Origin: a virus
IMG/VR virus record: IMGVR_UViG_3300034021_000409
Coordinates: 1 to 37,746 of that record
Direction: 5' to 3' (one strand)
Length of the DNA stretch: 37,746 nucleotides
The first letter of the stretch is position 1. Each line of letters starts with the position of its first letter. Shown in pieces: positions 1 to 37,746 of the stretch. A model generated the notes under the pieces. That model saw only the letters and a list, made by a program, of their open reading frames with translations. It was not told where the DNA came from and made no database searches. The translations under genes were made by a program, and so were the position numbers.

Positions 1-523
1 ATACTGCATCAAATAATTGTTGTTTAACATCATCAGATGGTGTCAATAGTTCATCATACTTCTTACTGATTGCAGTAGCTCTCTTAACAATTTCTTTGTC
101 TTCCAAGACACTATCAAAGAACTTGGTAGCATCTGGATAAACGTTGTTAAGAATGTATGTATAACTGTTACTGTGAATAGTTTCAAAGAAACTCCATGAA
201 TTCATACAAATTTCCAATTCACTATTGGTAACGTGCTTCATAAGTTCATGAATACTACGACTCAACATACTATCAGTCATAGTCTGAAACTTAAGGTTAC
301 TATCAAATACAAAACGTTCTTCAGGTGAAAGATTCTTATAATCACTAATATCCTTTACCAAGGAAACTTCTTGAGGTCTCCAAAAGAAATTCAACTGTTG
401 ATCATATAGATCATAGAACTTAGGATACTTGATCAAATCATATCTTTGTAAAGATAGATCTTCACCCAAGAACATTGGATTTCTTAATTGGTCTATGTTT
501 CTTTTATTTAATACTGTTTTCAT
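1..523 (-). CDS. nrdB: Ribonucleotide reductase class Ia, small (beta) subunit, 3' end outside the window
   Basis: This is the radical-generating subunit that works with NrdA to turn ribonucleoside diphosphates into deoxynucleotides for phage DNA synthesis. The first 174 residues are visible. They contain FFWRP and a following KDISDY stretch, typical of class Ia beta subunits. By alignment with E. coli NrdB the iron ligands equivalent to D84 (in TMTDSML), E115 and H118 (in SFFETIHS) and the tyrosyl radical Y122 (in SNSYTYI) are all kept, so the protein should be active. It starts 12 nt after the nrdA stop and has a strong Shine-Dalgarno sequence, so the two are co-transcribed. The C-terminal half lies beyond position 1. 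Confidence 0.96.
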   Translation of the reverse strand, partial: MKTVLNKRNIDQLRNPMFLGEDLSLQRYDLIKYPKFYDLYDQQLNFFWRPQEVSLVKDISDYKNLSPEERFVFDSNLKFQTMTDSMLSRSIHELMKHVTNSELEICMNSWSFFETIHSNSYTYILNNVYPDATKFFDSVLEDKEIVKRATAISKKYDELLTPSDDVKQQLFDAV

Positions 524-528
524 TTTAT

Positions 529-534
529 CCTCCT
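529..534 (-). promoter_or_regulatory. Strong ribosome binding site of nrdB
   Basis: On the minus strand AGGAGG lies 5 nt before the nrdB ATG, in the 12-nt gap after the nrdA stop codon. It stands out because almost every other gene start in the window lacks such a sequence. It may keep beta-subunit synthesis high relative to alpha. Confidence 0.8.
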
Positions 535-535
535 A

Positions 536-2824
536 TTATAGAGCACAAGCTCCGCTTTCACAACCGGATTCTTGTACTACTGGTTGTTTTATTTCCGTCT
601 TCTTTTCATCCATGACGGTTTGTTTATCACCGTCATCAGTATTAGCGTAATACAGATTCTTTAGACCATACTTGTAAGCCAATAACATGTCCTTAATTAC
701 TTCTTGAACAGGAACTTTATTCTTTTCATAACGGGATGGAATATAATAAGTATTTGTACTAATACTCATATCAGTAAATTTTTGAATGGCAGCAGCAACC
801 TTCAAGTAACCTTCATTATTTGGCATATCAAAAGCAAAGGTATAATTGTCCTTATACTTATCAATATTTGGAATTACTACTGGCAAAATGTTACTCTTGC
901 TTCCCTTGAAACTAATAGCACTACGTGGTGGTTCAATACCATTGGTGCTACTTTGAATTACACTACTAGACTCTACAGGCATACATGCAGTTAATGTAGA
1001 ATGTCTCATACCATGTTTCTTAATGTCTTCACGTAGAGTTTCCCAATCACAATGTAGTGGTTCAGTGATGAATTCATCTACATCTCTCTTATAAGTATCA
1101 ATTGGCAATACTCCTTGACTAAATTTTGTTCTGTCAAACTTCTCACACTTACCCACTTCTTTTGCCATTTCAACACTAGCCTTGATTAGATAGTAACTGG
1201 TCTTTTCCATCCACTTGGCAACAAAGTTAGGAGCATCTTTATCCCAATACTTCAAACCTTCTTTAGCCAATAGAGCAGCCAAGTTACTTACACCTACACC
1301 AAGACTACGGCGTTTCTTTGCAAAGTTTTCTGCGGCTGGTACGAAATAATCTTGATGTTCAATCAAAGCATCCAACATTCTGACAATAATATCACAGACA
1401 CTTTCCATTTCTTCATCATCTTTGATTTCTAACCAATTCAAAGCAGCCAAGATACAAACACCAATTTCTCCGTTTTTATCATTAACATCAGTGATTGGAA
1501 TTAGTGGATGATTAACTTCAAGACATAGATTACTGGTATCTACTTGATCCAACCAACTACCATGTTCATTTGCGTGATCAACAAACATTGTATAAATACG
1601 TCCAGTTTCAAGACGTTCTTTAGCCAATAGTCCCATCAATTCACGAGCAGGTACTTTCTTCTTGAACTTAATGTTCTTGTTAGCTTCAGCCTTTTCATAC
1701 TTTTCCTTGAATCCTTCCAATCCAAAAGTATTCCATAGTGAAGGACATTCATGGTAACTGAATAGTGTAACATCTTGATTCTTCAAGAACCGTTCAAAGA
1801 TTAGTTTGTCTAATCCAATACAATAGTCCAACTTACGAACACGGTTATCATCAGTACCTTGATTGTTCTTCAATACAAGAATATCTAGAATGTCATAGTG
1901 GAACCATGCAAAATTGACGGTGGCACTACCCCCTCTAATTCCATTTTGGTGACAACTCTTTACAGTAGCTTCAAACGCTTTAGCAAAAGGAATTGGTCCA
2001 GTATGCATTACTTCACCGTTACGAATAGGAGCATTTGTAGCACGTAGTCTGGATAGATTCAATCCAATGCCATAACGGCTAGCTGTAGCAAATCCAACTG
2101 CACTGTTGTTACTGAAGATACTACGTAGATCATCATCTACAGTGAATAGAGAACAACTAGCATAACTCTTCATTGGAGTTCTTACACCAGCCATAATTGG
2201 TGTAGGTAGATTGATTTTATGTTTGCTAAAGTAGTTGTAAGCTTTCTTTACATATTCAAGACGGTTTTCTTTATAGTCTTTAAAGAAAGTCATTGCAATA
2301 AGCATATATGCAAATTGTGGTGTTTCATAGATCTGTTTGGTTGATCTATTTTGTACCAAGTACTTATCACACAACTGTTTGATACCAGCATATGTAAAAC
2401 CAAAGTCACGATCATGTTTTAGATATTCATCCAACTTATCAAATTCTTGTTTGTTATACCATTCTAGAATATCATCATCATAAACCAATGCGTCAATATT
2501 AGTTTTTACAAGATCATATAGTTTAGGAGGATTTTTTCCACCCCAAACATTCTTTCTCAACCTATAGTTCAATAGTCTTGATGCAACATATTGATAATTA
2601 GGCTTTTCTTCACTAATCAAATTAGAAGCCGCTTCAATCAACATTGTATGGATATCACCAGAAGACATCTTATCAAAAAATGATAGATGTGCATTCATTG
2701 CAACTTCTTCAAAACTAACACCCTTAATATCCTCAGTAGCCCATTGTAGAACTTTATTAATTTTGTCTGCGTTAAAACTTTCCAACTTTCCGTTACGTTT
2801 TTTAATGTAAATCTCTTTATTCAT
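536..2824 (-). CDS. nrdA: Ribonucleotide reductase class Ia, large (alpha) subunit
   Basis: Catalytic subunit of the aerobic ribonucleotide reductase, 762 residues, which is full length for the family. An ATP-cone domain occupies roughly residues 1-95 (IYIKKRNGKLESF at the start), so allosteric activity control is possible. The active site is complete: a redox Cys in YASCSLF, the Asn-Cys-Glu triad in NLCLE, the second redox Cys in GVCILAALNW, and the radical-transfer tyrosine pair in NLYYANT. The tail ends GCESGACAL, with the two mobile cysteines that pass electrons from thioredoxin or glutaredoxin. It precedes nrdB in the same transcript. The gene starts at ATG after an A/T-rich leader without a Shine-Dalgarno motif, and is separated from the helicase gene upstream by a possible terminator. 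Confidence 0.97.
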   Translation of the reverse strand: MNKEIYIKKRNGKLESFNADKINKVLQWATEDIKGVSFEEVAMNAHLSFFDKMSSGDIHTMLIEAASNLISEEKPNYQYVASRLLNYRLRKNVWGGKNPPKLYDLVKTNIDALVYDDDILEWYNKQEFDKLDEYLKHDRDFGFTYAGIKQLCDKYLVQNRSTKQIYETPQFAYMLIAMTFFKDYKENRLEYVKKAYNYFSKHKINLPTPIMAGVRTPMKSYASCSLFTVDDDLRSIFSNNSAVGFATASRYGIGLNLSRLRATNAPIRNGEVMHTGPIPFAKAFEATVKSCHQNGIRGGSATVNFAWFHYDILDILVLKNNQGTDDNRVRKLDYCIGLDKLIFERFLKNQDVTLFSYHECPSLWNTFGLEGFKEKYEKAEANKNIKFKKKVPARELMGLLAKERLETGRIYTMFVDHANEHGSWLDQVDTSNLCLEVNHPLIPITDVNDKNGEIGVCILAALNWLEIKDDEEMESVCDIIVRMLDALIEHQDYFVPAAENFAKKRRSLGVGVSNLAALLAKEGLKYWDKDAPNFVAKWMEKTSYYLIKASVEMAKEVGKCEKFDRTKFSQGVLPIDTYKRDVDEFITEPLHCDWETLREDIKKHGMRHSTLTACMPVESSSVIQSSTNGIEPPRSAISFKGSKSNILPVVIPNIDKYKDNYTFAFDMPNNEGYLKVAAAIQKFTDMSISTNTYYIPSRYEKNKVPVQEVIKDMLLAYKYGLKNLYYANTDDGDKQTVMDEKKTEIKQPVVQESGCESGACAL

Positions 2825-2850
2825 ATAGGTAAAAAATAATTATTTGTTTA

Positions 2851-2891
2851 ATAGAAAAAATTAACTTCAAAAAGGAAATTTTTGAAATTAA
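2851..2891 (-). terminator. Possible A/T-rich intrinsic terminator between helicase and nrdA
   Basis: On the minus strand arms at 2891-2879 and 2873-2861 form a 13-bp stem with one U-G wobble and a 5-nt loop, followed directly by a run of six T (2860-2855). It lies after the helicase stop and before nrdA. The stem is nearly all A/T, so its strength is uncertain; it may only attenuate read-through. Confidence 0.4.
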
Positions 2892-2927
2892 ATTTTGATG
2901 TTTTTTAGTTTAACTTAATATATAAGT

Positions 2928-4307
2928 TTATTCATCACTGTCTTGATGAGCATTCCACTTGTTGCTCATCATCTTTTTGACCAAGTTTTCTTCTTGGTTC
3001 ATTTCATTGATGATGCCAATACCCTCACGGCTGTTTTCAGCAAAGATCTGAATATCACCACAACCAGCATTCATTCTGGATGGGAATGTAATACCATCAG
3101 GTCCAAACCGATTCTTAATTACGTGGAAACGTGCAGTATTAGCTTGTTTGTCTGACATCTTACGGCTTAGTGACATAACAAAGTCAGCGGTCATAATCTT
3201 TCTATAACTATCTGAAATGTTATTTGCCTGAATAATATCTTCATCCATAGCAGCACGGTTACTTTGTGAAGCACTCCAAATAGGAACTTGTAATTCACCA
3301 GCTACACCACGTAGTTCTTCATAAATACCACCGGCTTCACTATAACTGTTACTATTACGTTCACTCTGAGAAGGACGTAGAATGTCAGCGTAGTCAACAA
3401 TAATCATATCTACCTTAGTACCAAGAGTCTGAATACGTTCAGCATGTAGTTTCAAACTATGAGCAGATACAGTCTTGATTGGAAAGTACTTAATGATCAA
3501 TTTACCAGGCACTTCTGCAATCTTCTTCTTAACAATGTCAATGTTGTTACGGATGTTTTGGAAATCAATTCCAGTAAAACAAGCGTCATAACGTAGACCA
3601 ACATAGTTTTCATTCAATTCCAAAGTATAATGTAATACATTTTTACCTTGACGCATTGCTTCTGCACCCATCTTGGCAAGAACCCAACTCTTACCACTAC
3701 CAGCACAAGCAGTAATAATTCCAAGTTCACCACCAGCAAGACCACCATCCATAATGTTGTCTACTTCTGTCCAATTGGTCTTGATAGACTTACGTGCCAT
3801 CATGCTCATACGTTTGTCAATATCAACCATGTATTCATGACCAATATTACGTTCCATACCAGCCTTCATGGCAAGATCAACTACATGCTTGATTTTGTCA
3901 TACTGACCACTCTTCAAGTGATCAACACTCTCCATAATAGCATTCTTAATCTTCTGATTCTTACAAAATTCAAGAAACTGTTCTTTGATATACTTCAAAT
4001 CAGTATCACTGATCTTTTGATAAACCAAACGAAGTTGTTCTACAACTGATTGTTTCAACAAATCATTTTCAATACTATCAACTTTAACCTTAAAGACTGC
4101 CAAGGTTGGCAAATCTTTATATTGAAGAAAGTAACTGATTGTTTCTTTAACAATAAATTTATGTGCATCCGTCTCGAAACTATCTGGTTCCAAGATATCA
4201 CTGATACGCTCAATGAATGTTTTATCTGACACCAGACCACTAATGCATTTGATTTGGAATTCAGATCCGAATTTCTTTAGGTTATCTACGATATATTTCT
4301 CACTCAT
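2928..4307 (-). CDS. 41: Replicative DNA helicase, DnaB/T4 gp41-like
   Basis: Hexameric 5'-3' helicase expected to unwind the phage replication fork. The 459-residue protein has an N-terminal helical domain (residues about 1-180) and a RecA-like C-terminal domain. Visible motifs are Walker A (ACAGSGKS, near residue 203), Walker B (MIIVDYADILRP) and the downstream SASQSNRAA segment typical of DnaB/gp41 sensor regions. It follows rnh and uvsX in one transcription direction, as uvsX and gene 41 are linked in T4. No primase (gp61) or gp59 loader is seen here. No Shine-Dalgarno motif precedes the ATG. Assignment to the family is firm; the T4 numbering is by analogy. Confidence 0.93.
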   Translation of the reverse strand: MSEKYIVDNLKKFGSEFQIKCISGLVSDKTFIERISDILEPDSFETDAHKFIVKETISYFLQYKDLPTLAVFKVKVDSIENDLLKQSVVEQLRLVYQKISDTDLKYIKEQFLEFCKNQKIKNAIMESVDHLKSGQYDKIKHVVDLAMKAGMERNIGHEYMVDIDKRMSMMARKSIKTNWTEVDNIMDGGLAGGELGIITACAGSGKSWVLAKMGAEAMRQGKNVLHYTLELNENYVGLRYDACFTGIDFQNIRNNIDIVKKKIAEVPGKLIIKYFPIKTVSAHSLKLHAERIQTLGTKVDMIIVDYADILRPSQSERNSNSYSEAGGIYEELRGVAGELQVPIWSASQSNRAAMDEDIIQANNISDSYRKIMTADFVMSLSRKMSDKQANTARFHVIKNRFGPDGITFPSRMNAGCGDIQIFAENSREGIGIINEMNQEENLVKKMMSNKWNAHQDSDE

Positions 4308-4360
4308 AATTTATTAACTTTCAATAGACTACACTACAAACCCCCAGTTGAAAAGTTCTT

Positions 4361-5428
4361 TTATAGAACCATTGAATTAATTTTTCCAAACACTTCATTC
4401 AACCAGATTTGTGAATTTGGAAAATTGTTTTGCATACAATCTTCAACCAACAATTTACTAAAACCAAATCTATCCAATTTGTTAATTGGCTTTTCAATGA
4501 TTTCATTAATTCTTAGTTGGCTAAAAGATTGTATTTGAGTGTCATGTAACTGCATCAAATCATAGTTCCGTTGCATTACATGCTTGTTGTCTAATATAGT
4601 GTTATATAACTTTAATTTACCCTTCTTACTATCACTATAGTTATATATCTCCTGCAATGTATATTGATGATCTTCTGTAAAAATAGGAAAACACTTAATG
4701 ATTGTTTTTAGTCCTGCGCCAGAAATACCGTCAATGTTATCACTTGTATCACCTTCCATAATTCTGTAATTAATGAAATTCTTACAACTGATACCATATT
4801 CCAATAGAATTTCTGCACAACCATACAATTTCTTTTTAGTTGGACTCCAGATTTTAATTCTGTCACCAGCTAATTGTAAGAAGTCTTTATCTGCACTCAT
4901 AATGGTAACATTACTATTTTTAAAATATTCTGTTGCCAAATATGCAATTGTGTCATCAGCTTCAATATGATCAATTGCCATTGTTGTTACAGGCAATTTA
5001 TCTAGATATTGTACAGTTCGTAACAACTGTTTCTTTAAGTTTTTATCTTCTGTATCTGGATCAGATAGATCATCATAAGCTCTGTTGAGCCTAATTTTTG
5101 TCTTTCTCCCGCTTTTATATTCTGGATAAATCTTCCGTCTTTTCAGTGAACCCCCTTGTCCATCAGACACAACCACAATCTTTGTAGGATTGATTAGTTT
5201 AGCTGCATAACCAATGCTTTTTAAGCACCCTGCAATTCCACCAGTATGATTACCGTTGGTATTGAGGGAGGGGGAGGCCATGAACGCTCTAATAAAAGTG
5301 TTCATGAAATCAACAATTAGAACTTCAGAATTGACAGATCTATTCAATCCGCCAACTTTTTCTTCTTGTTTTACATTATCAAATAAAGAAAACAACCTCT
5401 TTTTTTCACTGTCAGATAGATTACTCAT
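4361..5428 (-). CDS. rnh: 5'-3' exonuclease / RNase H (T4 Rnh-like, FEN family)
   Basis: Structure-specific 5' nuclease that in T4 removes RNA primers from lagging-strand fragments. The metal-binding acidic residues of the FEN fold are visible: LIVDFMNTFIRAF near the N-terminus, the VVVSDG strand, HIEADDTIA, MSADKDFLQL, and MEGDTSDNIDG, followed by the helix-hairpin-helix-like ISGAGLKT. I chose the ATG at 5428, whose ATGAGTAA overlaps the uvsX stop by 8 nt; a TTG at 5482 would add 18 residues, but these read through the end of uvsX and look non-native. The gene lies between uvsX and the helicase, matching a role at the replication fork. The start choice is the main uncertainty. Confidence 0.92.
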   Translation of the reverse strand: MSNLSDSEKKRLFSLFDNVKQEEKVGGLNRSVNSEVLIVDFMNTFIRAFMASPSLNTNGNHTGGIAGCLKSIGYAAKLINPTKIVVVSDGQGGSLKRRKIYPEYKSGRKTKIRLNRAYDDLSDPDTEDKNLKKQLLRTVQYLDKLPVTTMAIDHIEADDTIAYLATEYFKNSNVTIMSADKDFLQLAGDRIKIWSPTKKKLYGCAEILLEYGISCKNFINYRIMEGDTSDNIDGISGAGLKTIIKCFPIFTEDHQYTLQEIYNYSDSKKGKLKLYNTILDNKHVMQRNYDLMQLHDTQIQSFSQLRINEIIEKPINKLDRFGFSKLLVEDCMQNNFPNSQIWLNEVFGKINSMVL

Positions 5429-6572
5429 TCTCAGATGATACACCAGAATCTTCATCCGTGTCAACAACTGCGTCATCAACAATGATGCTATTTGGATCTT
5501 TGTATTTCATAACTACAGCGTCACAAATCTTCAAGTAAACTTCTTCACTCAAAGCTTTGTCAGTCTTCATTGTTTCTACAAAGTCCTTGGATTGGAACTT
5601 CCATTCACTACCATCATCCTTCTTATAGGTATAATAAGCACCACCTTGTTTTACCAAGTTGTTTTCCTTCAACACTTTGATCCAACTGCCATAATCAGCA
5701 ATTCCACTATCAAAGTAAATATCAAAAGATGCTTGACGTTGTGGTGGTCCCATACGGTTCTTGACAACTACTGCTTTACATTCATTGCCAATAACTTCTT
5801 CACCTTTCTTGAGTTTACCAGTGTTGTTCAAACGAACACGAACTGAACAATGATAAGCAAGTGACTTACCACCTGATACTACATACTTGTCACCAAATGC
5901 CATAGCATTTAGATTCTGACGTAATTGGTTAGTAAATACAGTAAGTACTTTTTGACGACCAATCATAGTAGTAATCTTACGCATTGCTTTGCTGATAATA
6001 ATAGATTTACCAGTAGCAAATCCATCTTTACCGTGATCACTTTCTAGTTCTGCTTTTGTGGAAGCAGCAGCAACAGAGTCAACAATAATTGTAAGAATAC
6101 GGTCTTTGTTTGACTTACGTACAATTCCAATCATTTGTTCCATCTTTTCAAAAATATCTTCAACGGTTTCACATTGAACATATAGAAGTTTTGATAGATC
6201 TACACCAAGACTCTTCCAGAATTCAGGAGCAGCAGCATTTTCAGTGTCAATAACAACTGCAATGCCACCCTTCTTTTGTGTATCTGCTACAACATGAGCA
6301 GAAACTAGACTCTTACCAGTACCTTCCAAACCATTGAATTCAACCATCTTTCCAACTGGCAATCCACCGTGAGGACGATTGCTAATAGCTAGATCAAGAA
6401 TAGAAGAACCTGTACTAATCCAATCACTAATTTCTGCTGGATTTTCTTGCTCATCCAAGAAATATGCAATCTTACCACCATCTTTATTGGCTTTATTCAA
6501 CTCATTTGCTAGTAATTCAACTAACTCATCTCTTTGAGGAGTATCTTGCGTAACTTGATTTTTCTTTTTCAT
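5421..6572 (-). CDS. uvsX: RecA/UvsX-like recombinase
   Basis: Strand-exchange ATPase that forms filaments on ssDNA and drives recombination-dependent replication and repair. It has 383 residues, close to T4 UvsX. Walker A is GLEGTGKS (about residues 82-89), Walker B is ILTIIVDSVAAAS, and TNQLRQN plus the mobile loop before VVSGGKSLAYH are typical RecA-core elements. The C-terminus is acidic (VVDTDEDSGVSSENE), as in many phage recombinases that interact with ssDNA-binding proteins. It follows the gp32-like gene, from which it is separated by a strong terminator-like hairpin, and overlaps rnh. No Shine-Dalgarno sequence is seen before the ATG. Confidence 0.95.
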   Translation of the reverse strand: MKKKNQVTQDTPQRDELVELLANELNKANKDGGKIAYFLDEQENPAEISDWISTGSSILDLAISNRPHGGLPVGKMVEFNGLEGTGKSLVSAHVVADTQKKGGIAVVIDTENAAAPEFWKSLGVDLSKLLYVQCETVEDIFEKMEQMIGIVRKSNKDRILTIIVDSVAAASTKAELESDHGKDGFATGKSIIISKAMRKITTMIGRQKVLTVFTNQLRQNLNAMAFGDKYVVSGGKSLAYHCSVRVRLNNTGKLKKGEEVIGNECKAVVVKNRMGPPQRQASFDIYFDSGIADYGSWIKVLKENNLVKQGGAYYTYKKDDGSEWKFQSKDFVETMKTDKALSEEVYLKICDAVVMKYKDPNSIIVDDAVVDTDEDSGVSSENE

Positions 6573-6582
6573 AAATTTATAT

Positions 6583-6621
6583 AACTAAAATAGGGGTGGC
6601 AGTAATATATACTACCACCCC
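6583..6621 (-). terminator. Hairpin terminator after the gp32-like gene
   Basis: On the minus strand a 12-bp stem (GGGGTGGTAGTA pairing with TACTGCCACCCC, one U-G wobble) closes a 5-nt loop at 6621-6593 and is followed by TATTTTAG. It begins 17 nt after the gp32-like stop codon. In T4 gene 32 has its own abundant transcript; this hairpin would likewise limit read-through from a highly expressed gene into uvsX. The T tract is short, so termination is probably partial. Confidence 0.65.
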
Positions 6622-6638
6622 ATTACAAACAATTAATT

Positions 6639-7460
6639 TTAACTGTTAAACAAGTTATCAAAAGCAGCAGTTACATCATCTGTATTTGCTTTGGATGCCT
6701 TTGCACTTGGTGATGCGGTACTAGCTTTAGCTGTACTTGGAGCTGGTGCTGTTGCAAATGGAGGAGCGTCATCTTCCACAATTGCGTTGACAGTACCTTC
6801 TGTAGCCTGAGCTTCAGGATTCAACCAAGCATCCATTACTGACTTTAGTTCATCATATGAAAACTCTGGAAATAGATCCAAAATATTCACTTGTTGAGCA
6901 AGTACATCCTTTTGAGATACGTCAATTGCAATAGTTGCATTTGGCTTGACACGGATAGTAGTTTCTGGGAATGACTTACCAGAATCTTCTGCGGTACGGA
7001 ATTCTACAACAATGTCACGACCATGGACTGGATCAGTTATATCACCGTAATCAGGATCATTGATGATTGATAGAATCTCTTGGTAGACATTCTTACCAAA
7101 TCCCCAGAACTTAATTCCTTCACTTTCTTCACCACGAACCAAGATTGGAGCGTATGTACGCATCTTTGGTTCCATCTTACGTCCCAACTGCCAATCTTCC
7201 TTGTTTCCGGTCTTCTTCATACGATTTGACCATTCAACAATTGGATCTGGACGGTTGAAGCTATCAGGAGATAGATAAGTCTTGTTGTTGATATTATAAT
7301 GGAACTTCAACTCAATAAACGGATTATCAGGTTGATACTTGTAGGGAACAATACGTACAACTTGTTTGCCTGGCTTTGGTTTCCAGATTAGTTGAGTTTT
7401 GTTGTTTGTGTTTGAAAGTGAGTTCAAACGACTCTTTAGCTTACTTAGGTCTAATGCCAT
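6639..7460 (-). CDS. 32: Single-stranded DNA-binding protein, T4 gp32-like, without zinc ligands
   Basis: Coats ssDNA during replication and recombination and would partner UvsX and the helicase. Of 273 residues, about 1-200 match the gp32 layout: a basic N-terminal segment (LSKLKSRLNSL) for cooperativity, then the OB-fold core with KFHYNI, MRTYAPILV and IKFWGFGKNVYQEI, a pattern also found in T4 gp32. The C-terminal tail, about residue 215 on, is Ala/Ser/Thr/Pro-rich with some acidic residues and ends AAFDNLFNS, probably the protein-interaction tail. The protein has no cysteine at all, so the Cys-containing zinc site of T4 gp32 is absent. The gene lacks a Shine-Dalgarno sequence and has a structured, A/T-rich leader. 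Confidence 0.9.
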   Translation of the reverse strand: MALDLSKLKSRLNSLSNTNNKTQLIWKPKPGKQVVRIVPYKYQPDNPFIELKFHYNINNKTYLSPDSFNRPDPIVEWSNRMKKTGNKEDWQLGRKMEPKMRTYAPILVRGEESEGIKFWGFGKNVYQEILSIINDPDYGDITDPVHGRDIVVEFRTAEDSGKSFPETTIRVKPNATIAIDVSQKDVLAQQVNILDLFPEFSYDELKSVMDAWLNPEAQATEGTVNAIVEDDAPPFATAPAPSTAKASTASPSAKASKANTDDVTAAFDNLFNS

Positions 7461-7541
7461 AATTAGTAATTATTTAATAGTTAATTTTTAAGTGTTAATT
7501 AATAAGTTTTGTAACTCATTGAGTGACTCACACGAATCACT
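7461..7541 (-). promoter_or_regulatory. Structured leader of the gp32-like gene, possible autoregulatory site
   Basis: On the minus strand a hairpin at 7541-7522 (8 bp with one U-G wobble, loop GTGT) lies about 60 nt before the gp32-like ATG. Next to it ACTCAATGAGT forms an alternative small palindrome, and an AACAC further down could pair with the hairpin loop. The remaining leader is almost pure A/T and unstructured up to the ATG. T4 gene 32 mRNA is autoregulated through a pseudoknot followed by an unstructured A/U-rich leader that gp32 coats. The similar layout is seen; the function is inferred. Confidence 0.35.
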
Positions 7542-7584
7542 TGTTCATAACACTACATAACTATGGCACAGGACTTAGAAAAGT

Positions 7585-7974
7585 TCAATTAATTATATTG
7601 AAAATTTTGACGGGAATAATTCTGACGGACACATCACCAGTTAAAATAATTGAGTTTTGGTACAATTCCCAGTTCAATTGAAAGGTTTTATCAAAAACAC
7701 CACTGTTTTCTTCAGCGATCAACTTATTCATTGCGTTCAATGTATAAATTGTATTGGTTTGTTTTTTTCTATGTACGCTTATTGTATTTGGCAATTTGTT
7801 GAATTTATCATCTGTAAGTTCAACATTATAAGTCAGATACAATTCTTTTAAATTTTTTGTATTACTGAATATAAATATTTTTTCATTTAGAATAGTGTAG
7901 TTTTGTTTTATCAAATCTACGCAACTCAAATATTCACTGGACGTAGTGAATGTGCAAAGTAATTGTTTTTTCAT
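7585..7974 (-). CDS. Uncharacterised 129-residue phage protein
   Basis: I do not recognise this family. The 129-residue product begins MKKQLLCTF and has no signal peptide, membrane segment or known motif; alternating hydrophobic strands and polar turns suggest a small mixed alpha/beta domain. It overlaps the upstream 210-residue gene by 4 nt (ATGA), so the two are translationally coupled and probably work in the same context. It is the last gene of its transcript before the gp32-like leader. It is probably real, because coding density and strand fit the neighbours and no better frame exists here. Confidence 0.7.
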   Translation of the reverse strand: MKKQLLCTFTTSSEYLSCVDLIKQNYTILNEKIFIFSNTKNLKELYLTYNVELTDDKFNKLPNTISVHRKKQTNTIYTLNAMNKLIAEENSGVFDKTFQLNWELYQNSIILTGDVSVRIIPVKIFNIIN

Positions 7975-8603
7975 TTAATTATTAGTTGTTTACCATCTAC
8001 ATACCATAATTTGCCCACTACGTTACCGTTAGAGTCATACCATGTATTTTTCTTTTGATAAAAACCAAATGAATTGGCTTCTTCAAGGGTATACTCTGTT
8101 CTTAAAATTTTCTCTACTTCTGCAGCATCTGCTTGTTTTTCTTGTGGTGTTCTGGTGTCTTGTTCTTCACCATCTTTTGGTTTTTCATCAGTTTTAGCGG
8201 CAGGTGACTCTGGAGCTTTTGGTTGATCTGGAGTTGGTTTTTGTTCTGGTTCTGCTTTTGGTTTTTCTTGAGTAGTTGGATCATCTGCAAAAACATTTGG
8301 ATCACCTTTGGTTGGATTTTTCTCAAAGTGAGTTCCCTTTGCAATTGCTTTTTGTTTATATTCCGGTGTTGGAAAGGTTACAAGAATACCATTTTTGTTG
8401 TATGCTTGACGTTCAGGAAATTTTCCTTCTACAACGTTATTTAGATAATCAGTCACCGTTTCTACTGACATACCTACTTCCAATAGATTACCTCTCAAGA
8501 TTTCAATGTGTTCTTGTTTGGTGATATCAAATACACCATCTTCAATAGATATGTCTCTGCTTGATTTGTCTAATGCTTCAAAAATTAATTTCTTAATGTT
8601 CAT
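7971..8603 (-). CDS. Uncharacterised protein with possible capsid-targeting N-terminus
   Basis: Unknown function. The 210-residue product starts MNIKKLIFEALDKSS. The IFE/A step resembles the cleavage site of T4-type prohead proteases ((L/I)-x-E before A/G/S) in the short targeting peptides of T4 internal head proteins; this is inference. Residues about 95-150 are a low-complexity linker rich in Pro, Lys, Glu, Gln and Asp. The last 60 residues look globular (SFGFYQKKNTWYDSNG, VVGKLWYVDGKQ) and could be a small beta-rich domain. It starts 1 nt after the 629-residue gene and overlaps the 129-residue gene, so all three are coupled. It could alternatively be a structural or assembly factor. Confidence 0.75.
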   Translation of the reverse strand: MNIKKLIFEALDKSSRDISIEDGVFDITKQEHIEILRGNLLEVGMSVETVTDYLNNVVEGKFPERQAYNKNGILVTFPTPEYKQKAIAKGTHFEKNPTKGDPNVFADDPTTQEKPKAEPEQKPTPDQPKAPESPAAKTDEKPKDGEEQDTRTPQEKQADAAEVEKILRTEYTLEEANSFGFYQKKNTWYDSNGNVVGKLWYVDGKQLIIK

Positions 8604-8604
8604 A

Positions 8605-10494
8605 TTAAAATACTTTATCTTGTGGTATTGCGGTTTTATTTACTTCAGCTTTGAATGTAAAACTACTTTGACTGTCATTTCTTAGTTCTACTAATGAATA
8701 ATAAGGAACTACTTCATCATCAATTATCTGTAATTCAAATATAAGATATAAATAAATAATAAAATAATTTCCATCCTTACTCTTTTTTATTTCAATTTTA
8801 CCAACTTTAAAATCACCACCTTTTTGTTCTGCTATACTTGAAATTGAATATTCTTTCTTCTTACCCAATCTTTGAATCTTTTTTCCGTCATATTTAATCA
8901 ACGGAAGACCATCATTCTTACCAAATATAGCTTCAGCAGATATTTGTGAGGAAATGTTTATAAATTCATCTTTGATCTTCTTTTGATCACTTAAACTGCT
9001 TCCTTGACTCATTACTTTATCCAATATCTTTTCAAAAAATTCAAATGCAAGAATATTAGAATTGAAATAAATGACTGGTTTGAATGCATCTCTATCAATC
9101 AAAGTTATTGGTTCACAGGTAACTTTTTTTGTAACGCATTTACTATTTTTTAATGGTACAAAGTATGTATTCCAAATATTATTGATATTATTCTTAATAC
9201 CTGTTATAGTAGATTCATCAATATCTTGTACATCAGTTACAAATATTTTATTGTTATCTAGTTGTTTTGATTTTTGAATTATTCTACCAATTAAGCTTTC
9301 ATAATTGATTTTTCTAACTTCTCTAACCAAAACTGCGGTATTTGTATAAAAACTATGAGTTACTTTGATTGGTTCATCTTTTCCTTCATTTGTTGTTTCT
9401 ATTTCTTTTCTTAAATTTTCTTCTGCATTTACCAATGGAAAATACTTTGTTTTAATAGCTTGCATTTCATCTTTAAATCCTAATACAATAGAACCAAATA
9501 CTTTGGTGGTAACTTTTTTCAAATTACCAGCAAATTCACTCATTGTATCAGCTAATGATTTTGGTATATTACCAACTGCGGTAACTAGTTTTGTTAAACT
9601 AGATTTCAACGCATTCATAAACTCCACTTCAGTCAACAATTGTTTGTCAACATAAATGTCTTGAAAAATCTCAGCAATATAAGATTCATTGATTTGAAGG
9701 AAATCATCAGGAGTTAATGCCTGTGGATGTCTTATACTTGGTGATGCGGATGAAGTATCCCCCAACATTGGTCTTAACAATGTTAATATTCTACCAGCTC
9801 TACCTTTACCAGCCTTTAAAGAAACTATTGCAAATCTCTTACTGGTTTCTTTGTTTTTATTATCCAAAATAACACACAAACTTTGTTCTTTGCCTGTACT
9901 ACCTACTTTATTGCTTTTTAACGCAGAATAAACTTCATCTGGTGTACATCCATACAATAATACAGCATCACCAGTATTTTCTTTGGACTTATCTTTGCTC
10001 TTGTATTGACTTAAATTAAATGCATCATAAAACTTAGTTATGTCTTTGTTGATAAATCCACTTGGTTTTGTACCAGTAACTTCTTCTAATGATGTTCCTG
10101 AATTTCTGCCTGAAATAGAATCATAGTAGTTTTTGTATGCCAAATAACCTTTATACAATTCATTCTTCTCAAGACTCAGTTTCATCAATGGATCTTTTGA
10201 AATCTCATTTACTTTGAGTCCAATCTTTTGATCCAATTGAATCCACGTTTGAACTTTTCTTAATGCATCAATATGATAATTACCACTGTCACCAAAAATG
10301 ACATACAACGGCCATGTTTCTTTAATCTTAGTATCTAGTGGTGTGTCAATCTTTTCAAAATTTGCAACCACTTCATCAAGCAAGTCTAATAAATCCTTTG
10401 GTAAAGGTAATAAAGCTGCTTTTGGTGTCTTTGGTTTTGCTTCTTCAATACTATCCATATAGGATAAATATTTAGAAAAACAAAAGAACTCCAA
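8605..10494 (-). CDS. Uncharacterised 629-residue protein, possible internal virion protein
   Basis: No family recognised. The longest reading uses a TTG at 10494, 5 nt after the polymerase-like gene; an ATG at 10458 gives a product 12 residues shorter. The longer form begins MEFFCFSKYLSYMDSIEEA, where an IEE/A step after an aromatic/Leu-rich stretch resembles T4 head-protein targeting peptides, as in the neighbouring 210-residue protein. The body is soluble and mixed alpha/beta, with a helical middle (about residues 290-380) and a beta-rich C-terminus (DGNYFIIYLYLIFELQ). Two cysteines sit close together in SKCVTKKVTCEP. No catalytic motif is evident. Its place between polymerase-like and tail genes does not settle its role. 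Confidence 0.72.
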   Translation of the reverse strand: MEFFCFSKYLSYMDSIEEAKPKTPKAALLPLPKDLLDLLDEVVANFEKIDTPLDTKIKETWPLYVIFGDSGNYHIDALRKVQTWIQLDQKIGLKVNEISKDPLMKLSLEKNELYKGYLAYKNYYDSISGRNSGTSLEEVTGTKPSGFINKDITKFYDAFNLSQYKSKDKSKENTGDAVLLYGCTPDEVYSALKSNKVGSTGKEQSLCVILDNKNKETSKRFAIVSLKAGKGRAGRILTLLRPMLGDTSSASPSIRHPQALTPDDFLQINESYIAEIFQDIYVDKQLLTEVEFMNALKSSLTKLVTAVGNIPKSLADTMSEFAGNLKKVTTKVFGSIVLGFKDEMQAIKTKYFPLVNAEENLRKEIETTNEGKDEPIKVTHSFYTNTAVLVREVRKINYESLIGRIIQKSKQLDNNKIFVTDVQDIDESTITGIKNNINNIWNTYFVPLKNSKCVTKKVTCEPITLIDRDAFKPVIYFNSNILAFEFFEKILDKVMSQGSSLSDQKKIKDEFINISSQISAEAIFGKNDGLPLIKYDGKKIQRLGKKKEYSISSIAEQKGGDFKVGKIEIKKSKDGNYFIIYLYLIFELQIIDDEVVPYYSLVELRNDSQSSFTFKAEVNKTAIPQDKVF

Positions 10495-10499
10495 TCTTT

Positions 10500-11858
10500 T
10501 TAGATATCTACCACTGTCATCTCATTATAATTGCGTCCAATATAACATTTTACAGGAAATTGATTGTTTGACATCAATCTTTTCAATTCCACCAAAGTTT
10601 CTTTTTTGTCACCTTTATGACAATCAAACAACACACTGTCATAAGTATACAGTATAGCCTTGGTTTGTTTTTTGTTACACTCAAGATATTCATTGACCCT
10701 CACCAATGACTGCATTCCAAACTCTGTTTCACTGGCTTGTAAGATATAATTGAACAATTTATTTGGATTTGGTTCATTTATATGGTTTGTAGTAATCCTT
10801 CTTTTATAGATTGGTGTTTCTACATAACCATTTTCATTGAAAAACTTCCATCTATGAGCAATGTAATCACTCATTTTCTTATAATAAGGTACCTCCAACA
10901 ATTCAGATGGAATATTACCATACATACATTGAAATGTAAGATTCTTTGAAGCTTTGATTTCATCTTCTGTTAGACTGTCCTTACCATAATACAATCTTCC
11001 AAGATACTCATAAGCATTTGGAGGAAGGTTATAATTGATCAACTTTGCAACTATGTGGGGGTGGTAGGCACTATAATCAATCATGAACAACATACCATCA
11101 TCACCATATCTACTGATAAATGATGATCTACACCCGTTTTCTTTGTTTAGAGCACTATAGTTTACATTACCAAACCTATTACTAGGTCGTCCTGTTGCGG
11201 TATATAGGTTATATTGTGTATAAACATAACCATCCTTATCTTTGACCGTTTTGTTCTCAAAATGCCTATTAAACAATTCTACGGCAACTTTTAATCCATT
11301 GTGTTCAAGAATTCTAAGATTTTCAGTAATAGTTCCGTTAATACTATAAAAACTATCATCCAACTTCAACATTTGGACTCTTTTAAGCATTTCACTATAC
11401 ATCTTCTCAAACTTCTCTAAATGTTTCACAATAGGAATACATTTATTCAAATCACTATAACACATAAACTTGTGTTTATAAAATGAATGAGCAGTTGTAT
11501 CAAAGCCAGTATAATCATCTATCTTACCGTCTGTAATAAAAAACAAGATGTTAATATCATACAAGTTCTGTACTGGCATCAGATGCATGAACTTCTTTTT
11601 ATCATAAATCCACTTTTTTCCTTTGAGTTTATTGAAGTCTTCAATCAATGTGGTTTTATCCACACAAAATCTTGAGTCTGGATGATCTACAGAAATTATA
11701 TAAGTGTGTTTACTTTTGATTGCATAGATCATCAATAAACACGGTTCATCTGCACATGGATGAAAGCATTCATCATTTTGAATGCAATCCATGATTAAAT
11801 CACTGTTCCAATTATCTTGTAAAAAGTTTTTGTAACTCTCAGTGTCTTTGATGACCAT
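10500..11858 (-). CDS. Divergent family A DNA polymerase-like protein
   Basis: The C-terminal two thirds match the Pol I palm and fingers. TGRPSNRFGNVNY and the CRSSFIS segment precede motif A, IDYSAYHPH (D261, equivalent to E. coli D705). The O-helix is KNLTFQCMYG with K305, F309 and Y313 kept, but the R754 position is Ile. Motif C is YTYDSVLFD: D407 replaces D882, while the usual Glu (E883) is Ser408, and the usual His is Tyr. The steric-gate Glu of motif A is His. The N-terminal 150 residues have the length and strand pattern of a degenerate 3'-5' exonuclease domain, but I cannot find its acidic motifs. At 452 residues it is shorter than typical Pol I. Both metal-binding Asp residues remain, so activity is possible. 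Confidence 0.82.
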   Translation of the reverse strand: MVIKDTESYKNFLQDNWNSDLIMDCIQNDECFHPCADEPCLLMIYAIKSKHTYIISVDHPDSRFCVDKTTLIEDFNKLKGKKWIYDKKKFMHLMPVQNLYDINILFFITDGKIDDYTGFDTTAHSFYKHKFMCYSDLNKCIPIVKHLEKFEKMYSEMLKRVQMLKLDDSFYSINGTITENLRILEHNGLKVAVELFNRHFENKTVKDKDGYVYTQYNLYTATGRPSNRFGNVNYSALNKENGCRSSFISRYGDDGMLFMIDYSAYHPHIVAKLINYNLPPNAYEYLGRLYYGKDSLTEDEIKASKNLTFQCMYGNIPSELLEVPYYKKMSDYIAHRWKFFNENGYVETPIYKRRITTNHINEPNPNKLFNYILQASETEFGMQSLVRVNEYLECNKKQTKAILYTYDSVLFDCHKGDKKETLVELKRLMSNNQFPVKCYIGRNYNEMTVVDI

Positions 11859-11903
11859 ACCGCAAGTATATCCACAATGTATATGGTGTCAATTTTATAC
11901 TTA

Positions 11904-12278
11904 TTATTTATAAAATTCAAGTGGATCTTTTAAAACTCCTGATAATCCAGACATTGATTTTTCTGCATTTTTAATTGCAGTCAGATTATCTTCTTTAACA
12001 CCACTGTATATTTTAACTTTGTTTTGATAAACATCAGTCTTTGATCCTGTTATTCTCCATGTCAAACTGAGTTTATAATATAGTCCGTTTATAATGGTAT
12101 TAAAAGAATCACCTGACACTTCATATATTGTTCCGTCATTAACTTTTTTTGCAAAATATCTAATTACATAACCTCTAGTATAATCATCAGCAGTAGGATC
12201 TGCTTTTGTATATACAGGATAATCTCCTTGTATTACATCAAAATATAGTCCTCTAGTATCATCAACGTATGTTTTCAT
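11904..12278 (-). CDS. Uncharacterised small tail-module protein
   Basis: The 124-residue product begins MKTYVDDTRGLYFD and is mostly beta-strand in pattern (YVIRYFAKKVNDGTIYEV, YYKLSLTWRITG), ending in a short helix and PLEFYK. No motif is recognised. Its ATG overlaps the stop of the 836-residue hub-like gene (TAATG), so it is translationally coupled to it and probably acts in the baseplate or tail tip. It is the last gene of the tail run before the polymerase-like gene. It could be a small baseplate accessory or spike-associated protein; this is a guess from position only. Confidence 0.7.
   Translation of the reverse strand: MKTYVDDTRGLYFDVIQGDYPVYTKADPTADDYTRGYVIRYFAKKVNDGTIYEVSGDSFNTIINGLYYKLSLTWRITGSKTDVYQNKVKIYSGVKEDNLTAIKNAEKSMSGLSGVLKDPLEFYK
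11905..11912 (-). promoter_or_regulatory. Possible T4-type late promoter motif (TATAAATA)
   Basis: On the minus strand an exact TATAAATA lies 46 nt before the polymerase-like ATG, overlapping the end of the 124-residue gene. This is the T4 late promoter consensus. In such A/T-rich DNA the match may be chance, and I do not see the same motif in front of most other genes. Confidence 0.2.
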
Positions 12279-14788
12279 TATTTACCTTTTAAGTTATAAG
12301 CAGGTCTTAATTGTGCTTTTAATCTTGTTTCCCATGTATTTTCATTGATAACATGAGTCACATTCATTACTTGAAACACTACCACATCATCATTAAATGG
12401 AGGCGGTAAGTTTGTAATTCTGAAAAATTCGAATGTCTTGATTCCAGAAATACCCATCAAACTTAGTTCAATTTCCACATTTCTTAAAGGAGCATTGTAT
12501 ATGTTTGTATTTTTTTCAACGTCACCATCATTTAACATATACAATACAAGTTCTTCAAATGGCATTATTATATCAACAATGTCATATGTATCATAATCAG
12601 TTGATCCGCCTGTTCTTTGTACTGCAGCAGTTGTATCAAACAAAGTAACTTGTAAAAACGGAACAGTCTCATCTTTTCCAGATTTCTTACCATCTTTTCC
12701 TATCAATTTAAAAAAATAGTTTATTGCTTCATAACCTAATGATGCAGGAGAACCTGTGTTTTTTGGTGGAGCAACTGTTGTTGGTTGTGCTTTTGCTTTT
12801 AAAATTCTATCATTATAAACCACAGCTGGTTTGTTACTATTTGAGTTATTCAATTTATTACTATAATCTAATAATTGATTTGACGTAACATAATCATATG
12901 CACCAGCTTTAAAAATAATTTGATTAGCTTGAGCATTTGATAAATTGGTTGTGAAATTCAATTTTTTGATTATTGAATTGTTTGTCATATACTCAAATTT
13001 ATAAATTGGATAATCAAATCCTTTGTTTGGTGGACCTTTTTCATCTACAATTTTTAATGTAGATTTTCCATTTATAACAGGAGCGTCAACAACGGATAAT
13101 TCCCAGAAATTACAACTAGCTTCATTTATTTCTTTACATATTCTGTCATACACTTCTTTTAAATTTTTATAATTTCTATCTAAGAGAACATTTTTTAAAA
13201 ATTCCAAATTTATATAAACGTTTTTTAAATATCCTCGTTTCAAATTGTCAGATACTCTTGTACCGCCAAATGTTGGATCTGTTGCTGGTATAGAAGTATT
13301 TTGTCTACTGTTTGTTCTTCCCCAATTATTTAATATGTAATCTAAGTCTTGTCTATGTATTTCACTTAAAGCACCAGAGGCTTTTCTAAAAATTTTGTCT
13401 GGATAGTTTGTTTCTTTATACGGAGATATATTTGAATGTGCATTTGGATATGCAGGTTTGAAAAATTTATGTTTCTTCATATCTGTATATGCTTCTTCTC
13501 CCAGTGCATTTAAATATCTGTTTTTATTAGAATTTAATTTTGGAGCAGCAGGATTTGGAATCAATATGGTTCTTCTAGTTGATATCAAATTATCATGCGC
13601 ACCAATTGTAATATCATCAATATTCAAATCAAAAAAGTATTGTGCATAGTCTTTTACACCATCAACATTTTTAATTCCGTTTAGAATGTCTACCAACAAA
13701 TCCATAGTTAACCAAGTCCAAGTTGGTCCTTTTTCATTATCAACATCAAAATCTCTTTCTGCACTATATGTAATTTTTTGTTTGTTTCTTCCGCTGAAAA
13801 TGTGATCTTCTACTCTTTTCAAATCTGTTCCATATTTTTTATCATATCCACTATTTGATTGTAGTATGTCAATGAACTGTGGATTTAAAGAAAATCCTCC
13901 TTGATTATTGGTTGACGTAATACTATTAACTACACCATCTATCAATGTTTCATATTTAGTTCTAAAAATTGTTTCATCTGCTGGCTTTCCATTTTGTCCT
14001 ATAATCTTTCCCTTGACCAGATTTTCTTGAGGATCTTTTTTAAATCCTGAATATAAAAGTTGTCTACTTGCAACTTCTGTCATACCATTGATAATATTAT
14101 CATTAATAGTATATTCAAAATTTACTACTTGACCAATTAAAAATTCATAATTTCCCTTGGATATTGGAACAAATGTTGAATATCTCTTATAGTGATTATC
14201 CCATATATCTACAATTTCACTAAAATTTGATAAATTGATTAATGATCTTTGATCAAATGTATTCCATCCAAATTCAATAATTACAGTTTGAAGTGGCGTT
14301 AAAAAATATGGAGTAATTGCCTTTAATTGTTCAATTGAATGAACAGTCCAGTTTATTTTTGCTCTTGCAAACCATGATTTTTGTATTTCTGTTTCAATAC
14401 TAATAATACCAGGATCAGGTATATTTGGTCTAGTAGAAGCATCTATATATTTTGGTTGTAACTTACAATTATATCCATACACTTGTTTAGATACACCATA
14501 CGGAGATTTTGAATCAATTCCATATCTATCAAAAAATCCATTTCCACTTAAAAATGCTAATCCCCATTCATTATCATTATCACTTATCAAATTTGGATTG
14601 CCATTTGGATACTCAACCATACCATTAGAAAATACTCTTGCCCAAGCTTTTCTAGGGCCAGCATACTGCGGTAAGTCACCTTTAAATTGACCTTGTATTC
14701 CTGTTGATAAGGAACTTTTTCTATAATCAAGTTCATCTATAACCCATTGTTCAAATGGACCTGCTTCCCATGGTCTTTCTTTTGACAT
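12278..14788 (-). CDS. Large putative baseplate hub protein
   Basis: An 836-residue structural protein. I assign it to the baseplate hub by position and strand pattern, not by a diagnostic motif. It lies after the tape measure, a large baseplate protein and a LysM-like protein, the place of the hub in contractile tails. The N-terminal part has WFARAKINWTVHSIEQLKAI and a following VIIEFGWNT, common in phage hub or baseplate proteins. The C-terminus (FEFFRITNLPPPF, then VFQVMNVTHVINENTWETR) resembles the closing strands of gp27/gpD-type hub barrels. It is longer than T4 gp27 (about 390 residues), so it may carry extra domains; I see no lysozyme motif. The gene ends 1 nt into the next. Confidence 0.6.
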   Translation of the reverse strand: MSKERPWEAGPFEQWVIDELDYRKSSLSTGIQGQFKGDLPQYAGPRKAWARVFSNGMVEYPNGNPNLISDNDNEWGLAFLSGNGFFDRYGIDSKSPYGVSKQVYGYNCKLQPKYIDASTRPNIPDPGIISIETEIQKSWFARAKINWTVHSIEQLKAITPYFLTPLQTVIIEFGWNTFDQRSLINLSNFSEIVDIWDNHYKRYSTFVPISKGNYEFLIGQVVNFEYTINDNIINGMTEVASRQLLYSGFKKDPQENLVKGKIIGQNGKPADETIFRTKYETLIDGVVNSITSTNNQGGFSLNPQFIDILQSNSGYDKKYGTDLKRVEDHIFSGRNKQKITYSAERDFDVDNEKGPTWTWLTMDLLVDILNGIKNVDGVKDYAQYFFDLNIDDITIGAHDNLISTRRTILIPNPAAPKLNSNKNRYLNALGEEAYTDMKKHKFFKPAYPNAHSNISPYKETNYPDKIFRKASGALSEIHRQDLDYILNNWGRTNSRQNTSIPATDPTFGGTRVSDNLKRGYLKNVYINLEFLKNVLLDRNYKNLKEVYDRICKEINEASCNFWELSVVDAPVINGKSTLKIVDEKGPPNKGFDYPIYKFEYMTNNSIIKKLNFTTNLSNAQANQIIFKAGAYDYVTSNQLLDYSNKLNNSNSNKPAVVYNDRILKAKAQPTTVAPPKNTGSPASLGYEAINYFFKLIGKDGKKSGKDETVPFLQVTLFDTTAAVQRTGGSTDYDTYDIVDIIMPFEELVLYMLNDGDVEKNTNIYNAPLRNVEIELSLMGISGIKTFEFFRITNLPPPFNDDVVVFQVMNVTHVINENTWETRLKAQLRPAYNLKGK

Positions 14789-14789
14789 A

Positions 14790-15086
14790 TTAAGAATTTA
14801 TTAATGTAAAATTTTGTAAAATTGTTTGTATATCTGTTGGTATTCTTAACTGTTTGTTTATATCCAAACTAAGTTTACCTTTACCTAAATTGTTTGCAAC
14901 TGCAATTATCCACCATAAACTCACATCCTTATAATATCTATAAGCTATTTGGTCAATATAATCATTATCAGATACAGTAATATAAATATCACTAGGAGAT
15001 TCTGGTATAGATGGATACAATAAAGTTTTATATACCCTTTTTCCATCCCATCTCTTATCTATTGTTGTATAGTCATATCTATTCAT
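14790..15086 (-). CDS. 53: Baseplate wedge / LysM-like protein, T4 gp53-like
   Basis: Small 98-residue baseplate protein with a LysM-like fold. The core reads VSDNDYIDQIAYRYY, then DVSLWWIIAVANN, and closes with the LRIPTD strand, the pattern shared by T4 gp53 and the gpX/LysM proteins of other contractile tails that clamp tail-tube or wedge components. It lies between the two large baseplate proteins, 1 nt upstream of the hub-like gene and 26 nt after the 846-residue gene. The family is fairly clear; whether it is the exact gp53 counterpart or a gpX-type tail protein cannot be decided from sequence alone. Confidence 0.75.
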   Translation of the reverse strand: MNRYDYTTIDKRWDGKRVYKTLLYPSIPESPSDIYITVSDNDYIDQIAYRYYKDVSLWWIIAVANNLGKGKLSLDINKQLRIPTDIQTILQNFTLINS

Positions 15087-15112
15087 ATTATAAAATTTTG
15101 CCTTGTTTATTT

Positions 15113-17653
15113 TTATGGATTATTCACATATAATCCATAACTAAATTTACCAAAATTAAATGCATCTCCAAAATTATTCACTCCAACTTTTGGCATTTCT
15201 TTTTCAAGAATGTTTGCATCTATATTTATGTCAACTTCTCTTGGAAATTGTGCCAGAGTTACATCACCGTTTGTTTTTAATCTTCCATTCAAATACTCAA
15301 ATATATCAGTACTATCAGAAATAGTTTCCCAAGTTGCGTTATCAGGAATTGTCATACCAATACTGTTAATTACAACCGGTTGATCTTTATAGATATCACC
15401 AATTGTAATCATAACTAACGGAGGAACAATAAATCCATTCTTATAATTTGCTGGTTTTGATAAACCCATCAAATAATTGATTCTTTGCCACATAGGCAAC
15501 ATTTCTTGTACACTCATAGCAACTACGGTAAAACCAAATGAAAGTGCTCTGGTAAATCCTTTATAATTATAAACTTTATCAGCGTTTCCTACATATTGAA
15601 AATCATCCCAAGTTGATACTGATCTTTCTGAGATGTTCTTTACTGTTGCTCTAAATGGTATATATTTTTGATTATAGACATCATAAAAATAAAACTTAAT
15701 CAAATCTTTGTTGATGAAACTATTAGTATCTGTTTGTACATTTAATATATTAATTAAATCACTCTTATTAACACCAGCAAATCCTTTACCATCAGGTTCA
15801 TCTAATAAATCTACTTTTCTATAATTTCTGTATTTTGCAAGATAACTTAACTGATTGTCTTTATCTGTCTTAGAACTATCAATTATACTTCTTACATCCT
15901 TTAAATCAGTTGGTGGAGTAAAACTATACTTTGATTGTAATATATCTTTAAGTTGTTGATTTTGAATATTTGCAACATCTATTTGTTCTTGACCAAAATC
16001 AGTTTCTCCTTTTATGAATGTAGTAGGATACTCACCAACTACATCTTGTGTATAAAATAATTCAAAATCGTTTTTTATAGCACCAAAAGGTTCTTTTGTT
16101 TGTGGATTAACGTTTCTGTTTTCATATCCCTTAACTGATGTATTTGGATCAATCACATATCCTTGACCAGAAGGATTGTGTTTTATTTGATCTAATTGTG
16201 TTCTATTATAAAGACCGTCTGTTGCTAATGTACCATCCAATGATGTCAATTTGGTTGGATAAGTTGCATCAGTATTAGTTGGATCTTTATATTTGTTATA
16301 TTGATTAGTAATAATTGGTGAATCTTTGACTGGTTTTCCATTTGTATCTAGTATTCCAGTATCCTTAATATATCCACCAGTTTGAATTGTATATACTTTC
16401 TTAGCGTCAAGAGTATGTACAATACTATCAATTTTTCTGGTTGACTTTAACTTGGTTGGATAATTGTTATTTGTTAAATAATCATTATACAAAAATAAAA
16501 TATCTGACACTTCATATCCTGGATTTAAAACATCAATTCCTGAAAAATATGTTTTATTTCCCGCACCAAAAAAAATCACTCCTTCACTGAGTTTATATGA
16601 ATTTATATCAATATAAAGACTTTGTGCACTATATTTTAAAATAGAACTATTATATTGACCCACATATCTTGAATATTTATCATAAGTAGGAGTTCCTTCC
16701 AAATTTCTATCATCAGGTGAAAATCTTTGAACTACACCCAAAGTACCATAGGTATTATCACCGCTCTTATTAAATGAAACAATTCTTTTATTATTAATCA
16801 TCAAACTATATGTTTGATCATCACCTTTATATGTTGTTCCTGTAGGTTGACCTATAGTAAAAAATGCACCAAACAAAGTACTACTTTTAAAATAGTTTCC
16901 AATACTTTGAAGAAATCCAGGTCTACGCGGACTACTCAAATATGAATAGTTTTGACCACTATACGCAGATGTAGCAGTTGCACCTCTTGTTAATCCTTTA
17001 CCATCACCGGGATTTATTATTGAAAGTGGTTTATCTAATGGTCCTTGAAACACACCACCAAGACCACCACCTTTACCCGGAGCAGTACCTCTTGGAGGAG
17101 GATTTGGTGGATTGAATCCAAACGCACTTGCAACACCTTTTACACCTAAAGCACCAAGTACACCACCCAAATTTGGTTCAATGTGTCTTAACGGTCTATC
17201 TAAAATACCAAATGTTGCAACTCTTGTAGCTGCTTGAATTGGCATCAAAGGATTGTATATCTTTGTTTCATTAAAAGGTTGATATCCTTGTAGATATACT
17301 TGCTTTAATAAAAATTTAATACCAGGATTTGACGCAGAATATTTTGTTACTCTAACAACATCAATTGCAGCAGAAGGTTGAAATGGTGCATACTTAAGAG
17401 TAGAATTAATACCTTTATTTGCATCATTGATGTTTGTTACAATATAAGGTTGATTTGCACCAAAAAATCCACCAGATTCTCCTTCTGGATAAGGACTGTA
17501 CTTACTATATAAAATAGTACTATTTGGTGTGAATAATGTACTTAATTTATTTGGATCACGTTCATTTACAGAAAGAGGCAAAACCAAACCTGCACCTTGT
17601 ATTTGTGCATTTGTTGTTGTTTCTGGATTATTTAAATTTGTTGAATTTGCCAT
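15113..17653 (-). CDS. Large baseplate / tail-tube junction-like protein
   Basis: An 846-residue tail structural protein, unrecognised as a whole. The N-terminal third is Gly/Pro-rich with low complexity (for example PNPPPRGTAPGKGGGLGG, about residues 178-195). The C-terminal 200 residues resemble tube-like domains of tube initiator or baseplate proteins: WDDFQYVGNADKVYNYKGF, a helix LPMWQRINYLMGLS, then VVINSIGMTIPDNATWE and FPREVDINIDANI. In such domains the 'pre-set' beta strands match those of the tail tube. It follows the tape measure by 4 nt and precedes the LysM-like gene, which fits a role at the tail-tube/baseplate junction (T4 gp48/gp54 position). No enzymatic motif is seen. Confidence 0.6.
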   Translation of the reverse strand: MANSTNLNNPETTTNAQIQGAGLVLPLSVNERDPNKLSTLFTPNSTILYSKYSPYPEGESGGFFGANQPYIVTNINDANKGINSTLKYAPFQPSAAIDVVRVTKYSASNPGIKFLLKQVYLQGYQPFNETKIYNPLMPIQAATRVATFGILDRPLRHIEPNLGGVLGALGVKGVASAFGFNPPNPPPRGTAPGKGGGLGGVFQGPLDKPLSIINPGDGKGLTRGATATSAYSGQNYSYLSSPRRPGFLQSIGNYFKSSTLFGAFFTIGQPTGTTYKGDDQTYSLMINNKRIVSFNKSGDNTYGTLGVVQRFSPDDRNLEGTPTYDKYSRYVGQYNSSILKYSAQSLYIDINSYKLSEGVIFFGAGNKTYFSGIDVLNPGYEVSDILFLYNDYLTNNNYPTKLKSTRKIDSIVHTLDAKKVYTIQTGGYIKDTGILDTNGKPVKDSPIITNQYNKYKDPTNTDATYPTKLTSLDGTLATDGLYNRTQLDQIKHNPSGQGYVIDPNTSVKGYENRNVNPQTKEPFGAIKNDFELFYTQDVVGEYPTTFIKGETDFGQEQIDVANIQNQQLKDILQSKYSFTPPTDLKDVRSIIDSSKTDKDNQLSYLAKYRNYRKVDLLDEPDGKGFAGVNKSDLINILNVQTDTNSFINKDLIKFYFYDVYNQKYIPFRATVKNISERSVSTWDDFQYVGNADKVYNYKGFTRALSFGFTVVAMSVQEMLPMWQRINYLMGLSKPANYKNGFIVPPLVMITIGDIYKDQPVVINSIGMTIPDNATWETISDSTDIFEYLNGRLKTNGDVTLAQFPREVDINIDANILEKEMPKVGVNNFGDAFNFGKFSYGLYVNNP

Positions 17654-17657
17654 ATGA

Positions 17658-20408
17658 TTATGTTAAACTTGATTGCATTGCTAATCCGCCTGAATCCAAT
17701 CTGAATCCTACATTCTTAGAAAGACCCGTTATCATTTTTTGACCATCCAAATAAACGTTGAGTGATATATTATTCATACCTTCTTTAATGCCTTGTTTTA
17801 CCGCTTCAATTATTGCGGTTTGATTGCCAGTTGACTCATTATTTATTTTATTAACTGTATTCGTTGTTTCTGGAATATTTGGTGTAGGTTGCAATACACT
17901 AGCAACATTAGTTGTATCAATTGTGGGTAAGTATTTAAATTTTGCAATTGATTCAAGTGAGGCAGCAAGTATTGAAAATTGAGCAACAATTTTTTGTAAA
18001 TCATTTAATGGAAAATCATTTATTGCGCTTTTTAATGAAACAAATACTCCGGCTAAATTTAATGCAGTAAATGTAGATACTTCTTTACTGTATGTAACTA
18101 ACGCAGATACTGCTTTTAGTAACCCTTCACCAAATAAGCTTACACCTTTACCGGCATTTAAAAATCCATCTCCAATAAGTTTAACACCATATGCAGCTCC
18201 AACAAATAAACCAACCAGTCCTGCTAACACTAAACCAACCACAGCAAGTTCAGGAGCAAGAGGTATAGCTGCTGCACCAGCAGCTGCTAAACCAAGAATT
18301 AAAGATGTTAGTCCTTCTCCTAATGCAGGTCCAAGCGTCTTTAAACTTCTTGCAATAATTATAAATCCAGCAACCAATCCACCTAAAACTACTCCCGCTT
18401 TTGCAAGATCATCCCAACCAATATTTTTAAATTTTTCAAGTTCAGGAACTATAATTTTAAAAGCAACTGCTAAAGATATTAATACTATAGCTGCGGCTCC
18501 AGCTTCTTTTAAATCCATACCACCAAAAAGTCTTTTAAAGAATGATTCTTTTGTTCCACCAGGAACATTTGATATATCAGGAGCTTTTAATCCGCCAAAA
18601 GACTTTTTAAATGATTTAATACTACTAATAGCTATTTTCATTAGTTTAATAAATCCATATATGCTAGCGACTCCTAATATTGCACCAAATGCACCACCAC
18701 CACCAACGTCTGATATAGCCTTCAATGTACTATTCACTCCCTTTAAAATAAGTTCAATTATAGGAAATAGAAGTTTACTGGTTTCAAGTATTAATCCTTT
18801 AATTCTTGCCATCATTTCTTCAGTTTCTTTTAAATTGATAACATCTTTTACTCTTTGTTCTCTTGCAGCTGCTGTGTTTTCTAATACTGCACCTGATTGT
18901 CCAGTTAATTTTTTATATTCTTGAACCATTTTTTTTGCTTCATCACTACCACTTATTTCTAGTGCTGCTAAATCTTCTCTGATTTGTAATTGTTTTTGCA
19001 AATCAGTCAAAGACAAACCAGTTGATTTTGCAATAGCTTCTTTTTGAAAAATATCTAATTTATTAAAATCTCCTATATTTTTTACAACTTTAAAGATTTC
19101 ATCATATCCTTCTTGGATTTTACCTGTATAAAATAATTCTCTAGCCTTTTGGAAACTAATATTAGATCCTAATAATACACTTGCTTCAATTTCATCTGTT
19201 ATACTTTCTTGGAAATCTAACATCTTTCTTCCAATTTCAGCCACTTTTTCCAAATCAGTACCCAATCTTCTTGCATATACTGCGGCTTTTACTAGTTGTT
19301 CTGCACCACCTTTAATCATTCCTCTAGCCTTGTCACCTGCTTTTGCAACATCATCCATTACTTTTGCAAGTGGTACACCAGCTGCTTTTGATAAAGCAGA
19401 AGCAAAGTATACTACTTTAGTTGCTTTAACCATATCAATTTTACCAAATGACATCAATGTCATTAGACTGTCTGTTAGTTCTTTGTTACCAACACCCAAT
19501 TGTTTTGATATTAATGTTATATCTTCTCCAGTTTTTTCACTAAACAATGTTAAACTTCCAAATGCATCAACCATATTAGTTACAGTAGCCGCAGCATCTT
19601 CAGCTGTCACACCATACTTTGCTAAATTAACCGCAGTGTTTTTTATAAATGTATTTAATTTTTCTGCTTCATCTTTTAATAAACCAAAAGATTTAATTGT
19701 TTTTATAAATGCCGTTTGAGTCTGATCAAATGTATCATAAACAGTTTGAAAAACAGAATATATTATACCAATTGTCATTTTGGCACGTAAACTCAATTGC
19801 TCTAATCCTCTAGCTACTGTTGGTATTTTACCAAAAATACCAAGTGATGATTCAAATGCGTTAAATCCAGATTTAGATTCCAAAGATTGATTAAATGCTT
19901 TTTGTTTTTGATTTAAATCAACATACGCTTCTGCTTCATTTTGTATTGCTTCTGCACTTTTAATACGATAATTTAATGCAAGTGTAGCAGCTGCAAGATC
20001 TGCTTTAATCTGATCTACATTGATAATAGTACCAGTAGGATCTAAGGCAGAAATGCCACGAAGGTTAGTTTGCAATCGTATTACCTCATCTTTTAATTGA
20101 TCTACTATTGTTCTAGCTGCTGAAAATCTCTCTTCAAAATCTTTCATTATCTTTCTATCAAAAACCTGCGCACCAAGTTTAGTGCCATTTACTGCATTTT
20201 TAATTTTATCAAAATTCTCAGCCATTTTCTCTACTATTTCATCACCAAAACTCAAGCTTTGAATCAACCGTTGAGTTGCGTTTGCTGTTGATGTGAGTGA
20301 TTTATTTATTTCACTTGCAATATTTTGTATAGCCTGTTGCGTTGCTTGCGCAGTAGGTAAAGCCTGTCTTAATATCTTAGCTAAATCTTGTGGATCTAAT
20401 TGTGCCAT
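17658..20408 (-). CDS. Tail tape measure protein
   Basis: Sets tail length and is ejected ahead of the DNA. The 916-residue protein has the usual layout: a long helical N-terminal half with many Ala/Gln/Lys heptad-like stretches, then several hydrophobic, Gly/Ala-rich segments between residues about 570 and 745 (for example GAAAIVLISLAVAF, VVLGGLVAGFIIIA and LVLAGLVGLFVGAAYGVKLI) that could insert in the host membrane, and a short C-terminal domain (ISLNVYLDGQKMI, a beta hairpin common at tape measure C-termini). It directly follows the gp26-like chaperone pair, the expected order. It is short for the largest tape measures, which implies a tail of moderate length. Confidence 0.88.
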   Translation of the reverse strand: MAQLDPQDLAKILRQALPTAQATQQAIQNIASEINKSLTSTANATQRLIQSLSFGDEIVEKMAENFDKIKNAVNGTKLGAQVFDRKIMKDFEERFSAARTIVDQLKDEVIRLQTNLRGISALDPTGTIINVDQIKADLAAATLALNYRIKSAEAIQNEAEAYVDLNQKQKAFNQSLESKSGFNAFESSLGIFGKIPTVARGLEQLSLRAKMTIGIIYSVFQTVYDTFDQTQTAFIKTIKSFGLLKDEAEKLNTFIKNTAVNLAKYGVTAEDAAATVTNMVDAFGSLTLFSEKTGEDITLISKQLGVGNKELTDSLMTLMSFGKIDMVKATKVVYFASALSKAAGVPLAKVMDDVAKAGDKARGMIKGGAEQLVKAAVYARRLGTDLEKVAEIGRKMLDFQESITDEIEASVLLGSNISFQKARELFYTGKIQEGYDEIFKVVKNIGDFNKLDIFQKEAIAKSTGLSLTDLQKQLQIREDLAALEISGSDEAKKMVQEYKKLTGQSGAVLENTAAAREQRVKDVINLKETEEMMARIKGLILETSKLLFPIIELILKGVNSTLKAISDVGGGGAFGAILGVASIYGFIKLMKIAISSIKSFKKSFGGLKAPDISNVPGGTKESFFKRLFGGMDLKEAGAAAIVLISLAVAFKIIVPELEKFKNIGWDDLAKAGVVLGGLVAGFIIIARSLKTLGPALGEGLTSLILGLAAAGAAAIPLAPELAVVGLVLAGLVGLFVGAAYGVKLIGDGFLNAGKGVSLFGEGLLKAVSALVTYSKEVSTFTALNLAGVFVSLKSAINDFPLNDLQKIVAQFSILAASLESIAKFKYLPTIDTTNVASVLQPTPNIPETTNTVNKINNESTGNQTAIIEAVKQGIKEGMNNISLNVYLDGQKMITGLSKNVGFRLDSGGLAMQSSLT

Positions 20409-20451
20409 AATCTATGAGTATAAATATATAATAATTTAATAATTCATTATT

Positions 20452-20673
20452 TTACTTACGTATAGATGGACCCTTCATAGATGAATTTGGAGAAGATTTT
20501 GATGATCTTTCCATTTGTTCAGCTTCTTTTTCTTTTGATTTTATAAGTTGATTGGTATAAAATATACGCAAGTATACAGGTAGTTTGTATACTATATCTT
20601 GCGTAAAAGCTCCTTGGCTATGATATGCAAGGAGAAATATTTGTTCATGTAATCTAACTTTATCTTCCGGCAT
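20452..20673 (-). CDS. Small tail assembly chaperone (GT/gp51-type) overlapping the gp26-like gene
   Basis: A 73-residue ORF whose ATG lies inside the end of the gp26-like gene (14-nt overlap, different frame). It reads MPEDKVRLHEQIFLLAYH, then a short segment ending in a LPVYLRIFYTNQL motif and a charged Ser-rich tail, the look of the small second chaperones placed just before tape measure genes. In many tailed phages the second chaperone is made by frameshifting from the first. The reading frame is already open upstream of the ATG from 20688, across a 7-T run, so it may be made both as a separate protein and as a fusion. No Shine-Dalgarno sequence is evident. Confidence 0.7.
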   Translation of the reverse strand: MPEDKVRLHEQIFLLAYHSQGAFTQDIVYKLPVYLRIFYTNQLIKSKEKEAEQMERSSKSSPNSSMKGPSIRK

Positions 20674-20688
20674 CAGGCCAAAAAAATG
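20660..20688 (-). other. Candidate programmed frameshift site (7-T run)
   Basis: On the minus strand the gp26-like frame reads ACA TTT TTT TGG CCT GAT and ends with TAA at 20660-20662. The frame of the 73-residue ORF is closed by TAA at 20691-20689 and then open, so any shift must occur within these 29 nt. The 7-T run (20686-20680) lets tRNA-Phe re-pair perfectly after a +1 or a -2 slip, and either shift enters the second ORF. Seen: the run, the overlap and the frames. Inferred: that slippage happens. Confidence 0.45.
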
Positions 20689-21499
20689 TTACCGTTAACG
20701 GCACACCGAGCCTTTCTTCATGTGAACATGAGCTGCATGTAAAATTAAAATTCAAATCTACATCAGGAGTGTTCTTTTTGATATATTGTCTCAGTGCCAA
20801 AGCGTCTCTAGAAACCATTTCAGTTTCCACATACTTTTTGATATAATTTCTATCATCTTCACCGTCCACACTGATAATCATGCATCTCAAACGTGCAGTA
20901 ACCTCATTTGATGAAGACCCTTTTAGAATTTTATTGTTAGCTTTTAACTCATTTTCTATTTGTTGTTCATCTTTGTGAGTCAAAATTCTATAACGTATAG
21001 TCTTTTTTGAATAAGGAAGAACAAATTCAAATGAATTTTGACCTTTTGTATGATTGGAAAAGTCAAATTCTTCATTCTTAATTTCACCTAAATTGAATGT
21101 AATTTGATCAACTTCTCTACATTTTGGACATGTTACTTCTACTGGACCATATGAATCACCATATGCTAATCTTCTAGCTGAAACAAGTATAGCATTCTTA
21201 TCCGCCAATAAAATATCATCCAGTTTTATATTTTTATCCACAATCAAATTTTCAAGCAATTTGTCTAATACAATACCTTTTTTGATCAAATTTTGACTCA
21301 TTAGGATATCTTCTTCCTTTGCGGTCATCATTTTCAATTCAATTTTACCACTAGACAATGGATGTCCGGTTGGATAAAAATGACCTTGTGAAGGAAGGTC
21401 AATTACCTCCGTTGGATAGGTAACCTCTTGTTTTTGTTGTGGTGGTGGAGCTTGAAAAGCTTGTGGTCTTGTAATTGGTACTGTGAAATTTTCTTCCAT
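20660..21499 (-). CDS. 26: Baseplate hub assembly / tail chaperone, T4 gp26-like
   Basis: A 279-residue protein of the T4_baseplate (gp26) type. Typical features in order: a Pro/Gln-rich leader, the IDLPSQGHFYPTGHPLSSG motif, a helical part with DDILLADKNAILVSARRLAYG, then a CPKC pair (VTCPKCREVDQI) and a second CSSC pair (FNFTCSSCSHEERLG) that would form zinc sites. In T4, gp26 is needed for hub assembly and is thought to work with the tape measure. Here it sits just before the small overlapping ORF and the tape measure, in the place of lambda G/GT, so a chaperone role for the tape measure is likely. A 58-nt A/T-rich gap separates it from the nucleotidyltransferase gene. Confidence 0.85.
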   Translation of the reverse strand: MEENFTVPITRPQAFQAPPPQQKQEVTYPTEVIDLPSQGHFYPTGHPLSSGKIELKMMTAKEEDILMSQNLIKKGIVLDKLLENLIVDKNIKLDDILLADKNAILVSARRLAYGDSYGPVEVTCPKCREVDQITFNLGEIKNEEFDFSNHTKGQNSFEFVLPYSKKTIRYRILTHKDEQQIENELKANNKILKGSSSNEVTARLRCMIISVDGEDDRNYIKKYVETEMVSRDALALRQYIKKNTPDVDLNFNFTCSSCSHEERLGVPLTVTFFWPDAGR

Positions 21500-21557
21500 A
21501 AAATGTATAACTTGTACACATATATATAAAAGAATCTAAATATTTGATTTATTTTAT

Positions 21558-22502
21558 TTAAATTGATACCGCAGATAATTCTTTTTGAGCCGCAGATAAG
21601 TATACTTTAGCTTGTTTTACTTCTTCCTCTGCAGTTTTAACTGAATCTTGAGCATCTTTTCTTTGTTTTGATAAATCAGCCGCATCTGTTTGTTCTTTAA
21701 CTTCAGATGGTTTTTCATTCTTTACATCTATTGATGTTACTTGAGTTTTAGATAAATTAGATAATCTAACTTTTGCAGCTTTTAACTTTTCTTCTTTTGC
21801 TCTTAATTCAGCTCTTCTTTGATTAACAAAAGATGCTTTTGTTTTTTTTGTAGTATCTTTAATTGCGTCTTCTTTTAAAAGAGAAATTATTCTTCTTAAC
21901 TTAGATTCAATACTCTCATTTACTTTATTGTACTTAAACTTCTGAGTCAAGTCTTTAAATAAAGCAATATCATACCATCCAAAGATGTATCTAAAGAACT
22001 GTTCTTTTTGTGCATCTGTATATTTGTCAGATCCTAACATTTGTCTTACAGCAGTTCCACTTAAAATTCTACCATCAACCATGGTTTGATTTTCAGGTAT
22101 AATTAGTACATATCCACTTTTACTGAGAGGGTCTAATTGGTTTGTGTCTCCTTTAAATGACTTGAAATAACCACCTTGATCTACCTTTAATCTTTCTGCA
22201 TCTTTTTGACCCAATGCAAATATTACACTGGTTTTGTCTGGATCATACTTCTGTGTAATTTCTACTGATTTGTAGGGGCTCTTTGTTTGTATGATGTGAT
22301 CAGGTGCAACACCATGTCTTACCCAGATTTGTTGTTTTTCACCAAATGTAAGTGGAGAGTCTGGTAGTTCTACTTTACCACTAGTAGAAACGTAGGTGTC
22401 ATTGCCAGTTATTGACTTTAAAAAATTAAAGGCATTTAAATGACCTCTGTGTGGTGGATGAAATCTACCAGGATATATTCCAATTACGCTTTTCAAGTTC
22501 AT
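21558..22502 (-). CDS. Cytidylyltransferase-fold nucleotidyltransferase fused to a coiled coil
   Basis: Residues 1-190 form a HxGH-superfamily nucleotidyltransferase: YPGRFHPPHRGH (His18 and His21 bind the nucleotide phosphates) and the ISGTAVRQ-like motif (ILSGTAVRQML) near residue 150, as in NMN or pantetheine-phosphate adenylyltransferases. The substrate cannot be read from sequence; an NAD-pathway role, as for phage NadM-like enzymes, is possible. Residues about 195-314 are a long charged helical region with heptad-like repeats (ELRAKEEKLKAAKVRLSNL, then SKQRKDAQDSVKTAEEEVKQ), not part of the enzyme family. It lies between the tube gene and the gp26-like gene, so it may be made late or attached to the virion. 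No Shine-Dalgarno sequence. Confidence 0.8.
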   Translation of the reverse strand: MNLKSVIGIYPGRFHPPHRGHLNAFNFLKSITGNDTYVSTSGKVELPDSPLTFGEKQQIWVRHGVAPDHIIQTKSPYKSVEITQKYDPDKTSVIFALGQKDAERLKVDQGGYFKSFKGDTNQLDPLSKSGYVLIIPENQTMVDGRILSGTAVRQMLGSDKYTDAQKEQFFRYIFGWYDIALFKDLTQKFKYNKVNESIESKLRRIISLLKEDAIKDTTKKTKASFVNQRRAELRAKEEKLKAAKVRLSNLSKTQVTSIDVKNEKPSEVKEQTDAADLSKQRKDAQDSVKTAEEEVKQAKVYLSAAQKELSAVSI

Positions 22503-22538
22503 GTTATATAAATATAGTACTTAATTGTTAATGTACAT

Positions 22539-22568
22539 AAAAAAACTCCTTGTTTTGTCAAGGAGTTT
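22539..22568 (-). terminator. Intrinsic terminator of the tail tube gene
   Basis: On the minus strand a perfect 10-bp stem (AAACTCCTTG pairing with CAAGGAGTTT, loop of 6) ends in seven T, counting those of the stem. It starts 25 nt after the tube stop codon and precedes the nucleotidyltransferase gene. This is the clearest terminator in the window and would let the tube, needed in many copies, be transcribed separately. Confidence 0.85.
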
Positions 22569-22593
22569 AAAAAGGATAAGTTTTTTGTTTTTA

Positions 22594-23085
22594 TTAGTAT
22601 TGTAGAATACAGTAATCTACAGATAGAGTCAAACTAATGGTTGCTGGATCACCACTATCAGTCCAATCCATTTCACCAAAATCAGCACTGGTGATGAATG
22701 CGCCCTTTAATGTCCATTCTTCTACTTTATCACCTACTGGACCTAGAACGTTGACGGTTAGATCTTTCTTATAAAAGTCACTATAACCATCACGGCCGGT
22801 TACAGATTCATGACTCAAACGTACCCATTCCATTACTGCTTGAGCACCAGATGGTACAATTGGATCATATAGTTCCATTGTAATGTTATCCCATGTGGTT
22901 TTGCCTTTGTAGTAACGTTGGATGTTGATGTGATCCAATGTCTTCTTTTCACTGGTTACTGTTGGTCTCTTGACTTTTCTAATCAAGAAACTTGGAATAC
23001 CATCACAGTACAATAGAAACCTATTTTTGACTTTTGGTTCAAATTGTGTAAAGAATATTTCATTACTGTTTAGTAGATCTGCCAT
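22594..23085 (-). CDS. 19: Tail tube protein, T4 gp19-like
   Basis: Major subunit of the inner tail tube, 163 residues, matching T4 gp19 (163 residues) in length and pattern. Typical stretches are NRFLLYCDGIPSFLIRKVKRP, of which the core is FLIRKVKRP, then WDNITMELYDPI, VMEWVRLSHESVTGR and the closing FGEMDWTDSG plus ISLTLSVDYCILQY strands. It begins the visible tail module on this strand, with AAGGA 9 nt before the ATG (one of the few Shine-Dalgarno-like sites here) and an intrinsic terminator after it. The sheath gene (gp18) would normally be upstream, but that place is taken by a plus-strand homing endonuclease, so gene order has been interrupted. Confidence 0.93.
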   Translation of the reverse strand: MADLLNSNEIFFTQFEPKVKNRFLLYCDGIPSFLIRKVKRPTVTSEKKTLDHINIQRYYKGKTTWDNITMELYDPIVPSGAQAVMEWVRLSHESVTGRDGYSDFYKKDLTVNVLGPVGDKVEEWTLKGAFITSADFGEMDWTDSGDPATISLTLSVDYCILQY

Positions 23086-23201
23086 AAATTTTTAAATCCT
23101 TATTTAGTTGTTGTAATAATAAATATAAATTAAAAGTACTTTTTTTTAAATTGTGTTTTAATTTTTAAATAGTTATACTCTATACAAACCAAACTCCAAT
23201 T

Positions 23202-24710
23202 ATGGCTAGATCTAAAAATTCAAAAAACTGGTTATCTTTAAACTGTAAACATTGTAATAATTTGTTTGAATGTAGAGTGAGCAAACCAAAGATCTTTTGT
23301 AGCAAGAAATGTAGTAATAGTGATAATTCAACAAAACAAAAAATAATTGATGGTCAGAAAAAAACTTTTGATGAAAAATACGGTGGTCACCCAATGACTA
23401 CAGATGTTGTAAAATCTAATTTTAAATCTGCAATTGTTAAAAAATATGGAGTTGATAGTTACAGTAAATTGCCTGAATATAAAGAGAAGGTAAAACAAAC
23501 TCTTCTACTAAAATATGGATCTGAAAGTTATATAAATGTAGAAAAAATAAAATCTACTATGATGGATAGATATGGAGTGGACAATGCAGCCAAGATAAAA
23601 TCTGTCTTAGATAAAAGATCAGTTAGTAAGAAATCAAACCACTATGAATTTCTAGTAAATTACTGTAATAGTAACAAATTACAATTTCTATGTGATGAGG
23701 TGGATTACAAAGGTTATCACTTTAGTAACATTTATAAATTCAAATGTGACGTATGTAATAAAACATTAGAATCTACGGTTTATAACTTAAACAACTTGTT
23801 TTGTGATTATTGTCATCCAGAAAAAATCACTACTGTTGAAAATCATTTTTACAATTTTTTACAAGAAATTTTACCAAAAGATGCTGTTATTAAAAGAAAT
23901 GATAGAACAGTATTAAATGGCAAAGAATTGGATTTTTATATTCCAGAATTAAAAATTGCGTTTGAAATTGATGGATTATACTGGCACAGTGAAAACGGTG
24001 GTGGTATCAATAAAAACTATCATTTGAATAAAACAAAATCTTGCAGTTTTTATGGTATATCACTAATTCATATTTTCGAAAATGAGTGGATCAATAAAAC
24101 AGAAATTGTAAAATCAATTGTCAAAACACTGTTGAAAACCAATACACTATTTAAAATTAATGCTAGAGATTGCATTATTAAAGAAGTAAATGAAACTGAA
24201 AAAAATAAGTTTTTAAATGACAATCATTTACAAGGTGAAGATAAGTCTACAGTTAAATTAGGATTGTATAATAAAAATGATCTGGTTAGTATTATGACAT
24301 TTAGAAAAACTTCCCGTTTTGATAAAACAAGTGATTGGGAATTAGTTAGATTTTGTAATGCAATTAATACTACAGTTAATGGTGGTGCAAGTAAATTATT
24401 AAAACATTTTATCAAACATTATAATCCAAAAAATATAGTAAGTTATAGTGACAGAAGATATTTTACCGGCAAAATATATGAAACTTTAGGATTCAATTTT
24501 GTAAGTCATACACCACCTAATTATCATTATCTTATAAATAATTATAAAGATATCAGACACCGCATGAGTTTTCAAAAACACAAATTAGAAAAAATATTAA
24601 AAATATACAACCATTCATTAAGTGAATGGGAAAATATGAAAAATAATGGTTATGATAGAATTTGGGATTGCGGCCACGGCAAATATTTCCTTAAGATTCT
24701 TTCAAACTAA
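23202..24710 (+). CDS. Free-standing homing endonuclease, EDxHD (Vsr-like) family
   Basis: A 502-residue mobile DNA endonuclease on the opposite strand to its neighbours. Residues 15-37 form a Cys-rich finger (CKHC, C24, C33, C37), followed by four DNA-binding repeats with a KYG(V/S) core between about residues 50 and 140, and a second Cys cluster (CDVC, CDYC). The nuclease core is ELDFYIPELKIAFEIDG followed by LYWHSE (E242, D244, E255, H262), the hallmark of the Vsr-like EDxHD group typified by I-Bth0305I. The C-terminus (LVRFCN, GGASKLLKHF, SYSDRRYFTGKIYETLGF) is a GNAT-like module often attached to such phage enzymes. Its 3' end overlaps the convergent nucleotidyltransferase gene by 20 nt. 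The 116-nt gap upstream has a possible -10 box but no Shine-Dalgarno. Confidence 0.88.
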   Translation: MARSKNSKNWLSLNCKHCNNLFECRVSKPKIFCSKKCSNSDNSTKQKIIDGQKKTFDEKYGGHPMTTDVVKSNFKSAIVKKYGVDSYSKLPEYKEKVKQTLLLKYGSESYINVEKIKSTMMDRYGVDNAAKIKSVLDKRSVSKKSNHYEFLVNYCNSNKLQFLCDEVDYKGYHFSNIYKFKCDVCNKTLESTVYNLNNLFCDYCHPEKITTVENHFYNFLQEILPKDAVIKRNDRTVLNGKELDFYIPELKIAFEIDGLYWHSENGGGINKNYHLNKTKSCSFYGISLIHIFENEWINKTEIVKSIVKTLLKTNTLFKINARDCIIKEVNETEKNKFLNDNHLQGEDKSTVKLGLYNKNDLVSIMTFRKTSRFDKTSDWELVRFCNAINTTVNGGASKLLKHFIKHYNPKNIVSYSDRRYFTGKIYETLGFNFVSHTPPNYHYLINNYKDIRHRMSFQKHKLEKILKIYNHSLSEWENMKNNGYDRIWDCGHGKYFLKILSN

Positions 24711-25374
24711 CCGTTTTATCAAATATCTGATTGATACCATTTCTGAGTTTATCTAGGTGACCTCTGGATCTTAATACTTTAAAAACAATATTCTCTGTAC
24801 TAAATTCTCCAGACTTGTTTAATCCAACTTCTCTCATATCATACAAATCTTTCAAAACTTTCTTTAACTTAACCAAACTTTCAGATTCTAGTGCATTTTT
24901 AATTTTCAACACCATATCACTGTATTTTTGTTGGATTTGTTCTTTATCCAATTCAAAATTCTCCTTCTTTGGTTCAGTCACCCATTTGTTATTTAACAAT
25001 GAATAAACTCCAGTGGATCTATTTTTCTTAGAAATGTCTTGAATGTATACTTCAACGTTAAATCCTTTAACATGAATGTCATGGTCTTCATTCCATTTAC
25101 CTTTAATGGCATTTACCATCTTTTCAACCATTTCTACATCTTCAGATACGTCTTTGAAATCTATGACTATATGAATGTCAATATCACTAAAATCTGACCA
25201 GTTATAATTTGCGCTGCTACCAACCATTATAATATCTTTAACTGGAACGGTTAATTCTGTATCCTTGTAGAAGGATTGTCCTATAGACTTTAAAGATTCA
25301 GCTACATCTGGTTTTAGTTTTAAACCATCCCAAAGAGCTGGATTTAGAGTATTATTATAGATTCTTACTTTCAT
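24691..25374 (-). CDS. Pol beta-type nucleotidyltransferase domain protein
   Basis: A 227-residue protein of the DNA polymerase beta-like nucleotidyltransferase superfamily. The signature GSSANYNWSDFSDIDIHIVID holds the Gly52-Ser53 pair and the D64-x-D66 metal ligands; a third acidic residue is probably in the FNVEVYIQD strand. Such proteins transfer NMP groups to proteins, RNA or small molecules; the substrate here is unknown. The C-terminal half is helical and Lys-rich. The start ATG overlaps the stop of the HAD gene (ATGA), so the two are coupled, and its end overlaps the homing endonuclease in the convergent direction. A link to MntA-type antitoxins is possible, but I see no HEPN partner. 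Confidence 0.8.
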   Translation of the reverse strand: MKVRIYNNTLNPALWDGLKLKPDVAESLKSIGQSFYKDTELTVPVKDIIMVGSSANYNWSDFSDIDIHIVIDFKDVSEDVEMVEKMVNAIKGKWNEDHDIHVKGFNVEVYIQDISKKNRSTGVYSLLNNKWVTEPKKENFELDKEQIQQKYSDMVLKIKNALESESLVKLKKVLKDLYDMREVGLNKSGEFSTENIVFKVLRSRGHLDKLRNGINQIFDKTVSLKES

Positions 25375-26006
25375 ATATTAGAATAACTATAACCAAATGA
25401 TTCTGGCAATTGATTTATTAACAATTGTAAACCAGATAATGTACTTGACGCATTTGTATGTATAATACCTTTACCACCAGCAGTTTCAAATGATTCTACA
25501 TTTTTAGGCAAATCATCAATTAAGCAGCTATTTGGTTTAGCAAACTTACCTTTTCCTCTACCTGAACCGCTGAAGTTAACTTTTAAGCCAGACCAATGGT
25601 TACTTAACCACTGTAATTTACCTTTTTCTATATTTCTAATGATATCTTTGGCTTCTTCTCTTGGGTGGTTTTTAAGAATCCAGTTACCGCTAGTACTTGT
25701 TAAAACTTGTAGATCTAGATTGTTATCATTAACAATTTTAACTATACCATCTTTAAGTTGATCAAAATCAGGCATTTTTTGCATACTTGACCAAAATACT
25801 TCACCTTTATCAGCAATTGCATCCCAAAATTTTGGAGTACCATATTGCGATTCAAACTCTTTAGGTGATGATCCTATCATTTGAGCAAATTGTAAATCAA
25901 AATTGCACATCACACCATCCATGTCACAAAATACAATAAATGGTTCAGATTGCTCCAGGAGGTTAGCATCCCAAACTTCAGGTAGAAGCGCTTTAAGTTT
26001 GATCAT
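25371..26006 (-). CDS. HAD-superfamily phosphatase, 5'(3')-nucleotidase-like
   Basis: A 211-residue HAD hydrolase. Motif I is FCDMDGV (D28 nucleophile, D30 acid/base); motif II is the LTSTSG strand; a Lys in the KGKFAKPN segment is a candidate for motif III; motif IV is LIDDLPKNVESF. The cap after motif I (NFDLQFAQMIG onward, with FWSSMQKMPDF) resembles deoxyribonucleotidases, so a nucleotide monophosphate is a plausible substrate. The first 22 residues (MIKLKALLPEVWDANLLE) precede the fold and may be an interaction or packaging peptide. It is coupled by a 4-nt overlap to the nucleotidyltransferase gene and preceded by an A/T-rich noncoding stretch without a Shine-Dalgarno site. Confidence 0.82.
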   Translation of the reverse strand: MIKLKALLPEVWDANLLEQSEPFIVFCDMDGVMCNFDLQFAQMIGSSPKEFESQYGTPKFWDAIADKGEVFWSSMQKMPDFDQLKDGIVKIVNDNNLDLQVLTSTSGNWILKNHPREEAKDIIRNIEKGKLQWLSNHWSGLKVNFSGSGRGKGKFAKPNSCLIDDLPKNVESFETAGGKGIIHTNASSTLSGLQLLINQLPESFGYSYSNI

Positions 26007-26039
26007 AATAAAATAAATATCAGGAGGTTAAAATAAGTT

Positions 26040-26150
26040 GACTTAAATGTATAAAAAGCATATATTAAAAGCGCAACATTTATATATAAAAAAGCATTAA
26101 GCATTTATTATAATAATAAAGCAACCGCAATATAAAAAGCGCAGCGCACC
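26040..26150. repeat. Degenerate TATAAAAAGC repeats in a noncoding gap
   Basis: The 160-nt gap between the HAD gene and the coiled-coil gene has no credible ORF. On the plus strand it carries variants of TATAAAAAGC(G)C at 26050, about 26063, 26085 and 26131, plus related AAAGC pieces and a perfect TTTATTATTATAATAAA palindrome (26104-26120). The repeats give GC spots every 20-40 nt in otherwise pure A/T. On the minus strand the gap would be the leader or promoter region of the HAD gene. Function unknown; protein-binding sites are one possibility. Confidence 0.4.
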
Positions 26151-26166
26151 TGATAATTGTAAAAGT

Positions 26167-26445
26167 TTATTTAGGATTTGGTATAAAAGTACCATCTTTT
26201 AGATTTAGTGAACCTTCACCATATTTGGTTGTGATGGAGTTTAACCACTCATCTTCATCTTTTTGAATCTTTTCGTAGTTGGTTCTAAGGTTAGATTCAA
26301 CTTGAGATAGTTCTTTAATTTTTGCGTCTAGTGTCATTTTGTCTAAATACAATTGACCGAATGACATGATATTTTCTTGAAAACTGAGTTGAATTTTCTT
26401 TAGTGAATCCAACTCTTGTTGTGTGAATTTAATAGGTTCTGACAT
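26167..26445 (-). CDS. Small coiled-coil protein of unknown function
   Basis: A 92-residue product starting MSEPIKFTQQELDSLK. Most of it is a continuous helix with heptad-like hydrophobics (about residues 8-70: IQLSFQENIMSFGQLYLD, then LDAKIKELSQVESNLRTN), ending in a short tail (LNLKDGTFIPNPK). No enzymatic motif. It lies between the glycosyltransferase island and the HAD gene on the same strand, 12 nt after the first glycosyltransferase stop, so it may be transcribed with the island. A role as a scaffold or assembly helper is possible, but nothing in the sequence proves it. Confidence 0.75.
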   Translation of the reverse strand: MSEPIKFTQQELDSLKKIQLSFQENIMSFGQLYLDKMTLDAKIKELSQVESNLRTNYEKIQKDEDEWLNSITTKYGEGSLNLKDGTFIPNPK

Positions 26446-26457
26446 ATGGTATATATA

Positions 26458-27396
26458 TTAAGCAAATTTAAATTTTTTATAACATGAAAAATTTTCTTTA
26501 TTGTTATATACTTTTACTTTATAATATGCATAATTACATAAATTGTTTACTACAAAATAAATACTTCGATCTGGCCTATCATTTAAAAAGTATATAGAAT
26601 CATATTTCTGTAACAGAAACTCTTCGTTTTCCTTAACTCCTAATATTTCTACAGAGTATTCGCCGGTATTATAAAACCACATACATAAAAACGATCCGTA
26701 TTGGAATAATATTTTTAATTTATTATTGTTATATTTTTCATATACATCAACTAATCTTTTAAATTTTGTTGGTGTATCTCCACCGGCATGGTATATGAAT
26801 AGTGTATCATATGAAAGATTATGATAACTATATGGTATGATTTTAACGTTTTCTTGAATTAAACTGTTTTCTAGATCAGACAGTTCTTTGTTAATTAAAT
26901 TTTGACTTGTTAGTTTAGGCAACAGTAGTTGATCTAATGCGGTTTGTTCATGAAAATGACTATATGCATATAAGTTATAATTTTCCCACAGTTGATTCAA
27001 CGTATCAATTGACCACTTAGAATTTTTCCATACCATAAATCCTGTACTTGTAATTGTATACATGATTTTATTTTCAGATAACGCATTTTTTGAAAGTATT
27101 AAATCAATTCCATCTTCTATAAATTCTTCAATTTTAATATTTTTTAAAAAAATAGCATCAGCATCTATCCAAACAACATAATCATATTGAGACAAATATT
27201 TTTGGATTAACGGTATTTTGATCCACGAATTCTGTCTATCAACTAATGGTTCTTGTAAAATTTCACATACAAAACTATAATTATTTTTATTTGCGTATTT
27301 CAAATTGATTTCAGATGTAAATTTTCCAAAATCACAATTGCCATAATTGTTCCAAACTACGTTTTTTGTGAAGGCAGTTAAGATTAAAATATTCAT
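26458..27396 (-). CDS. Glycosyltransferase, GMA12/MNN10-type GT-A fold
   Basis: A 312-residue GT-A enzyme. The catalytic DxD is in YDYVVWIDADAIFLKN (about residues 70-85), and the downstream MVWKNSKWSIDTLNQLW and FHEQTALDQLLLP segments match the galactosyltransferase GMA12/MNN10 family (GT34-like), which uses nucleotide sugars. The last 85 residues or so (from YGSFLCMWFYN to the C-terminus) are not part of that family; they are strand-rich and may be an accessory beta domain. It is the distal gene of the minus-strand glycosyltransferase operon, 1 nt after the previous one. The sugar donor and acceptor cannot be read from sequence. Confidence 0.82.
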   Translation of the reverse strand: MNILILTAFTKNVVWNNYGNCDFGKFTSEINLKYANKNNYSFVCEILQEPLVDRQNSWIKIPLIQKYLSQYDYVVWIDADAIFLKNIKIEEFIEDGIDLILSKNALSENKIMYTITSTGFMVWKNSKWSIDTLNQLWENYNLYAYSHFHEQTALDQLLLPKLTSQNLINKELSDLENSLIQENVKIIPYSYHNLSYDTLFIYHAGGDTPTKFKRLVDVYEKYNNNKLKILFQYGSFLCMWFYNTGEYSVEILGVKENEEFLLQKYDSIYFLNDRPDRSIYFVVNNLCNYAYYKVKVYNNKENFSCYKKFKFA

Positions 27397-27397
27397 A

Positions 27398-28585
27398 TTA
27401 TTGATGTATGATCGTAAAATTTAAATGTCTAAAATAAGAATAATAGGAAAAATTATAAAAATATTTAGATATAATTGATTTAAATTTATTTAACTTTTCA
27501 TTCAATAACTCATCTCTAGATGTATTTGTTAAATGTACACTTTCATTTAAATAGTACATTTTAATGCACATTTTATTATTTAAAGATTTTAATTTATCTA
27601 GTACGTCACACAAACCATCTTCACTTTCAAAATAATTTAATATAATTGTATAATGGTCAGATCCATGACATTTATTAAATTCAATGTTTTTATCAATATA
27701 AATTTCTTTTATTTTTTCTTTTTGATCTACATCTAGATTTGGTGAAATTATAGATATGTTTTTAAAATCTGTATTCATGCCGAAATACATGATTGAATTC
27801 AATTCTTTATAAATTGAATTATAACTATATATAGACTCATAATTTGATGATATTGATTTTTCTAATCCAATATCAAAATTTTTATTATATGTCAAATCAT
27901 GACTTGAACTTTTCGTACTTGAAATTGAATCGTTTCTAAGTGTCCATGTATAAAGATTTCTTGGTACATGCAGCCAATTACCATATCCATTCATGTATAA
28001 CATTCTATAAGAATCTTCACATACATCATTAAACGTATTAACATTAAATTTTAAATCTTTAATATTTTTAAAACATCTTCCGTGTCCAAAACAATAATAG
28101 TTTAAATTGTTACAATAATCGATTTGTGGATGAAAATGATTTAATTTATCAGTCAATTTTTCTTGATTAAGAATATAACCGAAAGAATGAACAGATCCAT
28201 CAGTTTCATTGATTCTTGTGAAATCACATGTTATTATAGAAAGATCATTGTATTTTTTGATTAAATTATTATAAACAGTCAATATGTTTTTGTCTACCAA
28301 GTCGTCACTATCAACCAACAATACATACTCATATTCAGATGGTATAAATTTATTTGGCTGCCAATACATTTCCATTTTATGATTTTGTTCAACATAAACA
28401 ATTTTAGTATTATCTTTAATTTTTTCTAATAAATTTTGTTTTGTATCATCATTGCTATAATCATCAGTAACAAACCAAGTAAAGTCTGTATAATCAATTG
28501 ACATTATATTTTCATACAACCTATCAATATACTTTGATGTATTGTAGAAAGATGTATAAATTGCAAATTTAAGCTGATGGTTCAT
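27398..28585 (-). CDS. Glycosyltransferase family 2
   Basis: A 395-residue protein with an N-terminal GT2 domain: FAIYTSFYNTSKYIDRLYEN, then WFVTDDYSNDDT and the DxD-like LLVDSDDLVDKN at about residue 92. A typical GT2 acceptor region follows to about residue 230 (NDVCEDSYRMLY holds the ED pair often used as catalytic base). The C-terminal 160 residues are unassigned and Asn/Lys/Ser-rich, with two stretches that could form an extra alpha/beta domain (ISIISPNLDVDQKEKIKEI; HYTIILNYFESEDG). It overlaps the BAHT-like gene by 17 nt. Donor and acceptor are unknown; membership of the cassette suggests building of an oligosaccharide. Confidence 0.85.
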   Translation of the reverse strand: MNHQLKFAIYTSFYNTSKYIDRLYENIMSIDYTDFTWFVTDDYSNDDTKQNLLEKIKDNTKIVYVEQNHKMEMYWQPNKFIPSEYEYVLLVDSDDLVDKNILTVYNNLIKKYNDLSIITCDFTRINETDGSVHSFGYILNQEKLTDKLNHFHPQIDYCNNLNYYCFGHGRCFKNIKDLKFNVNTFNDVCEDSYRMLYMNGYGNWLHVPRNLYTWTLRNDSISSTKSSSHDLTYNKNFDIGLEKSISSNYESIYSYNSIYKELNSIMYFGMNTDFKNISIISPNLDVDQKEKIKEIYIDKNIEFNKCHGSDHYTIILNYFESEDGLCDVLDKLKSLNNKMCIKMYYLNESVHLTNTSRDELLNEKLNKFKSIISKYFYNFSYYSYFRHLNFTIIHQ

Positions 28586-29675
28586 ATTTCATTATGTTTT
28601 TAATATTGCCAATTACTACATCTGATGTAATTGATTTTGAACATTCAAATTGTCTATCTGTATTTTTTAATTTAGGACACCAATTCCAATCTCCTTTGTC
28701 AAATGTATACTTTGGATTGTTCCAACAACCATGACAAACATTTTTATTAATGATTCTAAAAGGGGTGAAAAACTCATTTTTTTCTAAACTCATGCCACTT
28801 ATTAAGATGGAAGGTTTGTTCAATGCCCAAGATAACCATGATACACCAGAAGATAGTCCAATATAAAAATCACAGTTATATATCATGTTAATAACAACAT
28901 TTAAATCGGTAGAATTACATAAAATAACATCTAAGTTAGGATCATCCAATAATTCAACTTCTTCTTTTTGAACAATTACGACTTTATATCCGTTAGAATT
29001 CAAAAAAGAAACTACATCTCTCCAGCCATTTTCTGTATTCCATTCTTTACATGCAGCCGTTGATTTTGTAGAGATACACACATATTTTTGTTTAATTGGT
29101 CTGTCTTTGTTTAATATCTTAAGAGGAGGCTTAATTTCTCTATAATCGATTCCTAAAATATTTGCACAAATTTCTTGATTATTCAACAATTTCCAACTTT
29201 TTCTTTCTCTAATTTCATCGTTAAAACATCCTATACTGTAAGATGCATATAAATTATGCACTTCCTTTCCTGGTTCAACAAATTTTATATGTGGATAAAT
29301 GTCTCTAAATATTTCATTTTGATATGTAGAGCAATATACCGTGCAATTATGTTTTAGTCTAAATTCTTCAACAAATGGCATCCACGAAATATTATCTCCC
29401 AATGATCTACTATCAAACCAAATAAACACATTTTTCGAAGTTGCATTATAATCGATTTCACGAATTAAATTTTTTGATTTAAAATCAATTATTCTTATTC
29501 TATAATCGATAAAGTAACAGTATGAACTTTTTACCCACATATTAGATGTAATGACATCATCATGTAGTATTTCATTTGTTTCTTTATTGATAAATTGAAC
29601 ATAATATTTATTTTTATTATTATTGTCCAATATTTCACAAAAAGCGCCGTTGATAAAATTTATATTAATTTTCAT
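28569..29675 (-). CDS. BAHT-like protein O-heptosyltransferase
   Basis: This 368-residue protein follows the bacterial autotransporter heptosyltransferase family (TibC/Aah type) along its whole length. N-terminal residues 1-80 are the beta-rich domain (FINGAFCEI, YYVQFINKETNEI, WVKSSYCYFIDYRIRI). The GT9-like fold starts at FIWFDSRSLGDNISWMPF and continues with CISTKSTAACKEWN and FYIGLSSGVSWLSWAL. The C-terminus has the four-cysteine metal finger: C314, C317, C333 and C345 (C-x2-C-x15-C-x11-C, in CHGCWNN, WNWCPKL and FECSK). Known members form a metal-finger oligomer and attach heptose from an ADP-heptose donor to serines of repetitive surface proteins. Here the neighbouring target candidate is a Ser-rich fibre. 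The gene overlaps both neighbours. Confidence 0.86.
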   Translation of the reverse strand: MKININFINGAFCEILDNNNKNKYYVQFINKETNEILHDDVITSNMWVKSSYCYFIDYRIRIIDFKSKNLIREIDYNATSKNVFIWFDSRSLGDNISWMPFVEEFRLKHNCTVYCSTYQNEIFRDIYPHIKFVEPGKEVHNLYASYSIGCFNDEIRERKSWKLLNNQEICANILGIDYREIKPPLKILNKDRPIKQKYVCISTKSTAACKEWNTENGWRDVVSFLNSNGYKVVIVQKEEVELLDDPNLDVILCNSTDLNVVINMIYNCDFYIGLSSGVSWLSWALNKPSILISGMSLEKNEFFTPFRIINKNVCHGCWNNPKYTFDKGDWNWCPKLKNTDRQFECSKSITSDVVIGNIKNIMKYEPSA

Positions 29676-30667
29676 ACAATGTTATTGTTTATTAAATATG
29701 TTATTGTATTTGTGACATCTTCAATTGAAGAATGACATTCAAACTTAGGTTTGTTTTCTAGACAATCTGTTAGAGGTGGTATACTATTCATTGTTCCCCA
29801 TTCTTTAATGCTATATTTCATATTATTTGTACAAAATAAATCACATTTACCTTTTACATAAATGTATTTGTAATTTCTAGTTCCTTTTCTATATGGAGAT
29901 GAAAATCTAGGATCTTTTGCACTACCTAATTGAATTATAAACGTATCAGTTGTTCCCGCAAGATGTAAAAGACCAGAATCAAGAGTCACAAATAATTTTG
30001 CGTTATTTAATAAATGCCATGTATCACTTAAATCCAAAGTATCTGATAAATCCAAACCATATAAATTTTCAAATTTGTATATGAATTTTTCAGTAGTAAC
30101 ATTTTTTTCTTTTTGAATTGTAGTTTTTCCTGTTATTACCGTAAAAATATTATTCTTCGATAAAAAATTAATTAACGATTGCCAATTCTCATGACTCCAT
30201 GTTCTATTTGGCCAATTAGTAGATGGATGAATCACAACATAATCTTTTGGTAAATTAACAGAATTTGAAAAATCATTTGGAAAAAAATCACAATGTAATT
30301 CATCTTCAAATAACTGAAATCCTAAATCATTTGCATGGACTTGTCTTAAATCTACATGTTGAAACTTTCTTTCAACACCTTGAGAATTTTTTAATCCAGG
30401 AAAAAGATAAGTCTGATAATATTCTATTTCATTCACAATAAGATTATTCCAATCTTTGTTTTTAAATTTATCATGAAACTCTTCATAAGAATATAAAACG
30501 TCAATATAAGGACTATTAATAAAAACTCTTTTAGATTCTTCAGGAACAACAACATTTATTTTTTTATCATATACTGAAAAAACTTTACGTAATGATGGAG
30601 TAAAACAAATAGTATCACCTAACGTTTTACAATTAACCGATAAATAAACATCTCGCATAACTTTCAT
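29672..30667 (-). CDS. GT9 heptosyltransferase-like glycosyltransferase with C-terminal Cys finger
   Basis: A 331-residue GT-B enzyme of family 9, related to ADP-heptose:LPS heptosyltransferases. Visible signatures: CKTLGDTICFTPSLRKVF at the N-terminus, VIHPSTNWPNRTWSHENW (donor region), and LFVTLDSGLLHLAGTTDT, the Asp-Ser-Gly-x-x-His donor motif. It lacks the N-terminal beta domain of the BAHT-like neighbour but ends with four cysteines, C275, C279, C302 and C311 (C-x3-C-x22-C-x8-C, last one in KFECHSS), a variant of its finger. The two genes overlap by 4 nt and are probably old paralogues. It may add a second sugar or work as a pair with the BAHT-like enzyme. Confidence 0.85.
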   Translation of the reverse strand: MKVMRDVYLSVNCKTLGDTICFTPSLRKVFSVYDKKINVVVPEESKRVFINSPYIDVLYSYEEFHDKFKNKDWNNLIVNEIEYYQTYLFPGLKNSQGVERKFQHVDLRQVHANDLGFQLFEDELHCDFFPNDFSNSVNLPKDYVVIHPSTNWPNRTWSHENWQSLINFLSKNNIFTVITGKTTIQKEKNVTTEKFIYKFENLYGLDLSDTLDLSDTWHLLNNAKLFVTLDSGLLHLAGTTDTFIIQLGSAKDPRFSSPYRKGTRNYKYIYVKGKCDLFCTNNMKYSIKEWGTMNSIPPLTDCLENKPKFECHSSIEDVTNTITYLINNNIV

Positions 30668-32068
30668 TTAAATAGAATTGGTTTGGAACAAAACAATAGT
30701 TTTATTTAAATTATAAATAGTAAATGTTTTTTTACCATTAAACTCGGCACCAAACCAATATTCAACGTTTTTTACCATAGTTAAATCATCAAAAAAACAA
30801 ACATCACCTTTTTCATTTTTAATTTCTAGATAAACCTTACATGAATCAAAATAATCTTGTGAAAAGAAAACAAAATTATGATTTTCTGAAAATCTATGAA
30901 ATTTTACATATCCATTATTACTGAGTGATGTAGAACCATATCTTTTATTAATTATATCATACAAATCTCTAGATACTTTATTCCATGAATAATTTGTTAT
31001 AAATTTTTGTGATTTTTCTAAATGAATCTTCTTATATGTTGAATAATTTTTATAAGAATCCATGATGACTTCACTCAGCATTTTAAAATCTGGTTCATCA
31101 AGATATCCATCAGAAAAATATTCATCTTCTTCACTATAAGCCGGTACCTTTTTTTGTATGTCTACTCCTAGTGGATATTCACCAGCAAATTCAACTTGAC
31201 CTGATCCTTTGGAATATATTGACGGAATTCCACAAGCAAACGCTTCAGCTAATGGTATATTCCACCCTTCTCCTCTTGAACAACTCAGAAAAACATGACA
31301 ATTCTTTAATAAATTTAAATAAACATTTCGATCTGGAAAATTATGAACTATAATTTTTGGTGAATATAAATTGTGTTTTTTAAATCTTTCTGATGCTGGT
31401 ATCCAAATTGGATAGTGTTTGTCTACGCTTACATGAAGTTCTACGTCATCAACATGTTCAAACGTTTTTATAAAACATTCGATTATTTCTTTAGTTGATT
31501 TTCTAAATCCCCATGTACCAACAAGAAAAAATTTAAATTTATCAGACTTTTCTTGTTGAATAGGAAAACAATCTGGATCAATTCCTTCATGTACAATATC
31601 AATTTTACTTTCGTCCAATCCTTGTTGTATTAGACACTCTTTTTGCCACTTGGTTAAAACTATATTACTGTCGTAAGTTTTTAATTTATTTAAAAAATTA
31701 ACATCGTATCTATCACTCTCCCACATTGTAAATGCGATTTTTGGTCCATAATATTCATCATAAAAATATAAATGATTGTGTTCGGCTGAAATTAGGTGAA
31801 TTTTTTCTCCTATATGAGTATCTAAAACCGTAGAGTTCCAAGGCAAAGGATAGTCGCTCCAAATTTTATTATTTTTATAATGAGACCACAACGTTTGTTC
31901 TGATAATATTTGTTTATCTAAATCATTTAAATACGAATCTAATTTTGGATCTAATGTAAAATTTCTTACATAAACTTTAGCGTGATTGGATAATCCTCTA
32001 AAAAACCCTCTGGTATGATTATTGAATCCCGTAGAACCAAGATATGCACCGTGACATTTAATAAACAT
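30668..32068 (-). CDS. Glycosyltransferase family 4 with C-terminal beta domain
   Basis: A 466-residue GT-B enzyme. The GT4 C-terminal Rossmann half shows KFFLVGTWGFRKSTKEI, a central NFPDRNVYLNLLKNCHVFL, and the donor-site SRGEGWNIPLAEAFACG containing the E-x7-E motif. The N-terminal half begins FIKCHGAYLGSTGFNNHTRG, with the glycine loop of retaining GT-B enzymes. Residues about 385-466 are extra and strand-rich; KVYLEIKNEKGDV plus a DD pair resemble the N-terminal beta domain of the BAHT-like protein. It is the first gene of the minus-strand glycosyltransferase operon, abutting the GT9 gene with no gap. Donor unknown. Confidence 0.87.
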   Translation of the reverse strand: MFIKCHGAYLGSTGFNNHTRGFFRGLSNHAKVYVRNFTLDPKLDSYLNDLDKQILSEQTLWSHYKNNKIWSDYPLPWNSTVLDTHIGEKIHLISAEHNHLYFYDEYYGPKIAFTMWESDRYDVNFLNKLKTYDSNIVLTKWQKECLIQQGLDESKIDIVHEGIDPDCFPIQQEKSDKFKFFLVGTWGFRKSTKEIIECFIKTFEHVDDVELHVSVDKHYPIWIPASERFKKHNLYSPKIIVHNFPDRNVYLNLLKNCHVFLSCSRGEGWNIPLAEAFACGIPSIYSKGSGQVEFAGEYPLGVDIQKKVPAYSEEDEYFSDGYLDEPDFKMLSEVIMDSYKNYSTYKKIHLEKSQKFITNYSWNKVSRDLYDIINKRYGSTSLSNNGYVKFHRFSENHNFVFFSQDYFDSCKVYLEIKNEKGDVCFFDDLTMVKNVEYWFGAEFNGKKTFTIYNLNKTIVLFQTNSI

Positions 32069-32147
32069 ATATATAACAGTTTCAATACATATATTATCGA
32101 ATTAAAAATAATTAAATTTAAATAAGATATACTATATATAATTATCA
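32069..32147. promoter_or_regulatory. Divergent intergenic region between the two glycosylation operons
   Basis: These 79 nt separate the minus-strand and plus-strand glycosyltransferase operons and must hold the start signals of both, unless transcripts read in from further away. The sequence is about 90% A/T. On the plus strand TATACT at 32128-32133 is a possible -10 box; on the minus strand several TATA-like hexamers occur. Neither first gene has a Shine-Dalgarno sequence. No clear operator or palindrome is seen. Confidence 0.3.
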
Positions 32148-32720
32148 ATGAAAAATCTTTACCATATAGTTACCAGATTTACAAGAAACGATGTTAAATG
32201 GTTGGATAACTGTTATAAAAGTATTATAAATAATGATATAAACTATAAATGGTACATAATCGGAATCGATGATTACGTTGACGTTTCTAAATATAGAAAT
32301 ACAATATATCTAAAATTTCCTGATAAACCTAATTGGAAAAATTTATGCAATTATTATTTAGATGTTGTTCCAGACGAAGGTCAGTGGTTTTTCATATTAG
32401 ATGATGATAACCTATTACATCCAAATTTTAATCAACTAGACAAAAAAATACAACCAAATTCAAAACTAATAATAGTAAGTCAATTATATGAACCAAATAA
32501 GATTAGAATCGCATGTGAACAAAATATAATTGTTCAAAAAATAGATATGGCTCAGTTTTGTATTAAACGAGAAATAATAAACGATTTAAGATTTTGGGAA
32601 ATATATAGAGGTGATGGGTATTTCATTATGGAACTATATATAAGATGTAAGGAATATGAAATCCAAACTCAGATTATACCTGAAATATTTTCTTATTATA
32701 ATGCACAACATTGGATATGA
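32148..32720 (+). CDS. Small GT-A (family 2-like) glycosyltransferase domain
   Basis: A 190-residue protein containing only the core of a GT-A fold. It opens with YHIVTRFTRNDVKWLDNCYK and has the metal site as WFFILDDDNLLHPNF (about residues 80-95), typical of GT2 enzymes; an acidic residue in GDGYFIMELY is a candidate base. It is shorter than most GT2 enzymes (usually 230 or more), so it may be a minimal enzyme or need a partner. It is the first gene of the plus-strand part of the island, and its stop overlaps the start of the oxygenase (ATGA), which couples the two. Confidence 0.78.
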   Translation: MKNLYHIVTRFTRNDVKWLDNCYKSIINNDINYKWYIIGIDDYVDVSKYRNTIYLKFPDKPNWKNLCNYYLDVVPDEGQWFFILDDDNLLHPNFNQLDKKIQPNSKLIIVSQLYEPNKIRIACEQNIIVQKIDMAQFCIKREIINDLRFWEIYRGDGYFIMELYIRCKEYEIQTQIIPEIFSYYNAQHWI

Positions 32721-33415
32721 TAAACACTGATAGTATAGATATATTAAAATGTAAAGAACAATTTGAAAATCATAATAAAGTAATAATTAATGATTTTTTA
32801 TTAACCGATTATGCTGAATCTTTACATCAATTTTACAATGAAAAAATGCCATCTGATTGGTGGTTTGCATCGTCGTATCCATCCTTTACTAAAGGGGAGT
32901 CTCATGAGTTTATACAAGTAACTGAAGACAATTATCACACAATACAAATAAATAAATCATATTCAAATAAGTGTTTGAATGATCATATATATTCATATTT
33001 CTTCTATAGAACTATGCCACACATTGATGGATGTTCGTGTTTACATTGTTCTATTCATAGTTTTTTGTCTAGTGAAAAGATTATAAATATTTTAAATGAA
33101 ATTACAAATTTAAATTTAAAAAAATCAACGACTATATTTGCAAACAAATATACATCAGATTGTTTTCTAGCAACTCATACAGATGACGGAAACGGAAGAC
33201 TTGCATTTGTTTTACATTTAACAAAAAATTGGAATGCATGTTGGGGAGGGATGTATATGGATCACACAGATCCAAACAATATAAAAACTGTGATTCCAAG
33301 TTTTAATAAAATGGTAATGTTTAAAGTAGGAAATCATGAAACACCTCACAGTGTGAGTTGTGTAACAAATAATTTAACAAGAAAAAGAATATCAGTTACA
33401 GGATGGTTTGATTAA
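32717..33415 (+). CDS. 2-oxoglutarate/Fe(II)-dependent oxygenase (prolyl hydroxylase-like)
   Basis: A 232-residue protein of the 2OG-Fe(II) dioxygenase superfamily, most like prolyl 4-hydroxylases. The double-stranded beta-helix carries the iron triad: H154 and D156 in LATHTDDGNGRL, and H211 in NHETPHSVSCV; R222 or R224 (RKRISVTGWF) would bind 2-oxoglutarate. AFVLHLTKNWNACWGGMYMD is the typical strand pair between them. I chose the ATG at 32717, which overlaps the upstream stop as ATGA; a TTG 6 nt upstream is less likely. Two central cysteines (CSCLHC) are unusual. Hydroxylation of a sugar, of the fibre or of another protein is possible; the setting among glycosyltransferases suggests a modification step before or after glycosylation. 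Confidence 0.85.
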   Translation: MINTDSIDILKCKEQFENHNKVIINDFLLTDYAESLHQFYNEKMPSDWWFASSYPSFTKGESHEFIQVTEDNYHTIQINKSYSNKCLNDHIYSYFFYRTMPHIDGCSCLHCSIHSFLSSEKIINILNEITNLNLKKSTTIFANKYTSDCFLATHTDDGNGRLAFVLHLTKNWNACWGGMYMDHTDPNNIKTVIPSFNKMVMFKVGNHETPHSVSCVTNNLTRKRISVTGWFD

Positions 33416-33418
33416 TTT

Positions 33419-34474
33419 ATGAAAAAATTCTGCATATTAACTTTAACTCATGAATCATTAAATAGACCAACATATCTCCGTGATACAGTTGATTCTTTTT
33501 TAAACAATACTGAAGTGGATCAAGTTATTGATTGGTTCATATACATTAATAAAACAAATCAAGAATTTATATCAGTGTGTAATGAATTGATCGATAAATA
33601 TAAAGATAAAGTCGATTTCAAAATTGTACATTCTAACGTAAATAATGGAGTTGGGTATGGAATCAATCGATTAAATGATCTATCAATTGATTATGAATAT
33701 AGTCTTTTTCTTGAAGGGGATTGGAAATGTATGTCGCCGGACATAAGTGGTCAACCAAAGACATGGTTGAAAACAAGCATTGAGTTATTGGACGAAAACC
33801 AAGATACAGATGCGGTATTTCTAAGAAGGTATATTAATGATTACGAAAGCAGATCCACAGGTATCTTTGCGTATTATTCGGTTAAAAACTGTAAAGTCGA
33901 ATCAAAAAATGGACTCAAATATTTTATTGTTCCTGTTAATTTATATACAAATAATCCATTGATTAGAAGAAATAAATATTTTTATGACAACAAAACTTTT
34001 CCATTACAAGAATTTTTTGATTCGGATGGCAATCCAACAGAACTAAAAATAGATAATATAACACACAACGATTGGGGACAAGCAGAAATTAAAGCACAAC
34101 CAACAGATAAAAAAATTAAATATATAATGTTAGTTTGGGGAAATTTTTGTCATATAGATAATATGGGCGAGTTTGATAAACAAAATCAAAAGTTTATAGA
34201 ACAAGAATCTAAATCGGGATGTAAAAAATATAACAATGGACAATCAAAGTGTAAATTTGGATATTATAATATATCTCCACATTTTTGTATATTATGTAGT
34301 AAAACTTTCTCAGAATTAGAAATAGAAAACGTTTTTGCTAAAGAATCTTATTTATTAGATACATTAGAAATTAATAAAAATGAATGGACAAAAGAACAAA
34401 AATTAAAATTTATAAAAGATCAAAACTTAACTCCAGAATTCGATTTAGAACCTTTTATTAACTATTTAATATGA
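33419..34474 (+). CDS. Putative GT-A glycosyltransferase with C-terminal Cys cluster
   Basis: A 351-residue protein. The N-terminal 120 residues look like a GT-A fold: CILTLTHESLNRPTYLRDTV, then WFIYINKTN, GVGYGINRLNDLS and YSLFLEGDWKCM, where the usual DxD is replaced by EGD. The central part (AVFLRRYINDYES to NDWGQAEIKA) resembles a family 2-like acceptor domain. The C-terminal 110 residues contain a Cys group (SGCKKY, SKCKFGY, HFCILCSK) that could bind zinc, and a helical end. It lies 3 nt after the oxygenase and overlaps the next gene by 4 nt. The family is inferred from pattern, since the metal motif is atypical; it could have lost activity. Confidence 0.65.
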   Translation: MKKFCILTLTHESLNRPTYLRDTVDSFLNNTEVDQVIDWFIYINKTNQEFISVCNELIDKYKDKVDFKIVHSNVNNGVGYGINRLNDLSIDYEYSLFLEGDWKCMSPDISGQPKTWLKTSIELLDENQDTDAVFLRRYINDYESRSTGIFAYYSVKNCKVESKNGLKYFIVPVNLYTNNPLIRRNKYFYDNKTFPLQEFFDSDGNPTELKIDNITHNDWGQAEIKAQPTDKKIKYIMLVWGNFCHIDNMGEFDKQNQKFIEQESKSGCKKYNNGQSKCKFGYYNISPHFCILCSKTFSELEIENVFAKESYLLDTLEINKNEWTKEQKLKFIKDQNLTPEFDLEPFINYLI

Positions 34475-35136
34475 TTAGTTTTATAATGCCAACAATATGG
34501 AAAGCGGAAGAAATACACAAATCAATCGAACAATTTAAGCGTGTAAAAGATAAAAACGCAGAATTAATTATAATTGATAATACACATTCTGATTTTCATG
34601 ATAATGATTCAAGAATCATAGTCGTTAAATGTAGTAATAATATATTTGTAAATCCTGCTTGGAATCTAGGTGTAAAATTAGCAAAAAACAAATATATCTG
34701 TTTAATAAACGATGACATTTACTTTAACTATGTAACGTTATTTAATAATTTCTTAAAATTTATTAATCAAGATCCAAACTTTGGATTAATTGGATATAAT
34801 GAGAATGCAAGATTAAGAGATAATAGTGTCATAATAAACAATGATGAAGATGAACTGATACTTGTGGATACTACTGGTATAGTTCCATTTGGTTATGGAT
34901 GTTGTATATTTCTAAAAAAAGAAGACTATTTTGAAATATATGATGAATGTAAAATATTTTATGGTGACACAATTTTAATTGTATCAATCGTTGACATAAA
35001 AAGAAAACGGATGTATTATATAGATAATTTAATAAGTATTGGACGAATAAGCGTGTCAAGTGACGATTATCCAAAAAATATGGAAACTGACGAAATTTCG
35101 TTTTATAAACAATACAAAATCATAAAAAAATTATGA
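34471..35136 (+). CDS. Glycosyltransferase family 2, compact
   Basis: A 221-residue GT2 protein. The start ISFIMPTIWKAEEIHKSIEQ, the nucleotide-binding LIIIDNTHSDF, NPAWNLGVKLAKNKYICLIN and the DxD-like NDDIYF are all present; YGCCIFLKKEDYFEIYDE carries a typical acceptor-side motif (a Gly-x-Cys-Cys-x-Phe form). It ends soon after the catalytic domain, like a minimal rhamnosyl- or hexosyltransferase. It is coupled on both sides by 4-nt overlaps (ATGA), so it is translated in step with its neighbours. Confidence 0.85.
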   Translation: MISFIMPTIWKAEEIHKSIEQFKRVKDKNAELIIIDNTHSDFHDNDSRIIVVKCSNNIFVNPAWNLGVKLAKNKYICLINDDIYFNYVTLFNNFLKFINQDPNFGLIGYNENARLRDNSVIINNDEDELILVDTTGIVPFGYGCCIFLKKEDYFEIYDECKIFYGDTILIVSIVDIKRKRMYYIDNLISIGRISVSSDDYPKNMETDEISFYKQYKIIKKL

Positions 35137-36353
35137 AAAACAGCAAAATTACTGTTTGTATATTTGGAAAACAAATAGAAACTTTATTTTCAGAAAAAAA
35201 CGCTCCTGAATATGAAGAAAATACATTTATACTTTTAAATTATGAAAATGATCATCAGTTAAATGATATAATAAAAAAACATGATCCTCATGTGTATATT
35301 ACATTTGGCGATTGGCAAAAATATAAATTATTATGCAACGCTCCATATGAAATAAGAAAAAGATGGATGAATTATCCTACTGATACAAATTTAAATCAAA
35401 TAGGAGAAGACGCATTAAATTGTTATGTACATTCTACATTCAATTCTGATAATAATGAATCTCCATTGGTATCAGTTTTTACTCCCGCATATAGATCCTC
35501 ACAAAAAATATTTAGACCTCTTCAATCACTTTTAAACCAAACGTATAAAAATTGGGAATGGATTATTATAGACGATTCTGATGATGACGACAAAACTTTT
35601 AATTTATTAAAAGAAATAAGTGAAATAGATTATAGGATAAAGGTATTCAAAAATGCAAGAAAATCTGGAAGTATAGGTGAATTAAAAAGATGGGCAGCAG
35701 GTCTTTGTTCTGGAGAATATTTATGTGAATTAGATCACGACGATGAATTGACAATTAAATGTCTTGAATATGTAACAAAAACATTCAAGAAATACCCAGA
35801 CGCAGGTTTTGTTTATACAGACTCCGCTGAAGTATATGAAGAAGATGGATCTAATGTAAAATATGAGGAAGGATTTTGTCTAGGATATGGTAGTTATAGA
35901 CAAGAGTTTTATAATGGTAAAATATATGAAGTTGTAAACGGTCCAAAAGTAAATCCAAAAACAATTAGACACATAGTTGGTGTACCTAATCATATAAGAT
36001 GTTGGAGAAGAGATTCTTATTTTAAAGTAAATGGACATAATCCACATCTACATGTTTGCGATGATTACGAATTAATAATAAAAACGTTTCTTACAACAAA
36101 AATTGCATATATACCAAAATTAGGATACATTCAATACAGAAATAAAGAAGGTAATACCACTACTTCAAGAAACAAAGAAATACAAAGATTAACCAGAATA
36201 ATCAAAAATTCATATGACCATCTAATTCATAAAAAATTTGTGGAATTAGAAATCAATGACTTTTTATATGATGAAAAGACACAATCTTCAAATATAGATG
36301 GACCAAATCCACTATTTGAACAACATGTCTGTATCATCTCTGATGTTAATTAA
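35133..36353 (+). CDS. Glycosyltransferase family 2 with an N-terminal extra domain
   Basis: A 406-residue protein. Residues 1-105 are an unrelated small domain (VCIFGKQIETLF, DPHVYITFGDWQKYKLL) of the kind found in front of GT2 domains in phage and bacterial surface-glycan enzymes. The GT2 domain begins SVFTPAYRSSQKIFRPLQSL and has WIIIDDSDDDDKT, the DxD-type CELDHDDELTIKCL, and later HVCDDYELIIKTF, holding the usual catalytic Asp. It is complete. It ends convergently against the fibre gene: the two stop codons overlap by 4 nt (TTAA), leaving no terminator between them. Likely the last transferase of the plus-strand operon. Confidence 0.87.
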   Translation: MKNSKITVCIFGKQIETLFSEKNAPEYEENTFILLNYENDHQLNDIIKKHDPHVYITFGDWQKYKLLCNAPYEIRKRWMNYPTDTNLNQIGEDALNCYVHSTFNSDNNESPLVSVFTPAYRSSQKIFRPLQSLLNQTYKNWEWIIIDDSDDDDKTFNLLKEISEIDYRIKVFKNARKSGSIGELKRWAAGLCSGEYLCELDHDDELTIKCLEYVTKTFKKYPDAGFVYTDSAEVYEEDGSNVKYEEGFCLGYGSYRQEFYNGKIYEVVNGPKVNPKTIRHIVGVPNHIRCWRRDSYFKVNGHNPHLHVCDDYELIIKTFLTTKIAYIPKLGYIQYRNKEGNTTTSRNKEIQRLTRIIKNSYDHLIHKKFVELEINDFLYDEKTQSSNIDGPNPLFEQHVCIISDVN

Positions 36354-37746
36354 TTATTTTTTAATACTTTAATCTCTTCCTTTAAAGTATCAACCTCAGT
36401 CTTTAATACTTCAATGTCTTCAATTGCTTTCTTCAACGCACTCCACATTGTTGGTACAAAGCTCCACGTATCAAGACTTTGATAAATTGGATCTCCATTT
36501 TCATCAACTGCATTTTTTTCTCCAAATACAGCTTGTTTCAATCCACCATCTTGTACTTCATGTGCAATAAATCCAGATTCAACTTTTTGTAATGGATCAT
36601 TAATACGAATAAATGTTTTTGGTTGAATGTTTTTAATAATTCCCCATCCATCATTATAGTTTTGTATATTGGTTTTTAATCTATAGTCAGATTGTGGCCC
36701 GGCTGGTCCGATTGGTCCTTGTCTTCCTTGAGGCCCTTGTGGTCCGATTGGTCCTTGTCTTCCTTGAGGCCCTTGTGGTCCAGAAACATTGCTTGGAGCA
36801 CCACTACTTCCGCTTGTTCCGCTTGATCCACTTGTTCCACTTGATCCGCTACCTCCACTTGATCCACTTGTTCCACTTGATCCGCTACCTCCACTTGAAC
36901 CGCTTGTTCCGCTTGATCCGCTACCTCCACTTGAACCGCTTGTTCCGCTTGATCCGCTACCTCCACTTGAACCACTTGTTCCACTTGATCCGCTACCTCC
37001 ACTTGAACCGCTTGTTCCGCTTGATCCGCTACCTCCACTTGAACCACTTGTTCCACTTGATCCGCTACCTCCACTTGAACCGCTTGTTCCGCTTGATCCG
37101 CTACCTCCACTTGAACCGCTTGTTCCGCTTGATCCGCTACCTCCACTTGAACCACTTGTTCCACTTGATCCGCTACCTCCACTTGAACCGCTTGTTCCGC
37201 TTGATCCACTTGGTCCGATTGGTCCTTGTCTTCCTTGAGGCCCTTGTGGACCAGAAACATTGCTTGGAGCACCACTACTTCCGCTTGTTCCACTTGATCC
37301 ACTTGTTCCACTTGATCCACTTGTTCCACTTGATCCGCTACCTCCACTTGATCCACTTGTTCCGCTTGATCCACTTGAACCACTTGTTCCACTTGATCCG
37401 CTACCTCCACTTGAACCGCTTGTTCCGCTTGAACCGCTTGGTCCGATTGGTCCTTGTCTTCCTTGAGGCCCTTGTGGACCAGAAACATTGCTTGGAGCAC
37501 CACTACTTCCGCTTGTTCCGCTTGATCCACTTGAACCGCTTGTTCCGCTTGATCCACTTGAACCGGATGTTCCGCTTGATCCGCTTGAACCACTTGTTCC
37601 GCTTGAACCGCTTGAACCACTTGTTCCGCTTGAACCGCTTGGTCCGATTGGTCCTTGTCTTCCTTGAGGCCCTTGTGGTCCAGCTACGCTACTTGGAGCA
37701 CCACTACTTCCACTTGTTCCGCTTGATCCACTTGAACCGCTTGTTC
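36350..37746 (-). CDS. Collagen-like tail fibre with C-terminal S74 chaperone, 5' end outside the window
   Basis: The last 465 codons are visible; translation continues beyond 37746. From the edge to about 36692 the reading is almost pure Gly-x-y: GSSGGSGSSGTS triplets with GPQGPQGRQGPIGP blocks, broken by GAPSNVSG-type interruptions near 36790, 37265, 37495 and 37695. Then comes the Peptidase_S74 intramolecular chaperone: SDYRLKTNI with the Ser (36689-36691) and Lys (36674-36676) dyad spaced as in endosialidases, IKNIQPKTFIRIN, GFIAHEVQ, and a helical end with VLKTEVDTLKEEIKVLKNN. The S74 domain trimerises the fibre and then cuts itself off. This is a receptor-binding or whisker-like fibre. 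Other frames through the repeat are open but give only artefactual Val/Gln/Glu-rich repeats. Confidence 0.9.
   Translation of the reverse strand, partial: TSGSSGSSGTSGSSGAPSSVAGPQGPQGRQGPIGPSGSSGTSGSSGSSGTSGSSGSSGTSGSSGSSGTSGSSGSSGTSGSSGAPSNVSGPQGPQGRQGPIGPSGSSGTSGSSGGSGSSGTSGSSGSSGTSGSSGGSGSSGTSGSSGTSGSSGTSGSSGAPSNVSGPQGPQGRQGPIGPSGSSGTSGSSGGSGSSGTSGSSGGSGSSGTSGSSGGSGSSGTSGSSGGSGSSGTSGSSGGSGSSGTSGSSGGSGSSGTSGSSGGSGSSGTSGSSGGSGSSGTSGSSGGSGSSGTSGSSGGSGSSGTSGSSGTSGSSGAPSNVSGPQGPQGRQGPIGPQGPQGRQGPIGPAGPQSDYRLKTNIQNYNDGWGIIKNIQPKTFIRINDPLQKVESGFIAHEVQDGGLKQAVFGEKNAVDENGDPIYQSLDTWSFVPTMWSALKKAIEDIEVLKTEVDTLKEEIKVLKNN
36843..37202. repeat. Ten tandem 36-nt repeats with a 180-nt higher-order duplication
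   Basis: Units start at 36843, 36879, 36915, 36951, 36987, 37023, 37059, 37095, 37131 and 37167. Each codes, on the minus strand, four Gly triplets of the fibre. Two versions alternate, A (with ACCACTTGTTCCACTT) and B (with ACCGCTTGTTCCGCTT); the order is A'BBAB ABBAB, where A' has one change. So a block of five units was duplicated recently. Further partial copies lie at 37332 and about 37395. Confidence 0.9.

Follow-up and report, generated by a model that had tools for sequence, protein, structure and literature searches.

The closest described counterparts of this locus are the bacterial autotransporter heptosyltransferases TibC and AAH (BAHT; PMC4358343), dodecameric rings that transfer heptose to serine and act on repetitive surface proteins that are often encoded next door. 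TibC modified serine and not threonine, in a substrate that is a beta-helix autotransporter instead of a Gly-X-Y protein (PMC4358343). Mycobacteriophages encode glycosyltransferases that target their own virion proteins, at capsid and tail-tube C-termini (Freeman et al. 2023, as cited in PMC12619734, which also mentions phage glycosyltransferases and 2OG enzymes in DNA modification). Mimivirus encodes a collagen-like protein together with oxidising and glycosylating enzymes, and the sugars are hydroxylysine-linked (PMC9546862, PMC8968730). The Bacillus spore glycoprotein BclA is a prokaryotic Gly-X-Y protein whose glycans are thought to support the triple helix, and the accessible part of PMC8968730 mentions no TibC-like enzyme for it. 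Finally, T4-like aquatic pelagimyophages carry a host-recognition cluster, a variable island of glycosyltransferase and fibre genes, which the accessible part of PMC7029224 reads as O-chain modification, describing neither the TibC-like enzyme nor a link between it and Ser/Thr-rich arrays.

We analysed a window of 37,746 nucleotides (positions 1 to 37,746 of IMG/VR virus record IMGVR_UViG_3300034021_000409), in which an island of glycosyltransferase genes ends at a collagen-like fibre gene. As in mycobacteriophages, phage-encoded glycosyltransferases would act here on a virion protein, but a long fibre made of repeats is proposed as their target, and glycosylation would be started by an enzyme of another family. 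Unlike the Mimivirus case, the Gly-X-Y arrays lack lysine and the accompanying oxygenase is of the prolyl-hydroxylase and not the lysyl-hydroxylase type; in contrast to BclA, Ser and Thr occupy both the X and Y positions and proline is rare.

The island comprises ten closely packed genes (26458-36353; Table 1), five on each strand with the oxygenase among the plus-strand genes. Neighbouring genes overlap by 4-17 nt or are separated by 0-3 nt, except for a 79-bp gap between the two divergent operons, and the last plus-strand gene overlaps the convergently transcribed fibre gene at its end by 4 nt (36350-36353). These coordinates confirm the layout described in an earlier note on this DNA. That note had also counted nine glycosyltransferases; seven are supported by Pfam, where matches above cut-off are, in island order, PF05637/PF03407, GT2, GT9, GT9, GT4, 2OG-FeII_Oxy_4, GT2 and GT2, and the other two (GTf and GTg) are only probable on weak fold evidence. 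Neither has a Pfam match, and their AlphaFold models are of low confidence (pLDDT 57 and 48, respectively). In Foldseek searches against the PDB, the best matches of the GTf model were mostly GT-A enzymes (E about 0.01) and those of the GTg model were TarP/AvpGT (E about 0.002); neither model had a PDB match at E<=0.001, and both were too weak for a family to be assigned. Most of the island glycosyltransferases matched no PHROG family; GTi had a weak match to GtrB-like PHROGs. Neither of two late-promoter patterns was enriched (TATAAATA, 11 seen against 7.6 expected; ATAAATA, 28 against 32), and no conserved motif was found in the 79-bp gap.

Table 1. Coordinates and assignments of the island genes and the adjoining fibre gene
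Feature	Position (strand)	Assignment	Evidence
GTa	26458..27396 (-)	Glycosyltransferase, DAD motif	PF05637 (GT34-like) E=5.5e-7; PF03407 E=8e-6; both above cut-off
GTb	27398..28585 (-)	GT2 glycosyltransferase, DSDD motif	PF00535 E=4.6e-9
GTc	28569..29675 (-)	Predicted TibC/BAHT-like protein O-glycosyltransferase, key enzyme	phmmer to PDB 4rap
GTd	29672..30667 (-)	Second GT9 (heptosyltransferase-family) glycosyltransferase	PF01075 E=4.5e-18
GTe	30668..32068 (-)	GT4 glycosyltransferase	PF00534 E=2.9e-8; phrog_2170 E=3e-28
GTf	32148..32720 (+)	Probable GT-A fold glycosyltransferase, DDD motif	Low-confidence model
Oxygenase	32711..33415 (+)	2OG-Fe(II) oxygenase, OGFOD1/TPA1 (prolyl hydroxylase) type	PF13661 E=1.5e-17
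GTg	33419..34474 (+)	Possible GT-A fold glycosyltransferase	Low-confidence model
GTh	34471..35136 (+)	GT2 glycosyltransferase	PF00535 E=4.5e-9
GTi	35133..36353 (+)	GT2 glycosyltransferase, DHDD motif	PF00535 E=9.9e-19
Tail fibre, C-terminal part	36350..37746 (-)	Gly-X-Y arrays and S74 chaperone; proposed substrate	PF01391; PF13884

GTc is a full-length homologue of TibC: phmmer aligns residues 21-360 with PDB 4rap at E=3.9e-62, and by sequence the two share a fold. Its D94, T206, K210 and W280 align with TibC D110 (the catalytic base), T226 and K230 (phosphate contacts) and W305 (sugar contact), and its iron finger, C314-x2-C317-x15-C333-x11-C345, has the same spacing as TibC Cys 339, 342, 358 and 370. 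Among 108 phage enzymes, the Asp, the Trp and all four iron-finger cysteines were kept in 108/108 and the Lys in 107/108. The N-terminal beta-barrel is less clear: the alignment to TibC begins at residue 21/38, and Pfam TibC_1st falls below its cut-off. Moreover, TibC Arg286, which contacts adenine/ADP, is retained in 70/72 bacterial but only 31/108 phage enzymes, and is replaced by Val in GTc and its island relative L012, Pro in L005 and Ile in the cultured Microcystis phage Mel-JY01. The sugar therefore need not be heptose, and because this Arg is absent we named GTc TibC/BAHT-like and did not class it as an autotransporter heptosyltransferase; its neighbour is a collagen-like/S74 tail fibre and not an autotransporter. 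The phage enzymes form a single clade apart from bacterial TibC-like enzymes (support 1.0), and none of 81 bacterial TibC-like loci carried such Gly-[S/T]-[S/T] arrays. In phages the TibC-like domain was fused to GT4, its commonest partner, in 8/9 cases examined, with GT2, GT25, FkbM and methyltransferase fusions also seen.

The visible part of the fibre, 464 residues whose N terminus lies beyond the contig end, matches Collagen (PF01391, E=2.5e-33) and Peptidase_S74 (PF13884, E=5e-7). It thus has the Gly-X-Y run and C-terminal S74 domain of collagen-like-S74 fibres, both of which are present in a complete relative of 2275 aa, although the contigs of the phage's nearest relatives likewise break off within the fibre repeat. 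Its 111 Gly-X-Y triplets are mostly GSS (46), GTS (24) and GGS (12), just as first noticed, and 70% of the X/Y positions are Ser/Thr. The exact tandem arrays in the gene, and its similarity to many tail-fibre families in PHROGs, show that the repeat is not due to chance, and the use of all six Ser codons in the arrays indicates that selection acts on the protein.

To follow the pairing across environmental viruses, we found TibC-like genes, which are common in IMG/VR, with a DNA pattern for WCPxxKxTDR, defined arrays as (G-[S/T]-[S/T])x4, and compared contigs of at least 25 kb with contigs sampled by a PolB motif. Arrays were present in 28 of the 47 contigs that had been picked up through the TibC-like motif and 0/32 PolB-sampled contigs (Fisher 5e-9), and the reversed array pattern had no match in the former. 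Conversely, the enzyme occurred in 22/48 array-sampled contigs and 0/32 PolB contigs (Fisher 1e-6). At locus level, arrays lay at 20/114 enzyme loci as against 0/120 comparison loci. The two genes were directly adjacent in L065, L114, L118 and L150, and one gene apart in Mel-JY01, whose fibre has about 200 Gly-X-Y triplets. At less than 80% identity to one another, about 36 enzyme groups could be told apart, of which 26 had arrays, from T4-like and huge phages alike; a search for remote TibC homologues built on an alignment, which selected poor N-terminal patterns, yielded only the same group of enzymes. Each feature was also seen alone: no array was visible in 19/47 enzyme contigs and no enzyme in 26/48 array contigs, some of ordinary small-phage size (43-46 kb). 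Few glycosyltransferases lay near these enzyme-less arrays, and a substitute phage enzyme is therefore not evident.

A similar picture emerged within T4-like phages. All five array-positive contigs sampled by capsid fell among the eight that were enzyme-positive, although this test is not phylogenetically independent because 7/8 of the enzyme-positive contigs belong to one clade, and the higher enzyme frequency in array-sampled contigs (22/48) than in capsid-sampled T4-like contigs (8/32) is not significant alone (p=0.07). The composition of the fibres followed the enzyme: Ser/Thr made up 76-98% of X/Y positions in T4-like collagen-like fibres with the enzyme and, with one exception, 15-29% without it. 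Relatives lacking the enzyme retained long collagen-like fibres with other residues at X/Y. Every island relative with a visible fibre array (L002, L005, L006, L012 and L013) carries a Gly-X-Y fibre with GSS/GTS triplets, L005 being a weaker case in that only 32% of its array is Ser/Thr where visible. An island without a Ser/Thr-rich fibre, which would have spoken against the proposal, was thus absent among relatives with a visible array.

Together, these results support that the island enzymes probably O-glycosylate the fibre, and that phages in which the enzyme and Ser/Thr-rich fibres tend to co-occur probably coat their fibres with sugars. The data show homology, catalytic and iron-finger residues, adjacency, fusions and co-occurrence with Ser/Thr-rich arrays; that the fibre is modified, at which residues, in what order the enzymes act and to what biological benefit is our inference. 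As a virion-glycosylation module, the island would have GTc attach the first sugar to serines in the neighbouring fibre's Gly-X-Y arrays while these are still in the cytoplasm, before virion assembly. The likeliest acceptor would be the near-constant serine at Y, which in enzyme-carrying phages fills that position in 77.5% of 2,323 array triplets. The GT4, GT2, GT9 and GT34-like enzymes could then lengthen this sugar into a short glycan, leaving a long fibre shaft densely covered with sugars that may provide stability, protease resistance, adhesion or masking. The idea that the fibre is the substrate has thus gained strong comparative support, from contig sampling and T4-like fibre composition, while its heptose and general oxygenase components have not. 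The oxygenase matches OGFOD1 (PDB, E=2e-11), and its HxD...H iron triad and distal Arg are conserved in the alignment of the window gene with four relatives. Its homologues occurred at 2/115 enzyme loci, apparently of the window's own phage group, and 0/120 array loci; we rejected it as a general partner of the enzyme and arrays, being limited to this group, and likewise rejected a lysyl-hydroxylase route, there being no Lys in the arrays.

It is unlikely that the glycosyltransferases instead alter host surface glycans (LPS/O-chain) and exclude competing phages, the fibre lying nearby only incidentally in a host-recognition region. This is how the pelagimyophage cluster glycosyltransferases are interpreted in PMC7029224, and LPS enzymes do occur in the GT9, GT2 and GT25 families, with GTi weakly resembling GtrB-like PHROGs. 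However, GTc is far nearer to TibC, a protein O-glycosyltransferase, than to LPS heptosyltransferases (E=0.44), enzyme presence tracks the amino-acid composition of the fibre, and the island holds no multi-TM flippase or GtrA-like gene, its enzymes appearing soluble with one borderline transmembrane stretch in GTh. Simple co-inheritance in some large aquatic phages, with no action of enzyme on array, seems quite improbable: the clustering of enzyme-positive capsids and the frequency of both traits in such phages, each also alone, would fit it, but not the recurrence over so many enzyme groups, the frequent adjacency of the genes, or the differently composed fibres of enzyme-less T4-like relatives. 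Glycosyltransferases and 2OG enzymes are known to take part in phage DNA modification, but it is very improbable that the system here makes hypermodified, glycosylated bases and that its 2OG enzyme serves to oxygenate them. The 2OG gene has its matches among protein hydroxylases (OGFOD1/TPA1), we recognised neither a base-hydroxymethylase nor a thymidine-modification gene in the window, and a TibC-like catalytic domain is not known from any DNA glycosyltransferase.

Returning to fibre glycosylation, we found no description of the pairing of a TibC-like enzyme with Gly-[S/T]-Ser arrays in the open-access papers searched. A broader reading, which we put forward tentatively and with slightly more doubt than confidence, is that the TibC-like clade of aquatic phages gave up beta-helix adhesins for proline-poor Gly-Ser/Thr-Ser fibres as its substrate and, in most cases, also changed its nucleotide-sugar donor. 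Together with fused or neighbouring GT4, GT2, GT25 and FkbM domains, these enzymes would cover the fibre over its full length with methylated oligosaccharides, making it the phage equivalent of a mucin-like or BclA-like glycoprotein whose sugars may stabilise a proline-lacking helix. If fibre glycosylation is correct, many environmental phages would bear heavily glycosylated fibres made by their own enzymes, and the 'LPS-type' glycosyltransferases so often seen in aquatic phages would need a different reading. There would be consequences for models of how fibres bind receptors and behave mechanically, and the TibC-like enzyme together with Gly-[S/T]-Ser arrays would offer a sequence rule for predicting glycosylated virions.

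The window is a 37,746-bp IMG/VR virus record truncated at both ends. It carries nrdA, DnaB, UvsX, a gp19-type tail tube and a T4 baseplate protein and belongs to a T4-like phage. Among cultured phages, Microcystis phage Mel-JY01 has the nearest UvsX, at 49% identity. We confirmed the layout proposed in the earlier note, in which nine glycosyltransferase genes, five on the minus and four on the plus strand, abut or overlap together with a 2OG oxygenase gene. The two operons of this island diverge from a 79-bp gap, and the final plus-strand gene shares 4 nt with the end of the convergent fibre gene. The count of nine glycosyltransferases held for seven, which score above Pfam cut-offs; a family match was sought for GTf and GTg and none was found, and low-confidence models gave weak pointers to GT-A enzymes. 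The fibre combines collagen and S74 domains, and its 111 visible triplets include 46 GSS, 24 GTS and 12 GGS.

Features of the window and of compared contigs
Contig	Feature	Coordinates	Strand
Window	Divergent large family-less proteins	12278-20408	
Window	Homing-endonuclease-type gene	23202-24710	antisense
Window	Glycosyltransferase island	26458-36353	both
Window	TibC-like gene (GTc)	28569-29675	-
Window	GTf	32148-32720	+
Window	2OG-Fe(II) oxygenase	32711-33415	+
Window	GTg	33419-34474	+
Window	GTh	34471-35136	+
Window	Fibre (5' end off contig)	36350-37746	-
L012	Shortened TibC-like paralogue	13508-14344	
L005	Shortened TibC-like paralogue	4259-5092	
L041 (contig of L005)	Gene with three NUMOD3 motifs	15826-16755	
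Mel-JY01 (L045, PP395634.1)	Gly-X-Y fibre frame (base 2 to 3052) within 1-3052	2-3052	+
Mel-JY01	Two overlain CDS	1-651, 739-2298	antisense
Mel-JY01	Short in-frame CDS	2519-3052	+

The TibC-like enzyme aligned over almost its full length with TibC, a bacterial autotransporter heptosyltransferase (E=3.9e-62, versus E=0.44 for LPS heptosyltransferase I). In TibC, D110 is the base, T226, K230, R286 and W305 contact the donor, and C339/C342/C358/C370 form an essential iron finger (PMC4358343). The window enzyme has equivalents in D94, T206, K210 and W280, its C314/C317/C333/C345 keep the iron-finger spacing, and Val replaces R286. Among 108 phage enzymes, mostly environmental sequences, the Asp, Trp and four Cys are invariant and the Lys is present in 107, but R286 is found in 31, versus 70 of 72 bacterial relatives. 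Therefore, judging from these residues, catalysis and fold are probably retained, whereas the donor nucleotide may differ from that of TibC. The phage enzymes group, with support 1.0, in one clade of 104 phage and 3 bacterial sequences. In G127, G164, G169, G171, G173, G178 and G188 the TibC-like match contains one in-frame TAA or TGA codon, which in some of these phages may reflect misassembly, gene decay or recoding.

To relate enzyme and fibre, we scanned IMG/VR for the motif WCPxxKxTDR; the 120 matches listed gave 117 loci, of which 114 were TibC-like (69 groups at 80% identity). Gly-[S/T]-[S/T] arrays, detected with the DNA pattern (GGNWSNWSN)x4, occurred in 28 of the 47 enzyme-motif contigs of at least 25 kb among the matches listed; one of the 47 (L066) rests solely on a short edge match, and the reversed pattern, used as a check, had zero matches in these 47. 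Merging enzymes at least 80% identical gave arrays in about 26 of 36 groups, by our count from the clusters. PolB-motif contigs had arrays in 0/32, and arrays lay in the DNA surrounding 20/114 TibC-like loci versus 0/120 controls among the matches listed. Sampling by array instead, we found the enzyme in 22/48 contigs (9/12 above 100 kb) and in 0/32 PolB contigs. Because the PolB set may represent a different kind of phage, T4-like phages sampled by capsid are the better-matched control: the enzyme occurred in 8/32 and arrays in 5/32, with all five array contigs among the eight, and 22/48 versus 8/32 gave only p=0.07. The contigs of the window (at 37746), L002, L003, L006 and L005 all stop within the fibre array, probably because assembly fails at the repeat in this phage group, and the co-occurrence counts are therefore likely lower bounds. 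In the 735-kb huge phage LR756501.1 (L046), a single strand holds 1,440 overlapping pattern matches, which implies Ser/Thr-rich arrays of extreme length or in very large number.

Collagen-like fibres were common in capsid-sampled phages both with and without the enzyme. Ser/Thr filled 76-98% of X/Y positions with the enzyme versus 15-29% without, although seven of the eight enzyme-positive phages form one capsid clade, so that the p-values treat the phages as more independent than they are. This kinship concern is lessened, though not removed, by the wider enzyme sample, LR756501 and Mel-JY01. Fibres without the enzyme typically use GPQ, GAQ, GQK and GAT. The exception, G109 (72% Ser/Thr, enzyme not seen), is a fragment with the array starting at the very first bases, which leaves the neighbourhood out of view. 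In 2,323 enzyme-near triplets, X was Thr/Ser in 87% and Y was Ser in 78%; all six Ser codons occur, which indicates selection for serine at the amino-acid level.

The enzyme lies directly beside an array fibre in L065 (95 bp apart), L114, L118 and L150, and in L114 the two genes converge with a 4-nt overlap, like those of the window. In Mel-JY01 the two genes lie close together, separated by one gene for a structural protein and by a very short ORF. The Mel-JY01 fibre itself appears misannotated, its frame overlying the CDS tabulated. Long N-terminal extensions occur in 31 of 81 complete enzyme genes; eight of nine fusions examined carry GT4, and others bring GT2, GT25, FkbM or other methyltransferases. 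Mel-JY01 and LR756501 likewise encode GT4-TibC-like fusions. Therefore, the separate GT4, GT2 and TibC-like genes of the window resemble a single pathway in unfused form.

The same island is present in near-identical phages. Divergent relatives (L005, L012, L013, L014) keep most island genes at 58-86% identity, although the adjoining flank genes (tail tube, NT5C-like, nucleotidyltransferase, p26167) are 88-100% identical. In these relatives a GT25 gene is inserted between island and fibre (PF01755, E=1e-10 in L012), and there is a second, shortened TibC-like paralogue. In L012 and L005 this paralogue (277-278 aa) lacks the N-terminal domain; its Asp base, Trp and all four cysteines are still present, with Arg replacing the catalytic Lys. 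The neighbouring L012 fibre is complete (2,275 aa, 239 triplets, four arrays, terminal S74; 67% Ser/Thr at X/Y), whereas the two fibres that follow it on the L012 contig lack Gly-X-Y. In L035 the same flank is accompanied by a partial TibC-like gene plus genes for a DegT aminotransferase and a hexapeptide acyltransferase. By sequence comparison, the locus thus amounts to a variable glycan cassette adjoining a Gly-X-Y fibre.

Elsewhere, the homing-endonuclease-type gene sits between the tail tube and nucleotidyltransferase genes, and L013 without it is a natural empty site. The NUMOD3 gene is an additional gene in the contig of L005, inserted between the ssb-like gene and its neighbour. The family-less proteins differ between phages with 99-100% identical neighbouring genes (p17658 drops to 33-47% identity, p15113 to about 71-94%), which suggests that another module, for the virion or for adhesion, is exchanged as a cassette.

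The oxygenase, present only in the window's phage group, is closest to the prolyl hydroxylases OGFOD1/TPA1 and could act on X-position prolines in GPQ/GPI segments. No clear transmembrane segments were found in the island enzymes, except one borderline stretch in GTh. The main rival is that the glycosyltransferases instead modify the host surface (PMC7029224). A search of the open-access literature, with most subscription journals and preprints outside it, found no description of a TibC-like enzyme paired with a Ser/Thr-rich fibre. For fibre modification, the order of action, the sugar and any benefit are inferred. In the most likely mechanism, glycans would be initiated on array serines by the TibC-like enzyme, and the remaining island transferases would lengthen them in the cytoplasm.
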